Source: Cuneatibacter sp. NSJ-177 (GTDB lineage: Bacteria; Bacillota; Clostridia; Lachnospirales; Lachnospiraceae). Taken from it: a DNA stretch of 64,000 bases. This document shows, one piece after another, positions 1 to 64,000 of this stretch. Every line of letters starts with the position of its first letter. Within the stretch, counting starts at the first letter, position 1. Made by a program: the position numbers and the translations under genes. The notes beneath the pieces were generated by a model. The model was not told the origin of the DNA. It made no database searches and was given only the letters and a program-made list of their open reading frames with translations. The stretch is taken from the NCBI RefSeq assembly GCF_022867805.1, contig NZ_JALIFO010000001.1, forward strand, positions 806,001-870,000, in the 5' to 3' direction.

Positions 1-806
1 GCGCGTCCGGCTGCATAGGGCGCCAGCTTGATGCCGCTTCCTTTGAGACATCCTCCGGTCTGCCCGATGCAGGAAAGACCGCCGAAGGTGGCCAAACCAA
101 AGCAGAGCGGCGCCGCCAGTTTGACGGGAAGCTGCATCCCGCCGAGAACGCCGGTTCCGGTCGTCATTTCACAGATTCCAAGCAGGACTGCCCGCAGAAG
201 GCCGGGCAGCGGAAGCAGGGTAATCCAGGAGGCCAGAATGGAGAACAGCAAGATATAGCCTCCAATTTTGACCAATGTCTCACAACTGTCCAGAAAACAC
301 CGCTCAAAGCTTTCCAGGGAAAGCGGAATCATGGGTTCTTTTCTGTAATTTGCGGCGTCCGACCGGGAGAGTGCCAGGAGCGCGGCCAAAAGGGACGGTG
401 CGAGAGCACAGAACAGGAGAGGCAGTCCCTGCGAGATTCCCAGACATTGAATTCCTATGTAGCCGGTCAGAAACATGGGGCTTGGCTGATTACAGAAGAT
501 TACCATCTTTTGTCCTTCCGAGACGGAAATCCGTCCGCTTTTTACCAAAGAGGCAGCCCAGATTGCGCCCATGGGATAACCGCACAAGAAACCCATCACA
601 ATTCCACAGGTTTTTGGAGAAAAACGGTTCATCAGTCTGCTCTCCGCCATCAGGCGGGACGCCAGTACAAAGGGGAGCAGGACCGGCAGAACTTTCTGAA
701 ACCAAAGCAGAATCCCCGATGATGCGCCGGAGATCGAAAGAGCCGGAAAGCACAGCAGGCCGAGAAAAAACAGCCCAAGAAACAAAATCGAAAAAAGACG
801 TTTCAT
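1..806 (-). CDS. YlbJ-like / nucleoside-recognition (Gate) membrane protein, C-terminus outside window
   Basis: The minus-strand frame stays open from an ATG at 806 (MKRLFRFCFLGCFF...) through base 1, about 268 codons, and runs off the window. It has an N-terminal hydrophobic segment, several further hydrophobic stretches, and the motif FLCGYPMGA near residue 75, which resembles the GYP(S/M)GA motif of YlbJ-type sporulation membrane proteins with Gate domains. A second glycine-rich segment (TFGGLSCIGQTGG) lies near the edge. Family knowledge: YlbJ/SpoVV-type proteins are polytopic membrane proteins needed in spore formation; the substrate here is unknown. It is divergent from the downstream dipeptidase, with a 225 bp shared upstream region. 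The assignment rests on motif and membrane pattern only; a generic nucleoside-recognition protein is the alternative. Confidence 0.7.
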   Translation of the reverse strand, partial: MKRLFSILFLGLFFLGLLCFPALSISGASSGILLWFQKVLPVLLPFVLASRLMAESRLMNRFSPKTCGIVMGFLCGYPMGAIWAASLVKSGRISVSEGQKMVIFCNQPSPMFLTGYIGIQCLGISQGLPLLFCALAPSLLAALLALSRSDAANYRKEPMIPLSLESFERCFLDSCETLVKIGGYILLFSILASWITLLPLPGLLRAVLLGICEMTTGTGVLGGMQLPVKLAAPLCFGLATFGGLSCIGQTGGCLKGSGIKLAPYAAGR

Positions 807-1031
807 AAGATTCCCTTTTATGAATAAATAAAGAATGTTTTCGAGTACAATATATCCGAGAGAGGGGACAAATAGACCCTCGCATTTCCCGCGGAAGCAA
901 AAAAGCAATGGTTCGGGAGGGGGAATGATGCGGAAAGCAAGCGTAACGCCAAAGGTGTGCTAAGAGAGATTGAGAATCCTCCGCGCTCCATATAAGGATG
1001 GGGCGTGGATTGAAACAAGAAAGGAAGAAAC

Positions 1032-2447
1032 ATGGGCAAAACGTATTTAGAGTTTTTTAAAGATCTGTGCCGGATTCCCCACGGTTCCGGAAATACGAAG
1101 GCAATCAGTGATTACTGCGTCGGCTTTGCAAAAGAAAAAGGCTTTGCGGTCCGTCAGGATGCGGCCAATAATGTTGTGATCTGGAAGGAAGCCACGTCCG
1201 GACGGGAAAAAGATCCGGGAGTTATTTTGCAGGGACATCTGGATATGGTGGCGGTGAAGGAACCAGATCTGGATTTTGACTTTGCAAAAGACGCCCTGCA
1301 TTTAAAAACCGACGGAGACTATCTGTATGCGGAAGGCACCAGTCTGGGAGGGGACGACGGAATCGCCGTGGCCATGGCTTTGGCTGTGCTGGATTCTGAG
1401 GAATTGTCCCATCCCCGCTTGGAGTGTGTTTTTACCACCGACGAGGAGATCGGCATGATCGGCGCGTCGGCGCTGGATATGGGGGATATCACCGGCCGCT
1501 ATATGCTGAATATGGATTCCGAGGAGGAAGGCCATGTGGTGGGCAGCTGCGCCGGAGGATGCCGGGCGGAAGTGCTTTATCCCTCAAGCAGGGAGAAAAA
1601 AATGAGTCCGGGATTTCGGGTGGAGCTGACCGGTCTGACCGGCGGGCATTCCGGCACGGAGATCGACCGGGGCCGCGGGAATGCCATCCGTCTGCTGGCG
1701 GGGGTATTGGAGGAGATGCCGGGGAGCTTTCAGCTGTCCGAGATCCGGGGAGGAGCGGCGGACAACGCGATTCCGGCCTCTGCTGCGGCTGTGCTGGCCG
1801 TTGCGCCGGATTTTGAAGAAAATGGATATTTGGAGACGAAAAAAATTCAGCTCCAGACGGCATGGGCGAAGACCGATCCTCATCTGACTTTGGAGTGGGA
1901 GCCGCTTCCGGAGTCGGAGTTTCCGGTTATGAAACGAGAGGACTCCGACCGCCTGTTAAAGCTGGTGACCTCCCTTCCGGACGGCCCGCTGCAGTACAAC
2001 GAGGAGATTCCGGACATGGTGGAGGTGTCCACCAACCTCGGCGTGATCTCCACCAAAGAGGACGGCGTTCATTTTGTGATGGCGCCGCGCAGCGCGAAGA
2101 CCGCAGACCGGGAAGCTTTAGAGAAAGAGATTGCCGGGATGGCAAAAGCATATGGGGCCACCGCATCGTTTCACGGGGAATATCCGGGATGGCCGTTTCA
2201 GGCGGATTCCCGGCTGCAGCAGCTGGCGGCTCAGGTATACCGGGAGCAGACAGGAAAAGAATTGGTTCTGGAGGGCATCCACGCAGGGCTGGAATGTGGT
2301 ATTTTCAGCGAAAAAATCCCGGAACTGGATATCATTGCATTCGGTCCGGACCTGATGGATATCCATTCCACCAAAGAACGGCTGAGCCTTCCTTCCGCCG
2401 AGCGGATCTGGAAGTTCCTGGTCGGAATGCTGGAGAAGATTTCATAA
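1032..2447 (+). CDS. pepD: Aminoacyl-histidine dipeptidase (M20C, PepD-like)
   Basis: This 471-residue cytosolic metallodipeptidase of the M20C family probably cleaves Xaa-His and other dipeptides. Metal-site motifs are visible: GHLDMV (His69), LGGDDG (residues 105-110) and the catalytic Glu pair in TTDEEIGM (138-139). The lid-domain motif GLTGGHSG follows, and the C-terminal IHAGLECG and IHSTKERLS segments are typical of PepD. Length matches the family (about 480). The ATG follows AAGAAAGGAAGAAAC, a good ribosome site. The gene appears to stand alone; an inverted repeat lies just downstream. Confidence 0.93.
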   Translation: MGKTYLEFFKDLCRIPHGSGNTKAISDYCVGFAKEKGFAVRQDAANNVVIWKEATSGREKDPGVILQGHLDMVAVKEPDLDFDFAKDALHLKTDGDYLYAEGTSLGGDDGIAVAMALAVLDSEELSHPRLECVFTTDEEIGMIGASALDMGDITGRYMLNMDSEEEGHVVGSCAGGCRAEVLYPSSREKKMSPGFRVELTGLTGGHSGTEIDRGRGNAIRLLAGVLEEMPGSFQLSEIRGGAADNAIPASAAAVLAVAPDFEENGYLETKKIQLQTAWAKTDPHLTLEWEPLPESEFPVMKREDSDRLLKLVTSLPDGPLQYNEEIPDMVEVSTNLGVISTKEDGVHFVMAPRSAKTADREALEKEIAGMAKAYGATASFHGEYPGWPFQADSRLQQLAAQVYREQTGKELVLEGIHAGLECGIFSEKIPELDIIAFGPDLMDIHSTKERLSLPSAERIWKFLVGMLEKIS

Positions 2448-2464
2448 CTTACGTGAGATCGGAG

Positions 2465-2502
2465 GACCCGCAGGGCGCAGTTTGCCCGGATAGGCGCGGG
2501 TC
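2465..2502 (+). terminator. Possible weak terminator after pepD
   Basis: Perfect 7-bp arms GACCCGC (2465-2471) and GCGGGTC (2496-2502) are followed by TTTGAG. The T tract is very short, so termination is uncertain. It lies between pepD and the alarmone synthetase ribosome site. Confidence 0.3.
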
Positions 2503-2537
2503 TTTGAGGGTTGGGAAGCATAAAGGAGCGGATTGGT

Positions 2538-3338
2538 ATGGAAATTCAAAAGTGGAGAGAAATTTTATCCCCCTACGAGCTGGCGGTGGATGAGCTGAGA
2601 ATCAAGTTCAATTATATTATCAAACAGAACAAGGCGGCGGGGCGGTATTCTCCGATCGAGCAGGTCATCTGCCGGGTGAAAACGGTCTCCAGCATTTTGG
2701 ATAAAGCAAAGCGAAAAGGCATTGACCTGGAGAACGTGGAGGAAAAGATCACGGACATCGCGGGGGTCCGGCTGATCTGCCAGTTTGTCGAGGACATTGA
2801 TAAGGTGGTGAATATCATCCGGGACCGTCCGGATATGGAGGTGATGGAGGAAAACGATTACGTCCATCACAGCAAGCCCAGCGGATATCAGAGTTATCAC
2901 ATGGTGGTCCGGTATGAAGTCACAACCATCCACGGCCCCAAACTGGTTCCGGTGGAGATTCAGATCCGGACGATGGCGATGAACTTTTGGGCGACGATTG
3001 AGCACAGCCTCAAGTATAAATACAGCGGGAACGTACCGGAGCATATCGGCGAACGGCTGCTGGCCGCCGCCCAGGCGGTAATCAATCTGGATAAAGAAAT
3101 GTCGATGATCCGGGAAGATATCGTGATGGCACAGGATCTGTTTTTCAACAAGGCCCGGATCGTATCCGAGATCAAGAATAATATACAAAACCTTTATAAA
3201 TTTGAAAACCGGGACGCCATGCTGAATATACAGAATGAATTTTTTGACCTGTATCAAAACGGCACGCTGGAGGAGCTGGAAGAGTTCAACCGCCAGTTGG
3301 ATCTGGTGGCGGCCCGGCAGGGAGTGCAGGAGCTGTAA
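2538..3338 (+). CDS. Small alarmone synthetase (RelA/SpoT-type GTP pyrophosphokinase, YjbM/YwaC family)
   Basis: This protein of about 266 residues has the RelA/SpoT synthetase fold but no HD hydrolase, TGS or ACT domain, so it should make (p)ppGpp from ATP and GTP/GDP without degrading it. Visible motifs are DIAGVRLICQFVEDI, then KPSGYQSYHMVVR (substrate loop), VEIQIRTMAMNFWATIEHSLKYK (catalytic strand and helix) and a C-terminal helical tail suited to oligomerisation. The ATG at 2538 was chosen because AAGGAG (2523-2528) sits 9 nt upstream; a TTG nine codons earlier lacks such a site. It overlaps nothing, and the next gene begins 1 base after its stop, so the two are probably cotranscribed. 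Confidence 0.92.
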   Translation: MEIQKWREILSPYELAVDELRIKFNYIIKQNKAAGRYSPIEQVICRVKTVSSILDKAKRKGIDLENVEEKITDIAGVRLICQFVEDIDKVVNIIRDRPDMEVMEENDYVHHSKPSGYQSYHMVVRYEVTTIHGPKLVPVEIQIRTMAMNFWATIEHSLKYKYSGNVPEHIGERLLAAAQAVINLDKEMSMIREDIVMAQDLFFNKARIVSEIKNNIQNLYKFENRDAMLNIQNEFFDLYQNGTLEELEEFNRQLDLVAARQGVQEL

Positions 3339-3339
3339 C

Positions 3340-4728
3340 ATGGAATTGCCGAAAGAATATCTCGTGCGGATGCAGGAGCTGCTGGGGGAGGAATATCCGG
3401 AGTATCTGGATTCCTTCTCTAAAGCGCGGGTCACCGCTCTCAGAACCAATACACGAAAGATCTCGCCGGAGGAGTTAAAGGCGAGGATGCCTTTTTTGGA
3501 GGAATCGGTGCCGTGGGCGCCGGAAGGCTTCTATTTTTCCGGCGGAAAAACGAAAGACTCCGCCCAGGTGACGCCTGCGAAACATCCCTATTATTTCGCG
3601 GGGCTCTACTATTTGCAGGAGGCCAGCGCAATGTCGCCGGGGGCGATGCTTCCGGTGGAGCCGGGGGACCGGGTTTTGGATCTCTGCGGGGCGCCGGGGG
3701 GGAAAGCCACCCATCTGGGCGCGCGTCTTGCGGGTACGGGCGTGCTGTTCGCCAATGATATCAGCGCCTCGCGGGCGCAGGCCATGGTGAAAAATCTGGA
3801 ACTGTTCGGAATAGAAAACAGCTACGTGACGGCCGAGACCCCGGAAAAACTGGCGCAGAGTTTTCCATCCTATTTCGATAAGATTTTAGTGGACGCTCCC
3901 TGCTCCGGAGAGGGGATGTTCCGCCGGGAATCCGCGATGGTGAAAGACTGGGTGCAGAAAGGTCCCTCTTATTACCAGCCGGTACAGAGAGAAATCCTGA
4001 CTTCCGCCGTATCCATGTTAAGACCAGGCGGGATGCTTCTCTATTCCACCTGTACTTTTTCCCGCGAAGAGGATGAAGATAACGTAGCGTGGCTGCTCCG
4101 GACGTTTCCGGAACTGACCGTCTTGCCATTGCCGGGAAACCGCGGTTTTTCGGAGGGGTTCCTCCCCGGCACCGGCCGGATCTGGCCCCAGCGCGCCCGC
4201 GGGGAAGGCCATTTTCTGGCGCTGCTTCAAAAAGAGGGAGGCGGTAACAGGGGAAAGGCTGTGGAAGAAACGCAGGATTGGACCGGGAAACAGAGGTCCG
4301 GCAGGACCTTTGCGGAGGCGGCCCCCGACTTTGCTCCTCTCTTCGGGAGCGCATGGCAGGACAAGCCGGTCTCAGAGGAAAAGGATTCGCTTTATCTGCT
4401 TCCGGAAGGCGCCCAAAAAAGAGCCGGGATCCGTTATCTGCGCACCGGCCTGTTTTTAGGAAGCCGGAAGAACGGAAGGTTTACGCCTTCGCCGGCCCTG
4501 GCCCTGGCGCTTCAAAAGGAGGACTTTTCCAACCGGGTGGACTTTTCCGGATCGGACGGGAGGGTCATCCGCTATCTGAAGGGAGAGACCGTCGCCTGCG
4601 AAGGGGTTCCCTCTTCGGGGGAAGATGGGTGGACTCTGGTTTTGGTAGATGGATTTCCCCTAGGCTGGGCCAAGCGCAGCAAAGATACTTTGAAGAATAA
4701 ATATCACCCCGGATGGAGGTGGCAATGA
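3340..4728 (+). CDS. rRNA cytosine-C5 methyltransferase, RsmF/NOL1-NOP2-Sun family
   Basis: The 462-residue product is a SAM-dependent RNA m5C methyltransferase. The N-terminal NOL1 domain is followed by a SAM-binding motif (VLDLCGAPGGKATHL), motif IV DAPCSGEG with Cys188, and motif VI STCTFSREED with the nucleophile Cys238. The C-terminal part resembles the RsmF PUA-like tail. ATG 3340 directly follows the stop of the alarmone synthetase; the open frame extends further 5' but only inside that gene. The stop overlaps the start of the HAD gene (ATGA), so translation is coupled. The exact rRNA target (16S C1407-like or another site) cannot be read from the sequence. Confidence 0.9.
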   Translation: MELPKEYLVRMQELLGEEYPEYLDSFSKARVTALRTNTRKISPEELKARMPFLEESVPWAPEGFYFSGGKTKDSAQVTPAKHPYYFAGLYYLQEASAMSPGAMLPVEPGDRVLDLCGAPGGKATHLGARLAGTGVLFANDISASRAQAMVKNLELFGIENSYVTAETPEKLAQSFPSYFDKILVDAPCSGEGMFRRESAMVKDWVQKGPSYYQPVQREILTSAVSMLRPGGMLLYSTCTFSREEDEDNVAWLLRTFPELTVLPLPGNRGFSEGFLPGTGRIWPQRARGEGHFLALLQKEGGGNRGKAVEETQDWTGKQRSGRTFAEAAPDFAPLFGSAWQDKPVSEEKDSLYLLPEGAQKRAGIRYLRTGLFLGSRKNGRFTPSPALALALQKEDFSNRVDFSGSDGRVIRYLKGETVACEGVPSSGEDGWTLVLVDGFPLGWAKRSKDTLKNKYHPGWRWQ

Positions 4729-5399
4729 ACATACCGATGAAAGAAATCCAGGCTGTCCTGTTTGATTTGGACGGGACCCTGGTGGACTCGATGTGGATGT
4801 GGAAAGACATTGATATCGAATACCTGGGCCGCTACGGCGTCTCGCTGCCGGATAACCTGCAAAAAGAGATTGAAGGAATGAGTTTTTCCGAGACGGCGGT
4901 CTATTTTAAAGAGACGTTCCAGCTTCCGGAATCCCTGGATGAAATAAAAGCGGAATGGAACCGGATGGCTTATGAAAAATACCGCTATCAGGTGCCGATG
5001 AAACCGTACGCAAGGGAGTTTCTGGACGAGCTTTCCCAAAGAGGAATCCCGATGGGAATCGCTACGAGTAATTCCAGAGAACTGGTGCAGGCCGTGATCG
5101 AAGGACAGCGGCTGGAGAATTATTTTAGCTCTGTGCGGACCGGCTGCGAGGTGGCCGCCGGGAAGCCGTCGCCGGACATCTATTTAAAGGTGGCAGAGGA
5201 TTTGAACGCCGACCCGAAGCAGTGTCTGGTGATCGAGGACGTGCCTGCCGGGATACAGGCAGGGAAAAACGCGGGCATGTGGGTCTGTGCGATCTATGAT
5301 TCCTGGTCTGCCCATATGGAGGAGGAAAAACGGCGTCTGGCCGATGATTCCATCACCGATTACAGTGAAATTCTAAAGAACATGGAGGGATTGAGATGA
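4725..5399 (+). CDS. HAD-superfamily phosphatase (subfamily IA)
   Basis: The 224-residue HAD hydrolase has motif I FDLDGTLVDS near the N-terminus, motif II IATSN, a conserved Lys in AAGKPSPDIYL, and motif IV VIEDVPAGIQAGKNAGM. These are the hallmarks of beta-phosphoglucomutase/phosphoglycolate-phosphatase-like enzymes; the substrate is not predictable. ATG 4725 is preferred over ATG 4713 because GGAGG (4715-4719) lies 5 nt upstream and it gives the ATGA overlap with the methyltransferase stop. Its own stop overlaps the next gene in the same way, so 3340-6025 is one translationally coupled unit. Confidence 0.9.
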   Translation: MNIPMKEIQAVLFDLDGTLVDSMWMWKDIDIEYLGRYGVSLPDNLQKEIEGMSFSETAVYFKETFQLPESLDEIKAEWNRMAYEKYRYQVPMKPYAREFLDELSQRGIPMGIATSNSRELVQAVIEGQRLENYFSSVRTGCEVAAGKPSPDIYLKVAEDLNADPKQCLVIEDVPAGIQAGKNAGMWVCAIYDSWSAHMEEEKRRLADDSITDYSEILKNMEGLR

Positions 5400-6025
5400 G
5401 CAAAACAGTCACGCTGACCTGGAGAGGACATTCTTGTTTTAAACTGGAGCAGGATGGATTTTCCATCGTTGTGGATCCTTATAAGGATGGGAAGGTGCCG
5501 GGGCTGGCCGATCTGAGAGATACGGCGAACCGGATTATCTGCAGTCATAATCATGACGACCATGGCTATGTGGATGCGATCACTTACGAGGAGACGGATA
5601 AAGAGAACCCGTTTCAGATTACCATGGTGGCCTGCCCCCACGACGATGAGGGCGGGGCAAAGCGCGGTATGAACATGATCCACGTATTTGACAACGGGGA
5701 GCTTCGGATCGCCCACTTTGGAGATATCGGCTGCCCCCTCAATGAAAAGCAGAAAGAAACCCTAGGTCGCCTGGATGTGGTGATGGTCCCGGTGGGCGGC
5801 TTTTACACGATGGAGCCCGATGGGATTGAGGCAATGCTGGAGGAGCTGAACCCTGCCGTTGTGATTCCCATGCACTATCGCACCGAGGAATATGGTTTTC
5901 CGGTGATCGGAACTTTGGAGGATTTTCTGAAATTCCGCTCGGATGTGGTGCGGTATGAGACCAACACGCTGGATCTGACTCCTGATATGAAAAAGCAGAC
6001 CGCGGTTTTAAAATACTTAGGCTAA
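5396..6025 (+). CDS. MBL-fold metal-dependent hydrolase (UPF0173/YtkL-like)
   Basis: A 209-residue beta-lactamase-fold protein. It starts with the strand TLTWRGHSCFKLE typical of the small UPF0173-like group. The metal-binding loop SHNHDDHGYVD provides the HxHxDH pattern, and further metal ligands appear in AHFGDIG and VVIPMHYRTEEYG. The substrate is unknown. The start overlaps the stop of the HAD gene by 4 bp (ATGA). The protein is soluble with no signal peptide. Confidence 0.88.
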   Translation: MSKTVTLTWRGHSCFKLEQDGFSIVVDPYKDGKVPGLADLRDTANRIICSHNHDDHGYVDAITYEETDKENPFQITMVACPHDDEGGAKRGMNMIHVFDNGELRIAHFGDIGCPLNEKQKETLGRLDVVMVPVGGFYTMEPDGIEAMLEELNPAVVIPMHYRTEEYGFPVIGTLEDFLKFRSDVVRYETNTLDLTPDMKKQTAVLKYLG

Positions 6026-6041
6026 AAGGAAAGGAATAAGG

Positions 6042-6617
6042 ATGGAAAACGAAGCAAGAGGCCGCTATGGCTACATTGACGCCCATCGGAAGAGCCAGCT
6101 GTTAAAAGCTGTAATCTGCGGCGCAATCGTGCTGCTGCTCTTAATATTAGGTGTTCTGATTTGGGGCTCTAAGAAAAACTGGCTGATGATTCCCGCTATG
6201 CTGATGGTGATTCCCACCGCCAATTTTTTCGTGGCCTTTGCGGCCTTTGCCAAGTTTCACACAGCGCCGAAGGAAAAATACGAGCTGCTGGGAAATTTTG
6301 AAAACCAGGATATGCTTCTTTCCGATTTGATTCTGGTGGATGAAAAGGGACGGAGGATGCCGGTGGAGTTTGCCGTCGTCTATAAAAACGGCGTAGTAGC
6401 TTTTTCTTCCGTCTGTGGAAAGCGGTTCCGGTCGGAGGATGCGGAGATTCCGGTCAACGACGTGTTAAAGCGCCGGGGGATCCCGATGAGGATGAAACTG
6501 TATTCCAACTGGGATGAATTTTTGGAGCGCATTGACAAGGTGGAGATGGCGGGCGACGAATCGGAGAAGAAGCGAATCGACCTGGCGAAGGAAGCGGTTA
6601 TCTCCACGTCGATGTAG
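6042..6617 (+). CDS. Hypothetical two-helix membrane protein
   Basis: The 191-residue protein has two adjacent hydrophobic helices (about residues 25-45 and 50-70), then a soluble C-terminal domain of about 115 residues with no motif recognised. It has a good ribosome site (AAGGAAAGGAATAAGG before ATG) and lies 16 bp after the MBL gene and 9 bp before the pseudouridine synthase, so it is likely in the same transcript. No function is proposed. Confidence 0.75.
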   Translation: MENEARGRYGYIDAHRKSQLLKAVICGAIVLLLLILGVLIWGSKKNWLMIPAMLMVIPTANFFVAFAAFAKFHTAPKEKYELLGNFENQDMLLSDLILVDEKGRRMPVEFAVVYKNGVVAFSSVCGKRFRSEDAEIPVNDVLKRRGIPMRMKLYSNWDEFLERIDKVEMAGDESEKKRIDLAKEAVISTSM

Positions 6618-6626
6618 AGGAGAACG

Positions 6627-7619
6627 ATGCAGGAAATCAAAATCAGCGGGAGAGAGGCCGGACAGCGTCTGGACAAATTCCTCGGAAAATATCTGAGGGA
6701 GGCCGGGAGCGGCTTCCTCCACAAAATGCTCCGCAAAAAAAATATTACACTGAACGGAAAGAAGGCGGACGGTTCGGAGCGCCTTTCGGAGGGGGACTGC
6801 CTCCGCCTGTTCCTCGCCGAAGAGACGATCCGGAAATTCCAGGGGGAGAATTCGGTCAGACGGACCAAGACTGAGCTGGATCTGGTGTATGAGGACGCAC
6901 AGGTTTTATTTGTGAACAAACCGGCCGGCATGCTGTCCCAGAAAGCGGCGCCGGAGGATATTTCCCTGTGCGAGCATTTGATCTCCTACCTGCTGCAAAG
7001 CGGTCAGATCACAGAAGAGGAACTGACGCGCTTCCGTCCCGGCGTCTGCAACCGGCTGGACCGGAATACCAGCGGACTTGTGGCCGCGGGAAAGACTCTG
7101 ACGGGCCTTCAGGCTTTGTCAGAGCTTTTTCGTTCCCGCCGGCTGGAAAAATATTATCTGGCTCTGGTACAGGGGACGGGGATCCGGGCCGAGCGGGTGG
7201 AAGGTTATCTGATCAAGGATGAGAAGACCAATACGGTGAGAATCAGAAAAGCAAGCCAAAGGGAGACCGGAAGCGCGGCGATGCCGGAAGGGGCGGCCCG
7301 GATCGTGACTGCTTACGAGCCTTTGGACGAGGGGAACGGGGCTACCCTGCTGAAAGTCCATCTGATCACGGGAAAAACCCATCAGATCCGGGCTCATCTG
7401 GCCTCCGTCGGCCACCCGGTGTTGGGGGACCGGAAGTATGGCGGCATGTCCCGCAATCTGCCCGTGGAGCCGAAGCGTCAGATGCTGCATGCCTTCCAGC
7501 TTACGTTCCCGAAAGAATTGCCGGAACTGCCGGAGCTTTCCCGCCAGACGCTCTGCGCTCCGCTGCCGGAAGATTTTCTGCGCTGCCTGAGAGCGCTGGG
7601 ACTGGCGGAGCCTAAATAA
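6627..7619 (+). CDS. RluA-family pseudouridine synthase with S4 domain
   Basis: The 330-residue enzyme has an N-terminal S4 RNA-binding domain (GQRLDKFLGKYL to about residue 65) followed by the RluA catalytic domain. The catalytic Asp is in CNRLDRNTSGL (Asp145). TGKTHQIRAHLASVGHPVLGDRKYG is the conserved RluA substrate segment, divided here as TGKTHQIRAHL and GHPVLGDRKYG. It probably modifies 23S rRNA (RluC/RluD-like); the exact position is not predictable. The ribosome site is GAGGAGAACG before ATG 6627. Confidence 0.93.
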   Translation: MQEIKISGREAGQRLDKFLGKYLREAGSGFLHKMLRKKNITLNGKKADGSERLSEGDCLRLFLAEETIRKFQGENSVRRTKTELDLVYEDAQVLFVNKPAGMLSQKAAPEDISLCEHLISYLLQSGQITEEELTRFRPGVCNRLDRNTSGLVAAGKTLTGLQALSELFRSRRLEKYYLALVQGTGIRAERVEGYLIKDEKTNTVRIRKASQRETGSAAMPEGAARIVTAYEPLDEGNGATLLKVHLITGKTHQIRAHLASVGHPVLGDRKYGGMSRNLPVEPKRQMLHAFQLTFPKELPELPELSRQTLCAPLPEDFLRCLRALGLAEPK

Positions 7620-7706
7620 GACGCCGGATGGGCCGGCGGGGATGAGATCACCTAGGCGGCGGGAGCCCCGGCTCAAAGCCGACGCAGAAAAAGAGGAGAG
7701 TAACGT

Positions 7707-8237
7707 ATGGGAACTTGGGGAAGCAGGGGGCTTCGCGGCTCCACCTTGGAGGAGATGATCAATCTCACGATCGAAAAATACCGGGAAAGCCATCTGGCGC
7801 TGATCCAGAAGATTCCGACCCCGATCAAACCGATCCGGATTGATCAGGAAAGCCGCCATATTACCCTCGCTTATTTTGATCAGAAGAGCACCGTGGACTA
7901 TATCGGGGTGGTCCAGGGGGTGCCGGTCTGCTTTGACGCAAAGGAGTGCCAGGAGGATACGATTCCCCTGGCCAATATCCATGAGCATCAGCTTTTGTTT
8001 ATGCGGGAATTTGAGCGCCAGCAGGGAATCGCCTTTTTTATTCTGCATCTGACCCAGAGGGATGAGATTTACTACCTACCTTTGGCGGATGCCGAGCGCT
8101 TTTGGAAGCGGGCGGAGGACGGCGGCAGGAAGAGCTTTACCTACGGGGAGATCGACAAAAGCTATCGGATATCCGGAAAAAACGGCCTGGTCCATTTTCT
8201 GGAACCGCTTCAAAAAGATTTGCTGGAAAGAGATTGA
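7707..8237 (+). CDS. recU: Holliday junction resolvase RecU
   Basis: The 176-residue protein starts MGTWGSRGLRGSTLEEMIN, characteristic of RecU, the Holliday junction resolvase of Firmicutes used in recombination and chromosome segregation. The nuclease core STVDYIGVVQGVPVCFDAKEC contributes Asp and Glu-x-Lys-type metal ligands; NIHEHQLLFM follows. Length agrees with the family. The AGAGGAGAG ribosome site lies before ATG 7707. A short gap (7620-7706) with GC-rich inverted segments separates it from the pseudouridine synthase. Confidence 0.93.
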   Translation: MGTWGSRGLRGSTLEEMINLTIEKYRESHLALIQKIPTPIKPIRIDQESRHITLAYFDQKSTVDYIGVVQGVPVCFDAKECQEDTIPLANIHEHQLLFMREFERQQGIAFFILHLTQRDEIYYLPLADAERFWKRAEDGGRKSFTYGEIDKSYRISGKNGLVHFLEPLQKDLLERD

Positions 8238-8262
8238 CATTTTCGGCGTTTTTTTGTATAAT
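8234..8262 (+). promoter_or_regulatory. Consensus sigma-A promoter of the his operon
   Basis: TTGACA (8234-8239) and TATAAT (8257-8262) are both perfect consensus boxes with a 17-nt spacer. The -35 box overlaps the recU stop codon. No T-box or histidine attenuator motif is visible in the roughly 50-nt leader before hisZ. Confidence 0.88.
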
Positions 8263-8313
8263 TCATCGTGCTACCGAATTAGCACAGTAAAGTGAACGAG
8301 GAAGGAAAAGCAA

Positions 8314-9582
8314 ATGGTCCAGCTGCTTCATACCCCCGAAGGGGTCAAAGATTACTATAACGATGAATTTGCCCGCAAGGATGCCCTGCGCAGGCGGATA
8401 AAGGATACGTTCAGCCGTTACGGCTACCGTGGGATCCAGACGCCGTCTTTTGAATATTTTGATATATTTAACGCGGAGCGCGGCAGCGTATCTTCCAGGG
8501 ATATGTATAAAATGATTGACCGGAATGGGGAGACTTTGGTTCTGCGGCCGGATTTTACCCCGTCCATCGCCCGCTGCGCCGCCAAGTATTATGGCGCGGA
8601 GAGCCTGCCGGTCCGGTTTTGCTATGAGGGAAATACTTTTATCAATAACTCCAGCTATCAGGGAAGATTAAAGGAGACCACCCAAGCCGGGATCGAGCTG
8701 ATCGGGGATGATTCTCTGGCGGCCGACGCCGAGGTGATCGCACTGGCGGTGGACTGCATGAAAAGCGCGGGGCTTTCGGAATTTCAGGTTGAGATCGGTC
8801 AGGTGGATTTTTTTAACGGACTGCTCCAGGAGGCCGGTTTGCAGGAAGAGGTCATCGAGGTCCTGCGGGATCTGATTGGAAATAAGAACTTTTTCGGCGT
8901 GGAGGAGCGGCTGAAAGCGGAAAGTCTTCCGGAGGATCTGACCCGCGCGTTTCTGGCGCTGCCGCAGCTCTTTGGATCCGCGGATCAGGTATTTGAAAAA
9001 GCAAGGACATTGACGAAAAACCCCGTCGCCCTGGCGGCTGTGGACCGCCTGGAGCAGCTTTATGAGCTTTTGACCGCGTATGAAGTCAATGATTATATTA
9101 CCTTTGACCTGGGGATGCTTGGAAACTATCAGTATTATACCGGGATTATCTTTCAGGGCTATACCTACGGCACAGGCGACTATATCGTGACCGGTGGCCG
9201 CTATGACAATCTGATGGTGCAGTTTGGAAAGGACGCCCCTTCCGTGGGCTTTGGGATTTCCGTCGATACCCTGATGTCCGCGATCCAGCGGCAGAAGATC
9301 CAAGAGGAGCTTCCCTGGGATGAGACGATGATTCTCTATGAGCCCTCCGAGCTTTCTTTGGCCATTGCGTTAGGCGGACTGTACCGGAAGAACGGCCGCA
9401 AGGTGTCCTTGACGGAAAAACGGTCTTTGGCCGGAGAATATATGGAGTATGCCGCGGAGCATCGGATCGGAAGCATTTTACTTTTGACCGGAAAGTCGGA
9501 GGCGATTACAGTGATTCAGACCAGAACCGGGGAGACCACGTCTGTGCCGGTTCCAGGGGAAATCCGGAGGGGAAATCGATGA
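8314..9582 (+). CDS. hisZ: ATP phosphoribosyltransferase regulatory subunit HisZ
   Basis: The 422-residue histidyl-tRNA synthetase-like protein has class II synthetase motifs ([41 protein letters not shown]) but belongs with the short-form HisG encoded next. Family knowledge: HisZ binds histidine and activates short HisG in a hetero-octamer. AGGAAGGAAAAG precedes ATG 8314. It is the first gene of the his operon, and its stop overlaps the hisG start by 4 bp. Confidence 0.93.
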
Positions 9583-10217
9583 AATATATTACTTTTGCCC
9601 TGGCGAAAGGGCGTCTGGCGAAAAAGGCCATGGATCTGCTGAAAGAAGTCGGTATCACCTGCGAAGAGATGGAAGAGCCGGACACCAGAAAACTGATTTT
9701 TACCAACGAGGAATTAAAGCTGAAATTTTTCCTGGCGAAAGCATCCGATGTGCCGACTTATGTGGAATATGGGGCGGCGGATATCGGAATCGTCGGCAGA
9801 GATACGATTTTGGAAGAAGGCAGAAAGCTCTATGAAGTCCTGGATCTGGGGATCGGCAAGTGCCGGATGTGCGTGGCCGGGCCTGCCGGGGCAGCGGAGC
9901 TTTTAAAGCATCACCAGCTGATCCGGGTCGCCACCAAATATCCGGTGATCGCCAAGGATTATTTCTACAACCGGAAGCACCAGACCGTGGAGATCATCAA
10001 ACTGAACGGCTCCGTGGAGCTGGCTCCGATCGTCGGCCTGTCCGAAGTGATCGTGGATATCGTGGAGACGGGAACTACCCTGAAAGAAAACGGGCTGGAA
10101 GTTCTGGAAGAGATCTGCGATCTCTCCGCGAAAGTGGTGGTCAATCAAGTCAGTATGAAGATGGAGAACGAGAGGATTACCCAGATCATTCAGTCTTTGA
10201 AAGGAGTGCTGGCATGA
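9579..10217 (+). CDS. hisG: ATP phosphoribosyltransferase, short form (HisG)
   Basis: The 212-residue catalytic subunit carries out the first step of histidine synthesis: ATP plus PRPP to phosphoribosyl-ATP. It lacks the C-terminal regulatory domain of long HisG, which is why HisZ is needed. Visible motifs include the [10 protein letters not shown] start, [11 protein letters not shown], and the PRPP loop region [16 protein letters not shown]. The ATGA overlaps with hisZ and with hisD indicate translational coupling. Confidence 0.95.
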
Positions 10218-11521
10218 GAATTGTTTCATTAAATGAGGAGACGAAAAAAGGAATTCTGACGAATCTGTTAAAGCGGAGTACAACGAGCTATGGCTCTTAT
10301 ATGGAGGCGGTGAACGAGATCCTCACGGCAGTCCGGGAGAAGGGCGACGAAGCTCTGTTTTCTTACACGGAGCAGTTTGACCATGTGAAGCTGACGGAAG
10401 ATACCATTCGCGTCTCCGAAGAGGAGATCGAGGAAGCCTATCGCTTGGTGGATGAAAACTTCCTGCGGATCCTGCGCCGCGCTGCGGAGAATATCCGCGA
10501 TTACCATCAGCGGCAGGTGAGAAATAGTTGGATTGAGACAAAAGCGGACGGCGTGCTTTTAGGTCAGAAGATTACGCCTTTATCCAGCGTGGGCGTCTAT
10601 GTGCCGGGCGGAAAGGCCGCTTATCCTTCCTCGGTCTTGATGAACCTGATTCCGGCAAAGGTGGCCGGCGTGAAGCGGATTGCCATGGTGACGCCTCCGG
10701 GAAGAGACGGGAAGGTCAATCCGAAGGTGCTGGCGGCGGCCCGCGAGGGAGGCGTGACCGAAATCTATAAAGTGGGCGGCGCTCAGGCGATCGGCGCTTT
10801 GGCCTACGGCACGGCTTCGATCCCGAAGGTCAGCAAGATTACCGGCCCCGGAAACATTTATGTCGCTCTCGCGAAGCGGGCGGTATTCGGCTATGTGGGC
10901 CTGGATTCCATCGCCGGCCCCAGCGAGATCCTGGTGCTGGCCGATGAAACAGCCAATCCCCGCTATGCGGCGGCGGATCTCCTGTCCCAGGCGGAGCACG
11001 ACGAGATGGCGTCTGCGATTCTCGTGACCACTTCCAGAAAGCTGGCAGAGCAGGTTTCCGCCGAAGTGGAGAAATTTTTAAAAACACTGAGCCGCCGGGA
11101 GATCATTGAAAAATCACTGGATCAGTTCGGCTATATTCTTCTGGCGGACAACTGGGACGATGCAGTGGATGCAGTCAATGAGATTGCCTCCGAGCATTTG
11201 GAAATCATGACCAGAGATCCCTTTGCGGTGATGACCCGGATTGAGAACGCCGGGGCGATTTTCCTCGGCGAATACAGCTCCGAACCCCTCGGGGATTATT
11301 TTGCCGGACCGAATCATGTGCTTCCGACCAATGGCACCGCTAAATTTTTCTCTCCGCTGGGTGTGGACGATTTTATCAAGAAATCCAGCCTGATTTCCTA
11401 TTCCAGAGAAGCGCTGCAGGCAATTTCTGAAGATATTCAGGAATTTGCCAAGGCAGAACAGTTGACAGCCCATGCAAATTCGATTAAAGTAAGGTTTGAG
11501 GATACAAAAGAAGGGAAATAG
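10214..11521 (+). CDS. hisD: Histidinol dehydrogenase
   Basis: The 435-residue NAD-dependent enzyme catalyses the last two steps, histidinol to histidine. Recognisable segments are [43 protein letters not shown], the zinc and catalytic motif [13 protein letters not shown], and [23 protein letters not shown] 10214 overlaps the hisG stop. A much longer open frame upstream lies entirely inside hisG and is not coding. It is followed after 6 bp by a small membrane protein gene instead of directly by hisB. Confidence 0.95.
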
Positions 11522-11527
11522 GCTGTC

Positions 11528-12082
11528 ATGCAGGAATTATTTAAAAACGAGATTATTTTAACCGAAGAACTGAATCTACAGTACGCGGAGGCTTCCTACA
11601 AGGTTTACCGTAAAAAATACCGGATCGGCATCGGGATCTTTGCACTGGTGGATCTGGTATTGGCGGGGCTCTGCCTGTTTCTCTATCGGATGACTGCTCT
11701 CGGCGCCGCCCTGGCGGTGCTGGCCGTGGCGCTGGTCATTTTGGTTTTTTACCGGGGATATCTTTCCGGCGCCAAAAAGAGTTATGACAATCTAAAAAAG
11801 AATTATAAAGGGGTTCCCCGCATGTTCGCCACCTTTTACGACGATCATTTTGAGCGGAACACCAACCGGAACACGATCACTGTGGATTATAAAGATGTCA
11901 CCGGCACCCTGGAGACCAAGGACTTGATGGTGGTGGCGGTGGGCAAGCAGGGAGCGATTCAGCAGGGAATTCTGCTGGAAAAGAAAGGATTCCGCACCGG
12001 CAGTCTGGAGGCTTTTTTAAAATTTTTGTATGAAAAGTGTCCTCAGATTACGGAGAAGGATAAAAAGTCCTATCTCCAATGA
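11528..12082 (+). CDS. YcxB-like membrane protein inside the his operon
   Basis: A 184-residue protein with two transmembrane helices at about residues 33-52 and 55-78 and a C-terminal soluble domain (YDDHFERNTNRNTITVDY...) resembling YcxB-like C-terminal domains. It sits 6 bp after hisD and its stop lies within the region leading to hisB, so it must be cotranscribed with histidine genes. A role in histidine synthesis is not known for such proteins; position alone does not prove one. Confidence 0.75.
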   Translation: MQELFKNEIILTEELNLQYAEASYKVYRKKYRIGIGIFALVDLVLAGLCLFLYRMTALGAALAVLAVALVILVFYRGYLSGAKKSYDNLKKNYKGVPRMFATFYDDHFERNTNRNTITVDYKDVTGTLETKDLMVVAVGKQGAIQQGILLEKKGFRTGSLEAFLKFLYEKCPQITEKDKKSYLQ

Positions 12083-12114
12083 CGGACCCGGCGGATGAAG
12101 AAAGGAAGAGAGCC

Positions 12115-12699
12115 ATGCGCAAAGCCGCGATTAGCCGCAATACCAAGGAAACACAGATACAGATGACCCTGAACCTGGACGGAACCGGAGTGTGTCGTTC
12201 GGAGACCGGCATCGGTTTTTTTGACCATATGCTGGACAGTTTTGCCCGCCATGGATTTTTTGACCTGACGGTTCACATCAAGGGGGATCTGCGGGTGGAC
12301 ACCCACCATACGGTGGAGGACACGGGAATTGTGCTGGGCACGGCCATCGCGGAAGCGGTGGGGGATAAAAAAGGAATCCGCCGCTACGGCTCCATGTTTC
12401 TTCCCATGGACGAGACTTTGGTTCTGACGGCGCTGGATCTCGGCGGACGGCCTTATTTTGTCTTTGACGCCGAACTTCCGGCGGAGCGGGTCGGGGAATT
12501 TGAGACCGAGATGGTCCGGGAATTTTTTTATGCCGTTTCCTACGCGTCCGGCATGAACCTTCACATGAAGCAGATTCACGGGGCCAACACGCACCATATC
12601 ATCGAAGCGTTCTTCAAGGCCTTTGCGCGGGCGCTGGATGAGGCGACCGGACTGGATCCCCGAATCACGGATGTATTGTCAACGAAAGGAATGTTATAA
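12115..12699 (+). CDS. hisB: Imidazoleglycerol-phosphate dehydratase
   Basis: The 194-residue monofunctional HisB (no phosphatase domain) dehydrates imidazoleglycerol phosphate in histidine synthesis. Metal-binding motifs are FFDHMLDSFARHG, DTHHTVEDTGI and THHIIEAFFKAFARAL. ATG 12115 is preferred to ATG 12079 because AAAGGAAGAGAG precedes it and the protein then begins at the usual MRKAAISRNTKET. One base separates it from hisA. Confidence 0.95.
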   Translation: MRKAAISRNTKETQIQMTLNLDGTGVCRSETGIGFFDHMLDSFARHGFFDLTVHIKGDLRVDTHHTVEDTGIVLGTAIAEAVGDKKGIRRYGSMFLPMDETLVLTALDLGGRPYFVFDAELPAERVGEFETEMVREFFYAVSYASGMNLHMKQIHGANTHHIIEAFFKAFARALDEATGLDPRITDVLSTKGML

Positions 12700-12700
12700 C

Positions 12701-13426
12701 ATGCGGCTGTATCCTGCGATTGATATGAAAAACGGCCAGTGCGTCCGTCTGCGCCAGGGCCTTTTTGACGAAGTGAATGTATACTCGGATTCTCCGGCGG
12801 AGATGGCGGCGCTCTGGGAAAGCAAAGGGGCACGTTTCCTACACCTGGTGGATCTGGACGGAGCGCTGGCCGGCCGGCTGGTCAACGAAGCGGCGATCCG
12901 GGAGATCGTCGGCCGGGTGCACATCCCGGTCCAGCTTGGCGGCGGGGTCCGCAGTATGGATAATATTGAGGCATTGCGGAAACTCGGCGTTTTCCGGGTA
13001 ATCATCGGCACCAAGGCGGTCGAGGAGCCGGAGTTCGTCCGGGAGGCGGTGAAGGTCTTCGGGGCGGAGCATATTGTGGTGGGAATCGACGCAAAAGACG
13101 GCCGGGTAGCCACCAGGGGCTGGGAGAGCGTCAGCGAGATCACCGCGATGGACCTGTGCAAGAAGATGGAAGAATATGGTGTGCGCACTGTGGTCTATAC
13201 GGATATCTTAAAGGACGGTATGATGCAGGGGCCCAACGTATCCATGACAAAGGCGCTGTCCGATGGGACAACCATGGATATCATCGCTTCCGGAGGCGTC
13301 GCGGGGATGGCGGATTTAGATGCGATCCAGGAGGCCGGAATCCACGGCGCGATCCTCGGCAAAGCATTGTATGAAAAGAAGATTGATCTGGCGGAAGCAG
13401 TGGCCCGTCTGGAAGGAGACCGGTAA
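12701..13426 (+). CDS. hisA: Phosphoribosylformimino-AICAR phosphate isomerase
   Basis: The 241-residue TIM-barrel isomerase has the N-terminal motif [14 protein letters not shown] with the catalytic Asp, a phosphate site in [28 protein letters not shown], the second Asp in [14 protein letters not shown], and the C-terminal phosphate motif [14 protein letters not shown] 12701 gives this canonical N-terminus. Its stop and the hisIE start share bases (TAATG). Confidence 0.94.
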
Positions 13427-14373
13427 TGAATCTGAAAACGTTGATTTTGTCCGAGGAAATCCGGGTGGAGGATTTCCGGGACGCCCAGGCCATCGTCGCT
13501 GTCGACGACTCTGCGGACGATGCGGCCCACGACGCCAACATTGACAAGCTGATCCACCTGACCAGGGAGATTCCGGTTCCCTTTTTTGCCAGGGGGAATA
13601 TCAAAACGCTGGAAGATGTCAAGAAATTTCTGTATGCAGGGGCGAAGAAGGTAATTCTTTTGCCGGAACAGGAAAAGCTAAGAGCAGAGACCGCGGCCCG
13701 CTTTGGAGAAGACAAGGTGCTGGAGGACCCGGAAGCGCTGAACGATCCGGTTCCCGCCTTTTCCTGGCAGGATTTCAAGCTGGGACCGGACGGTCTGGTG
13801 CCGGTTGTAGTGCAGGATTACCGGACGGATCAGGTCCTGATGGTGGCCTATATGAATGAAGAAGCCTATAACCGCACGGTTTCCACCGGCCGGATGACTT
13901 ACTGGAGCCGCAGCCGGAAGGAAATCTGGGAAAAAGGCGCGACCTCCGGCCATTATCAGTATGTAAAATCGCTGACCCTGGACTGTGATCAGGATACGAT
14001 CTTAGCGAAGGTGGCTCAGATCGGGGCAGCCTGTCACACCGGCCATACGAGCTGCTTTTATCAGCCGATTTTGACCGATGAATACGAGGAGGCTAATCCC
14101 TATAAAGTTTTTGAAGATGTCTATCAGGTGATCCTGGACCGGAAACGCCATCCAAAGGAAGGATCCTACACCAATTATCTTTTCGACAAGGGGATCGATA
14201 AGATTTGCAAAAAGATCGGCGAGGAGGCCACAGAGATTGTGATAGCGGCCAAAAATCCCAATCCGGAGGAAATCAAATACGAGATTTCGGATTTCCTTTA
14301 CCATGCCATGGTGCTGATGGCGGAAAAACAGGTGACCTGGCAGGATATCACGGCGGAGCTGGCGAACCGCTGA
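13426..14373 (+). CDS. hisIE: Bifunctional phosphoribosyl-AMP cyclohydrolase / phosphoribosyl-ATP pyrophosphatase with extra N-terminal HisF-like segment
   Basis: A 315-residue fusion enzyme for steps 2 and 3 of histidine synthesis. About residues 115-205 form HisI ([50 protein letters not shown]), and about 222-315 form HisE ([41 protein letters not shown]). The first 100 residues are not part of a standard HisIE; they contain [24 protein letters not shown], readable as [13 protein letters not shown] then AGAKKVIL, like the phosphate-binding half of HisF/HisA barrels. Separate hisF, hisH and hisC genes are absent from this cluster. Confidence 0.92.
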
Positions 14374-14424
14374 GGGACGCCTGCAGAATTTCAAAGATGT
14401 TGTATTCAAAAAGGTGTTTTGCCC

Positions 14425-14469
14425 CATGATGCCACGGATTTCTCCGCACTGTTTGACTTTGGCATCGTG
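14425..14469. repeat. Inverted repeat between hisIE and the ABC exporter
   Basis: CATGATGCCA (14425-14434) can pair with TGGCATCGTG (14460-14469) with one G-U wobble, around a 25-nt loop. There is no T tract after it, so it is not a standard terminator. It may be an RNA or operator structure ahead of the exporter gene. Confidence 0.4.
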
Positions 14470-14498
14470 CAAAAAGTGAATCATAGGAGAGTGTTCAA

Positions 14499-16226
14499 AT
14501 GTTGAAGCGATTTGCCGCCTACTACAGGCCGCACTGGAAGCTGTTTACCTTTGATATGGTATGCGCTTTTCTCGCGGCGGTCTGCGACTTGTTTTACCCT
14601 TTGATTGCCAAAGATATCATCAACGACTACGTCCCAAACCAGAACATGCGTCTGCTCCTGGTTTGGGCTGCTGTTCTTCTGGGGATTTATCTCTTTAAAG
14701 CGGTACTGACCTACATTGTCCAGTATTGGGGGCATATTGTCGGCGTGCGGATCCAGGGAGATATGCGGGAGAAGATGTTCCGCCACCTGCAAAAGCTGCC
14801 CTTCGCCTTTTTTGATGAGAATAAGACCGGAACCATCATGTCGCGGATGATCAATGACCTGATGGATATTTCCGAGCTGGCGCACCACGGGCCGGAAGAT
14901 CTGTTCATCTCGGTGATCCAGCTGGCCGGGGCGTTTGTGATGCTGTGTACGATCAACGTGCCTTTGACCTTGATTGTTTTTGCGGTCCTTCCTTTTATCG
15001 TGTTCTTTGCCCAGAAAACGCGGCATATGATGAAGGATGCCTTCCGGGAGACCAGAGTCGAGATGGCGGAGATCAACGCCAACATCGAGACGGCCATCGC
15101 CGGAATCCGCGTGTCCCGTTCCTACACGGCGGATGCCCATGAGACCAACAAATTTGTGAGAGCAAACCAGCGGTTCAAAGTTGCGCGGGGCCGCGCCTAC
15201 CGGTCCATGGGCGTATTCTTTTCCGGCATGGGTTTTATGATGGATTTTCTGTATCTTCTGGTGCTCTTTGCCGGGGGACTGTTTTTCTTTAAAGGCTGGA
15301 TCAACACCGGAGAATTTGCCGCCTACCTGCTGTATATTTCCATGTTCCTGAAACCGATTCAAAAGCTGGTCAATATTTTCGAGCAGCTTCAAAACGGGAT
15401 CACCGGCTTCCAGCGGTATGAAGAGATCTTGGCTCAGGAGCCGGAGGCGGAGAGTCCGGAAGCAGAAGAGGTGGATACGCTTTACGGTGAGATCGATTTT
15501 GATCATGTGACCTTCCGCTATGAGAATTCGGACGCTTCGGAGGACCACAAGGATGTCATCCATGACCTTTCGTTCCATCTGGAACCAGGAAAGATGGTTG
15601 CTTTTGTCGGGCCGTCCGGCGGAGGAAAGACCACGGTATGTCATCTGATTCCGCGTTTCTATGAGATTCAGTCCGGATCCATCGCCATCGACGGGCGGGA
15701 TATCCGGAATATTTCCCGTTTCTCTCTTAGGAAAAATATCGGCATGGTTGCTCAAGATGTCTTTATTTTTGACGGGACCATCCGGGAAAATATTGCTTAT
15801 GGCGACCTGGATGCCACGGAGGAACAGATCATTGATGCGGCCAAGAAGGCGCGGATTCATGATTATATCCTGACTCTGGAAGAGGGATACGACACCCAGG
15901 TGGGCGAGCGGGGCGTCCGTCTTTCCGGAGGTCAGAAACAGCGGCTTTCCATTGCCAGAGCGTTCTTAAAAAATCCGCCGATCCTGATTCTCGACGAGGC
16001 CACTTCCGCCCTGGACAATATGACGGAAATGCAGATTCAAGAGTCGTTGGAGGAACTGAGCCAGGGGCGTACGACCCTCGTGGTCGCCCACCGCCTGTCC
16101 ACGATTAAGAATGCGGATGAAATTCTGGTTTTGACAGACAAGGGAATTGAGGAGAGAGGATCCCACGAAGCGCTGCTAGAACACAATGGGCTTTATGCAA
16201 AGCTGTACCAATACACGCTGCTATAG
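14499..16226 (+). CDS. ABC exporter, fused permease and ATPase
   Basis: The 575-residue half-transporter has an N-terminal six-helix exporter-type membrane domain (to about residue 305) and a C-terminal ATPase domain. ATPase motifs are complete: Walker A GPSGGGKTT, signature LSGGQKQR, Walker B ILILDEATS and the H-loop VVAHRLS. It probably acts as a homodimer or with a partner; no second half-transporter gene is adjacent. The substrate (drug, lipid or peptide) is not predictable. It has a TAGGAGAG ribosome site before ATG 14499. The following kinase gene starts 27 bp later. Confidence 0.92.
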   Translation: MLKRFAAYYRPHWKLFTFDMVCAFLAAVCDLFYPLIAKDIINDYVPNQNMRLLLVWAAVLLGIYLFKAVLTYIVQYWGHIVGVRIQGDMREKMFRHLQKLPFAFFDENKTGTIMSRMINDLMDISELAHHGPEDLFISVIQLAGAFVMLCTINVPLTLIVFAVLPFIVFFAQKTRHMMKDAFRETRVEMAEINANIETAIAGIRVSRSYTADAHETNKFVRANQRFKVARGRAYRSMGVFFSGMGFMMDFLYLLVLFAGGLFFFKGWINTGEFAAYLLYISMFLKPIQKLVNIFEQLQNGITGFQRYEEILAQEPEAESPEAEEVDTLYGEIDFDHVTFRYENSDASEDHKDVIHDLSFHLEPGKMVAFVGPSGGGKTTVCHLIPRFYEIQSGSIAIDGRDIRNISRFSLRKNIGMVAQDVFIFDGTIRENIAYGDLDATEEQIIDAAKKARIHDYILTLEEGYDTQVGERGVRLSGGQKQRLSIARAFLKNPPILILDEATSALDNMTEMQIQESLEELSQGRTTLVVAHRLSTIKNADEILVLTDKGIEERGSHEALLEHNGLYAKLYQYTLL

Positions 16227-16253
16227 GAAATTTGCAGCGAAGGAGGCGTTGTC

Positions 16254-18470
16254 TTGGGAAAAAAGACAAGAGAAGAAATCGAATCACTGGCGCAAAAAAT
16301 ATTGAAAACTTATTTCTGCGACTCGGATATGGAATTTATGATCTCTACGTTTGCGGATGATATCATATGGCTGGGCGGCGGGGAAAAGCAAAAGGCGGAA
16401 GGAAAAGAGCAGGTGGCGGCCCAGTTCCGGATGGGGAAAGACGGCATGATCGCCTGCGATATGTCCGAGGAGCAGTATCATACAATCGACCTTGGCGGAG
16501 GCAGCTATCTGTGCGAAGGGGTCAGCCGCCTGCGGAGCAAGCCGGAGACCGGAACATACCTGAACACCCAGCAGCGGGTCACTTTCATTTTCCGGGAAAA
16601 GGGGGATGAACTGGAAACCGTACATATCCACAATTCCGTGCCCTTTGCAGAGATCAAGGACGACGAGCTGTTTCCCGTTGAATCCGGCCGTGCGGAATTT
16701 CAGAAGCTGAAAGCTGCGCTGCTTGAAAAAAATCAGGAGTATGAGCATCAAGCCCGATTTTTGGAGCAGCTTTACCGTACGGTTCCCTGCGGGATCGTCC
16801 AATTTTCAACGGATTCCACCCACCGGCTCCTGTCCGCGAATCCCACAGCCTGGAAATCTTACGGCTATACCTCGGAGGCAGAATACCGAACGGAGGTCGA
16901 AAGTCCTCTGCAAATGGTAGAACCCCAGGATCAAGGCTGGATCCTCGATGTGATCGAGCAGCTGAAATTGAACGAAGCGCCGGCGTCTTATCACCGCCAT
17001 TGCACGAAGAAAAACGGCCAGGAGGCCTGGATCAATGTGGGGATGGGACGAATTGCCGACAGCAACGGCCAGGAAGTAATCCAGGCAGTGTTCACGGATA
17101 TCACAGAGCAGATGCGTCTGGAAAAGGCCCAGGAACAGGAGCGAATTTTAGAAAACCGGGCCCTGCGGACAGCGATTTATACGGCGTACCCGTTGATCAT
17201 GAGCATTAACCTGTCGAAAGATATGTATAACTGTTTCTTCAATGAGCAAGAGGTCTTTTCTTTTCCAGCCGAAGGGGTCTATTCCGATCTGGTCTCTGCT
17301 TGTCTTCCCAACGTGTATCTTTCTTATCAGGAAGATTTTCGTGCGACGTTTTGCCGCGAAGAGATTCTGCGGCGCTTTGCCGAGGGAGAGCGGGAGATTT
17401 ATATGGAACTCCAGGAACAAGGGGCGGACGGGGTCTACCATTGGATTGCCTGGCATTTGATCTATGTGGAAAACCCTTTCAGCGAGGAGGTTTTGGCAAT
17501 CCATCTGGTCAAAGTTCTGGACGCCCAGAGGCAGGAGCAGGCAAGGCAGGAACAGCTTCTCCGGGATGCCCTGACCTCGGCGAAAGCGGCCAATCAGGCA
17601 AAATCCGATTTCCTTTCCCGCATGAGCCACGACATCCGGACTCCCATGAACGCAATTATCGGCATGAGCACAATCGGCCAATTAAAGATGGAAGACAACA
17701 AAGTGGTCAGAGACTGTTTCCAGAAGATCGACATGTCCTCCCAGTATCTGCTGTCTCTCATCAATGATATTCTGGACATGTCCGAGATTGAGACGGACAA
17801 GATGGAGATTGCCCATGAACTGTTTCAGCTGAATCATTTTGCGGAGGAAGTCAACCAGATTATTTATCCCCAGACATTGGAGAAAGAGATCCTCTATGAG
17901 ATGCGTTATCAGGAACCGATGGAGAGCTGTTACATTGGGGACTCCCTGCGGATGAAACAGATTCTGATGAATTTGCTGTCCAATTCTTTGAAGTTTACCC
18001 CCTCCGGAGGGAAAATCTGTATTGACATCAAAGAAGAAAAACGGACCAATGGTTTTGCCTATCTGCAGTTTACGGTGTGGGATACGGGAATCGGCATGTC
18101 GGACGAGTTTATGGACCGGATTTTCCAGCCCTTTGAGCAGGAAGCGCCGGGGAACGCGCGGAACAATGTGGGAAGCGGCCTCGGACTGTCCATTGTCTAC
18201 AACCTGGTGCAGCTGATGGGCGGCAGGATTCAGGTGGAAAGCAAGAAGCACGAGGGCAGCCGGTTTACGGTGACAATTCCGTTTCAGCTGGTATCCGATG
18301 ATGAAGAACGGGAGTGGGAGAGAAAGCGGCAGAATCTCTTAAAAGGGTTCCAGGTCTTGGTCGTGGACGACCGGTTATCTGGTAAAACCGCTGGATGTAA
18401 AAGTATTGGTCGACGAGCTGATAAAGGTGATTTAATCCGGAATAATAGCGAACAAATGGGGCTGTCCTGA
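16254..18470 (+). CDS. Hybrid-type sensor histidine kinase, cytosolic, with collapsed receiver domain
   Basis: The roughly 738-residue protein starts at TTG 16254 behind AGGAGG (16241-16246). Domain order: SnoaL/NTF2-like N-terminal domain (about 1-140), PAS (about 165-290), a second PAS-like region (about 310-430), HisKA with SHDIRTPMNA (phosphoacceptor His459) and HATPase (NLLSNSLKFTPSGG, DTGIGMSDEF, GSGLGLSI). There is no membrane segment. A receiver domain should follow; only GFQVLVVDD remains, then the frame shifts into a nonsense tail of about 30 residues. Autophosphorylation may persist, but intramolecular phosphotransfer cannot. Confidence 0.85.
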   Translation: MGKKTREEIESLAQKILKTYFCDSDMEFMISTFADDIIWLGGGEKQKAEGKEQVAAQFRMGKDGMIACDMSEEQYHTIDLGGGSYLCEGVSRLRSKPETGTYLNTQQRVTFIFREKGDELETVHIHNSVPFAEIKDDELFPVESGRAEFQKLKAALLEKNQEYEHQARFLEQLYRTVPCGIVQFSTDSTHRLLSANPTAWKSYGYTSEAEYRTEVESPLQMVEPQDQGWILDVIEQLKLNEAPASYHRHCTKKNGQEAWINVGMGRIADSNGQEVIQAVFTDITEQMRLEKAQEQERILENRALRTAIYTAYPLIMSINLSKDMYNCFFNEQEVFSFPAEGVYSDLVSACLPNVYLSYQEDFRATFCREEILRRFAEGEREIYMELQEQGADGVYHWIAWHLIYVENPFSEEVLAIHLVKVLDAQRQEQARQEQLLRDALTSAKAANQAKSDFLSRMSHDIRTPMNAIIGMSTIGQLKMEDNKVVRDCFQKIDMSSQYLLSLINDILDMSEIETDKMEIAHELFQLNHFAEEVNQIIYPQTLEKEILYEMRYQEPMESCYIGDSLRMKQILMNLLSNSLKFTPSGGKICIDIKEEKRTNGFAYLQFTVWDTGIGMSDEFMDRIFQPFEQEAPGNARNNVGSGLGLSIVYNLVQLMGGRIQVESKKHEGSRFTVTIPFQLVSDDEEREWERKRQNLLKGFQVLVVDDRLSGKTAGCKSIGRRADKGDLIRNNSEQMGLS
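18373..18435 (+). pseudogene. Last 20 codons of the kinase's receiver domain, out of frame
   Basis: Read one frame over from the kinase, bases 18373-18435 give GYLVKPLDVKVLVDELIKVI and a TAA stop. This is the typical C-terminal end of a response-regulator receiver (the conserved Lys-Pro followed by the last helix). The kinase frame ends its homology at VLVVDD just before 18373, so about 90 receiver residues are missing between the two halves. Confidence 0.82.
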
Positions 18471-18499
18471 AAACGTTATTCAGCGATATCCCCATTTGT
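18452..18499. terminator. Inverted repeat between convergent kinase and trpA
   Basis: Perfect 10-bp arms ACAAATGGGG (18452-18461) and CCCCATTTGT (18490-18499). The T tract is weak (CTTCATTTC), so this is a possible bidirectional terminator between the convergent kinase and trp operon. A second perfect pair, AGGCGGTC and GACCGCCT, spans the trpA stop near 18574-18600. Confidence 0.4.
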
Positions 18500-18582
18500 C
18501 TTCATTTCACACGGTTGATAACACATAGGCCGTCTTCTGTAAACCCGCCGCTGCCGGTGAAACGGAAGATAGCCGGAGGCGG

Positions 18583-19359
18583 TCAGGTGTCTAGGACCGC
18601 CTGTTTCATTTCTTTTACATACTCCGCCACATAGGGCACACAGCCGTCCCCGTACTGGCCGCAGAGACGGACAATGGCGCTCCCCACGATGGCCCCGTCG
18701 GAACAGGACGCCATCCGCCTGGCCTGCTCCGGCGTTGCGATTCCGAATCCGACCGCGCAGGGGATATCTTTCGTCTCCTTCACCAAACGCACCATGGAGC
18801 CGATGTCCGTCGTGATCTCGGAGCGCATCCCGGTCACGCCGAGGGAGGAGACACAGTAGACAAAGCCGTCCGCCTTTGCCGCGATTTGTGAGATCCTTTC
18901 TTTCGAGGTCGGCGCGATCATGGAAATCAGGGAAAGCCCGTATTTCCGGCAGACTCCGTCAAACTCGGTTCTTTCTTCAAAAGGGACATCCGGAAGGATC
19001 AGGCCGTCCATCCCGATCTCCGCCGCGGTTTGAAGGAAGCGCTCTGTGCCGTAGGAGAATACCACATTGGCGTAAGTCATAAAGACCATGGGGATCTGGG
19101 AGCGGGTCCGGATGCGACGCACCATGTCGAAAATCTGATCCGTGGTCACGCCGCCGGAGAGAGCCCGGAGGTTTGCCGCCTGGATCACCGGCCCTTCGGC
19201 CGTGGGATCGGAAAAAGGAATACCGAGCTCAATCAGGTCAGCCCCGGCCTGTTCCATGGCGCAGACCAGCTCTTCGGTGACTGCAAGCGAAGGGTCGCCG
19301 CAGGTGAGAAATGGGATAAATGCCTTTCCGTTTGCAAATGCCTGTTGTATTTTATTCAT
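18583..19359 (-). CDS. trpA: Tryptophan synthase alpha subunit
   Basis: The 258-residue TIM barrel cleaves indole-3-glycerol phosphate to indole, which passes to TrpB. Motifs: [12 protein letters not shown], the catalytic Glu in [18 protein letters not shown], the catalytic Asp in [11 protein letters not shown], and [11 protein letters not shown]. It overlaps the end of trpB by 8 bp and is the last gene of the trp operon. Confidence 0.95.
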
Positions 19360-20536
19360 GAAGATCCTCCCCTCTGTACCTGGCGATTGCCGCGCAGTCC
19401 TTGTCTCCGCGCCCGGAAAGATTGATCACGATAATCTGATCCTTCCCCATCGCCGGAGCAAGTGTTTTGGCGTAGGCGACCGCGTGGGCGCTCTCAATCG
19501 CCGGAATAATGCCTTCCATCCTTGCCAGATATTCAAAGGCGCCGACGGCTTCGTCATCGGTGACCGCCACATACTCGGCCCTGCCGGTGTCGTGGAGATG
19601 GGCGTGTTCCGGGCCGATGCCCGGATAATCCAGACCGGCTGAGATGGAATACACCGGGGCGATCTGCCCGTACTCATCCTGGCAGAAGTAGGATTTCATA
19701 CCGTGGAAGATTCCCAGGCGGCCGGTGGCGATGGTGGCCGCCGTCTCAAAGGTGTCTACGCCGCGCCCGGCGGCTTCACAGCCGATCAGCCGGACAGAAG
19801 AATCCGGGATAAAGTCATAAAAGGCTCCGATGGCGTTGGAGCCGCCTCCGACGCAGGCCAGAACCGCATCCGGCAGTTTTCCTTCTTTTTCCAGAAGTTG
19901 TTCTTTGATCTCTTTGCCGATCACCGCCTGGAAATCCCGGACAATGGTCGGGAAGGGGTGAGGCCCCATGCAGGAACCGAGCACATAGTGGGTGTCGCTG
20001 ATCCGGTTGGTCCACTCCCGCATGGTCTCTGAGACCGCGTCTTTTAAGGTTCCGGTGCCGGAGCTGACCGGATGGACTTTGGCGCCCAGCAGGCGCATCC
20101 GGTAGACGTTTAAGGCCTGGCGCTTGGTGTCCTCCTCCCCCATAAATACTTCGCATTCCATCCCCATCAGCGCAGCGGCGGTGGCGGTGGCCACCCCGTG
20201 CTGGCCTGCGCCGGTCTCCGCGATCACACGGGTTTTTCCCATTCGCTTCGCCAAAAGTACTTGGCCCAGCACGTTGTTGATCTTATGGGCTCCGGTATGG
20301 TTCAGGTCTTCCCGCTTCAAATAAATTTTGGCTCCTCCCAGGTCTTCGGTCATCCGTCTGGCAAAATACAGGCGGGACGGGCGGCCGGCATATTCCGCTA
20401 GGAGAGTGTTTAATTCCTGATTGAAATCCGGGTCGTTCTGATACCGGTGATAAGCTTCCTCTAATTCTATTACGGCATTCATTAAGGTTTCCGGCATATA
20501 TTGTCCTCCGTGGATGCCAAAACGTCCATTTGTCAT
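19352..20536 (-). CDS. trpB: Tryptophan synthase beta subunit
   Basis: The 394-residue PLP enzyme joins indole and serine to give tryptophan. The PLP lysine is in [11 protein letters not shown] (Lys85). [12 protein letters not shown] and the phosphate-binding [12 protein letters not shown] motif are clear, and HTG and SGRGDKD segments complete the family signature. ATG 20536 was preferred over an in-frame TTG three codons upstream, because GAGGAG lies 9 nt before the ATG but abuts the TTG. The start overlaps trpF by 4 bp. Confidence 0.95.
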
Positions 20537-21147
20537 ATGTTGCAACTCCTCACTGCGGCTACTGCCGCCAAGATTTTTTGTCTATCTTTTTTTCCTTCGG
20601 TTTCCACTCCGCTGGAAAGATCCACGGCCCAGGGATGGATCTTTTGGATCGCCTCCGGGATGGTTTCCGGCCGCAAGCCTCCGGCCAGGAAGAAAGGGCG
20701 GCTGGTTTTATCTTTTACCAGCGACCAGTCGAAGGCGGTCCCGGTCCCTCCGTTTCCGTGGTCGAAGAGCAGGTAATCCGCCGGACTTTGAACCGCCCTT
20801 GTTACATCCTCCGGCCCGGTGATCCGGTATGCCTTTAGGATCGGAACGGAAAGGCGGGAGCGCAGCCGGAGGATATCCGGATCCGATTCCCTTCCGTGAA
20901 GCTGAACCATCTCGATGATTCCTTCCCCCACCGCCTCCGCGATCACGGGTAGCGGCGCGTCCACGAAGACGCCCACCGGTATGATCCCCGGCCGGAGCCT
21001 TTTTTTCAGTGCTTTGGCTTCGGCGAGGGAGATGCTGCGCCGGCTGAACGGCACTTCTAGGATGAAACCTACGTAATCCGGCCTGGCCTCATTTACAAAA
21101 TCAATGTCTTCCGGGCGCTTCAGCCCGCAGATTTTAATTTTCGTCAT
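20533..21147 (-). CDS. trpF: Phosphoribosylanthranilate isomerase
   Basis: The TIM barrel of about 204 residues starts [15 protein letters not shown], the canonical TrpF N-terminus with the catalytic Cys. VQLHGRE, LFDH and [16 protein letters not shown] (phosphate site), then the catalytic Asp in AVDLSSGVE, are present. ATG 21147 was chosen over a TTG one codon upstream. The gene overlaps the end of trpC by 14 bp. Confidence 0.94.
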
Positions 21148-21943
21148 CAATCGTGATTTCTCCTTGCAGTCTGGACAGAGCGGCTTTTTTGTCCGGCGAC
21201 CTCATCAACGTTTCTCCGATCAGCACTCCGTTTACGCCTGCCGCCCGCAGCCGGGCGGTCTCTTCGGGAGTCCGGATTCCACTCTCGGAGACAAAGGGAA
21301 TTTCCGGCGGCACCAGACTCCTGAGCCGGAAGCTGGTGGCAAGGTCCACTTTAAAGGTTTTGAGGTTCCGGTTATTGACGCCGACGATGGGAGCGCCCGC
21401 TTTGAGGGCGCGCTCTACTTCCCGTTCATCGTGGGCTTCCACCAGGGCGGAAAGCCCCAATTCTCCGGCCAGTTCCCGGTAGGCCCGAAGCTCTCCGTCA
21501 TCCAGAATCGCACAGATCAAAAGCACGGCGGAGGCTCCCAGCAGCCTTGCCTGGTAAATCATGAATTCATCCACGGTAAAATCTTTCCGCAGCACCGGAA
21601 GGGAAACCGTTTCCGCAATTTCCCTCAGATATTCATCCCGCCCCTGGAACCAGTACGGTTCGGTCAGGCAGGAGATGGCGGCGGCCCCGGCGGCCTCGTA
21701 TTCCTTCGCGATCTCAAGGTAGGGGAAATCCGGGTCGATCACGCCTTTGGAAGGGGACGCTTTTTTTACCTCACAGATCATGTGCAGCCCTGGTTTTTTT
21801 AAAACCTCGGTCAGACGGAAGGACAGGGGAGAGGCGCTTTGCTTTTTCTCGGCTTCCCGGCGGAGCTCGGTCAGGGAAATTCTTTTTTTCTCTTCCTGAA
21901 CCCTCTCCCTGGATTTAGCCGCAATCTCTTCTAAGATATTCAT
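21134..21943 (-). CDS. trpC: Indole-3-glycerol phosphate synthase
   Basis: The 269-residue monofunctional TrpC (not fused to TrpF) closes the indole ring. Recognisable motifs are [13 protein letters not shown] with the catalytic Lys, [39 protein letters not shown] split as [10 protein letters not shown] and [18 protein letters not shown] and [11 protein letters not shown]. Its start overlaps the trpD stop by 4 bp. Confidence 0.95.
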
Positions 21944-22953
21944 TCTTTTTTGCTCTCCCTGATAAATTCATCCAGTTTTTCTTTCGCGGCGCCGGAGTCG
22001 ATCAAGCCTTCTGCCATCCGGACGCCTTCCTCTATGGTCCCTGCTTTTCCGGTAATATAGAGCGCCGCTCCTGCGTTCAGGCAGACCGCGCAGCGCTTCG
22101 GGCCCCGTTCTGTTCCGTTTAGAATGGATCGGGTGATGGCTGCATTTTCCTCCGGCGTGCCGCCCGTCAGTTCCTCCTTCGCGCAGCGGGCGTATCCGAA
22201 CTGTTCCGGGGTGATCGTGTAAGACTGGAACCATCCGTCTTTAATCTCACAGACTTTGGTCGGGGCGCTCATGGAGATTTCGTCCAGCTTATCCTGCCCG
22301 TAGACCACCATGCCGCGGACCACGCCAAGTTTCGCCATGACCTGGGCCAGAGGTTCCACCAGGGCTTCCTCATAGACGCCCATCAGTTCCATGTTGGCCC
22401 CCGCCGGGTTGGAAAGCGGCCCCAGGATATTAAAGACGGTGCGGATTCCCAGTTCCCGGCGGATCGGCGCCACGTATTTCATGGCAATGTGATAGTTCTG
22501 GGCGAACAGGAAACAGATGCCGCTGTGTTTTAAGAGATGGGCGCTTTTTTCCGGAGGGAGGGTGATCGTGACGCCCAGAGCTTCCAGTACATCGGCGGCC
22601 CCGCACTTGGAGGAGGCAGCCCGGTTTCCATGTTTGGCCACCGGCACGCCGCCTGCGGCGATCACTACAGCGGAGGTGGTGGAGATATTAAAAGAATTGG
22701 CGCCGTCCCCGCCGGTTCCCACGATTTCCAGCACATCCATGTCGTGGAGCAGTTTAATACAGTGAGCCCGCATCCCGGCCGCGGAGGCCGTGATCTCGTC
22801 GATGGTTTCGCCTTTCAGAGACAAAGCCGTGAGATAGGCTGACATCTGGACGTCGCTGGCCTTGCCCTCCATGATTTCATTCATGACCTGCTCGGCCTCG
22901 GAATAGGTCAGGTTTTCTTTGTTCGCCAATTTTAAGATTGCTTCCTTAATCAT
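21940..22953 (-). CDS. trpD: Anthranilate phosphoribosyltransferase
   Basis: The 337-residue enzyme transfers phosphoribose from PRPP to anthranilate. The glycine-rich PRPP motif [15 protein letters not shown] is intact, followed by [21 protein letters not shown] and the substrate segment [35 protein letters not shown], seen as [17 protein letters not shown] and [11 protein letters not shown]. It is translationally coupled to trpG (8 bp overlap) and trpC. Confidence 0.95.
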
Positions 22954-23533
22954 TGCTTCCCTCCTGAATTCTGTTCAAAAAATTTCGAATGATGGCGGCT
23001 CCGTCCGGTGTCAGAACCGACTCCGGGTGGAACTGCACGCCATAAATGTTTAATTCCTTGTTTTCCACGGCCATGATCTCGCCGTCATCGGCCCGCGCCG
23101 TAACCCGGAGATTTTCCGGCATGGTTCCCGGATCCACGGCCAGCGAGTGGTAACGGGCCGCTGGAAACGGCTGGGGGAGGCCGCGGAAGAGAACACTGTC
23201 CGGTTCTGCGTAGACCAGGGAAGATTTCCCGTGCATCAGGCATTTGGCGTAGGTGATCCGCGCGCCGAATGCTTCACAGATCGACTGTTCGCCGAGGCAG
23301 ACGCCGAATATTGGAATGCGCCCCGCGAAACGGCGGATCGCGGATAGGCAGATGCCTGCCTGATCGGGTCTTCCGGGGCCGGGGGAGATCACCAGCGCAG
23401 CCGGTTTCTTTGCCTCGATCTCCTCCAGGGTCAGCGCATCGTTCCGGACCACTTCGATGTCCGGGTATTCGTTTCCGATCAGTTGGTACAGGTTATAGAC
23501 AAAACTGTCGTAATTGTCGAGAAATAAAATCAT
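22946..23533 (-). CDS. trpG: Anthranilate synthase glutamine amidotransferase subunit
   Basis: The 195-residue class I amidotransferase supplies ammonia to TrpE. It begins [17 protein letters not shown]; the catalytic Cys lies in GVCLGEQSI and the His/Glu pair in [12 protein letters not shown]. The usual GVCLGHQ is GVCLGEQ here, a substitution next to but not in the catalytic triad. ATG 23533 overlaps the trpE stop (ATGA); 20 further upstream codons are only the end of trpE in another frame. It could also serve PABA synthesis if no separate PabA exists. Confidence 0.94.
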
Positions 23534-25017
23534 ATCCGTCCTCCTTCCGCTTCCTTTAGGGCTTTTATCACGGCCATGGCCTTGTTGCGGCATTCCTGAA
23601 ATTCTTTTTCCGGAACGCTGTCGGCCACGATGCCTGCGCCGGACTGGACACAGACTTTCCCGTTTTTCTTATAGGCCAGCCGGATGGAGATGCAGGTGTC
23701 CATATTTCCGGTGAAATCCAGATAGCCGATGGCCCCGCCGTAGATGCCGCGCCGCCGGCCTTCCAGTTTCTCGATGATCTCGCAGGCCCGGAATTTTGGC
23801 GCGCCGGAGAGGGTTCCGGCCGGTAAAATGGCATCCACCGCGTCGGTTCCGTCTCTGCCGTCCGCAAGGATTCCACGTACCGTGGAGCCTAAGTGCATCA
23901 CGTGGGAGAACCGTTCCACCGAACAGTATTTTTCAACTGCCACACTGCTGAGGCGGCTGATCTTTCCGAGATCATTCCGGCCCAGATCCACCAGCATGTT
24001 GTGTTCCGCCAGCTCCTTTTCATCCTGGAGCAGTTCCGCTTCCAGAGCCCGGTCCGCTTCCGGTGTCTCTCCGCGGGGGCGGGTACCGGCCAGCGGGAAG
24101 GTGTGAAGAACGCCGTCCTGGAGTTTGACCAGCGTCTCCGGGGAAGCTCCCGCCACTTCGATGTCGTCGCTGGAAAAGTAGAACATATACGGCGACGGGT
24201 TGGCGGTCCGCAGGACGCGGTAGGTATCGAACAGGCTTCCCTCGGCCGCCGCCTCCATCGGATTGGAGAGCACCACCTGGAAGATATCGCCTTCCCGGAT
24301 ATACTGTTTTGCCCGATCCACCATGGAGCAGTAAGCTTCCTCGGAAAAGTAAGTTTTTAAGTCCTCCTTCATCTGGAGGGGCCGGAAAGCAGCTTTCGCC
24401 CCGCTGTTTAGGAGCCGCTCCATCTCGGAAAGTTCCTCCTCGGCCCGGCGGTAGGAGTTTTCCAGATCGTCGGTGCTGACTCCTGCGACGAGGAGCAGCT
24501 TTTGCCGGTAGTGGTCAAAGACCAGAACCTTGTCGAAAAGCATTAAATCCACGTCCCGGAAGTCGGATGCTGCGGGCATTCCGGCCTTCAGCCCAGGCTC
24601 TGCGTACTGGATGTATTCGTAAGAAAAATATCCGACCAGGCCGCCGGTGAAGGGGGGAAGCCCTTCCAGACGGGGGCTTTTGTATTCTTCCAAGATCTCC
24701 CGGATGGCTTCTCTGGGATGGGAAGTGGTCCGAATTTCCTCTGTTTTTTCTTCCTCCTCCCGGCCTTTCCGGATGCAGAGCCGGCCATCAGTGCAGGTCA
24801 GTTCCAAAAGCGGAGAGTAGCCTAAAAAGGAGTATCTCCCCCATTTTTCGTTTTGCTCCGCGCTCTCCAAAAGGTAGCAGTGGCGGCTGGCTGCCCGCAG
24901 GGTACGCATCACCTCGATCGGTGTGAAGCGGTCAGCGTAGAGCTCCCGGCAGACCGGGATTCTTCGGTAATCTCCGGTGGAAGCGATTTTTTTTACCTGT
25001 TCCAACGTTACATTCAT
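23530..25017 (-). CDS. trpE: Anthranilate synthase component I
   Basis: The chorismate-using enzyme of about 495 residues has an N-terminal domain with the tryptophan feedback motif LLESAEQNEKWGRYSFLG, then the chorismate-binding domain: GDIFQVVLSNP, PSPYMFYF, AGASPETLVKL, TFPLAGTRPRG, EHNMLVDLGRNDLG, LPAGTLSGAPK and GIYGGAIGYLD. ATG 25017 has AAGGAGG upstream and leaves the T-box terminator outside the coding region; an in-frame TTG at 25050 lies in the terminator T tract and was rejected. First gene of the trp operon. Confidence 0.95.
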   Translation of the reverse strand: MNVTLEQVKKIASTGDYRRIPVCRELYADRFTPIEVMRTLRAASRHCYLLESAEQNEKWGRYSFLGYSPLLELTCTDGRLCIRKGREEEEKTEEIRTTSHPREAIREILEEYKSPRLEGLPPFTGGLVGYFSYEYIQYAEPGLKAGMPAASDFRDVDLMLFDKVLVFDHYRQKLLLVAGVSTDDLENSYRRAEEELSEMERLLNSGAKAAFRPLQMKEDLKTYFSEEAYCSMVDRAKQYIREGDIFQVVLSNPMEAAAEGSLFDTYRVLRTANPSPYMFYFSSDDIEVAGASPETLVKLQDGVLHTFPLAGTRPRGETPEADRALEAELLQDEKELAEHNMLVDLGRNDLGKISRLSSVAVEKYCSVERFSHVMHLGSTVRGILADGRDGTDAVDAILPAGTLSGAPKFRACEIIEKLEGRRRGIYGGAIGYLDFTGNMDTCISIRLAYKKNGKVCVQSGAGIVADSVPEKEFQECRNKAMAVIKALKEAEGGRI

Positions 25018-25047
25018 GCTGTCCTCCTTCCCTGCCAGGGAGAGAAC

Positions 25048-25095
25048 CAAAAAAACCCGCCCTCGACAGAAAAAATCATTCTGTCAAGGACGGGT
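25048..25095 (-). terminator. T-box-controlled terminator before trpE
   Basis: On the minus strand, ACCCGTCCTTGACAGA (25095-25080) pairs with TCTGTCGAGGGCGGGT (25070-25055) and is followed by a seven-T run ending at 25048. This is the intrinsic terminator of the leader; the T-box sequence just upstream provides the competing antiterminator. Confidence 0.9.
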
Positions 25096-25335
25096 CCATT
25101 TCCCGCGGTGCCACCTTGATTCACGGCCTGGGCCGTGCCCTTAGCGAGATACCAACATATCTCCGGCAACTGACGTATGCCTTACGTCGCAGAATACTCG
25201 GCTTGCGCCTTTCCCTACGCCCTCAGCGGTCCATTTGACAGATTGCATTTCGGCCCGGCTCTCAGCATCCCGGACTCTCTGTGCGCGCATCCCTGTCTTT
25301 ATCTCCGCATCAACGGTTTGGATGTTTGAAATTTT
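25055..25335 (-). promoter_or_regulatory. T-box riboswitch, tryptophan-type, upstream of trpE
   Basis: The minus-strand leader contains the invariant T-box sequence AGGTGGCACCGCGG (25116-25103) directly before the terminator. A long stem I region further upstream carries AGAGAGTC and GCTGAGAGCC elements typical of T-box stem I. The likely specifier in the stem I internal loop is UGG at 25233-25231 (in AAATGGACC), matching tRNA-Trp. Known mechanism: uncharged tRNA-Trp stabilises the antiterminator and lets transcription reach trpE. Confidence 0.9.
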
Positions 25336-25340
25336 TCTAT

Positions 25341-25369
25341 ATCATAGCATTATCTTTTTGGGGTGTCAA
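25341..25369 (-). promoter_or_regulatory. Promoter of the trp operon
   Basis: On the minus strand TTGACA (25369-25364) is followed after 17 nt by TATGAT (25346-25341). Transcription would begin just before the T-box stem I. Confidence 0.85.
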
Positions 25370-25443
25370 GAATTTTTTTGCTTTTTGAGTTTATTTTTGT
25401 GCCGCTTCTATATCTTGCCCTTCTTTTCGGACACAAATCGGAA

Positions 25444-25596
25444 TCAGTTTGGCTGAGAACTGTCGCCTGCCGGTAATTTCGAGAGTTTATAGCTGAATAC
25501 AAACTGGACAATGGCGAGAATCACCGAGGCGATGCAAACAAAAGAGACTTTCCCGTTCCAGAGACGGCTTTGCTCAGAGGAGATATCAGCGAGGAT
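25444..25596 (-). other. Possible C-terminal relic of a membrane protein
   Basis: In the 250-bp gap between the metallophosphoesterase and the trp promoter, one minus-strand frame is open for 50 codons between two stops. It reads as one hydrophobic helix (VSFVCIASVILAIVQFVF) followed by a short polar tail and stop. It has no start codon of its own or ribosome site. It may be the end of a lost gene; no family is recognised. Confidence 0.25.
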
Positions 25597-25619
25597 TCAG
25601 CGGGTTCTTCGTCTTTTGG

Positions 25620-26465
25620 TCACAGATAGATGCGAAAAAGGGCGATTTCAGGCACGACGCCAAAACGGGCTGAGATATGGGTGGTTCCGATCCCGGTGTT
25701 TACATATAGTTTTTGGTGTCCATTCAAAGGGTACATACCGCCGCTGTATTTTGTAGACAGGGAAGTCATTGCCACTGCCCGCCGGTTGATAGCAGGTAAA
25801 AATGGAATGTTAATCTGTCCGCCGTGGCTGTGACCGCTGAAAACAATATCATGTTTCTCTTGAAGATATTCTTCTGCCGCATCCGGCTCATGTGTCAATA
25901 GGATCTGAAAATCCGAATGGCCGATTTTCTTGGGATCAGGGAGCTTTGGTTTTCCCAGCATGGAATCATCCAAGCCGGTAAACGCGATTTGCTTCCCATT
26001 ATCCAGCGTCACGGTGCGATGCTCGTTTTTTAGCAGGGTAAACCCAGACTGATCCAGGATGCTTTTGTACTGCCGGGCAGCCCCTCCTCCATAATCCCGA
26101 TTCCCCCAAATTGCGATTTTATCGTACTTCGCCTCGATCTTTTTCAGTTCTGCGATGATATTTTCGTCGTCATGATATTGGGCATAATGATCATATAAAT
26201 CGCCGGTGAAAAGGACAATATCCGGATGGAGCTCATTGATTTTTTTCACCACTTTGTCCAAATTTTGGGCGGTAAAATCCTCTTTGATATGCAGATCTGA
26301 TATTTGCACAATCTTGAATTCCTTCCTTCCCGCCTGCTTTTCATTCAACTGATATTCGTTTATACGAATCCGGTATGGTTCTATTTCAAAGGCATAAAAG
26401 AAAGCTCCTCCGAGAATTACAGTGAAGAAAATGACCAAAAGCAGCAGTTTTTTAAAAATTTTCAT
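25620..26465 (-). CDS. Membrane-anchored metallophosphoesterase (YkuE-like)
   Basis: The 281-residue protein has one N-terminal hydrophobic anchor (about residues 7-26) and a calcineurin-like phosphoesterase domain outside the membrane. Metal motifs are in order: QISDLHI, LFTGDLYD, WGNRDYG (usually GNHD; Arg replaces His here), LTHEPD and FSGHSHGGQ. The GNHD-to-GNRD change affects a residue that normally helps catalysis, so activity may differ. The substrate is unknown. It is convergent with nothing nearby and divergent from ahpC. Confidence 0.88.
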   Translation of the reverse strand: MKIFKKLLLLVIFFTVILGGAFFYAFEIEPYRIRINEYQLNEKQAGRKEFKIVQISDLHIKEDFTAQNLDKVVKKINELHPDIVLFTGDLYDHYAQYHDDENIIAELKKIEAKYDKIAIWGNRDYGGGAARQYKSILDQSGFTLLKNEHRTVTLDNGKQIAFTGLDDSMLGKPKLPDPKKIGHSDFQILLTHEPDAAEEYLQEKHDIVFSGHSHGGQINIPFLPAINRRAVAMTSLSTKYSGGMYPLNGHQKLYVNTGIGTTHISARFGVVPEIALFRIYL

Positions 26466-26574
26466 ATATGGTATCCTTTCATTCCCTGACTGCTAGTATG
26501 AAAGTAATTTGTGAAATTCATGTTATGAAAAAATAAACCTTCTTTTACGATTTTCATAACCAATGTTTTCCTCC

Positions 26575-26603
26575 TTGACAAGATTGTTTCCTTCCGGTAT
26601 ACT
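26575..26603 (+). promoter_or_regulatory. Promoter of the ahpC operon
   Basis: TTGACA (26575-26580), a 17-nt spacer and TATACT (26598-26603) form a near-perfect sigma-A promoter upstream of the peroxiredoxin gene. Confidence 0.85.
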
Positions 26604-26611
26604 GCCCATGA

Positions 26612-26629
26612 GGTTAGCTAAGACTAACC
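26612..26629. promoter_or_regulatory. Operator-like inverted repeat at the ahpC transcription start
   Basis: GGTTAG (26612-26617) and CTAACC (26624-26629) are perfect 6-bp arms around a 6-bp centre, placed 8 nt after the -10 box. The half-sites resemble the (G)GTTAG/CTAAC(C) half-sites of DtxR/MntR-type metal regulators. Repression in the presence of iron or manganese is an inference. Confidence 0.55.
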
Positions 26630-26686
26630 AATATTTGGCAAACAAACTGCATATAATACCAATTCAAGTAAAGGAGAAATATATTT

Positions 26687-27250
26687 ATGTCTATGATTCA
26701 AAAAGAAATTGCAGATTTTTCCGTACAGGCGTTTCAGAACAACGATTTTCATACCGTGACCAAAGCAGATATTTTAGGAAAGTGGAGTGTTTTCTTCTTC
26801 TATCCCGCGGATTTTACCTTTGTGTGCCCGACGGAGCTGGAGGACCTGGCCAATCAGTATGACAAGTTCAAAGCGGCCGGCTGTGAAATCTATGCGGTTT
26901 CCTGCGATACTCATTTTGTTCACAAAGCCTGGCACGACGCTTCGGAGCGGATTCAAAAAATCCAGTATCCGATGCTGGCGGACCCGACTCACGCCCTGGC
27001 GAAAGATTTTGAAGTCTATATCGAGGCGGACGGTCTGGCCGAGCGCGGCAGCTTTATCGTCAATCCGGAAGGAAAGATCGTGGCCTATGAGGTGACCGCA
27101 GGTAATGTAGGCCGGAACGCGGACGAGCTGTTCCGCCGGGTGCAGGCCAGCCAGTTTGTCGCTGCCCACGGGGATGAGGTCTGCCCGGCCAAATGGCAGC
27201 CCGGCGCGGAGACTCTGAAACCCAGCCTGGACCTGGTGGGTCAGCTGTAA
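26687..27250 (+). CDS. ahpC: Alkyl hydroperoxide reductase subunit C (2-Cys peroxiredoxin)
   Basis: The 187-residue peroxiredoxin reduces H2O2 and organic peroxides. The peroxidatic Cys47 is in DFTFVCPTELEDL, and the resolving Cys166 in GDEVCPAKWQPG. Length matches AhpC. AAGGAG lies upstream of ATG 26687. It is followed 3 bp later by its reductase, so the two form an operon downstream of a strong promoter and a metal-regulator-like operator. Confidence 0.96.
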   Translation: MSMIQKEIADFSVQAFQNNDFHTVTKADILGKWSVFFFYPADFTFVCPTELEDLANQYDKFKAAGCEIYAVSCDTHFVHKAWHDASERIQKIQYPMLADPTHALAKDFEVYIEADGLAERGSFIVNPEGKIVAYEVTAGNVGRNADELFRRVQASQFVAAHGDEVCPAKWQPGAETLKPSLDLVGQL

Positions 27251-27253
27251 TCC

Positions 27254-28924
27254 ATGAGAGAACAGAACATGGAACATTTTTATGATGTTGTCGTGGTAGG
27301 CGGAGGCCCTGCGGGCCTCGCCGCCGCGCTCTATCTGGCAAGAGCCTGCTATCGGGTATTGGTGTTGGAAAAAGAACAGTTTGGCGGTCAAATTACCATC
27401 ACCTCCGAGGTAGTCAATTACCCAGGGGTGAAAAAGGTGAGCGGGGTGGAGCTGACCGAGACGATGCGGCGTCAGGCGGAGAGCTTTGGCGCGGAATTTC
27501 TGCTGGCGGAAGCAACGCGGCTGGAACTGGACGGGGATGTGAAAATCGTACACACCAGTCGGGGAGAGCTTCGGTGCTTCGGCGTGCTTCTGGCCACCGG
27601 CGCTCATCCCAGAAAAGTCGGATTTCAGGGTGAAGCAGAATTTCAAGGGCACGGCGTTGCCTATTGCGCAACCTGTGACGGAGAGTTCTTTACCGGCAAA
27701 GATGTTTTTGTAATCGGCGGCGGCTTTGCGGCAGCGGAAGAAAGCGTGTTTTTGACAAAATATGCCCGCCATGTGACGATTTTGATCCGGAAGGATGATT
27801 TTTCCTGTGCGCCCACCGCGGCGGAGGCCGCCAAGTCGCATGAGAAAATTACGGTATTGCCCAATACGGTGGTGGAGGAAGTCGCCGGGGATTCTGTTCT
27901 TCAGGCCTTGCGCTACCGAAACAACCTGACCGGCCAGGTTACGGAATACCGGCCCCCGGAGGGAGAGACCTTCGGCGTATTTGTCTTTGCCGGGTATGAG
28001 CCTGAGACAGGGCTGGTTCGGGAGTTTTCCGTGTGCAATGATCAGGGATATGTGATGGTGGATTCTTCCCAGCGCACCAGCATTCCGGGACTATTTGCCG
28101 CCGGAGATGTCTGCGTAAAGGAACTGCGCCAGGTGGTCACTGCGGTCGGCGATGGGGCTACGGCTGCCACAGAGCTGGAGCGGTATGCCGCCGTCATGCA
28201 GAAAAAAACCGGGATCATCCCGGTTATCCCGAAACGAATCCCCCAAAAGGAAGCTCCGGCTGGGCAGAAGGTTCGGAAGGAAGAGCCCGGCGGGCTTTTC
28301 AGCGAGGATATGAAGACGCAGCTGAACGCCGTATTCGGGAAAATGGCGCGGCCTCTGATTTTGGAGCTCTCCTTGGATGATCGCCCGGTATCGGAAGAAT
28401 TAAAGCTCTATATGGAAACGTTGGCGTCTATGACAGACCGGCTGACGATCCGAATGTCGAAAAGCGGCGCTGAGGACTCAAACCGTCCTCTTGTCAGGGT
28501 CCTGTTGCCGGACGGAACCGAGACCGGCATTGCCTTTCACGGCGTACCGGGAGGCCATGAGTTTACTTCTTTTGTGCTGGGCTTATACAATGCGGCGGGG
28601 CCTGGACAGGCTCTGGAGGCAGAGGCAAAGGAGGCGATTGACCGGATCAGCAGGCCGGTACACATGCAGATTTTGGTTTCCTTGTCCTGCACGATGTGTC
28701 CGGAGCTTGTGACGGCTGCCCAAAGGATTGCGGCGGAAAACCCGCTGGTCTCGGCGGAAGTATATGATCTGAATCATTTCCCGGATTTAAAGGAAAAATA
28801 TCAAGTGATGAGCGTGCCCTGCCTGGTGATCAATGGGGATCAGATTTCTTTTGGGAAGAAGAATGTGCGGCAGGTGCTGGAATTGCTTGAGGGCAGCAAA
28901 GGGGGGCCGAGCTCAGAGTCTTAA
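27254..28924 (+). CDS. AhpF-like flavoprotein reductase with C-terminal thioredoxin-fold module
   Basis: The 556-residue protein has an N-terminal thioredoxin-reductase-like FAD/NAD(P)H domain (VVVGGGPAGLAAALYLAR; active-site disulfide CATCDG; NAD(P) site VIGGGFAAAEE; GLFAAGDV). After a linker at about 320-345 comes a double thioredoxin-fold module like the N-terminal domain of AhpF with the redox pair CTMC. In classical AhpF this module is at the N-terminus, so domain order is swapped. It should pass electrons from NAD(P)H to AhpC. ATG 27254 was kept, but ATG 27269 is possible; neither has a strong ribosome site. Confidence 0.88.
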   Translation: MREQNMEHFYDVVVVGGGPAGLAAALYLARACYRVLVLEKEQFGGQITITSEVVNYPGVKKVSGVELTETMRRQAESFGAEFLLAEATRLELDGDVKIVHTSRGELRCFGVLLATGAHPRKVGFQGEAEFQGHGVAYCATCDGEFFTGKDVFVIGGGFAAAEESVFLTKYARHVTILIRKDDFSCAPTAAEAAKSHEKITVLPNTVVEEVAGDSVLQALRYRNNLTGQVTEYRPPEGETFGVFVFAGYEPETGLVREFSVCNDQGYVMVDSSQRTSIPGLFAAGDVCVKELRQVVTAVGDGATAATELERYAAVMQKKTGIIPVIPKRIPQKEAPAGQKVRKEEPGGLFSEDMKTQLNAVFGKMARPLILELSLDDRPVSEELKLYMETLASMTDRLTIRMSKSGAEDSNRPLVRVLLPDGTETGIAFHGVPGGHEFTSFVLGLYNAAGPGQALEAEAKEAIDRISRPVHMQILVSLSCTMCPELVTAAQRIAAENPLVSAEVYDLNHFPDLKEKYQVMSVPCLVINGDQISFGKKNVRQVLELLEGSKGGPSSES

Positions 28925-28939
28925 TGTTATCATTCGTGG

Positions 28940-29215
28940 ATTTGCCTATGGCAAATCTTCGATGCCACTGCCGGGCAGGCCCCACGATTGCTCCGCAATC
29001 CTGGTAAATTCGCACGGCCCCCCTCTGCACTCCCCCCTCTTGGGCACGCTTCTGTGGGAGCTGGGGAAGATTGGCGCGGGAATTAATCTGTGGTTACCAT
29101 TCACAGCTGCAATCCCGAGTCAAAGGGCGCGAAACGATGCTTTTTTATTGTTTCTGTGCATCGCGCAGCGTGTTACTGTTCACGGAACCGTATTTTACGG
29201 GGCCGTAATAGTAAC
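28940..29215. repeat. Gene-free stretch with several small inverted repeats
   Basis: No convincing gene lies between the AhpF-like gene and eno (28925-29346). Short palindromes are clustered here: ATTTGCC/GGCAAAT (28940-28956), GATTGC/GCAATC (28986-29000), CGATGC/GCATCG (29135-29163), and GTTACT/AGTAAC (29172-29215) enclosing CCGTA/TACGG. None is followed by a T run. They could be a REP-like intergenic element. A possible open frame here has unlike codon use and was dismissed. Confidence 0.4.
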
Positions 29216-29343
29216 ATGAGATGAGAAATGTTCTATTGGGGATCCCTTGTGTATTGACGGGAGTTCTGATAGGATGGTTTGGGAAGGGATGATGGCGGTC
29301 GTGGAGAGGGAGTTTGGCTGGAATGGTTGAAAGGACGGTATGA

Positions 29344-30639
<1,296 letters not shown>

Positions 30640-30846
30640 AGGAATCGGAGATGGATTGGTTGTTAAAAACTGAGAGCCCTTCATTTAGACGTTCTTTTCC
30701 TTTGAATAGAGATATGCTGTTGAAAAGTGCAGGGAAAGTGGTACATTGTGATCAGATAAACGCGTTTATTGCTGAGACGTAACAAGATGATGTAGCACGC
30801 AGCGAATCATTTGCCGGGTGCGGACTAGAACAAGGAGGGAAAACAA

Positions 30847-31272
30847 ATGAAGCGGTATATGAGTCGGATTTGGGCGTTTAGACTTAGCCTGGTGTTACTT
30901 CTGGCAGGATCGGTTACAGTCCTGGCGTCCAGCGGTACAGCAGATCCGTCAAGGGATCCCGTACAGGCTGTTTCAAGTTTTTCGAATATGATGGAAGTTA
31001 CCTTGGCGGCTAAAACAAGGATGCAAACCTCTCCTTTTTTTGTGGAGAAAGGAAATACCATCACAGTATCCGTATCTGCGAGCCCATCCAATGCGGAAAT
31101 TCGTTACGGGATTCTTACACCGAGCGGGGAAGTTCGCTTTCTGACGGGAAGCGGTCAGATCTCTCATACGTTTGATGTGACGGAAAACGGGAGCTATCGT
31201 ATTTTTGTAGAAAACATGTCGATGTATTCAGTAGACATTACGTTGTTTTATATGGTAAACGAATCGAAGTAG
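30847..31272 (+). CDS. Small secreted protein, unknown function
   Basis: The 141-residue protein has an N-terminal signal peptide (basic MKRYMSR, hydrophobic core about 13-26, likely cleavage near VLASS). The rest is rich in beta-strand patterns (TFDVTENGSYRIFVENMS), resembling pre-peptidase-C-terminal-like beta sandwiches. It has an AAGGAGGG ribosome site 7 nt before ATG. A similar SY(R/T)xxV strand pattern recurs in the lipoprotein at 44412. No specific role is proposed. Confidence 0.72.
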   Translation: MKRYMSRIWAFRLSLVLLLAGSVTVLASSGTADPSRDPVQAVSSFSNMMEVTLAAKTRMQTSPFFVEKGNTITVSVSASPSNAEIRYGILTPSGEVRFLTGSGQISHTFDVTENGSYRIFVENMSMYSVDITLFYMVNESK

Positions 31273-31845
31273 ACGGGAAGGAAGACCGTTTTTCTGCTGG
31301 ATTCCCTGTCAATACAAAGAGGAAGAGAACAGAACAGGATTGATTTCGCTTTTATTTAGCAGGCATCCAAGAAAAGTCATCGCAGGATAGCGTTTAGGAA
31401 GAGATCTGGATCAGGCTGTTGCAAGAAGAATTTCTACGAAGGTAAGGTTCGCCTATCGTCGGCAAACTGTAGAAAAATCTTGCAGCAGCTTGATTTTTTT
31501 ATAGCTGCGAGCCGGGCGTATCGTTCTGAAAATATGTGGCGGCAGCCACAAAGCGAGAGGCCAAAGGCCTCAAGCCTCCCCCTCCGACAACGCTGCACAG
31601 CAGTTTGATTCCTCTTGCAGGTCACAGTGCCTCCTGCCGGGATCGCAATAAAAGATTCCAGTCTGAACCAGAGGACAGGAAAAGAAAACCCTTGTAAGAA
31701 AGAACAAAATGTACTAAAATAAAAAAGATTGCAGGCAAAAGTAGATCGGCATAGGGAGAAGCGGAGAAGCCATCGCTTCGCGGCAGGCATTGCGCGGAGC
31801 GTTCTGCAAAGAGATACTCTTTGTAATAGATTCAGGAGGAAGAAA
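31273..31845 (+). other. Long thrS leader/intergenic region without a recognised gene
   Basis: About 570 bases hold no supported gene. Small hairpins occur: GAGGCC-AAA-GGCCTC (31556-31570) and GCAGCT/AGCTGC around a T-rich loop near 31486-31510. The T-box consensus was looked for and is not present, so thrS is not controlled by a recognisable T-box here. A probable thrS promoter lies at 31692-31720, leaving a leader of about 120 nt. Confidence 0.5.
31692..31720 (+). promoter_or_regulatory. Probable thrS promoter
   Basis: TTGTAA (31692-31697) and TAAAAT (31715-31720) are separated by 17 nt, each one mismatch or two from consensus, and lie about 125 nt upstream of thrS. Confidence 0.45.
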
Positions 31846-33807
31846 ATGAAAATCACACTAAAAGATGGAAGCGTTAAGGAATACGCAGAGAGCAAATCCG
31901 TGATTGATATCGCCTTTGATATCAGCGAAGGACTGGCAAGAGCAGCGTGCGCCGGAGAGATCGACGGCAAAGTAGTGGATCTGCGGACTGTCATTGATCA
32001 GGACTGCGCATTGAACATCCTGACCGCAAAGGATCCGGAGGGCCTTCGGGTCGTGCGGCACACCTGTTCCCATGTCCTGGCGGAGGCAGTCAAAAGGCTG
32101 TACCCCAATGCCAAGCTGGCCATCGGCCCAGCGATTGACAATGGGTATTATTATGATTTCGAAGCTGAGCCCTTTTCCAGGGAAGATTTGGATGCGATTG
32201 AGAAAGAGATGAAGAAAATCATCAAAAAGGGGGCCAAACTGGAGCGCTTCACGCTTCCGAGAGAGGAAGCAATCCGCATGATGGAGGAGAATGGGGAACC
32301 CTACAAGGTAGAGCTGATCCGTGACCTTCCGGAGGATGCCGAGATCTCTTTTTACGACCAGGGGGACTTTGTGGATCTCTGCGCAGGCCCGCATCTGATG
32401 AACACAAAGGGGATCAAAGCGTTTAAGCTGACCTCCTCGTCGGGCGCTTATTGGAGAGGTGATTCCAATAAAGCCATGCTCCAGAGAATTTATGGCAGCG
32501 CCTTTGCCACCAAAGAGGAGCTGAACGAATATTTAGTGTATCTGGAGGATATCAAGAAGCGCGACCACAATAAGCTGGGCCGGGAGATGGAGCTTTTTAC
32601 CACCGTGGATGTGATCGGCCAGGGCCTTCCGCTTTTGATGCCCAAGGGCGCGAAGATCATTCAGACCCTCCAAAGATGGATCGAGGACGAGGAAGACAAC
32701 AACTGGGGCTATATCCGCACGAAGACCCCGCTGATGGCAAAGAGCGATCTCTATAAGATTTCCGGCCATTGGGATCACTACAAGGACGGCATGTTTGTAC
32801 TGGGGGATGAGGAAACGTCCAAGGAAGTATTTGCCCTCCGCCCGATGACCTGCCCGTTCCAGTATTACGTGTACAAAGCAAAACAAAGATCCTACCGCGA
32901 TCTGCCTCTGCGCTACAGCGAGACTTCCACCCTGTTCCGGAACGAAGATTCCGGCGAGATGCACGGCCTGACCCGCGTGCGCCAGTTTACGATCTCGGAG
33001 GGACATCTGATTGTCCGGCCGGATCAGATGGTGGAAGAGTTTAAAGGTTGCCTGGCCTTGGCGAAGCAGTGCCTGACTACGCTGGGACTCCAGGACGACG
33101 TGACCTATCACCTGTCCAAGTGGGATCCGGAGAACCGGGAAAAGTATATCGGGGATGCGGAAGTCTGGAATCAGACCGAGGAGCATATCCGGAGTATTCT
33201 TACCGAGCTGGAGGTTCCTTTTGTGGAGGACATCGGAGAAGCTGCCTTCTATGGTCCGAAAGTGGATATCAACGCCCGAAACGTATATGGGAAGGAAGAT
33301 ACCATGATTACGATCCAGTGGGACGCCCTGCTTGCCGAACAGTTTGATATGTATTATATCGATCCCAATGGGGAGAAGGTCCGTCCGTATATTATCCACA
33401 GAACCTCCATCGGCTGCTATGAGAGAACTTTGGCCTGGCTGATTGAGAAATATGCCGGGATGTTCCCGACCTGGCTGTGCCCGGAACAGGTGCGTATCCT
33501 TCCGATCTCTGACAAATATCTGGACTATGCCAAATCGGTGGAGAAAGAGTTAAAGAAAAACGGCGTTCTCTGCGCCGTGGATGAAAAATCGGAGAAGATC
33601 GGCTACAAGATCCGGGAGGCGAGACTCGCAAAGATTCCCTATATGCTGGTCGTTGGCGAGAAGGAAGAAGCCGAAGGGAAGGTGGCGGTGCGAAGCCGTT
33701 ATCTGGGAGACGAAGGCCAGAAAGATCTTTCGGAATTCATCGACGCGATCTGCAAGGAAATCCGGACAAAAGAGATCCGGAAGATTGAAGTACAGGAAGA
33801 AAAATAA
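31846..33807 (+). CDS. thrS: Threonyl-tRNA synthetase
   Basis: The 653-residue synthetase has the full domain order: TGS (1-62), editing/SAD domain (HTCSHVLAEAVKRLYP zinc-type HxxxH and DLCAGPHL), class II catalytic core (MTCPFQYYVYK; RYSETSTLFRNEDSGEMHGLTRVR, motif 2, given as RNEDSGEMHGLTRVR; IHRTSIGCYERTLAWLIE motif 3) and the C-terminal anticodon-binding domain. ATG 31846 follows AGGAGGA (31834-31840); the longer upstream frame has no initiation signals. A strong terminator follows the stop. Confidence 0.96.
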   Translation: MKITLKDGSVKEYAESKSVIDIAFDISEGLARAACAGEIDGKVVDLRTVIDQDCALNILTAKDPEGLRVVRHTCSHVLAEAVKRLYPNAKLAIGPAIDNGYYYDFEAEPFSREDLDAIEKEMKKIIKKGAKLERFTLPREEAIRMMEENGEPYKVELIRDLPEDAEISFYDQGDFVDLCAGPHLMNTKGIKAFKLTSSSGAYWRGDSNKAMLQRIYGSAFATKEELNEYLVYLEDIKKRDHNKLGREMELFTTVDVIGQGLPLLMPKGAKIIQTLQRWIEDEEDNNWGYIRTKTPLMAKSDLYKISGHWDHYKDGMFVLGDEETSKEVFALRPMTCPFQYYVYKAKQRSYRDLPLRYSETSTLFRNEDSGEMHGLTRVRQFTISEGHLIVRPDQMVEEFKGCLALAKQCLTTLGLQDDVTYHLSKWDPENREKYIGDAEVWNQTEEHIRSILTELEVPFVEDIGEAAFYGPKVDINARNVYGKEDTMITIQWDALLAEQFDMYYIDPNGEKVRPYIIHRTSIGCYERTLAWLIEKYAGMFPTWLCPEQVRILPISDKYLDYAKSVEKELKKNGVLCAVDEKSEKIGYKIREARLAKIPYMLVVGEKEEAEGKVAVRSRYLGDEGQKDLSEFIDAICKEIRTKEIRKIEVQEEK

Positions 33808-33819
33808 CGTACGGAATGG

Positions 33820-33858
33820 AAAAATAGCTGCCGCAGAAATCCTGCGGCAGCTATTTTT
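33820..33858 (+). terminator. Strong intrinsic terminator after thrS
   Basis: Perfect 17-bp arms, AAAAATAGCTGCCGCAG (33820-33836) and CTGCGGCAGCTATTTTT (33842-33858), enclose a 5-nt loop. The right arm provides the T tract. Confidence 0.93.
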
Positions 33859-33862
33859 CCTG

Positions 33863-33925
33863 GTGCGCCTTGCGGCGCACGTTTCTAACGGGTGAAAGTC
33901 CCGAATCCGCCCGGTAGCTTGCAAA
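33863..33925 (+). mobile_element. Relic resembling the 5' end of a group II intron
   Basis: GTGCGCC (33863) followed by TTGC and GGCGCAC, then a stretch with GGGTGAAAGTCCC (33890-33902), resembles the conserved 5' start and domain I region of bacterial group II introns (GUGYG start; GGGUGAAAGUCCCG element). No reverse transcriptase or 3' domain V/VI is found downstream; after about 33925 the sequence changes to AT-rich unrelated DNA. It is therefore a truncated relic at the border between housekeeping and accessory DNA. Confidence 0.58.
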
Positions 33926-33975
33926 GAAAAAGTCAATAGTTATTTTTAAAATAGAATATATTAATAGCAAGATGA

Positions 33976-34217
33976 GAGCAATGCGGGACAGGAAAGCAAT
34001 GGATCAAATTCTGGATATGGCTGTTGCCATTTCTTATTATGGCCATTACGCTGATTTTATTTAAGGCAGTATTTTTGTTGGGTTATGTGCCGACAGGGTC
34101 CATGGAACCGACGTTGAAAAAGACAGTTATATCGTTGGAACTCGGATTTTCTCCAAACTTGAAATAGGCGATATCATTATTTTCCATCATGACGGGAAGC
34201 TTCTGGTGAAGCGATGA
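33976..34217 (+). pseudogene. Signal peptidase I fragment (LepB-like), frameshifted and truncated
   Basis: The sequence reads WIKFWIWLLPFLIMA..., then the catalytic serine motif VPTGSMEPTLKK. A +1 shift near 34120 continues KDSYIVGTRIFSKLEIGDIIIF and then DGKLLVKR before a stop. The frame has no intact start, and the protein ends just at the catalytic-lysine motif (VKR), lacking the C-terminal half. It is clearly non-functional. Confidence 0.8.
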
Positions 34218-34292
34218 GCGTAAATTCCATTCGTTAAAGTATCGCTGCGGGGTAATACCTGTTTTTTCAGTCATACTTGATAGATAGTTGCT
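34218..34292 (-). pseudogene. Possible tail of an AraC-type regulator
   Basis: Just downstream of the DUF1062 stop on the minus strand, a 25-residue open stretch (YLSSMTEKTGITPQRYFNEW) resembles the end of AraC/XylS DNA-binding domains (F..KTG.TP..Y). It ends at the junction with the signal peptidase relic. The stretch is short, so the assignment is tentative. Confidence 0.3.
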
Positions 34293-34850
34293 TTATGACC
34301 GAAAAACAAGTGTGACCCCTCTTTTTAATTTGCATTTTTTTAAGTCTTGTTCTGGAATACTTTTTAAATTCCCGTTATCAATTAAGCGTAAATATTCAGC
34401 TTGTGATAAATGCAACTTTTCCCTTATTATTGCGGACACTTTTACTGGAAATAGGAATTTGCTTTCTATTTCAAGTTCCACATCTTCGCTGGGTAGAAAG
34501 ACTTCTCCAATAATTGAATATTGAGGGATATCGACTTCATCAACGCCGTTTCTGTAAAGAAAATCCATATCCATTGCATACTTTTCTACAAGTGAACGGC
34601 TATTATTTTGAAAGCCCTCTAATTGTAGCAAATTCAATGATTGGGGAGAAATATGGGAATATACTTTTGCGTTCCATGAAGTATCACAATTTAAGCAATT
34701 ATATATAAGCCAAATATCTAAAGATCTCCGTCTGGCATTGACGCGAAATTTTTCAAAGCAGGAAAATCTTGACTTTTTGCCACATTTTTTGCAGTGCTTT
34801 GATACTAGAGGCAAAGAAAGATATTGTATCTCCCATAAAATTTTTTTCAT
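34293..34850 (-). CDS. DUF1062 family protein
   Basis: The 185-residue protein starts with two zinc-ribbon-like Cys pairs (CKKCGK near residue 20; YNCLNCDTSW near 50) and the segment KFRVNARRRSLDIWLIY typical of DUF1062. The C-terminal half is predicted helical (SAIIREKLHLSQAEYLRLI) like a DNA-binding turn. No biochemical role is established. AGGTGTGAT precedes the ATG on the minus strand. It lies in the AT-rich accessory region. Confidence 0.82.
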   Translation of the reverse strand: MKKILWEIQYLSLPLVSKHCKKCGKKSRFSCFEKFRVNARRRSLDIWLIYNCLNCDTSWNAKVYSHISPQSLNLLQLEGFQNNSRSLVEKYAMDMDFLYRNGVDEVDIPQYSIIGEVFLPSEDVELEIESKFLFPVKVSAIIREKLHLSQAEYLRLIDNGNLKSIPEQDLKKCKLKRGVTLVFRS

Positions 34851-35000
34851 ATCACACCTCCATCTTTGTTTAGTTCATTAAAGAATGAGGTGGAATTTCA
34901 CAATTCCTTTTCATAATAGACCTCCTTTGCTTTGGTAGATAAATTGTATCATCCCATCATTTCAAACCCAACCTAATGTTCTTTTATGAAAAGAATATAA

Positions 35001-35042
35001 GAGAAAGGCTGATACGGTCCATAAACCATATCAGCCTTTCTC
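35001..35042 (-). terminator. Hairpin at the end of the CD3324-like gene
   Basis: Perfect 14-bp arms GAGAAAGGCTGATA (35001-35014) and TATCAGCCTTTCTC (35029-35042) enclose a 14-nt loop. The right arm overlaps the stop codon of the minus-strand gene. It can act as a terminator, although the T run on the minus strand is interrupted. Confidence 0.6.
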
Positions 35043-35317
35043 TAATCATTATTCCTTGACTGCCCAATAATCCGTTGAATACTTTTCAAAGATAGATAAT
35101 ATTTTTTTGCTAAAGTTTCCATATCTATCCCGGCAAGATAATCTGCATAAATATGTCTGTTTCTTTCTTGTAGTTCTTGACGGGTTGAGGTTGTTTCTCC
35201 CCAGCCCTTTTTGTTATTTTCTGCTCTGGGAATATAAAGAAATTCCCCGTCAACATACTCTTGAACTTTTAGCAGTAAATCTTGTGGCAGAACGTGTGTT
35301 GCTTTCTTATAGCTCAT
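35042..35317 (-). CDS. CD3324-family HTH protein
   Basis: The 91-residue protein begins MSYKKATHVLPQDLLLKVQEYVDGEFLYIP and ends with a helix-turn-helix-like segment (METLAKKYYLSLKSIQRII). This matches the small CD3324 family of Clostridia, probably DNA-binding. ATG 35317 has AGGAGCG upstream. The same frame is open for about 40 codons further 5' without a ribosome site and was not included. Confidence 0.78.
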   Translation of the reverse strand: MSYKKATHVLPQDLLLKVQEYVDGEFLYIPRAENNKKGWGETTSTRQELQERNRHIYADYLAGIDMETLAKKYYLSLKSIQRIIGQSRNND

Positions 35318-35722
35318 TTTTGCGCTCCTAAATAATTGTTGTACAGGAACAGCAAAGACCATCTGCAACACGTATTCAAATTTAATGGTTGCGATAGCCT
35401 TGCTTACGCACCAATAACGATAGGACTAAGCATACACACAAGTCTCCTTTCCATGGTATCATCTCATATTTTAATATAACATAGTAGATGGTAAAACCTC
35501 AAGTTTGTTTATTAAAAGAAAATGAGGAACGGCATTTACTATATCCTTTACAAAGAGGATAGTGAAAACACATTATTGCAATGCCGAAAACGTGATTCTA
35601 TATGAAAAATGATAAAATGGAGCTGGCAGGTGATAAAAGGATAAATAAAGGACAATTCGAGAAAAAATTTAGGATTGAATAAGGGATAATAAAAAATAAA
35701 ACAGCCAACCGGCGTGGCCGCT
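35318..35722. other. Intergenic stretch with nested inverted repeat
   Basis: No gene is supported. GGCATT (near 35533) and AATGCC (near 35581) enclose an inner pair ACTATATCC/GGATAGT, giving a nested hairpin. The remainder is AT-rich. It could be regulatory for the flanking minus-strand genes or a relic. Confidence 0.35.
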
Positions 35723-36046
35723 TTACTTCTTGCTGTTCAGTTCCTTCATAATGCCGAGGAGATAAGCCGTCGACTTGGGATCCAGTTTCTTTCCCTCTTC
35801 GATAAATTCCTACAGAGCCTCCGGATAAGGATTTCCTTCATCGAAGAATTCCTGCGGCGTTACGCCCAAATATTCGCAAATGAAGAAGAAGGATTGCATG
35901 GCCGGAAGGGACTTTTTGTTTTCGATGTTATTGATGTAATTGTTTGCCTGTCCCAATGACAATGACATGTCACGTGCAGATACACACTTTTGTAATCGTA
36001 GTTTTGCCAGCCGTTCCGGGACGAAATCTTCATACATTGCCTTCAC
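35723..36046 (-). pseudogene. XRE-family regulator with in-frame nonsense codon
   Basis: The frame starts MKAMYEDFVPERLAKLRLQKCVSARDMSLSLGQ with a clear helix-turn-helix and continues YLGVTPQEFFDEGNPYPEAL. A TAG at 35812-35810 interrupts it. Reading through gives EFIEEGKKLDPKSTAYLLGIM to a natural stop at 35725-35723, which is the usual C-terminus of this roughly 107-residue family. The 78-residue product keeps the DNA-binding domain, so partial function is possible. Confidence 0.8.
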
Positions 36047-36114
36047 CTATCATTCTCTAATAGATTACACCTCACACATATGCTTTATTCGCAAAGATAA
36101 AAGGGGTGTTTGCG

Positions 36115-36142
36115 TTGACCTGAAAAACAAATTTATTATAAT
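36115..36142 (+). promoter_or_regulatory. Promoter of the SLOG relic
   Basis: TTGACC (36115-36120), 16 nt, then a perfect TATAAT (36137-36142), just upstream of the SLOG-like gene. Confidence 0.65.
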
Positions 36143-36150
36143 TAGGTGAG

Positions 36151-36437
36151 ATGAAAAAATATAACTATCAAACGGGAGATACAATGAAAGGAAAGACATG
36201 TTGTATTACTGGGCATAGGGATATGCCTGATAAAGAGATTGGCAGCATAAAGAAAGCTCAGCATCAGGAAATAAAAAAAGCAGTGAAGGACGGCTTTCCT
36301 GTAATCCTGTCTGGTTTTGCAGATGGCGTGGATCAGTATTTTGCAGAGATCGTTTTAGAGTTGCAGAAAAAAATGGGGATTTGAAACTGATTGCAGTGCT
36401 TCCATACCGGGATCGACCTCCAGAAAGAATTGCGTGA
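36151..36437 (+). pseudogene. SLOG/DUF1273-like protein, frameshifted and truncated
   Basis: The sequence GKTCCITGHRDMP then GFPVILSGFADGVDQYFAEIV matches the N-terminal half of the SLOG (YpsA/DUF1273-like) nucleotide-binding family. The frame is lost in an A-run near 36368; the +1 frame continues LKLIAVLPYRDRPPERIA before a stop at 36437. The C-terminal third is missing. Start ATG 36151 or 36184 (after GGGAGATACA). Confidence 0.78.
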
Positions 36438-36623
36438 AATTCCGATAGGATTAAACTTGGACAAAAAAAGGATAAATCTTGGATATAGTCGTGTATAGTA
36501 AGAGTGGAGCTGTAGGCAAAACTATGATAGAATAAAACTTTTAAGGATTATTATATAAGCAAAACCCTAAGAGCGGGTTTACTGAATTATTAAAAGAGAT
36601 ACAAAGAAGAAGGAGAACTGGAT

Positions 36624-37055
36624 ATGCTTGATAAAATACCAAATATGGACGATATGACCGCTTTAATCGGACAGTCTTTATATGACGTGTGGCAAAAGCT
36701 ATGCGCTGCGATTGATGAAAAGTACGATATGGACTGCATTTGGAACAGCGGCGGCAAGGCATGGACCTACGAATATAAATACCGCAGAGGCGGAAAAACA
36801 CTCTGCGCCCTATACGCAAGGGAGAACTGTGTTGGCTTTATGGTAATACTGGGAAAGGATGAGCGGATGAAATTTGAAGCCGTCCGAAGTGAGTATTCGG
36901 AAAGCGTCCAGAAGGTCTACGATGACTCAAAAACCTATCACGATGGAAAATGGCTGATGTTTGAGCCGGTTGACACATCTTTGTTTGCAGATTTTATGCG
37001 GCTATTAGCCATTAAGAGAAGACCGAACAGGAGCTTGACATTTATAACAAACTGA
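36624..37055 (+). CDS. DUF3788 family protein
   Basis: The 143-residue cytosolic protein matches the DUF3788 pattern (IDEKYDMDCIWNSGGKAWTYEYKYRRGGKTLCALY, abbreviated at GGKAWTYEYKYRRGGKTL; KRRP near the end). Function is unknown; a stress or nutrient role has not been shown. The last eight codons overlap DNA derived from an acetyltransferase gene, so the natural C-terminus may have been replaced. GAAGGAGAACTGGAT precedes the ATG. Confidence 0.8.
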   Translation: MLDKIPNMDDMTALIGQSLYDVWQKLCAAIDEKYDMDCIWNSGGKAWTYEYKYRRGGKTLCALYARENCVGFMVILGKDERMKFEAVRSEYSESVQKVYDDSKTYHDGKWLMFEPVDTSLFADFMRLLAIKRRPNRSLTFITN

Positions 37056-37349
37056 CCTATAACCAGAAAGAAGAGAAGAAAGGGATTTTACATAAGCTGC
37101 TCGGTGGGATTGGAACAAACGTGTCGGTAGGGGGGCCATTCCTGTGTGATTATGGGTGTAATATTATTACCGGCAGCAATGTGTCGATCAATATGAACTG
37201 CTCTTTTATCGACTGCAATCAGATAAAAATCGGAAATAACGTCATGATTGCTTCCAATGTGCAGATTTATACGGCAACGCATGCCGTGGAACTGGCAGAA
37301 CGCCTGACACCAGACTGGACCCCGGAGAGCGGAAAGCACTATGAATGCT
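37022..37349 (+). pseudogene. Sugar O-acetyltransferase fragment (hexapeptide, Maa/LacA type)
   Basis: Bases 37022-37349 read TEQELDIYNKLTYNQ, PFLCDYGCNIITGSNVSIN, IGNNVMIASNVQIYTATH, then ERLTPDWTPESGKHYE. This is the middle of a maltose/galactoside acetyltransferase; the N-terminus and the rest of the left-handed beta helix are missing. It joins directly, in frame, to a HAD-phosphatase fragment. Confidence 0.82.
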
Positions 37350-37752
37350 CCGAACCCTATGAAGGCATCCCGGATTTGATTGCCGCTCTGCGGGCAAAAG
37401 GATTTATCCTTGCATTGATAACGGGAAAGGGCGAAAGAAGCTGCCGGATTACTTTGAATGAGTTTGGGATGGAACATGATTTTGATGAAATCCTGACGGG
37501 CAGCGAAAATGAAAATATTAAGGCGCAGTCATTGAGGCTGCTACTAAAGAAATATGATTTGCTTCCTGCACAATGTGTGTATATAGGGGATGCGGTTTCA
37601 GATGTGTCAGAGGCCGAAAAGCCGGGGTCATATGCTTGTCTGCTTTGTGGGGAACAACTGCAAAGGCAGAAGAATTGAAAAGCATCAATGCCGATTATAT
37701 ATTTGAAACGGTAGGAGAGTTAAAAGATTACTTGCTCTCTGTGCCAGAATAA
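37121..37752 (+). pseudogene. Chimeric frame: acetyltransferase middle joined to HAD phosphatase C-terminal half
   Basis: The open frame 37121-37678 contains the acetyltransferase piece to about residue 76 and then a HAD-IA C-terminal half: YEGIPDLIAALRAKGFILALITGK, LTGSENENIKAQSL, VYIGDAVSDVSEAEKPG. Near 37645 the frame breaks; the alternative frame continues ALWGTTAKAEELKSINADYIF to a stop at 37752. Motif I of the HAD enzyme (DxDGT) is lost. The chimera is almost surely non-functional. Confidence 0.8.
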
Positions 37753-37779
37753 AAAATCAAAATTACGGAGGTAAAGCGG

Positions 37780-37920
37780 TTGAATATTAAAGGTATCGGT
37801 TCCATATTTTGTCTCATTGCCGCGCTTTTAATGTGTGCAAGATATTTGACTGCTGCGATTTTTATGAGTGGCGGATTTTGGAAGTATGATTTAAGGAAGC
37901 CTGTGAGGATAAACCCCTAA
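37780..37920 (+). pseudogene. Short membrane protein, probably truncated
   Basis: TTG 37780 follows GGAGGT at a good distance. The 46-residue product has one hydrophobic helix (IFCLIAALLMCARYLTAAIFM) and then ends abruptly at KPVRINP. The abrupt end in an intergenic repeat region suggests a 3'-truncated gene for a two-or-more-helix membrane protein. The family is not recognised. Confidence 0.45.
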
Positions 37921-37932
37921 CTTTAGGCTTGA

Positions 37933-37995
37933 TCAGCCGGGCTGAGTTAGATTGATAAGAGAACTGACAAACTTGAAATTGTAGGGCTGATGAAT
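37933..37995. repeat. Intergenic spacer element, divergent copy
   Basis: A perfect palindrome TCAGCC-G-GGCTGA (37933-37945) is followed by GACAAACTTGAAATTGTAGGGCTG (37965 on; key shared part TTGTAGGGCTG). The same TTGTAGGGCTG string occurs in the spacer at 41582-41592. The reverse complement of 37964-37983 also resembles the spacer core ATAAATTCCAGTTTGTCAG with several mismatches. Confidence 0.45.
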
Positions 37996-38018
37996 CAGGA
38001 AAACAAGTATTTGAAGGA

Positions 38019-38037
38019 ATGATACGAATCGTATCAT
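38019..38037. promoter_or_regulatory. Operator-like palindrome upstream of the PAP2 fragment
   Basis: ATGATACGAATCGTATCAT has perfect 9-bp arms around one central base. Such compact palindromes are typical operators for dimeric repressors. It lies 94 bp before the PAP2 start; the XRE regulator now fused to PAP2 is a candidate binder (inference). Confidence 0.6.
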
Positions 38038-38130
38038 ACATGTGACAGAGAGATTCTGTTGTTATTTTACGTTTTTTGATAACGTTAAATTGTCGAAAAG
38101 ACAGATTAACTTTTGAAAGGACGTAGAATA

Positions 38131-38388
38131 ATGAAAAAGAACGGGAAAAAGAATTTATTATTTGGAGTGATACTCCTTGCAACATTTGTAATATGGACAG
38201 CTTTGATTCAGATTGTTGATGTGCAGCCTCTTGGGCAGAATGGAACCAATATTGGATTTGCAACATTCAACTGCTGGTTTCATCGTTTGACAGGTGTTCA
38301 TATGACGCTTTATACGATTACCGACTGGATGGGGCTTGTGCCAATTGTTGTATGTCTGATTTTTGCAGGAATTGGACTGGTTCAGTGA
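38131..38388 (+). pseudogene. PAP2-family phosphatase, N-terminal fragment
   Basis: From ATG 38131 the product has two membrane helices (LLFGVILLATFVIWTALIQI; WMGLVPIVVCLIFAGIGL) and the sequence VDVQPLGQNGTNIGFATFNCW, as at the start of PAP2-like membrane phosphatases. It stops after 85 residues with none of the PAP2 catalytic motifs (KxxxxxxRP, PSGH, SRxxxxxHxxxD). Its end is fused to the second or third codon of an XRE regulator gene. Confidence 0.75.
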
Positions 38389-38989
38389 AAAACTTCAGGA
38401 ATTAAGAAAGAGCCGGGGATTGACACAAGAAGAACTGGCAGAGGCATTGTTTGTTTCCAGAACTGCTATTTCAAAATGGGAATCAAGAAGAGGATATCCA
38501 AGCATAGATTCATTGAAAGAAATATCAAGATTTTTTGCAGTGTCTATTGATGATCTGTTATCAGGAGAACAGTTGATTACAATTGCAGAAAAAGAAAATA
38601 AATCCAATCTCAATACTATATGCGATTTATTATTGGGGTTTGTTGACTTATTTTCTTTGATGCTTATTTTTCTACCGCTGTATCCAAAACCGGTCAATGG
38701 ATATATCTATGCAGTAAATCTCTTTGATTATGTAGATAATGATGTTTTGATTATTACAATCTATTGGGCATTGTTTATCGGCTTAACAATCGTTGGATTT
38801 GTAAAAATACTAATGGTCTATTTCAAATTTGAAAAGGGCAAAAAGGTAGTTAATTCATTGTCCGTTGGGTTCAGTGTTTTTGCTGTTTTGTTTTTGGCGA
38901 TGGCGAGAGAACCATATGCAATAGTAGTAGCATTTTTGCTATTACTTGTCAAAGGTGGTTTACTTTATAAACAAACTAAGGCAGGTTGA
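38363..38989 (+). CDS. XRE-family regulator with C-terminal membrane helices
   Basis: The protein has an N-terminal helix-turn-helix ([35 protein letters not shown]) seen as [12 protein letters not shown] and [10 protein letters not shown], a linker, and four hydrophobic helices from about residue 85 on. Its native start seems to have been lost in the junction with PAP2; TTG 38363 or TTG 38372 inside the PAP2 frame could serve, as the two genes overlap by 26 bp. Membrane-bound XRE regulators are known in Clostridia; the target is unknown, possibly its own promoter palindrome. Confidence 0.75.
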   Translation: [208 protein letters not shown]

Positions 38990-39004
38990 TAAAGTAGTGT
39001 TTCT

Positions 39005-39086
39005 ATAAATTCCAGTTTGTCAGCTTGTTAGGAGAAGCATCATGTACAGCATACATTAGCTGGAATGGCTGGGGACAAGCTAGTTA
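39005..39086. repeat. Intergenic spacer element with core ATAAATTCCAGTTTGT
   Basis: The core at 39005-39020 is followed by CAGCTTGTTAGGAG. Downstream, CTGGAAT and ACAAGCTAGTTAGGAG repeat or invert parts of it: ATTCCAG pairs with CTGGAAT, and AGCTTGT with ACAAGCT in an interlocked (pseudoknot-like) order. Core copies also occur at 41572 and 42308. Confidence 0.5.
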
Positions 39087-39095
39087 GGAGGTAAC

Positions 39096-39644
39096 ATGAA
39101 AGGTTTTAACCGAAAAAATCAATTGTTTTCCCTTTGTGGCTTGAACTGCGGGCTTTGCCCCATGTTTTTAAATAAATATTGCCCAGGCTGCGGGGGCGGC
39201 GAGGGAAATCAGTCCTGTAAAATTGCAAGATGCAGCATGGAGCATAACGGTGTGGAATACTGCTTTCAGTGCGATGAATACCCTTGTCCAAAATACGAGC
39301 ATATGGATGACTTTGATTCCTTTATGACACACCAGGGCCGGAAATCTGATATGGAGAGGGCCCGGCAGTTGGGAATAGAAGCTTATAATGCGGAGCAGGT
39401 GGAAAAGACAAAAATACTGGACATTCTCCTGTCCGATTTTAATGACGGGCGCAAAAAGACACTGTTTTGTACAGCAGTATCTCTTTTGGACCTGCGAGAG
39501 CTGCAGGCGGTACTCAGGCAAATTGAGAACAGAGCTGATTTGGATACACTGACGCTCAAGGAGAAAAGCGCTTTTGCCGCAGGACTGCTTCAGGAAGCGG
39601 CAGCAAAGAACAATATTGAGTTGAAGTTGCGAAAGAAAAAGTGA
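39096..39644 (+). CDS. DUF3795 family protein (Cys-rich)
   Basis: The 182-residue protein begins with the DUF3795 cysteine cluster: LFSLCGLNCGLCPMF, YCPGCGGGEGN, CKIARC, YCFQCDEYPCPKY. These Cys suggest zinc or iron-sulfur binding. The C-terminal half is helical. It is the first and longest of three DUF3795 genes in the array (others at 43194 and 45683). A TTAGGAGG ribosome site lies before the ATG. The biological role of the family is unknown. Confidence 0.82.
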   Translation: MKGFNRKNQLFSLCGLNCGLCPMFLNKYCPGCGGGEGNQSCKIARCSMEHNGVEYCFQCDEYPCPKYEHMDDFDSFMTHQGRKSDMERARQLGIEAYNAEQVEKTKILDILLSDFNDGRKKTLFCTAVSLLDLRELQAVLRQIENRADLDTLTLKEKSAFAAGLLQEAAAKNNIELKLRKKK

Positions 39645-39648
39645 GGAC

Positions 39649-39755
39649 TTCAATACTGCAATCATTTAATAAAGTATTGAAAAGGATAGAGAATATAGAT
39701 AAATGAAAGTAATAAACGCCCCTTTGCAGAAAAATAAGTGATGTTCTGCAAAGGG
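39649..39755. repeat. Two inverted repeats between DUF3795 and MBL genes
   Basis: TTCAATACT (39649-39657) pairs with AGTATTGAA (39673-39681), and CCCTTTGCAGAA (39720-39731) pairs perfectly with TTCTGCAAAGGG (39744-39755). Neither has a T tract. The second is a 12-bp stem with a 12-nt loop just before the MBL ribosome site. Confidence 0.55.
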
Positions 39756-39788
39756 AATCAGATATTAATTATGGAGGTATGCTTGCAA

Positions 39789-40550
39789 ATGGAAAAGTGG
39801 TTCACGATTGATCAGATTGATGAAGGTACATATATTATCAGCGAATACCGGCATTGGGAGGAGACGCATTGCTATCTGTTAAATGGCTCCAGTCGCAGTT
39901 TATTGATTGATACGGGTCTGGGAATCTGCAATATTATTGATGAAGTAATGAAGCTGACAAATAAGCCTGTTACGGCCGTTGCCACCCATATTCATTGGGA
40001 TCATATTGGCGGCCATAAGTATTTTCCGGACTTTTATGCCCATGCGGAAGAATTGAGCTGGCTGAACGGTGAGTTTCCGCTGACAATAGAAACAATCAGA
40101 GAGATGGTGGCAGACCGCTGCGATTTACCAGACGGTTACGATACAGGCACTTATGAGTTTTTCCAAGGGACGCCAACAAAGGTACTGGAGGATGGAGAGA
40201 ACATAGAATTAGGTGGACGGAATATACAGGTATTGCATACTCCGGGCCATGCTCCGGGGCATATGTGTTTCTGGGAATCAGACAGAGGTTATCTGTTTAC
40301 CGGAGACTTGGTTTACAAGGACACTTTATTTGCCTATTATCCGTCAACAGACCCGGACGCATACCTTGCTTCTCTTGAAAAGATTTCGGAGCTTCCAGTC
40401 AAAAAGGTTTTTCCTGCGCATCATAGTTTGGATATTCAGCCGGAGATTTTAAGCAGAATGAGAAATGCGTTCAGGCAGTTACGAGAAGATGGTAAATTAC
40501 ATCACGGCAGCGGTACATTTGACTATGGAGATTGGGCAGTATGGTTATAA
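39789..40550 (+). CDS. MBL-fold hydrolase (glyoxalase II-like)
   Basis: The 253-residue metallo-beta-lactamase-fold protein has the metal motif THIHWDHIGGH, the later ligands HTPGHAPGHM and FTGDLVYKD, and FPAHHSLDI. The substrate may be a thioester or lactone; not predictable. ATG 39789 was chosen because GGAGGT lies 10 nt upstream; earlier in-frame ATGs overlap that ribosome site. A single-gene unit within the array. Confidence 0.88.
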   Translation: MEKWFTIDQIDEGTYIISEYRHWEETHCYLLNGSSRSLLIDTGLGICNIIDEVMKLTNKPVTAVATHIHWDHIGGHKYFPDFYAHAEELSWLNGEFPLTIETIREMVADRCDLPDGYDTGTYEFFQGTPTKVLEDGENIELGGRNIQVLHTPGHAPGHMCFWESDRGYLFTGDLVYKDTLFAYYPSTDPDAYLASLEKISELPVKKVFPAHHSLDIQPEILSRMRNAFRQLREDGKLHHGSGTFDYGDWAVWL

Positions 40551-40647
40551 AGAGAAGGAAGCAGTATAATTTCATTTAGTTGTGTGCTATACAAAAGGCT
40601 TTATCAGAACTAAAGAACAGCGAAAGAGGCTTGAAAGGAGCATTTAT

Positions 40648-41112
40648 ATGAAGTATGTATGTACAGTTATATCGGTAGCGGATATCAGCGCCGCAAGAAA
40701 GTTTTATGAGGAACTGTTCGGGCTAGAGGTCTATCAGGATTACGGAAAGAATATCGCTTTTACCTGCGGTCTGGCATTACAGCAGGATTTTGACTGGCTT
40801 GTAAGTATACCCAAAGAAAAGGTATTGAAGAAATCCAACAATGCGGAGATTGTTTTTGAGGAACAGGATTTTGACGGTTTCCTGAATAAGCTGAAAGCAT
40901 ACTCGGACATCGAATATTTGGGAGAAGTCATTGAGCATAGTTGGGGACAGCGTGTGATCCGGTTCTACGATCTGGACGAACATCTCATAGAGGTTGGAGA
41001 GGATATGCAGATGGTAGTAAAGCGGTTCCTTGCTTCTGGAATGACTATGGAAGAAGTATCTGCGAAAATGGACGTATCCATTGAGGACTTAACAAAACTT
41101 CTGAATAGTTAA
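40648..41112 (+). CDS. VOC-family (glyoxalase/bleomycin-resistance-like) protein with C-terminal extension
   Basis: The 154-residue protein starts VCTVISVADISAARKFYEELFGLEV, the typical VOC opening, and ends the barrel with YDLDEHLIEVGEDM (metal Glu). The final 35 residues (VVKRFLASGMTMEEVSAKMDVSIEDLTKLL) form a helix-turn-helix-like tail. Tail fragments of a paralogue are found at 43572-43721 and 44832-44900. AAAGGAGC precedes the ATG. The substrate is unknown. Confidence 0.85.
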   Translation: MKYVCTVISVADISAARKFYEELFGLEVYQDYGKNIAFTCGLALQQDFDWLVSIPKEKVLKKSNNAEIVFEEQDFDGFLNKLKAYSDIEYLGEVIEHSWGQRVIRFYDLDEHLIEVGEDMQMVVKRFLASGMTMEEVSAKMDVSIEDLTKLLNS

Positions 41113-41157
41113 TTTGCAGCGGGCATATAAACAAATTGGAATTTACGGAGGTTTCGC

Positions 41158-41568
41158 ATGAAAAATAAGGATATTGCAAAATATTTCTATGAAGTTATTA
41201 TTTCGGATAATTTACTTGATGAAATTTCTAAATATATATCGGAGGACTGCGTTCAAAGGATTGGAGAAAAAGAAATGTTCATAGGAATAGACGGAATGAA
41301 AGAACACCTATTAGCATTGAAAAAAACGTATCCTGATTACACTATGAAAATTATCCGTCAATATGAAGTGGATGATTATGTTATTTCAGAATTTATTATG
41401 AAAGGCACTCATAATGGAGAATTTCTCGGAATAACACCCACAAATAAGGTTTTGGAAATTACAGGGGTGGATATTGATAAAATTATAGATGGAAAAATCG
41501 TGGAACATGGTGGTGCTACAAATACTTTTGAAACTTTTTTTGAACACCATTTGATTAAGTCTGTATGA
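41158..41568 (+). CDS. SnoaL-like / NTF2-fold protein
   Basis: The 136-residue protein has the ester-cyclase (SnoaL) pattern: FYEVIISDNLLDEISKYISEDC, GIDGMKEHLLALKKTYPDYTMKI, FIMKGTHNGEFLGITPTNK and VDIDKIIDGKIVEHGG. Family members bind small hydrophobic molecules; an enzymatic role is not certain. ACGGAGGT ribosome site before ATG 41158. Followed at once by a spacer element. Confidence 0.85.
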   Translation: MKNKDIAKYFYEVIISDNLLDEISKYISEDCVQRIGEKEMFIGIDGMKEHLLALKKTYPDYTMKIIRQYEVDDYVISEFIMKGTHNGEFLGITPTNKVLEITGVDIDKIIDGKIVEHGGATNTFETFFEHHLIKSV

Positions 41569-41571
41569 AAT

Positions 41572-41612
41572 ATAAATTCCAGCTTGTAGGGCTGGAAAAT
41601 CCCTGTTTGTAG
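41572..41612. repeat. Intergenic spacer element, copy with hairpin
   Basis: ATAAATTCCAGCTTGT (41572-41587) differs at one base from the copy at 39005. TTCCAGC and GCTGGAA around TTGTAGG form a 7-bp hairpin. The stop of the SnoaL gene is only 4 bp upstream. Confidence 0.55.
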
Positions 41613-41660
41613 AAGACAATAAATACAAAGATAAATTATCATTTTCGGAGGAGGTTCTTA

Positions 41661-42308
41661 ATGAAAATAGAAATAGGGAAAGTGTTTCCGCAGTATTTCA
41701 AGCCCTCATATCCAGAGGAATTTGAACTGTTTTCCCATTTAGAAACAACGGCGGCAATTCCTACGGTTTTATTTGCAATTACCACATGGAAAGAAAACGG
41801 AAAGCCGAATGTCTGCTTCCACGCATGGAGTTGCTTTCATGGTGATAAAACGGCTTTCTTTGCGGTTATGGGAAACCTCTATCAGCATACCCATACCTAT
41901 GCAAATATCCAAAGAGAAAAATGCTTTTGTATCAATTTTCTTCCAATAAGTTATTACGATAAGCTGATAGATACAATTAACCATAATGACTATGAAGCTG
42001 ATGAATTTTCAGTAGGAAATTTTTCTCTTGTAAATGCCAAGACCATTCATGCACCAATGATACAGGAGGCATTTGTAAACATAGAGTGTACTTTAAAAAG
42101 AACACAAGATTTAAGCGGTGCAGGTATTACTTCCATGATTATCGGACAGGTACAGCATATTTCCGTTGAGGAAGAATATGCACAGGGCTATGAAAAACGA
42201 TATGGAAAAGACGGATTTATGATGTTAGTCCCTGCCCCACAAGACTTAAAAACAGGAGAACCTAATCAATCAGCGATTGCTACGATAAACATTGAAAAGT
42301 TTGACTGA
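41661..42308 (+). CDS. Flavin reductase-like protein
   Basis: The 215-residue protein of the flavin reductase-like (FMN-binding split barrel) family contains TTWKENGKPNVCFHAWS, FFAVMGNLYQHTHTYANI and a C-terminal segment with YGKDGFMMLVPAPQDLKTGEP. It probably binds FMN and reduces or exchanges it; the partner is unknown. GGAGGAGG ribosome site before ATG 41661. Its stop codon overlaps the first base of the next spacer element. Confidence 0.83.
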   Translation: MKIEIGKVFPQYFKPSYPEEFELFSHLETTAAIPTVLFAITTWKENGKPNVCFHAWSCFHGDKTAFFAVMGNLYQHTHTYANIQREKCFCINFLPISYYDKLIDTINHNDYEADEFSVGNFSLVNAKTIHAPMIQEAFVNIECTLKRTQDLSGAGITSMIIGQVQHISVEEEYAQGYEKRYGKDGFMMLVPAPQDLKTGEPNQSAIATINIEKFD

Positions 42309-42330
42309 TAAATCCCAGTTTATAGAACAG
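42308..42330. repeat. Intergenic spacer element, copy 3
   Basis: ATAAATCCCAGTTTATAG (42308-42325) matches the core ATAAATTCCAGTTTGTAG at 16 of 18 bases and starts on the last base of the flavin reductase stop codon. Confidence 0.5.
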
Positions 42331-42404
42331 AGAAAATTGTAAGTTATGAAAAGAAAATGTAAGACGGGTACGTAGCCACTATTGAATCGGAGAGGATTAA
42401 GATT

Positions 42405-43154
42405 ATGATTACGGATTCATTTGACAACAAAACTGAGCCTATATTCACGCTGAAGGATTTTTATGGGGAGAGAAAAAAGATACTCGATATCTGCATTATC
42501 ATTTTTTCCAAAGAGATTTACGAGACTGTTCTCACCACATATATTTGCACAAAGATCGCAGAAATCAATGCACCGAACGGGGCTGTTCCGATTTATAAAT
42601 TCAGCTCTGAAGGAAAGGAAATTGCTTTTTATTTATCTGCAATCGGTTCTACCGGAACCTCTGAGTACTGTATCGAGTCAAACTGGCTGACTGGTGCTGA
42701 GAAGTTTATCATGTTTGGCTCGGCGGGAAGTCTCGATAAAGAAAAGACGCAGGGGAGATTCGTTATTCCGACAGAAGCCTACAGAGACGAAGGAATTTCC
42801 TATCATTATGCACCGCCAACTGATTACATCAAGATGAAAAATCACGAAAAGCTCGCTGCTATTTTTGATGAGCTGCACTTCCCATATGTGAAAGGACGGG
42901 TATGGACTACAGATGCGTTTTTGCGTGAAACAGCAGGGCAGGTTGCTAAGAGGCAAGAGGAAGGCTGCATCGCGGTAGACATGGAACTGGCAGGAGTGCA
43001 GTCTGTTTGTGATTTCTACGGTTTTGATTTATATGATTTTCTGGTGACGGGGGATGTGTTATCGGAAGATAAGTACGAGATGGAAAGATTTAATGACGCC
43101 AATCATAATTTGGACAAATTTTATATCGCTTTGGAGATAGCGAAACGAATTTAA
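42405..43154 (+). CDS. Nucleoside phosphorylase family protein
   Basis: The 249-residue protein has the PNP/UDP fold pattern: ICIIIFSKEIYE, FYLSAIGSTGTSEYC, KFIMFGSAGSL (phosphate/base region), VWTTDAFLRET and the ribose-binding CIAVDMELAGVQSVCDFYG. It should cleave nucleosides with phosphate to the free base and ribose-1-phosphate. The nucleoside preference is unclear. Single-gene unit; weak GGAGAGG ribosome site. Confidence 0.87.
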   Translation: MITDSFDNKTEPIFTLKDFYGERKKILDICIIIFSKEIYETVLTTYICTKIAEINAPNGAVPIYKFSSEGKEIAFYLSAIGSTGTSEYCIESNWLTGAEKFIMFGSAGSLDKEKTQGRFVIPTEAYRDEGISYHYAPPTDYIKMKNHEKLAAIFDELHFPYVKGRVWTTDAFLRETAGQVAKRQEEGCIAVDMELAGVQSVCDFYGFDLYDFLVTGDVLSEDKYEMERFNDANHNLDKFYIALEIAKRI

Positions 43155-43193
43155 TCCGAGAATCCATTTGAAGATATAGAGGTGACTGAGGCT

Positions 43194-43526
43194 ATGAAAG
43201 ATATGATTGCATATTGCGGACTGAACTGCGAAAAATGTGACGCATACATTGCAACAATCAACAATGATCAAACATTGCGTGAAAAAACTGCAAAATTATG
43301 GGCAGAGTTAAATAATGCCCCTATTCTCCCTGAACATATTAACTGCCAGGGCTGCCGCGTTGAGGGGAGTAAAACGGTATTTTGTGACAGTCTGTGTGGT
43401 ATTCGTAAGTGTGCGCTGAAGAAGGGCGTTGCAACATGTGGTGACTGCTCCGATATAGAAGAATGTAAAACTGTTGGAACAATTATCCTGAATAACCCGG
43501 AAGCTCTGAAAAATCTAAAAGAATAA
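43194..43526 (+). CDS. DUF3795 family protein, second copy
   Basis: The 110-residue Cys-rich protein contains IAYCGLNCEKCDAYIAT, INCQGCRVEGSKTVFC, CGIRKCALKKGVATCGDC (in parts) and SDIEECKT. The Cys pattern suggests metal binding. ATG 43194 was chosen; a GTG four codons upstream (43182) is also possible. Distinct from the copies at 39096 and 45683 in length and C-terminus. Confidence 0.82.
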   Translation: MKDMIAYCGLNCEKCDAYIATINNDQTLREKTAKLWAELNNAPILPEHINCQGCRVEGSKTVFCDSLCGIRKCALKKGVATCGDCSDIEECKTVGTIILNNPEALKNLKE

Positions 43527-43540
43527 CCGGGTTTAGAAAT

Positions 43541-43753
43541 AACAAAATTCAGGTTTGTCGGTAAGTAACACAACAGAGATCTGGATGGGCATCTCATAGA
43601 GGTTGGCGAGGATATGAAAATGGTGGGCAGACGTTTTTTGGATACCGGCATGACGATGGAGGAAGTATCGGAAAGAATGAATGTTCCCATCGGGGATTTA
43701 GAAAGGCTGCTGAACAGCTGAATGTGAAATAAAATCAGAAGTTGGAGGAAAAT
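43541..43753. repeat. Junction repeat copy A: spacer plus tail of a VOC gene
   Basis: AACAAAATTCAGGTTTGTCGG starts the unit (43541; core AGGTTTGTCGGTAAGTAACA), which then joins a VOC gene tail at about 43572. The tail reads HLIEVGEDMKMVGRRF and MTMEEVSERMNVPIGDL, ending in a stop at 43721, and is followed by AAATAAAATCAGAAGTTG. It closely parallels copy B at 44801. The tail has no start and is not expressed as a protein. Confidence 0.8.
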
Positions 43754-43759
43754 GTATCT

Positions 43760-44389
43760 ATGGCAAATAAATATAAAGTAATTGATGAAAAAACATGGGA
43801 TAGGGCAATGCACTGTATGATTTTTAGAGACAGTGTTGAACCAGCATTTTGCGTAACCTTTGAAGCAGATATTACAAGATTTAGGCGCATGGTAAAGGAG
43901 CGAGGACTTTCTTTTACATTGGCAATGGTACATGCTGTTTGCAAATGTGCAAATGAAATAGAGGCGTTTCGTTATCGGTTTGTTGACGGACAGATTGTTT
44001 TGTTTGAAAAGATAGATACTGCATTTACATATCTTAATCAGGAAACAGAATTGTTCAAGGTAGTCAATGTACCTATGATAGATGATCTGAAAGAATATTG
44101 TGAACTGGCAACAAAAGTGGCAAATGAACAGAAAGAGTATTTTACGGGACCTTTAGGAAATGATGTGTTTCAATGTTCTCCCATGCCGTGGGTAACATAT
44201 ACGCATATTTCCCACACTAACTCGGGTAAAAAAGATAATGCAACACCGCTTTTTGATTGGGGAAAATATTATGAGAAAGATGGAAAGCTTTTGATTCCAA
44301 TTTCTGTGCAGGCACATCATTCTTTTGTAGATGGTTTGCATATCGGACAGTTTGTGGAAAAATTGCAAAAATTGTTGAACGAAGGGTGA
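43760..44389 (+). CDS. Chloramphenicol acetyltransferase-like protein
   Basis: The 209-residue CAT-family acetyltransferase has the catalytic motif QAHHSFVDGLHIGQF (HHxxxDG) near the C-terminus, and the family-typical SFTLAMVHAVCKCANEIEAFRYR split as SFTLAMVHAVCKC and EIEAFRYRF. Such chromosomal CAT-like proteins may acetylate xenobiotics or unknown substrates; resistance is not proven. GGAGGAAAATGTATCT precedes ATG 43760. Flanked by junction repeats A and B together with the lipoprotein gene. Confidence 0.87.
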   Translation: MANKYKVIDEKTWDRAMHCMIFRDSVEPAFCVTFEADITRFRRMVKERGLSFTLAMVHAVCKCANEIEAFRYRFVDGQIVLFEKIDTAFTYLNQETELFKVVNVPMIDDLKEYCELATKVANEQKEYFTGPLGNDVFQCSPMPWVTYTHISHTNSGKKDNATPLFDWGKYYEKDGKLLIPISVQAHHSFVDGLHIGQFVEKLQKLLNEG

Positions 44390-44411
44390 TCAGGAGTTAG
44401 GAGATGCAATA

Positions 44412-44786
44412 ATGAAAAAGATCACAACTTTTTTTAGTGCTATGTTACTTATTATATCATTGTCTGCTTGCTCATCAGACTTTGATGGAAGCAGAACAGG
44501 AAACGACACTCAACTAATTATGGAATATACAGCATTTAATACTACCGACACTCAAGATTTGGTTGTTGAAGCCGGAGATATTATTCATGCAGAAATTGTG
44601 GTTGAGGATGGTCATTTATCATATAAAATTCAGAAAGATGACGAGGAACCTATCGCTGAAAGTGAAGGCATTTTCTTTTCGGTAGAATATGATTTTGATG
44701 TAGAAGAAAGCGGAACATATACAGTAACTGTAATAGGAGAAAACGCAAAAGGGAGTGTAAAATTCGTAGTACAGAGTGCCGAATAA
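44412..44786 (+). CDS. Small lipoprotein
   Basis: The 124-residue protein has a lipoprotein signal peptide with lipobox LSACSS (lipid-bearing Cys near residue 20). The mature part is acidic and beta-rich (YDFDVEESGTYTVTVIGENAKG). It is 22 bp downstream of the CAT-like gene with TTAGGAGATG as ribosome site, so the two may share a transcript. Function unknown. Confidence 0.78.
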   Translation: MKKITTFFSAMLLIISLSACSSDFDGSRTGNDTQLIMEYTAFNTTDTQDLVVEAGDIIHAEIVVEDGHLSYKIQKDDEEPIAESEGIFFSVEYDFDVEESGTYTVTVIGENAKGSVKFVVQSAE

Positions 44787-44800
44787 TAATTGGCGTAAAT

Positions 44801-44925
44801 TAACAAATATAGGTTTGTCGGTAAGTAACACAACAGAGAGCTGGACGGGCATCTCATAGCGGTTGGTGAGGATTTAGAAAATCTGCTGTATAGCTGAGCG
44901 GGAAAGAAAGTCAGAAGTTGTGGGG
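44801..44925. repeat. Junction repeat copy B: spacer plus decayed VOC tail
   Basis: AACAAATATAGGTTTGTCGG starts the unit; the next roughly 55 bases match copy A (43541-43613) at nearly every position, including the same join to a VOC tail (GHLIAVGED). Copy B then lacks about 95 bp of the tail that copy A keeps and resumes at GATTTAGAAA, ending GTCAGAAGTTG like copy A. The two copies bracket the CAT-like and lipoprotein genes. Confidence 0.8.
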
Positions 44926-45002
44926 CTTGAAAATTTTAAGTTGCCTTTATGCGTTCTTGATGGAAAAGGTGTATTTCAAATTGAAAGGATGGTCGGGTGC
45001 TA

Positions 45003-45608
45003 ATGAAAAAAATCATCAACTTCATTGAAGCGAATGTGGATGGCAAAACGCTGTTTACAAAGGAATTAGTTTACGAACTTGAAAATGGTGCGTTACAGGG
45101 CGCTTACTCAGATCAAATATCTTTCTCTAATCTAAAATATTCTCAGAGCGGATTTCAGTTGGATATGTTTATTGTATCTAATGAGAAGATATGGCTCATG
45201 GGAAAGGATGGAGAACGGGAAAAATTGCGAAAAGATTTCAGTGGCGTATCCCTGTTCCGATTTGAACTGGCGGAGCGAAAAAGCACGAATAGTTTGACTG
45301 GCTGTTTTCGTTTCATTTCAGCTTCAGAGAAAAATGTGGCAGCAGAGGCTATCGTAAGTGGAATTTATGATGTGCGTCTTGAAAATGATGTGCTGAAGTT
45401 ATCGGAAGATCAGGTCTTGTATCGGGATCAGCCGATACAAGAAGGGAATTTTAAGCCCGTTGCATTTCAATCGGAACATCGTTTTTATGTTAAAGCTAAT
45501 AAGCTACACTATGAATACAACGGCAAGTGTTTTGATGTGGACTCAAAAACTATGCGGCGTAACGACAGCTCCGATACCTTTCCTCCGTTTATTTCAATCG
45601 AAAAGTAA
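45003..45608 (+). CDS. Hypothetical protein
   Basis: The 201-residue cytosolic protein has no recognised family. The middle part contains DMFIVSNEKIWLMGKDGEREKLRKDFSG, and the end has beta-rich repeats (YDVRLENDVLKLSEDQVLYRDQ). ATG 45003 was chosen over GTG 44997; GAAAGGATGG lies upstream. It is preceded by about 75 bp of AT-rich DNA after junction repeat B. Confidence 0.65.
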   Translation: MKKIINFIEANVDGKTLFTKELVYELENGALQGAYSDQISFSNLKYSQSGFQLDMFIVSNEKIWLMGKDGEREKLRKDFSGVSLFRFELAERKSTNSLTGCFRFISASEKNVAAEAIVSGIYDVRLENDVLKLSEDQVLYRDQPIQEGNFKPVAFQSEHRFYVKANKLHYEYNGKCFDVDSKTMRRNDSSDTFPPFISIEK

Positions 45609-45682
45609 GAAATGACGAATCAGTTTGACAGGAGTGCAGAGATTTGGAAATGCTAATAGATAAATAGTAAAGGGGAGTCTCG

Positions 45683-46033
45683 ATGATAAATAAAAAAATG
45701 ATAGCCTTTTGCGGTACATATTGCGGCGTGTGTGAATGGAAAGATAAAATCGGGTGTAAGGGCTGCAAAGCCAATAGAGGGATTATGTTTTGGGGTAAGT
45801 GCGATAAAGCGATATGCTGCATAGAAAAGGGGCTTGAACATTGTGGGGAATGCTCAGATATGCCCTGCCAAAAGCTCAGAGACCTGTTTGATGATCCAGA
45901 GCATGGTGATCACGGAGCAAGACTTCGCAACCTGAAAAATTGGAAAGATGGCATCTGTGCCTATGAAAAATTAGGCAATACAGCGCAGGAGAAGGCAAAA
46001 AATTTGAAAGCGATTGATAACACCAATGACTAG
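45683..46033 (+). CDS. DUF3795 family protein, third copy
   Basis: The 116-residue Cys-rich protein has MIAFCGTYCGVCEWKDKIGCKGCKA, then KCDKAICCIEKGLEHCGECSDMPC (in parts). These paired Cys probably bind metal. AAGGGGAG precedes the ATG. The third DUF3795 gene in 7 kb. Confidence 0.82.
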   Translation: MINKKMIAFCGTYCGVCEWKDKIGCKGCKANRGIMFWGKCDKAICCIEKGLEHCGECSDMPCQKLRDLFDDPEHGDHGARLRNLKNWKDGICAYEKLGNTAQEKAKNLKAIDNTND

Positions 46034-46181
46034 GAAAGAAAGACAAGATTATTTCAATGAATGAGAATTAGGGCGATGACGTTACAGTTCCACAGTGGAA
46101 ATTGGTAAAAGTGATTGGAACAATCATACACTGATTTTTGGGGTAATAATTAAAATTTGTGAATTTGTGAGAGTATATACT

Positions 46182-46718
46182 ATGTTCAATGATGGAAGAA
46201 GTAAAAAGGTTGTTTTTGTTGCACATTGCTTTTTAAATCAAAATTCCATTTCAGATGGAACGGCGATTTATCCGGCAGCAAATAAAGATGTTATTGATTT
46301 TTTCTTAAATGCAGATATTGGTATTGTCCAAATGCCCTGTCCGGAGTTTTGCTGTTTAGGACTTGATAGGGGAAATATTCATGGAGCTGATAGCCCGGTA
46401 GTGGTAGAGAATACACGCATACGTTCAGCAATGCAAAATGACGACTCGAATTTGAAACTAACAAGACTGGCTGATTATGTAGTGCAACATATCATGGAAT
46501 ATAAGAAATATGGATTTGAAGTTATCGGTATTATTGGGGCAAATCGTTCTCCAAATTGTGGTGTCGAAACAACATCGGACAATGATGCAGAAATCAATGG
46601 TATGGGATTGTTTATAGATAAAATATTTTGCCAGCTTTTGCGAGAAAACATATCTATTCCCATGATAGGCATAAAGGGAACGGACAACATACAAGAAAAA
46701 CTTCAGCAGTTAATATGA
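46182..46718 (+). CDS. TudS-related putative desulfidase (DUF523-like)
   Basis: The 178-residue protein has three Cys-containing motifs: VVFVAHCFLNQNS, MPCPEFCCLGLDRG and GANRSPNCGVETT, matching the CD3072/TudS-related group that is thought to bind a [4Fe-4S] cluster and remove sulfur from thiolated nucleobases. Activity here is inferred from family only. ATG 46182; the upstream in-frame extension lacks a ribosome site. Confidence 0.78.
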   Translation: MFNDGRSKKVVFVAHCFLNQNSISDGTAIYPAANKDVIDFFLNADIGIVQMPCPEFCCLGLDRGNIHGADSPVVVENTRIRSAMQNDDSNLKLTRLADYVVQHIMEYKKYGFEVIGIIGANRSPNCGVETTSDNDAEINGMGLFIDKIFCQLLRENISIPMIGIKGTDNIQEKLQQLI

Positions 46719-46781
46719 GTTAAGGAATAAGGGCACAAGCATGATTGTTCTGTCCTTGAAAGCATATCAGAATAAGGCGAA

Positions 46782-47342
46782 ATGAAGATTTGTATGGAGG
46801 ATGCAACGAGATATATTGCGCTTTTGCGCGGTGTCAATATAAGTGGAAAAAATAAAGTTCCGATGACTGAACTAAAGAAAGCTTTTGAGGAGCTTGAGTT
46901 CGGAGCGGTTAAGACCTATCTGAACAGCGGCAATGTGATTTTTTCAAGTGATGAAGAGAATATAGGGAGCCTTACAGACCGGATTGAAACAACGATAAAA
47001 AAGTGGTTTGGTCTGGATATTCCGATTTTCGTCATATCAAAAGAGGATCTCGAAGATATTTTGCAACACGCGCCTGACTGGTGGGGTGATGAAAATAAGG
47101 AAATCTATGATAATCTGATTTTTATTATGCCTCCAGCTACATTTGCTGAAGTGCGGGACGAGATCGGAGAACCCAGGGAGGGGTTGGAAAAGATTCAGGA
47201 TTATAAGGAAGCGGTATTCTGGTCTTTCAGCCGAAAGGATTATCAAAAGACAAACTGGTGGAGGGAGACGGCAAGTGCGAATATCAGCGGCAAACTGACA
47301 ATCCGAACGGCAAACACCGTCAGGAAGATAAAAGGCATGTAA
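46782..47342 (+). CDS. DUF1697 family protein
   Basis: The 186-residue protein starts with YIALLRGVNISGKNKVPM and TYLNSGNVIFSS, ending TANTVRKIKGM: the complete DUF1697 pattern. Function unknown. ATG 46782 was kept, but ATG 46794 is possible. A divergent tail of the same family appears after the next gene (48603-48656). Confidence 0.85.
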   Translation: MKICMEDATRYIALLRGVNISGKNKVPMTELKKAFEELEFGAVKTYLNSGNVIFSSDEENIGSLTDRIETTIKKWFGLDIPIFVISKEDLEDILQHAPDWWGDENKEIYDNLIFIMPPATFAEVRDEIGEPREGLEKIQDYKEAVFWSFSRKDYQKTNWWRETASANISGKLTIRTANTVRKIKGM

Positions 47343-47395
47343 GGCTATTAATATGGAGAAGAGCTGGGAGAATAATATAATGGAAAGGAATTGCT

Positions 47396-48586
47396 ATGAA
47401 TGAAATCTATCAGCAAGCAAAATTATTACAGCCAGAGTTGGTAAAAATCAGAAGAGAAATACATCAAAATGCTGAGGTTGGGATACAGCTGCAATATACC
47501 AAAGCATTTGTGAAAGAGAAGCTAATTGCGTATGGATATAAACCCCAGGACATTGCCAATAGCTCAATTGTGGCAACAATCAGCGGCGAACTCCCTGGTA
47601 AAACTATGCTGCTTAGAGCAGATATGGACGGCTTAGCCATTAAGGAAGAAACTGATTTAGAATTTAAAAGTGTAAACGGTGCTATGCATGGCTGTGGTCA
47701 TGATATGCATACCGCCATGCTGTTAGGTGCTGCAAAATTGCTTAAAAAGTATCAAAACCGGCTTCAAGGAAAAGTAAAATTATTATTTCAGGAGGATGAA
47801 GAAGGTTTTACCGGGGCGAAGGCTGTGATTCAGGGAGGTGTTTTGGAAAATCCAAAGGTAGATGCAGCCATGGCGCTTCATGTAAACTCTGGTACGCCGA
47901 GCAATATGGTGCTGTGTGGTCTTGGCCATTTCATGGCTGGCTGCACTTTGTTTCGCATTGAAGTAAGAGGCGTGGGCTGTCACGGAGCGATGCCTGAAAA
48001 TGGGGTTGACCCAATTAATATTGCGGCACATATTTACCTGTCGTTACAGGAAATTGCAGCGAGAGAAGTGGCGGCGCAAGACCCTTGTGTATTAACGATT
48101 GGTAAATTTGCCGGTGGACAAACTCCCAATATTATTCCTGAAAAAGTCGTTTTAGAGGGAACAATCCGTTACAAAAACAAAGAAACAGGGGATAGAATTT
48201 TTGAAAGAATTCAAGAAATTTCAAAACTGTGTGCCCAATCCTTCAGAGGAAGGGCAGTTGTAACGGAATTATCCAGTGCGCCGCCTCTGATAAACAACGA
48301 TGAGATGATCTATGAGTTTTGCGATTACATTAAGCAATTCATTGCCCCTCAGCAAGTCAGGATATTGCCTCAGGGAGGTATGGGCAGCGAGGACTTTGCT
48401 TCCTTTAGCTATCAGGTGCCCATTGCCTATTTATTATTAGGCGCCGGTACCAACCAGGAAAATGAAGCGTATGGTAAACCCATGCATAATCAAGGCGTTG
48501 TGTTTAATGAAGATATATTGTCCCTTGGGAGTTCGATACTCACGATATGTGCTATGAATTGGTTGAGCAAACATCGAGATGATTAA
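47396..48586 (+). CDS. M20D-family amidohydrolase/peptidase
   Basis: The 396-residue metal-dependent amidohydrolase has RREIHQNAEVGIQ, the motif MHGCGHDMHTAMLLGAA, the Glu pair in FQEDEEGFTGAKAVI (usually FQPAEE), GCHGAMPENGVDPIN in the dimerisation lid, and GGMGSEDFASFSYQVP. Likely substrates are N-acyl amino acids or indole-acetyl-type conjugates; not predictable. AAAGGAATTGCT before ATG. Placed between a full DUF1697 gene and a DUF1697 tail. Confidence 0.9.
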   Translation: MNEIYQQAKLLQPELVKIRREIHQNAEVGIQLQYTKAFVKEKLIAYGYKPQDIANSSIVATISGELPGKTMLLRADMDGLAIKEETDLEFKSVNGAMHGCGHDMHTAMLLGAAKLLKKYQNRLQGKVKLLFQEDEEGFTGAKAVIQGGVLENPKVDAAMALHVNSGTPSNMVLCGLGHFMAGCTLFRIEVRGVGCHGAMPENGVDPINIAAHIYLSLQEIAAREVAAQDPCVLTIGKFAGGQTPNIIPEKVVLEGTIRYKNKETGDRIFERIQEISKLCAQSFRGRAVVTELSSAPPLINNDEMIYEFCDYIKQFIAPQQVRILPQGGMGSEDFASFSYQVPIAYLLLGAGTNQENEAYGKPMHNQGVVFNEDILSLGSSILTICAMNWLSKHRDD

Positions 48587-48602
48587 GATTTATTCCGCTC
48601 AG

Positions 48603-48656
48603 CGACAATCTGACAGGCAGAACGGCAAACACCGTCAGAAAAATAGTTGGAATGTG
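48603..48656 (+). pseudogene. C-terminal relic of a second DUF1697 gene
   Basis: Seventeen bases after the M20 stop, the sequence reads LTGRTANTVRKIVGM, nearly the end of DUF1697 at 47296-47342 (LTIRTANTVRKIKGM). The nucleotides AACGGCAAACACCGTCAG are identical in both. The two tails differ at other positions, so they come from paralogues, not from a recent exact copy. Confidence 0.72.
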
Positions 48657-48681
48657 TGTGTTTATTTTCCACATCCCAACT
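48645..48681. terminator. Hairpin between convergent M20 and GntR-type genes
   Basis: AGTTGGAATGTG (near 48645) pairs with CACATCCCAACT (ending near 48681) with one mismatch; GACAATC/GATTGTC flank it further out. It is followed on the plus strand by ACTTATTTT and lies between convergent genes, so it may terminate both. Confidence 0.6.
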
Positions 48682-48690
48682 GATTGTCAC

Positions 48691-50151
48691 TTATTTTAAG
48701 GAATCTCTGTCAGGGACCTGTACAGATAAAGCCTCGGTAAAATGGTGTTTCTCAACCATATATGCCTGGACAGAAGTTAAAATCAGACGGTAAGAGTCGG
48801 CTAGACACTCGGCAAACTCAGCGTTGTTTCCTGAACGCAGACAGTGATATGCTTTACGGGTGATTTTATTAAGCTGTCCGATTGCATCGGCTCCCTGCGG
48901 GTAAAATGCGAAATAGAAACCCCATTCTGTGACTTGGCTGGTTTCCTGCCAAATGGTTTGCAACGGTACTAAGGTCAGTCGTTTAAAAATCATCTGAAAC
49001 AGATTTGCGAGCGCTATTCCTGGCTTCTTGTTCTGGGCAGCCAATGCTTTCAGGTCATCCTCGCTAAAATGAGGTGCAGTGTAGGCTGCGACTGGGTAGG
49101 ACAGCAGTACCATGAGCTGCAGCGAATAGAGATATGTTAGGGCGTCCCGCTTCGTAGTAATATCCAGAAGCGCCTGTTCGGTGTTAAGCTGGTCGGGAGT
49201 CAGAACCATCGTACCTTTGCCGTTTAAGGTTTTTGTGTAGCCTCTGCGTTCCAACAAAGTTAATGCCTTTCTGACTGTATAGGCAGACACGCCATACTGC
49301 TTGGCCAGCTCAGCTTCATAAGGTAAATAAGTTCCGGACGAATAGACGCTTGTTCCTATCTTTCGCGTCAAATCGCGGACAATGCGGGTATAGTAGTAAT
49401 CCTTCCCTCTGAGGGGATTCCATTCAAATGAAACCGGCACCTGGGCAGGCGCCTGGGTAACGCTGTCTGACATCTGGGTGAAAATTCCCTTAATAATGGC
49501 GGACATGTCTTGGTAAAGTGCTTTTAAATGATGATACTGTTCAACTGGATCGCGTTCTGATAATACATCAATGATGGATTGGGGATCAAAAGCCGGCCTC
49601 TGGCCCATGATATCCTGGGAAAAACTACATTTTTCTAAAAAGTACGCAAAATTCCCCTGAAGTTCAAAGGCTGTGTGCAGATCACATAACAGAGGGTTGT
49701 GGGTGGCGCCTAAAATATCCCTCGTCAGTGCAATCAGAGCCTTCCAACTCTCAGAACAGATACCCTGCTGCACCGCTCTTTGAGCCTGCCGATAGTGGGG
49801 CATGGACTCAATTGAACATTTATGCGCAGCGAATACAAGCAGATAGGGCAATAACCGTCCATATGTTTCATACACCTGTAAGATAGAATCCCGCTGCGCT
49901 AACATCGTAGATATTCCAGGGCCTGCCAGACTGTTGGGAAGAACTACGGGAGCCTGCCGGATCCGGATGTCGATCAGTTTTTCCGCCTTTAGGGTATCTA
50001 ATACCCGCGTAATGGTCGCAATTCCCACATTGTATTCTTCACATAGATTTCTGGAAGAGGGGAGTTTGCTGTCGGGCTGGAATTGCCCTGAAGCAATACG
50101 TTTTTTTAAATCTTCATATACATAAGAAAAACGAGTTTCCTGTCGTTTCAT
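48691..50151 (-). CDS. Regulator with two GntR-type winged-helix domains
   Basis: The 486-residue protein has one GntR winged helix at the N-terminus (YVYEDLKKRIASGQF, LPSSRNLCEEYNVGIATITRVLDTL) and a second at about residues 265-330 (LPYEAELAKQYGVSAYTVRKALTLLERRG). Helical regions of about 170 residues follow each. No FCD/UTRA motif is recognised. Two DNA-binding domains in one chain suggest binding to paired sites. ATG 50151 has AGAAAGGG 10 nt upstream; an earlier ATG at 50184 does not. It is divergent from the signalling cluster. Confidence 0.82.
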   Translation of the reverse strand: MKRQETRFSYVYEDLKKRIASGQFQPDSKLPSSRNLCEEYNVGIATITRVLDTLKAEKLIDIRIRQAPVVLPNSLAGPGISTMLAQRDSILQVYETYGRLLPYLLVFAAHKCSIESMPHYRQAQRAVQQGICSESWKALIALTRDILGATHNPLLCDLHTAFELQGNFAYFLEKCSFSQDIMGQRPAFDPQSIIDVLSERDPVEQYHHLKALYQDMSAIIKGIFTQMSDSVTQAPAQVPVSFEWNPLRGKDYYYTRIVRDLTRKIGTSVYSSGTYLPYEAELAKQYGVSAYTVRKALTLLERRGYTKTLNGKGTMVLTPDQLNTEQALLDITTKRDALTYLYSLQLMVLLSYPVAAYTAPHFSEDDLKALAAQNKKPGIALANLFQMIFKRLTLVPLQTIWQETSQVTEWGFYFAFYPQGADAIGQLNKITRKAYHCLRSGNNAEFAECLADSYRLILTSVQAYMVEKHHFTEALSVQVPDRDSLK

Positions 50152-50193
50152 AATATAAATGCCCTTTCTCAAGCTCAAACACATATTGTTTAT

Positions 50194-50223
50194 ATTATAC
50201 TACATAATTCCGAAGAGTGGCAA
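50194..50223 (-). promoter_or_regulatory. Promoter of the tandem GntR gene
   Basis: On the minus strand TTGCCA (50223-50218) and TATAAT (50199-50194) are 18 nt apart. Confidence 0.5.
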
Positions 50224-50442
50224 TGGAACTTAAAACAGAGGGGTATGTAGTTGAGTTATTACAAGTATTTCTTCTTGTGTATGACAGGACATAATGATAA
50301 AATAAAAAACAAACCATTGTCAAATTAGAAAAGAATAGTGCGGCCGAATAGGCCGTAAAATTTTCCTATAACCTATTTGCAAAGGTTAGCAGAATGGTAC
50401 TGAGAAAGATAATAAGATTAATAAATTCACTGGAGTGATGGT

Positions 50443-52071
50443 ATGTTGAAAGTCGGCCCCAAATTGAAGGTTTTAATTGTAGACGATTCTGAATTGAATC
50501 GAGAGATGCTGGGCTCTATGCTTGGAAACGAATATGAGATCTTGGAAGCAGAGGATGGAGCGCAGGCCGTTGAAATATTGCGTGAACACGTAACTGAACT
50601 TTCTCTTATCCTATTGGATGTTCAGATGCCGCATGTGAATGGGCTGGATGTATTGAAACATATGAACCAGTTTCATTGGATTGATGTAATTCCGGTCATC
50701 ATGATTTCCAGTGAAACTGCGCCCAAATTTATAGAACGTGCGTATGATCTTGGAGCGACGGACTATATTGCCCGACCATATAACACGATAATAGTACGCC
50801 GTCGTGTAGCCAATGTAATTTTATCTTTCGCAAAGCAGCGGCAGTTAATGGAGATCATTACCCAACAGATTAGTAAAAAAGAGAAGGATAATCGGCTGAT
50901 GCTCTCCATTCTGTCTCATATCGTGGAATTCCGCAATGGAGAAAGTGGCCTTCATGTTTTACATATCAATATCATTACAGACCTTCTGATGCGGCAGTAC
51001 AGGTTGAAAATCGGCAACAATAAAATCACAAATGAAGATATTTCTCTGGTCAGTATGGCTTCAGCACTGCACGATATCGGCAAGATCGCCATTCCCGAGG
51101 AGATTCTCAATAAGCCTGGCCGCCTTACAGCAGAGGAATTCCAGATTATGAAGGGCCATTCTATGGCAGGTGCAGAGATACTTATGGACCTGCCCATCGA
51201 CCGGAACGAGCCTTTGCTGAAAACAGCATATGAAATCTGCCGGTGGCACCATGAGCGCTATGATGGCAGCGGCTATCCGGATGGACTGAAGGGGGATGCG
51301 ATTCCGCTCTCAGCGCAGGTGGTCGCTTTGGCGGATGTTTATGATGCACTCACCAGTGAACGGTGTTACAAGTCGGCGTATTCCCATGACACAGCAATAA
51401 AAATGATTTTTGACGGACAATGCGGAGCGTTCCATCCTTTGCTGTTGGAATGTTTGCGGGACATTGGAAACACGCTTGAACAGGTGCTGAAGTCCAAAGA
51501 TACATTTGAGGTTGAGAACACAATAAAAGAAACCAGCCATATTGCGGAACAGCTAAACCGCTATGGCCTGGGCGACTCCGAACATATGCTGCACCAACGG
51601 TCCTACGAGCAGCAGCATTTTCGTTTTCTATCCGATATGTCAAGCAAAGGAAGCCTGACTAAATTAAAGTTTATAGATAAGTGTATCTATCATGTTCGGG
51701 CGACTTATGTGGAGGTTGACGGTAGTCCATACTCACTTGAGCTCATTGATAAGATTACCGAGGAAACATTGCTTGGCGGACATGGAAAAGAGGACGTGAT
51801 TAAGTATATTACAGCTCATAACCGTAGACTTTATGAGGATATCCTGACTGGGGCTTATAATCGGCGCTACTATGAGGAGCAGCTACGTGACATGTGTCAT
51901 GTTTCTGCAGTAGCAATGCTGGATATGGATGATTTCAAGGCTGTTAATGATACATACGGCCATCCGGTTGGGGATCTGGCACTGAAGCAAATTGTCTCCG
52001 CAATAAAAAACAGCGTAAGAAAAACGGACTTGGTTATTCGATTAGGCGGCGATGAGTTAAATGTGAGGTGA
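50443..52071 (+). CDS. Receiver-HD-GYP-GGDEF protein, GGDEF domain truncated
   Basis: The 542-residue response regulator starts with a receiver (LIVDDSELNRE; phosphoacceptor Asp in ILLDVQMPHVNG; Lys-type C-terminus replaced by YIARPYN). An HD-GYP domain follows (ALHDIGKIAIPEEIL; HHERYDGSGYPDGLKGDAIP; ADVYDAL), which hydrolyses cyclic di-GMP. The C-terminal GGDEF domain begins LTGAYNRRYYEEQL and DMDDFKAVNDTYGHPVGD but stops at RLGGDELNVR: the last roughly 60 residues are missing and the key Phe is Leu. Diguanylate cyclase activity is thus unlikely. A broken binding protein follows directly. Confidence 0.88.
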   Translation: MLKVGPKLKVLIVDDSELNREMLGSMLGNEYEILEAEDGAQAVEILREHVTELSLILLDVQMPHVNGLDVLKHMNQFHWIDVIPVIMISSETAPKFIERAYDLGATDYIARPYNTIIVRRRVANVILSFAKQRQLMEIITQQISKKEKDNRLMLSILSHIVEFRNGESGLHVLHINIITDLLMRQYRLKIGNNKITNEDISLVSMASALHDIGKIAIPEEILNKPGRLTAEEFQIMKGHSMAGAEILMDLPIDRNEPLLKTAYEICRWHHERYDGSGYPDGLKGDAIPLSAQVVALADVYDALTSERCYKSAYSHDTAIKMIFDGQCGAFHPLLLECLRDIGNTLEQVLKSKDTFEVENTIKETSHIAEQLNRYGLGDSEHMLHQRSYEQQHFRFLSDMSSKGSLTKLKFIDKCIYHVRATYVEVDGSPYSLELIDKITEETLLGGHGKEDVIKYITAHNRRLYEDILTGAYNRRYYEEQLRDMCHVSAVAMLDMDDFKAVNDTYGHPVGDLALKQIVSAIKNSVRKTDLVIRLGGDELNVR

Positions 52072-52074
52072 TTT

Positions 52075-52508
52075 ATGAAGATGATGCTTGGCAAAATGAC
52101 ACATGGTAAGATGTGGTGGAGATTGCTGGCCGTTTTTTCTCTTGCAGTCATTGTGTGTATGGGGATGAAATGAAGATTCAGGTGGCAAAGGATTTCTTGA
52201 AATACATTTACGAAGACGAAGAACTGATGGATATTTCGGCAGGAAACATACCCGAGAGTAAGCGGGTGGCTGAAAAATATGCCGATGAGATCGTCATGCT
52301 GCGCCAGTTTTCTGAAAATGTCGATAACGTCATCGACTTTATGAATTCCAGTCCCAACTGGCAAGGACAGGATAATTCCGTTCGCAGTGTGTGTTGGCCC
52401 CATATCCATAAGTTATTGGCAGGCAATACGACACCGGAAGAATGTGCTGCTAACCTGAATCGGGACTGTAATGCTGCTATCGAGGTGGAGATTTCCTTGC
52501 ACGATTGA
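52075..52508 (+). pseudogene. Extracellular solute-binding protein with internal deletion and frameshift
   Basis: ATG 52075 opens a 32-residue piece with a basic start and hydrophobic core (WWRLLAVFSLAVIVCMG), a typical signal peptide. A shift near 52170 then leads into a helical C-terminal domain (FLKYIYEDEELMDISAGNIPES, HIHKLLAGNTTPEECAANLN) typical of family 1 solute-binding proteins. The roughly 300 residues between are missing. The ligand site is lost. Confidence 0.78.
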
Positions 52509-52524
52509 AAGAAAGGACAAGCAC

Positions 52525-53790
52525 ATGAAGCTGTATAAAATTATACTATCCACTTTTTTTGTATTAACATTGATGTCGGGCTGCAGTCATCGTTCCAATG
52601 AAATCATGCTCATTGAAAACGAACCGCTTGCGGAACAGGAGCATATATTTCTTTCTGTTTATGGATATAAAGCAGATGCACATAATCTGACAGCCATTGA
52701 AAGCATATTGAACCGGTATATGGAGCAGAACCCTGAAGTTATCGTGACCTACGAAGGCGTGAAAGGGATAGACTACTGGAATGCCTTTGAAAGAAGGGTA
52801 CAGGCCAATGGACTTGACGATGTATTTATGGTGGATCATGACCGGGAGATCGAATTGGCGGAACAGGGAAAGCTGGCGGATTTATCTGGGCTGCCTACGA
52901 TTGAAAAGTATCAGAACATGATAAAAGAGCAGTTTATCAGGGAAGACGGATCAGCCTATTTCCTGCCGACGTGTATCTCTGCTTATGGATTGTATATCAA
53001 TTACGATTTGCTGGAGAAACATGGGCAAAAAGTTCCGGAAAAATGGTCAGAGTTCATGGAGGTGTGTCAGTATTTTGCGGGTAAGGGGATCACACCTATT
53101 GTTGCAAATAACTATGCTTCCCTCAGAAACCTGATTGTCGGTGAATCGCTATACTCGGTTTATCAGAAGGATTCCGCTGCGGCAATCGAAGCATTCAATC
53201 ATGCCCCGGCAGAACTGGTAAATACACTGCGTCCGGGAATTGAGATGGTTGAGGAAATGATTGACCGTAAATGGATCGACTGCGAGGAGGTTTCAGCGAC
53301 AAACCAGGCTTCTGATGACCTTAGATTGTTTGCTGGCGGTGACCGGCCATTTATGATTACCGGGAACTGGGCGACTTCCAGAGTAGCCGATATGGAGCCA
53401 GGCTTTTCCTATGGCGTACATCCTTTTCCCATACTGGATGATGGCAGTGTGCTTGTAATTGAGGCGAACACCTGCATCAGCGTTAATGCCGGCAGTGAAC
53501 ACATAGAGGAGGTCATGGAGCTTGTTGAATGTATTACCCAACCGGATTCAATCTGGGAATACTGCGATAGCCAAAACTCCTATACACCGCTGAAAGATGA
53601 CAGAGTGCCCACTGAACAAACAATTCTTCCCGCTTCTGAGTGTTTAGAAAGCGGCCGGATTGTGATTGGTTCTGATTATAGGCTGAGTCTGCCGTTGGAC
53701 AATTCCCTGTCTGAAATAACAAAGCAGATGTTAAATGGCATGTCTTCAGATGAGGCTGTTGCCTTATTGAATCAACTTTTGGCACAGTAG
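52525..53790 (+). CDS. Extracellular solute-binding lipoprotein
   Basis: The 421-residue lipoprotein has lipobox LMSGC (Cys near residue 19) and the bi-lobed family 1 binding-protein pattern: MEQNPEVIVTYEG, DDVFMVDHDREIELAEQGKLADLSGL (in parts), YGLYINYDLLEKHGQKVPEKWSEF, FMITGNWATSRV and a C-terminal helical lobe. Sugar or oligosaccharide binding is likely. It lies between a c-di-GMP regulator and a hybrid kinase with no transporter permeases nearby, so it may present its ligand to the kinase instead of a transporter. AAAGGACAAGCAC before ATG 52525. Confidence 0.88.
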   Translation: MKLYKIILSTFFVLTLMSGCSHRSNEIMLIENEPLAEQEHIFLSVYGYKADAHNLTAIESILNRYMEQNPEVIVTYEGVKGIDYWNAFERRVQANGLDDVFMVDHDREIELAEQGKLADLSGLPTIEKYQNMIKEQFIREDGSAYFLPTCISAYGLYINYDLLEKHGQKVPEKWSEFMEVCQYFAGKGITPIVANNYASLRNLIVGESLYSVYQKDSAAAIEAFNHAPAELVNTLRPGIEMVEEMIDRKWIDCEEVSATNQASDDLRLFAGGDRPFMITGNWATSRVADMEPGFSYGVHPFPILDDGSVLVIEANTCISVNAGSEHIEEVMELVECITQPDSIWEYCDSQNSYTPLKDDRVPTEQTILPASECLESGRIVIGSDYRLSLPLDNSLSEITKQMLNGMSSDEAVALLNQLLAQ

Positions 53791-53808
53791 TTCCTGGAGG
53801 AGATCGAA

Positions 53809-56727
53809 ATGAGAATAAAACGAATCGGGGTAAATTGTCTGGTCGTAATCATTCTTAGCAGCATTCTTTTAGGCTGTTATTCTTATATAAAAAGCGTCAA
53901 GACTTCCCTGTGGATGCAGAATGCGGAACAAACTCTGGAGATTACAAGTCAGGGCGGCCACGCATTTGAGACGTATATTACAATTGAACAGGATCGGGTA
54001 CATAGTTTAGCAAATAAGATGTCGGAAATCGAATCGCATGAAGACGGCAAAATATTAAATAATCTGAACCTGCTGGGCGGCGAAACATCCAATTATACCG
54101 TTGTTGATCTGGATAAGGGAATTTTCTACTCTAACCGTCTTGATGAGCGGCGTTTGCTGAGTATGGAGGAACTGGAATTCTATCGTACCTTTTCCGGTAA
54201 GGGCATCAGAGAAAACTATCTGAATCTCTACGATGGACAAAATACCATGGGAGTTTATGAATGTTTTTTGTTTGCCGACGGAGCCCACGGGTTAATGCAA
54301 AAGGGAGAGAGGGTTTCTGCGCTTTCAAAGGAATTCTCCATATCCTTTTATAATGAAAGCGGTTTTTCCTATATCACCAATCAGGATGGGGATGTTTTGA
54401 TCCGTCCATACCATAAAAACAGTAACCGAACATTTTCTAATCTCTTTGATGTGATCGCGGAAGAAAATGATGAGGAAAATCTTCGGACTTTCAAGGAAAG
54501 TTTGGCAAATGGTCATTCTGGTGTCATCCAATTTTCCTTCAATGGAGCAGAGAACATTGTCACTTTTTCTCCGATAAAAGTCATGGATGGCTGGTATATC
54601 ATTTCCGTGATCCCAAGCAGCGTCATCATGGAATATACCGACTACATCCTGCAGTCATCCCAGATATTTATTTTTGCGGTTTTTATCGTGTTTCTTATTG
54701 GTCTTATATTCCTGCTTTTTGAACGACAGAGCCGAAAGCGCATTGAAAAGAAAGAACAGGATATCCAATACCGTGAACAGTTATTCAGCATTCTTTCGGA
54801 ATATATAGACGACGTGTTTTTGATGTTAAACAGCGAGTCTTATGTAGTAGAGTATGTGACGCCCAATGTAAACCGTGTGCTCGGTATTTCTCCGGATGCG
54901 GTGGCAGCGAGTCTTGAATCTTTAGGAAAGGCCACATACACTGAGGAAAAAACCATTTCCTATTCGGATTTGGCTTTGATGAAACCGGGTCAGGCTATCA
55001 TTATGGAAAGTGAGCGGACTCATCGGAATACAGGTGAAAAACGGTGGTTTTACGAAACAGTATATCGGGTGGGTGAAGGTCAATCAGACAAATTTATCGT
55101 TGTGCTGTCAGACAGAACCAAGGAACGGCAGAACAAGTTTGCGCTGGAAACGGCATTGAACGCGGCGAATGCTGCCAATAAGGCCAAGAGCACGTTCCTA
55201 AATAATATCAGTCACGATATCCGGACGCCAATGAATGCAATCGTGGGGCTTACCGTATTGTTGAATCACGATGCCGGCGACCCGGAGCGGGTAAAAGAAT
55301 ATACGCGAAAGATTACGGCGTCCAGCCAGTACCTTCTGGGGCTGATCAATGATGTGCTGGATATGAGCAAGATTGAGAGTGGGAAAACCACGTTGAATGT
55401 CACGGAGATCAATCTGGCAGAACTCATAGACGAGCTGGGGACCATGATCCGGCCGCAGACAAAAGCAAAGCAGCAGGAATTTGAGCTTTTTCTGGCAGAT
55501 GTAACAATGGAGCATTTAATCGGCGACAGGATGCGAATCAACCAGGTGCTGATCAATATCCTGTCCAATGCGGTCAAATATACCCCAGTCGGCGGCAGAA
55601 TCCAACTAACCGTCACCCAGCTTCCTCAAAAAACAAAAGATTTTGTCCGGCTGCGGTTTGAGGTTCAGGATAACGGCATTGGCATGTCGGAAGAGTTCTT
55701 ACATGTTATTTTTGAACCCTTTGCCCGTGAAATCAACAGTGTGACAAACCAAATCCAGGGAACCGGACTTGGGATGCCTATTACAAAAAATCTGGTGGAG
55801 CTGATGGGCGGAACCATTGATGTGAAGAGCAGGCAGGGCGAAGGAAGTATTTTTACTGTTGATTTGGAGCTGCGCATTCAGGAACAGAATGTGGATGAAA
55901 AGTTTTGGGAAAACCACGGGATTACCCGTGTGATGGTGGTGGATGATGATGAAAGCATCTGCATAAATGTAATTCGTGTCATGGAAGACACTGGGGTGTC
56001 TGTCCGGTATGCGCTCGGCGGGGATAATGCTATCCGGCAGATTGGAGAAGCTCATCAGGAGGGGATCCGGTTTGACCTTGTGCTCCTGGATTGGAAAATG
56101 CCCGGTATGGACGGTATCCAAACGGCAAGAAAAATCAGGGCCATGCTGCCGGAACATATTCCAATCCTCCTTCTTACGGCATACGAATGGGATGAGATTG
56201 AGGAAGAAGCTCTTGCGGCGGGCATTGATGGATTCCTGGCAAAACCGTTTTTCCTGACCAGTTTTAAGCAGGCCATTGTAACGGTTCAGGCAAAGGAGCA
56301 AAAATTGCCGGGGTCAGAGGATTCGGATCATATACTGGCAGGCATAACAATACTTGCTGCTGAAGATAATGAGCTGAACGCAGAGATATTGCTGGAACTG
56401 CTGAATATGAACAACGTAACGTGTGATCTTGTCAGCAACGGCCAGGAACTGGTGGAAGCATTCGAGAAATCCGAACCGGGTCAGTATGATTTGATTTTGA
56501 CCGATATCCAGATGCCTGTCATGGATGGCTATGATGCGGCCAGAGCCATCCGTGCCGGCAGCCATACCCGTGGAAAGGTGATTCCGATAGTTGCAATGAC
56601 GGCCAATGCGTTTGCAGAGGATGTCAAGGAAGCAATGGATGCCGGAATGGACGCCCATGTGGCGAAGCCGATTGACATGAAGAACCTGGAAGCGGTGATC
56701 ACAGAACTTGTAAAAAAGAAACATTAG
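53809..56727 (+). CDS. Membrane hybrid sensor histidine kinase with two receivers
   Basis: The 972-residue protein has TM1 (about 9-27), an extracellular dCache-like sensor (about 30-280), TM2 (about 285-305), PAS (about 325-440), HisKA with ISHDIRTPMNAI (His469), HATPase (NILSNAVKYTPVGG, DNGIGMSEEF, GTGLGMPI), and two receivers: FDLVLLDWKMPGMDG (about 700-820) and YDLILTDIQMPVMDGYD (about 845-960). It should phosphorylate its own receivers and pass phosphate to an Hpt protein. The next gene is Hpt-like but lacks the phosphoacceptor segment. CTGGAGGAGA before ATG, 18 bp after the binding-protein gene. Confidence 0.92.
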   Translation: MRIKRIGVNCLVVIILSSILLGCYSYIKSVKTSLWMQNAEQTLEITSQGGHAFETYITIEQDRVHSLANKMSEIESHEDGKILNNLNLLGGETSNYTVVDLDKGIFYSNRLDERRLLSMEELEFYRTFSGKGIRENYLNLYDGQNTMGVYECFLFADGAHGLMQKGERVSALSKEFSISFYNESGFSYITNQDGDVLIRPYHKNSNRTFSNLFDVIAEENDEENLRTFKESLANGHSGVIQFSFNGAENIVTFSPIKVMDGWYIISVIPSSVIMEYTDYILQSSQIFIFAVFIVFLIGLIFLLFERQSRKRIEKKEQDIQYREQLFSILSEYIDDVFLMLNSESYVVEYVTPNVNRVLGISPDAVAASLESLGKATYTEEKTISYSDLALMKPGQAIIMESERTHRNTGEKRWFYETVYRVGEGQSDKFIVVLSDRTKERQNKFALETALNAANAANKAKSTFLNNISHDIRTPMNAIVGLTVLLNHDAGDPERVKEYTRKITASSQYLLGLINDVLDMSKIESGKTTLNVTEINLAELIDELGTMIRPQTKAKQQEFELFLADVTMEHLIGDRMRINQVLINILSNAVKYTPVGGRIQLTVTQLPQKTKDFVRLRFEVQDNGIGMSEEFLHVIFEPFAREINSVTNQIQGTGLGMPITKNLVELMGGTIDVKSRQGEGSIFTVDLELRIQEQNVDEKFWENHGITRVMVVDDDESICINVIRVMEDTGVSVRYALGGDNAIRQIGEAHQEGIRFDLVLLDWKMPGMDGIQTARKIRAMLPEHIPILLLTAYEWDEIEEEALAAGIDGFLAKPFFLTSFKQAIVTVQAKEQKLPGSEDSDHILAGITILAAEDNELNAEILLELLNMNNVTCDLVSNGQELVEAFEKSEPGQYDLILTDIQMPVMDGYDAARAIRAGSHTRGKVIPIVAMTANAFAEDVKEAMDAGMDAHVAKPIDMKNLEAVITELVKKKH

Positions 56728-56745
56728 TAGGATACGGAGGTATTT

Positions 56746-57015
56746 ATGAGTCTGAAGGAATGTTATGTAAAGCTGGGCGGAGATTATGAAGAAGTATTGG
56801 CCCGGCTATTCAGTGAAGATATGGTAAGGCGATTTTTAAAGAAGTTTTTAAGCGATGGAACCTACCGTCTCTTGTTAGAAAAGCTATCATCGGAGGATTA
56901 TCCGGAAGCGTTCCGGGCGGGGGAGCGGCCGGAAAACTTGGATGTTTTAATAGCTCAAGTCTGTACCGATTATGAGCAAGCCGCTTCTGCCATTCAGATG
57001 CTTACGGGTTGTTGA
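56746..57015 (+). CDS. Hpt-like protein without its phosphoacceptor helix
   Basis: The 89-residue protein starts LKECYVKLGGDYEEVLARLFSEDMVRRFLKKF and ends with the last helix DYEQAASAIQML, as in small Hpt proteins that follow hybrid kinases in Clostridia. Between EAFRA (residue 58) and GERPENLDVL the usual AHTLKGV-type segment with the phosphorylated His, and the following helix of about 30 residues, are absent. It therefore cannot act as an Hpt phosphotransfer protein in the usual way. ATACGGAGGT ribosome site. Confidence 0.78.
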   Translation: MSLKECYVKLGGDYEEVLARLFSEDMVRRFLKKFLSDGTYRLLLEKLSSEDYPEAFRAGERPENLDVLIAQVCTDYEQAASAIQMLTGC

Positions 57016-57226
57016 GTGGTGCAGAAATAGGATATCTTCTGTTGAAGCATCCATATCGAGAAAAGGAAAGAACTGGTATATAGCGGTTGACGGGTGTATC
57101 ATTACGGTCAGCGCTTATAGCTATACGATCATCACGGCGCATAGGTACAGGAACAGCAAAGATAGCAATAAAGAACTGACAGAAAGAGCGGTACAAGAAT
57201 ATGACTTCACGAGAAAAGAAAAATAA
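57010..57226 (+). pseudogene. DUF3781 C-terminal fragment
   Basis: From about 57010 one frame reads VEWCRNRISSVEASISRKGKNWYIAV, CIITVSAYSYTIITAHRYR: the conserved C-terminal part of DUF3781 (KGKNWY; CIITVNAxSYTIITAH). It has no start, and its upstream half is missing, replaced by the Hpt-like gene. Its end overlaps the start of the DUF4304 gene. Confidence 0.75.
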
Positions 57227-57926
57227 AGTAATTCAACAAGTTATCAAACCGGCGCTCAAAGAAGCAGGTTTTCACAGCCTTCGGGGAACACAGGCTTTTT
57301 CCATTCATAAGGAAGCCTGCACAATCGCCGTAAATATTCAAAGCTCCCAATTTAACAGCAAAGCTACCGGGTTTTCCTTTTGGCTGAATATCGTAGTAGA
57401 TACGCCTGACCTTTCAGATGAACAACTGCAAGATGTTACTTTTTTCAAATCTTTTACGGAAGCTTGCTTTTTGCCGCATCAAGGCAGGTTACACCCGCTC
57501 CGTGATATACGGGGTTATGTCATTGACGGTTATAAAAACTACAAGCCGATGGATACCCCTTATGAGGAGATTCAAGCCATCATTGCAAATGATATGCAGC
57601 AGTATATCATTCCGGGGCTATCCCAGATTGACAGCATAGCAGATTATCAAGAATGCGTTGCGCTGTGGCAAGAAGAATCAAAAAGTCAGTTTGTACGTCT
57701 GATAGATTACTTTTCGGAAGCGCATATGCTGACATTACCGTTTCAAAAAGATACTTGGATTGGCACCGTAAATATGAAAGAGCTCGTTGAGAAGAAAAAG
57801 ACACTATGCCTTACCACAGATGAAATCATGCAAAATAAATCAATTTATTGCAAAGTGCGTGAATTATCGACGCATCCGCAAGAGGACACATGGCCGTTGA
57901 TTTGCATGACGCTCTCTGCAGAATAA
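57201..57926 (+). CDS. DUF4304 family protein
   Basis: The 241-residue protein begins VIQQVIKPALKEAGFHSLRGTQAFS, with FSFWLNIVVDTPD and HPLRDIRGYVIDG, consistent with DUF4304-like proteins. Function unknown. The start overlaps the DUF3781 remnant; a purine-rich stretch (AGAAAGAGCGG) serves as ribosome site. It stands alone. Confidence 0.65.
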   Translation: MTSREKKNKVIQQVIKPALKEAGFHSLRGTQAFSIHKEACTIAVNIQSSQFNSKATGFSFWLNIVVDTPDLSDEQLQDVTFFKSFTEACFLPHQGRLHPLRDIRGYVIDGYKNYKPMDTPYEEIQAIIANDMQQYIIPGLSQIDSIADYQECVALWQEESKSQFVRLIDYFSEAHMLTLPFQKDTWIGTVNMKELVEKKKTLCLTTDEIMQNKSIYCKVRELSTHPQEDTWPLICMTLSAE

Positions 57927-57987
57927 GATGGTTTGAAATGTGCGGAACTTTCTTTGAGAAGGAGGAGCAAACATTGAAGAAGTTTTT

Positions 57988-58287
57988 ATGGGGGCCTTTT
58001 CAAAATATTTGGATTACCGGCAGGCAAACCTCCCGGCGTTATTACATCTGATTGACCGTGCGGTGGATCTGCATAATTTGGCTGACATCAATGTTTTTGC
58101 CTTTTTTGCGGGAATGGTATCAAGCTACTAAATGTTTTATGTAGATATCAGTTCGGAACTTGAGCTTTTAATGCTGGTGATTGGCGTGATTGCTTTGCGC
58201 AGATCTATTAAGGAAACAGCAGGTATGATAGGAGCAGGGGCAGTTTTTGCCATTATCATGAAAGCTGATATACCGTTCCCTGTATAA
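57988..58287 (+). other. Two abutting small frames, probable relics
   Basis: ATG 57988 opens 47 codons (KYLDYRQANLPALLHLIDRA... ending MVSSY), stopping at 58131; ATG 58132 opens 51 codons with a hydrophobic stretch (LELLMLVIGVIALRR; MIGAGAVFAIIM), stopping at 58287. GGAGGAG lies before the first. They might be pieces of one lost membrane protein or small real genes. No family is recognised. The rest of the 57927-58346 gap has nothing visible. Confidence 0.3.
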
Positions 58288-58346
58288 GACATCGAAGAAA
58301 GCACAGAAGGAACGCACGGGCTGTTTTTGGTATAGCAGTCCTTCTT

Positions 58347-58970
58347 GTGGCCAGCCTTCTTGCAATAATTGTGGCAACGCTCAATCAGTCAATCAGTGAT
58401 AGCCTGGATGTTCCATCTGATTGGAACTTGCTTTTAGTTAATCCTTGGAATCCCCTGCCAGAAGGCTATGAGATAACTTTAACACAGCTGCAAAACGGAC
58501 TTTCCGTGGATGAGCGTTGTTACCCTGATTTGCAGGATATGATGGATGATTGCAGAGCGGCTGACCTTCAGCCTGTAATTTGTTCCGACTACCGCTCTCA
58601 GGAAACACAACAGAGGTTGTTTAACAACCAACACAACAGATTGATTGTCCAGGGCTATTCTGAAGAGAATGCCAGAACCGAGGCCGGGAAAGTTGTTGCA
58701 GTTCCCGGTACCAGTGAACATCAGCTGGGACTTGCTGTGGACATTGTGGATATTGAAAATCAGATTCTTGACGAAGATCAGGAAAAGACCGCCGTACAGA
58801 AATGGTTAATGGAAAATAGTTGGAGAAATGGCTTCATCCTGCGCTACCCAAATGACAAAAGCAATATTACCGGAATCATTTATGAGCCGTGGCATTATCG
58901 TTATGTAGGGAAAGAGGCGGCGAAAGAAATATATGATTTGGATGTCTGTCTGGAGGAATATTTGCACTGA
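58347..58970 (+). CDS. VanY-like D-alanyl-D-alanine carboxypeptidase (M15), start uncertain
   Basis: The product of about 207 residues has an N-terminal hydrophobic segment, PLPEGYEITLTQLQNG, the conserved CSDYRSQETQQRLF, the zinc motif GTSEHQLGLAVDIVD (SxHxxGxAxD), and EPWHYRYVG with the third ligand. It trims D-Ala from peptidoglycan stems outside the membrane. GTG 58347 is the only plausible start seen; the frame upstream (RRKHRRNARAVFGIAV) looks like the native basic N-terminus, but no start codon remains there, so the natural start may be lost. Confidence 0.82.
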   Translation: MASLLAIIVATLNQSISDSLDVPSDWNLLLVNPWNPLPEGYEITLTQLQNGLSVDERCYPDLQDMMDDCRAADLQPVICSDYRSQETQQRLFNNQHNRLIVQGYSEENARTEAGKVVAVPGTSEHQLGLAVDIVDIENQILDEDQEKTAVQKWLMENSWRNGFILRYPNDKSNITGIIYEPWHYRYVGKEAAKEIYDLDVCLEEYLH

Positions 58971-59022
58971 TTTCGTCACGGACTTTATAATAGATTCCCT
59001 TTGAGTATGCCATGATAGAAGG

Positions 59023-59060
59023 AGTCGGATACAGACTTGCAAAGCTGCACCCGACTTTTC
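59023..59060 (+). terminator. Hairpin after vanY-like gene
   Basis: AGTCGG (59023-59028) and CCGACT (59051-59056) enclose a 22-nt loop and are followed by TTTTC. A weak intrinsic terminator. The rest of 58971-59203 shows no gene. Confidence 0.4.
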
Positions 59061-59203
59061 TTGTTCTCTCTAGGCCGAGAATGCTCTGACCTGAGTCGCA
59101 TTTCTATTGATTTCTTATGGTTTATCGTTGATGAACCTTACCCACAGCGTAGCAAGGGGAGCGAGATAAATACGGGTTTTGGGTTAAGTTTCATGTAGTC
59201 CTC

Positions 59204-59232
59204 TTGACATTATTTCGGCATACCGATATAAT
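59204..59232 (+). promoter_or_regulatory. Consensus promoter of the HipBA-like pair with internal dyad
   Basis: TTGACA (59204-59209), a 17-nt spacer and TATAAT (59227-59232). Inside the spacer, TCGG-CATA-CCGA forms a small dyad next to the -10 box, a natural place for autorepression by the encoded XRE protein (inference). Confidence 0.85.
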
Positions 59233-59256
59233 AATAGCAGAGAGGATGTGACAGGA

Positions 59257-59661
59257 ATGATGATCGAGAGTTTGCTGAAAAAGCGAAACATGACAAAATA
59301 CCGATTAGCCGTAGATGCGGGGATCCCTCACGCTACGCTCAACGATATATGCAGCGGTAAGACAAAGCTTGAAAAATGCTCCGCAGAAACGGTGTATAAG
59401 CTGGCAAAGGCGCTTGGTGTATCGATGGAGCTTCTGACTTCCGAAGGAATCCATCAGGCGGAAAAGGAACGCTCTTATGAATACGGGCTGCCCGGATATC
59501 TGCAGCATGATCTGGACGCATACAAGGACGGGTTGAAAAACAAATCTCCGCTGCTCGACTGCCTGTGGGGAGAACTCTATGGCAGTATCAATATTGCTGA
59601 GATTAACGACGGCGTGATTACAAAGGAACATGCCGATTATCTGAGAGCAAAATATCTTTAA
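59257..59661 (+). CDS. HipB-like XRE antitoxin/regulator
   Basis: The 134-residue protein has an N-terminal helix-turn-helix (MIESLLKKRNMTKYRLAVDAGIPHATLNDICSGKT; key part RLAVDAGIPHATLNDI) and a C-terminal domain of about 60 residues ending LWGELYGSINIAEINDG, VITKEHADYLRAKY. It lies 14 bp before a HipA-like gene, as in HipBA toxin-antitoxin operons. ATG 59257 was chosen because GAGAGGA lies at proper distance; GTG 59248 is too close to it. Confidence 0.8.
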   Translation: MMIESLLKKRNMTKYRLAVDAGIPHATLNDICSGKTKLEKCSAETVYKLAKALGVSMELLTSEGIHQAEKERSYEYGLPGYLQHDLDAYKDGLKNKSPLLDCLWGELYGSINIAEINDGVITKEHADYLRAKYL

Positions 59662-59675
59662 GGAAATGATGACGG

Positions 59676-60605
59676 ATGACTGAAAAAATTAATTTTACAA
59701 ACTGTCGGGTGGTACCCGGCAGAGCATACAACGGAGCAAACGGAAAGAAGATTGCCGTAGAATATGACGGCACACTGTATATGCTGAAATTCCCACCCTC
59801 TGGCAAGAATAAGCCCACCGGGCTTTCCTATACCAATAGCTGTTTCAGCGAGCATATCGCAAGCAGTATCTTCAATCTGATCGGCGTAAAGGCGCATGAA
59901 ACCATGCTTGGCACCTTTAAGGTTGGCGGCAAGGAGAAGATTGTCTGCGCCTGTAAGGACTTTACAGCAGACGGAAAGAGATTTTTTGATTTCTGTTCCA
60001 TTAAGAATACGATTCTGGAATCAGATTCAAATGGTACGGGAACAGAGCTTGAAGATATACTTGATACGATTGGAAAGCAGCAGTACGTTTCACCGGAGGT
60101 GTTGGAACGGCACTTTTGGGATGTATTTGTTGTAGATGCCTTACTAGGAAACTTTGACCGTCATAACGGAAATTGGGGATTCCTGTTTGATGAAAAAACG
60201 GGAGAATCAAGTATAGCACCCATCTACGATTGCGGAAGCTGTCTTTTGCCGCAGGCGGATGAGAAGGTCATGAATGAAGTGCTGTCAAACGAGGATGCGC
60301 TGCATTCGAGAGTTTATCTGTATCCGACCTCTGCTATAAAGCAGAACGACAGAAAAATTAACTACCGTGACTTCCTAATGAATGCGGAATATGAAAGCTG
60401 CAGTGAGGCAGTCAAACGGATTGTTCGCCGGATTGATATGGAAGTAATTAGTGAATTCATAGATTCCACGCCATTTCTGTCGGATCTGCAAAGAGCCTTT
60501 TACAAGCACTATATAAAGGCGAGATACAATCTGATCCTTGTTCCGGCTTTTGATTTGGCAGTCAGTCTCGTACAGGAGCCGAACAAGCCGATAATGGGAA
60601 TGTAA
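59676..60605 (+). CDS. HipA-like protein kinase (CtkA-type)
   Basis: The 309-residue kinase is shorter than E. coli HipA (about 440) and lacks the N-terminal HipA subdomain. Kinase motifs: the lysine in TLYMLKFPPSG, the catalytic loop VDALLGNFDRHNGNWGFL (Asp in NFDRHNGN) and the metal loop IYDCGSCL (usually DxG; IYD-CGS). It may phosphorylate tRNA synthetases or other targets when free of its antitoxin. ATG 59676 lies 14 bp after the XRE gene. A terminator follows. Confidence 0.82.
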   Translation: MTEKINFTNCRVVPGRAYNGANGKKIAVEYDGTLYMLKFPPSGKNKPTGLSYTNSCFSEHIASSIFNLIGVKAHETMLGTFKVGGKEKIVCACKDFTADGKRFFDFCSIKNTILESDSNGTGTELEDILDTIGKQQYVSPEVLERHFWDVFVVDALLGNFDRHNGNWGFLFDEKTGESSIAPIYDCGSCLLPQADEKVMNEVLSNEDALHSRVYLYPTSAIKQNDRKINYRDFLMNAEYESCSEAVKRIVRRIDMEVISEFIDSTPFLSDLQRAFYKHYIKARYNLILVPAFDLAVSLVQEPNKPIMGM

Positions 60606-60624
60606 CAATAGAATACTATATCAG

Positions 60625-60653
60625 AGGACGCTGAAAAATCGGCGTCCTTTTTA
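60625..60653 (+). terminator. Terminator after the HipA-like gene
   Basis: AGGACGC (60625-60631) pairs with GCGTCCT (60642-60648), followed by a five-T run ending 60652. A second perfect hairpin AGGCCAGCG/CGCTGGCCT lies at 60671-60698. Confidence 0.8.
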
Positions 60654-60707
60654 CTCAAGAAAGTGATATAAGGCCAGCGTTTTGTGTAGCGCTGGCCTAT
60701 TACATAA

Positions 60708-61420
60708 GACGGCGAGCCGGATAACCCGGATAAGCCCAAGCCCGGCGATGCGACAGGCGAGACTCCCACGTCTACGACCTATACTTATGTAACCGGCATC
60801 GAACTGATCAAGGTCGATCCCAATGGTAACCGCCTGATCGGCGCTGAGAGAAGCTGAATAAGGTCCTGGTGGAAACCGATGTGTTCACTGAGGATGCAAA
60901 CGGCGAGTATTGGAAGTTAAAGGATGGTTCTTATACCATCCAGGTTCCTGTGACAGATGAAAATGCGGACGGCTACAACGCCGATAAATACGAGAGTACC
61001 AGTACAAAATATGCGAAGAGCACGACCACCACAATCAAGACGATCACTGAGGCAGTAAATGCCACCGGAACGGTCGGCGAAGACGGCGTCCTGCGCTTCG
61101 ACGGTCTGGCTGCAGGCACATATACCATCACTGAGATGAAAGCCCCCGATGGCTATAATCTGCTGGCGGAGCCGATTTCGGTTACTATTACATGGACAGC
61201 CCCAGAAACGGGTGAGACGGAGTGTACATGGACCGCTACTGGCGCAAACATCGTTGCTCCCGGTATTGCGCAGCTTGAAATTGAGAACAATACCGGCACT
61301 GTGCTGCCATCCACGGGCGGTATCGGCACCACCATCTTCTATGTGATTGGCGGCATCCTGGTAATCGGCGCAGCAATCCTGCTGGTGACAAAGAAGAGAT
61401 TGTCCGCAGAAAAGGATTAA
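60708..61420 (+). pseudogene. SpaH/EbpB-type major pilin, 5'-truncated and frameshifted
   Basis: The first frame (60708-60857) has no start and reads a Pro-rich linker, then VTGIELIKVDPNGNRLIGAE. A frameshift near 60850 is needed to continue EKLNKVLVETDVF, LRFDGLAAGTYTITEMKAPDGYNLL (the GTYTITExKAPxGY hallmark of SpaA-like pilin domains) and the cell-wall sorting signal LPSTGG with membrane helix and KKRLSAEKD tail. The signal peptide and first half, including the pilin motif, are missing. From GTG 60869 a short product is possible, but it could not be exported. Confidence 0.87.
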
Positions 61421-61523
61421 TCATGGAATAAAGTAAACGATAATTTTTTGCACGATTCCTCGCGGGTGGGAGGTTCGGCCTCCTGCCCCAAGGGGGCAAA
61501 ATGATAACCGCAGGGGGAGTCTC

Positions 61524-62336
61524 ATGAAGAAACATTTTTCAACGATTATTTTAATACTGATATTCTTCGTGGGCCTCTCCGTGCTGTTATACCCAACGGT
61601 CAGCAACTGGTGGAACAGCCGGGTACAGACCAAGGCCATTCTGGATTATGAAGAAGCCATTGCAGCAATGAGTGAAAAAGACTATGATAACGAGTTTGCA
61701 TCAGCAGACGCCTATAATGCCGGGCTTCGGTCGCTGGCCAACCCTCTGACCGGTTACGATAAACTGAGTGGATATGAAGATATTTTGAATATCAATGGGG
61801 ATGGGGTCATCGGGTACATTACCATTGAACGGATCAATGTGGAGCTGCCTATCTACCATGGGACGTCGGAGGAGATTCTGAATGTAGCGGCCGGCCATCT
61901 ACGGGGTACTTCCTTCCCTGTGGGTGGAGAGGGAACCCACGCAGTGCTGTCCGCCCACCGAGGCCTGCCCAGCGCCAAGCTGTTTTCCAACTTGGATCAG
62001 CTGCAGGAGGGCGATACCTATACGATCAAGATTCTCAACCGCCTTTTGACCTACGAGGTGGATCAGATTCGCATTGTATTGCCGGAGGAAGTGGATGACC
62101 TGACCATAACAGATGGCATGGATTATTGTACGCTGCTGACCTGTACTCCTTATGGCATCAATACCCACCGCCTTCTGGTGAGGGGCCACCGGGTGGAAAA
62201 CGCGAAGAGCGCGGGAACCAATGTCACCATAGACGCGCTGCAAATCGAGCCGTTCTTGATTGCACCCATGATTGCCATACCAATCTTGCTGATCCTTTTC
62301 GTGGTTCTTTTGGTAAAAGGACGGCACAGGAAATGA
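61524..62336 (+). CDS. Class C (pilus-polymerising) sortase
   Basis: The 270-residue protein has an N-terminal membrane helix (about 7-24), the sortase barrel GYITIERINVELPIYHGTSEEIL, catalytic His in LSAHRGLPSAKLF, Cys207 in TLLTCTPYG, Arg in THRLLVRGHRV, and a C-terminal second helix typical of class C. The GTSEE lid region is seen. It should link LPXTG pilins into a pilus. GCAGGGGGAG precedes the ATG. The major pilin directly upstream is broken. Confidence 0.92.
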   Translation: MKKHFSTIILILIFFVGLSVLLYPTVSNWWNSRVQTKAILDYEEAIAAMSEKDYDNEFASADAYNAGLRSLANPLTGYDKLSGYEDILNINGDGVIGYITIERINVELPIYHGTSEEILNVAAGHLRGTSFPVGGEGTHAVLSAHRGLPSAKLFSNLDQLQEGDTYTIKILNRLLTYEVDQIRIVLPEEVDDLTITDGMDYCTLLTCTPYGINTHRLLVRGHRVENAKSAGTNVTIDALQIEPFLIAPMIAIPILLILFVVLLVKGRHRK

Positions 62337-62350
62337 GGAGGAAGTGACCT

Positions 62351-63025
62351 ATGAAGCCCAAAAAATATGTAACGGCTCTTTTTATTGTAGCTGTCCTGCT
62401 TTGCACACTCAATGTGACTGCTTTTGCACACGATGTACCAGACTTGACCAAAGAAGGGTCGATTTCGATCACGATGAAATACCAAGGCAAAGCCGTGTCC
62501 GGCGGAATGCTGACCCTTTATCGGGTGGGCGATGTTCATGAGGAGGACGGAAACTATGATTTTGTCCTGAACTCCGACTTCGCCGGGAGCGGCGTGGCTC
62601 TTTCGGATCTTTCCTCGGCGGAGCTGCCGGACACACTGACACAGTATGCAGAAAAGCAAAAGCTACCGGGAATTACACAGGATATCGGCAGTGACGGAAA
62701 GGTATCTTTCCAGAACGTTTCGCCTGGCCTGTATCTGATTGTGCAAAATAAGGCTGCGGAGGGTTACAATAAAGCGGAGTCATTTCTGGTGAGCCTCCCA
62801 TATATGGAGAACGGAAGCTATGTGTACAACGTGGACGCAAGCCCCAAAGTGGAGTTGGAAAAGGAGCCGGCAAAGCCGGTGACGCCTGGCAAGCCAGATC
62901 CATCTCTGCCGCAGACGGGACAGCTCAACTGGCCAATTCCGGTGCTGGTGATTGCGGGTCTGCTTCTGTTCTCTTTCGGCTGGGCATTGCGGTTCCGAAA
63001 AAGGAGCACGGGTTATGAGGGCTAA
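62351..63025 (+). CDS. LPQTG-anchored SpaA-like minor pilin
   Basis: The 224-residue protein has a signal peptide (cleavage near AFAHD), an N-terminal prealbumin-like domain (ISITMKYQGKAVSGGMLTLYRVG; VSPGLYLIVQNKAAEGY), a Pro-rich stalk, and sorting signal LPQTG followed by a helix and RFRKRS tail. Probably the pilus base or a cell-wall anchor subunit. Fourteen bp after the sortase gene; its stop overlaps the next sortase. Confidence 0.9.
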   Translation: MKPKKYVTALFIVAVLLCTLNVTAFAHDVPDLTKEGSISITMKYQGKAVSGGMLTLYRVGDVHEEDGNYDFVLNSDFAGSGVALSDLSSAELPDTLTQYAEKQKLPGITQDIGSDGKVSFQNVSPGLYLIVQNKAAEGYNKAESFLVSLPYMENGSYVYNVDASPKVELEKEPAKPVTPGKPDPSLPQTGQLNWPIPVLVIAGLLLFSFGWALRFRKRSTGYEG

Positions 63026-63620
63026 GCTGGGGACAGGATTGATGATCTTAGGGGCAGTGCTGGTTTGTGCAGCGCTGTCTCTTTTTCTCTATAACCGCTG
63101 GGAGGACAATACCGCAGGGAACGCAGCGGATAAAATACTCTTCCAACTGCAGGATGTTTTGGAACAGGAGCCGGATATATCTGCAGAACCAGATTCTCTG
63201 CCCGATCCTTACGATACGGAAATGACGATAAAGATGATCGACGGTTATGGATATATCGGGTATCTCTCCATCCCGGAGCTGGGGTTGGAGCTGCCGGTCA
63301 TGTCCGAGTGGGATTACACCAGGATGCGGATTGCACCCTGCCGGTATTCCGGTTCTGCCAAATCCGATGATCTGGTCATTGCGGGCCACAATTATACCCG
63401 GCATTTCGGAACGCTCAAAACACTGAACATTGGCAGCCTGGTGGTTTTCACGGACATGGAGGACATTCAAACAGTTTATGAAGTAGCCGTAATTGAGATA
63501 CTTGGACCTGCGGATGTATTGCCTATGATGGAAAGCGAGTATGACCTGACGCTGTTTACCTGTACGGTGGGCGGAGCAGATCGTGTTACGGTACGCTGCA
63601 GTCGAATTACAGTGGAGTGA
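63015..63620 (+). CDS. Second sortase (class B/D-like)
   Basis: The 201-residue sortase has one N-terminal helix, IGYLSIPELGLELPVMSEWD, catalytic His in VIAGHNYTRHFGTL, Cys183 in LTLFTCTVGGADRVTVRC and Arg in RVTVR. There is no C-terminal helix, unlike the upstream class C enzyme. It may attach the finished pilus or minor pilin to the wall. ATG 63015 overlaps the pilin stop by 11 bp; AAGGAG lies upstream. Confidence 0.88.
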   Translation: MRAKLGTGLMILGAVLVCAALSLFLYNRWEDNTAGNAADKILFQLQDVLEQEPDISAEPDSLPDPYDTEMTIKMIDGYGYIGYLSIPELGLELPVMSEWDYTRMRIAPCRYSGSAKSDDLVIAGHNYTRHFGTLKTLNIGSLVVFTDMEDIQTVYEVAVIEILGPADVLPMMESEYDLTLFTCTVGGADRVTVRCSRITVE

Positions 63621-63771
63621 TATTGATTGAAGAGATCCCATGGAAAAAATAAAAGATTGGAATTGGCAATCAATTTAGAAAGTTTACTGCCATTGGAAAG
63701 TCGATGAGTACAAGAACGATTATGCGGTTTAGCGCTGCGCATGTGATTGTGACAAGGTGACCTGTCTATAA

Positions 63772-64000
63772 AAGCAGTTGTATCCGATTTTGGAGATTGT
63801 CGGTCTGTCAGAACGTCGTAAGCATACGCCCCGTGAACTGTCCGGTGGCCAGCAGCAGCGTGTGGCCATCGCCCGCGCCCTGATTGCCAATCCTGAGATC
63901 CTCTTCGCAGATGAACCCACGGGAAACCTGGACAGCGAGACCGGAGCAGAGATTATGAATCTGTTGTGTGAGATCAATCAGACCATCGGCCAGACGATCA
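63772..64000 (+). pseudogene. ABC transporter ATPase, lacking N-terminus, runs off window
   Basis: The frame opens after a TAA at 63769-63771 and reads [52 protein letters not shown] (signature LSGGQQQR and Walker B ILFADEP) to the edge. Walker A and the first half are absent and there is no start codon, so the gene is 5'-truncated. The TGNLDS motif places it with MacB/LolD/BceA-type ATPases for antimicrobial peptide or lipoprotein transport. The preceding 150 bp hold no recognisable gene. Confidence 0.78.

Follow-up and report, generated by a model that had tools for sequence, protein, structure and literature searches.

What are two closely similar junctions doing on either side of a pair of unrelated genes in the genome of a gut Lachnospiraceae? 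Within the window (the whole stretch of 64,000 nt from Cuneatibacter sp. NSJ-177 that was analyzed), a short spacer is joined to the 3′ tail of a VOC gene twice, in copy A (43544-43721) and in copy B (44804-44897), and the two copies bracket a CAT-family acetyltransferase gene and a lipoprotein-like gene (Table 1). An earlier note, made from the letters alone, had described this bracketing, the recurrence of the junction at the same join point and the unrelated genes in front of each copy, and all three hold. The repeat search recovered spacer, join point and VOC tail in both copies (43537-43620 against 44797-44880, 86% identity, spacing 1260; 43694-43744 against 44870-44920, 82% identity, spacing 1176), and the genes preceding them are a DUF3795 gene (by Pfam) and a lipoprotein-like ORF, respectively.

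Table 1. Features of the array in the window; S is the post-stop site described in the text.
Feature	Position	Strand	Basis or remark
Low-GC cassette-like array, approximate extent	36400..48600		Limits by eye; GC ~0.38-0.43 vs ~0.54 upstream
S site after HTH gene; exchange point vs LachA96	39006..39023	+	20.2 bits
Intact VOC gene with homologous tail	40648..41112	+	Pfam PF12681
S-like site after VOC gene	41132..41149	+	16.2 bits
Two S sites after SnoaL gene; first is a hairpin	41573..41613	+	13.8 and 19.0 bits; fold
S site after flavin reductase gene; exchange point vs B. parvula and E. porci	42309..42326	+	20.6 bits
DUF3795 gene preceding copy A	43194..43526	+	Pfam PF12675
S site opening copy A (AAAATTCAGGTTTGTCGG)	43544..43561	+	PWM 18.7 bits; 17 nt past DUF3795 stop codon
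Copy A spacer core, common to copy B and relatives	43554..43577	+	Repeat and pattern searches
Copy A VOC 3′ tail	43578..43721	+	47 codons plus stop, open frame
CAT-family acetyltransferase gene, bracketed by copies	43760..44389	+	Pfam PF00302, 127.6 bits
Lipoprotein-like gene, bracketed by copies	44412..44786	+	ORF
S site opening copy B (CAAATATAGGTTTGTCGG)	44804..44821	+	PWM 13.9 bits
Copy B spacer core	44814..44837	+	Repeat and pattern searches
Copy B VOC tail, shortened	44838..44897	+	19 codons plus stop; 84 bp shorter than copy A, in frame
201-aa gene after short composite (copy B)	45003..45608	+	No family assigned; comes after 5 of 5 short composites
Second DUF3795 gene	45683..46033	+	Pfam

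The join falls at an identical position in the two copies, the spacer being followed by GATCTGG in copy A and by GAGCTGG in copy B. The 24-nt spacer core, TNTGTNGGTNAGTAACNCANCAGA, matched the window at 43554 and 44814 only, even with up to 3 mismatches allowed (0.00 expected from shuffles), and the tail of the composite corresponds to the last part of a VOC (Glyoxalase_2) gene, sharing 73% identity with the intact VOC gene of the same array. Copy B does have the shorter tail, as had been noticed, but the loss amounts to 84 bp (28 codons) with the frame kept, instead of ~95 bp. The VOC frame is open up to the stop in all 15 composite tails that were translated, including the forms with 3-bp and 84-bp deletions; short composite tails lack an in-frame start codon (by eye).

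The CAT-family protein scored 142.6 bits against the NCBIfam CatA model, under the cut-off of 270, so the label of chloramphenicol resistance gene is unwarranted for it without a test; the lipoprotein-like gene had no family match in Pfam or NCBIfam. The junction was considered and rejected as a promoter or terminator, since promoter-like matches in 43500-45050 stood at chance (5 vs 5.3 expected) with 0 terminators in the same interval, and as a known RNA element, since Rfam at gathering thresholds gave no match in 34000-50500. Carriage of the array by a plasmid or phage was also rejected: a near-mode search with 12.2 kb of array matched neither the plasmid nor the phage collection. Elsewhere in the window, 37121-37678 is a chimeric gene, whose acetyltransferase-like 5′ part (by eye) runs in frame into the 3′ part of a HAD hydrolase at ~37338, and corresponds to two separate genes (201 and 222 aa) in G106, Blautia schinkii and others; two sortase-like genes and a pilin-like protein (by eye) lie near the right end (61524-63620).

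Composites of this kind are scattered over several genera. When the genome_contigs collection (84,980 species genomes) was scanned for the spacer pattern, 8 sites came up on 7 contigs, from B. schinkii, B. parvula, Anaerostipes hominis, Eisenbergiella porci, an Oscillospiraceae MAG and two Lachnospiraceae records; at genus level, the junction was found only in the window's own genome (1 of 3 genus genomes, own included). In the family sample, a 99-bp query matched 16 of 397 genomes (own included), mostly via the VOC part, the spacer-mediated matches outside the own genome being limited to G106 (twice) and G138. A query with the longer spacer type gave strong matches family-wide in 3 of the 397 genomes; 172 genomes were listed at E ≤ 0.5, and the matches in the other 169 were at chance level.

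We compared 17 stretches from 13 genomes, four of which (G178, G324, G264 and G165) had been picked for VOC-part matches and are without a composite. The other nine hold 15 composites (spacer core with at most 2 mismatches), and B. parvula and the Oscillospiraceae MAG carry further, degenerate ones. The genes preceding the 15 composites fall into 10 protein clusters and those following them into 7: the 201-203-aa gene (5 cases, and next after all 5 short composites), CAT (4), SnoaL (2) and, once each, DUF3795b, a cluster-24 gene, a second CAT-like gene and a nitroreductase-like gene (the last two named by eye; in the nitroreductase-like case the ORF after the composite lies 368 nt away). Four of these 7 clusters (SnoaL, DUF3795b, cluster 24 and CAT) directly follow a VOC gene elsewhere. 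Across genera, this one junction connects many left genes, unrelated to each other, with several right genes.

It had been proposed that recombination between such repeats would excise or insert the genes between them, and the relatives lend this idea support. Where the window runs CAT, lipoprotein, copy B and 201-aa gene, G106 runs CAT, lipoprotein, full composite, DUF3795b, short composite and 203-aa gene; where the window has a single, chimeric copy B, two composites thus enclose an additional DUF3795 gene in G106, and copy B equals the left flank of the first G106 composite plus the right part of the second. The arrangement with a single copy and neither bracketed gene, which the earlier note had suggested looking for in relatives, was found in G138: its fetched stretch reads hydrolase-like gene (by eye), DUF3795b, short composite and 203-aa gene, so that it has a single composite and lacks both CAT and the lipoprotein gene. 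G138 also lacks the segment corresponding to ~45614-46175, with the second DUF3795 gene of the window, at a clean join. In B. schinkii, CAT without the lipoprotein gene stands between two composites, and VOC, GNAT-like gene, composite and SnoaL correspond to VOC and SnoaL in the window, while B. parvula has the window's gene order throughout this stretch at 97.5% identity. E. porci has copy A, but a deletion from 44486 to 44972 has taken away the whole of copy B and the greater part of the lipoprotein gene; this deletion uses neither S nor the composite or VOC tail, so ordinary illegitimate deletion is at work as well. Comparison of the relatives thus supports gain or loss of genes between composites.

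The spacer is indeed shared by the two copies, as claimed, but the claim missed that both spacers open with a site that is also an exchange point of other genes. This site, which we call S, is ~18 bp long (AAATYCCAGTTTRT-like) and lies 0-35 nt past the stop in many array genes that are unrelated to one another; each of the 35 nonredundant sites at 11 bits or more is so placed, and their consensus is approximately AAMTYSVRRTTTRTNGR. A de novo motif search of 117 post-stop sequences (200 reduced to 149 and then to 117 by filtering on similarity and requiring a gap of 15 nt or more, array limits per genome being chosen by eye) returned.AAATtc.AgTTTGT.GA with a log-likelihood of 205, vs 67, 62 and 60 in three shuffled sets. 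In two-fold cross-validation, with refinement begun from the all-data motif, S at 10 bits or more was present in 28 of the 117 array sequences (18/63 and 10/54), leaving 89 without it, vs 0 of 110 core genes in both folds and 6 of 1170 shuffles (6/630 and 0/540); the shuffles are the fairer control, as the core controls are probably richer in GC. On the plus strand of the arrays, sites of at least 11 bits number 67 in intergenic DNA (25.4 kb) vs 10 in genic DNA (117.7 kb); on the minus strand, 22 and 9. The window has 7 plus-strand sites of at least 13.5 bits, all within 39.0-44.9 kb, and copies A and B each start with one.

A hairpin was dropped as a general feature of S, with only 2 of 7 sequences folding better than all 200 shuffles and the rest in no clear excess. 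The exact motif had 25 matches in 8 whole genomes vs 0 for a reversed control; several of them lie inside ORFs or distant from stops, so that the exact motif alone is no genome-wide marker. At three loci outside these arrays (L112, L116 and L110 ~1501), exact motifs have as neighbors genes that by eye look like GNAT, oxidase and TfoX genes, and fragments similar to tyrosine recombinases occur close by; the L110 locus represents another DUF3795/DUF3788-type array, in A. hominis.

S is also where genes change neighbors. The same PNP leader is joined at S by the flavin reductase gene in the window (42310), by DUF3795b in B. parvula and by an MBL gene in E. porci. The HTH gene (window 39021, compared with LachA96) and the DUF3795 gene (window 43559, compared with E. 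porci) have two right partners apiece, with the switch within S, each joining the composite and another leader; HTH, DUF3795 and SnoaL genes each precede another DUF3795 gene, with a common right module from within S onward. By sequence comparison, the left gene in several cases retains the left arm of S while the right partner changes. Across the alignments, blocks of ~93-98% identity change partner at S or within VOC tails.

Queries with the flavin reductase end and the HTH end matched 19 and 15 genomes, respectively, of the 397-genome family sample. In three further family genomes, G007, G395 and G171 (loci L164, L165 and L170), HTH homologues have the 3′ UTR and then S in the same place, with divergence beyond. 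The HTH gene is present in G104 with S broken in the right arm, and in G010 and G288 similarity to the HTH end stops at the stop codon; S directly after an apparent stop occurs beside other genes in G173 and G285. Tails of the flavin reductase gene (3′ end) are found as scars beside other genes (L036 5534-5815; L028 ~13355), so VOC is not the sole gene to leave tails.

We consider it likely, with a probability of about two in three, that A and B represent two instances of one dispersed recombination junction, within a cassette-like array of small accessory genes, with exchange at S and at the VOC tails. Such a junction would have three parts: an S site, a stub of 16 nt and the 3′ end of a VOC gene. 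It could have originated once, by a deletion from the leader of a lost cassette (S plus the 16-nt stub) into codon 108 of a VOC gene, and could then have spread through exchange at S on its left side and through homologous recombination of VOC tails on its right; wherever two junctions recombined, the genes between them would be removed or added. Copy B looks like the product of such a recombination between two junctions. The agent at S could be either RecA or short-repeat recombination or an unrecognised site-specific recombinase, any of which would fit.

It is also possible, though we hold this only tentatively, that S is merely a conserved 3′-UTR element (e.g., for mRNA processing or stability) and that horizontally acquired DNA was shuffled by homologous and illegitimate recombination of the ordinary sort. 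The confinement of the 35 sites to the first nucleotides after stops agrees with such a role, as do the two sequences that fold better than all their shuffles. With blocks of at least 150 bp and at least 88% identity (524 block rows, breakpoints within 6 bp merged), 42 of 231 intergenic breakpoints fell in S±3 vs 14.4 expected, at a nominal p of 5e-10 that is not corrected for shared ancestry, by reason of which the breakpoints are not independent. The other 189 lie outside S, which favors the 3′-UTR explanation, and further breakpoints lie inside genes (37033, 37340 and 46398); on that explanation the clustering at S would be only apparent, given that intact genes end there and that selection retains only intact genes. 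What tells against it is that different left genes share a right module from inside S, which needs recombination there, and that none of the 110 core genes carries S.

An unrecognised site-specific gene-cassette system in Lachnospiraceae, a Gram-positive counterpart of the integron with S as the core site of a resident recombinase, seems to us unlikely. Such a recombinase would excise or insert single genes with a 3′ S site, and the VOC-tail composites would be duplicated docking junctions.

Local tandem duplication of one composite is a very unlikely source of A and B. The two do lie in one window with the same join and 86% identity, but over ~70 bp copy A is 99% identical to the B. parvula copy, 97% to a copy in an Oscillospiraceae MAG and 96% to one in B. 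schinkii, against 90% to copy B, and copy B is 93% identical to copies in G106 and LachA96. Each is thus nearer to composites of other genera than to its neighbor, as members of a dispersed pool would be, and the local duplication envisaged earlier was not borne out; duplication of A to give B was rejected on this table of ~70-bp composite comparisons. Near-identity with different left genes is seen elsewhere, too: G106 19076 and LachA96 11493 agree at 100% over ~70 bp (left genes DUF3795b vs HTH), and G138a 1931 and Bschi 12726 at 99% (DUF3795b vs CAT).

That the array might be a degraded integron (CALIN), with S as an attC remnant, is highly improbable. The likeness is real as far as it goes: small genes of unrelated function stand head to tail on the same strand, a short, partly inverted site follows their stops, single genes come and go, and partners switch at the post-stop site. 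The attC sites of integrons have the R boxes RYYYAAC/GTTRRRY and a long imperfect hairpin. S is shorter, at ~18 bp, with another sequence; the 35 sites have GTTTRT in place of GTTRRRY, and most of the tested sequences do not fold clearly better than shuffles. The integron integrase model TIGR02249 did not reach its 265-bit cut-off in any of 10 genomes (best 88.4 bits), which speaks against a complete integron only, since CALIN lack an integrase nearby by definition. Between the negative integrase search and the unlikeness of S to attC, the integron was rejected. The array differs further in using the tail of a VOC gene as a second exchange sequence and in a backbone that is largely collinear. 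For Firmicutes, the IntegronFinder 2.0 paper (PMC9024848) gives one complete integron and a few CALIN. There is next to no chance that the copies are independent pseudogene remnants of decaying VOC paralogs: a VOC tail is present in both, but the similarity takes in the upstream spacer, common to copies and composites, with the same join point at 15 sites, and simple paralogous decay was rejected on this ground.

Other known systems resemble the array in part. The mosaic cargo regions of integrative elements gain and lose genes via recombination between short repeats, and here, too, direct repeats flank removable genes; unlike in those regions, the repeat accompanies stop codons of numerous unrelated genes, and a single chimeric junction is met again in several genera. 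The last array gene of G264 is followed, 330 bp further on, by a tyrosine recombinase gene (Pfam Phage_integrase; L034 17098-18318, minus strand), a hint that an integrative element may carry the array as cargo; the left flank in that genome (sigma-like gene with a G165 homologue, Fic, DUF3268, signal peptidase and YpsA genes) is partly common to several genomes. No integrase was seen adjoining the array in the window. Repeats of the REP/BIME type are short, partly palindromic and intergenic, and are located after genes, all of which applies to S as well, but the exact S motif is rare and occurs several times inside ORFs. Xer/dif modules are bounded by 28-bp dif-like sites, and S is, by eye, unlike the dif consensus.

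The broader result is a cassette-like array in which a short site goes with stop codons, and it comes from a phylum with few integrons by the figures of PMC9024848 given above; we found no earlier description of this array or of the S site in the open-access literature searched. Although Firmicutes have almost no integrons, gut Lachnospiraceae of several genera share near-identical single genes (CAT-family, VOC, SnoaL, DUF3795 and others) in reshuffled order, and the points of exchange fall at a definable short site. Should S prove to be a recombination site, it would open a way to study how these bacteria swap single accessory genes; if it is not, it would still be a usable marker for hotspots of gene turnover.
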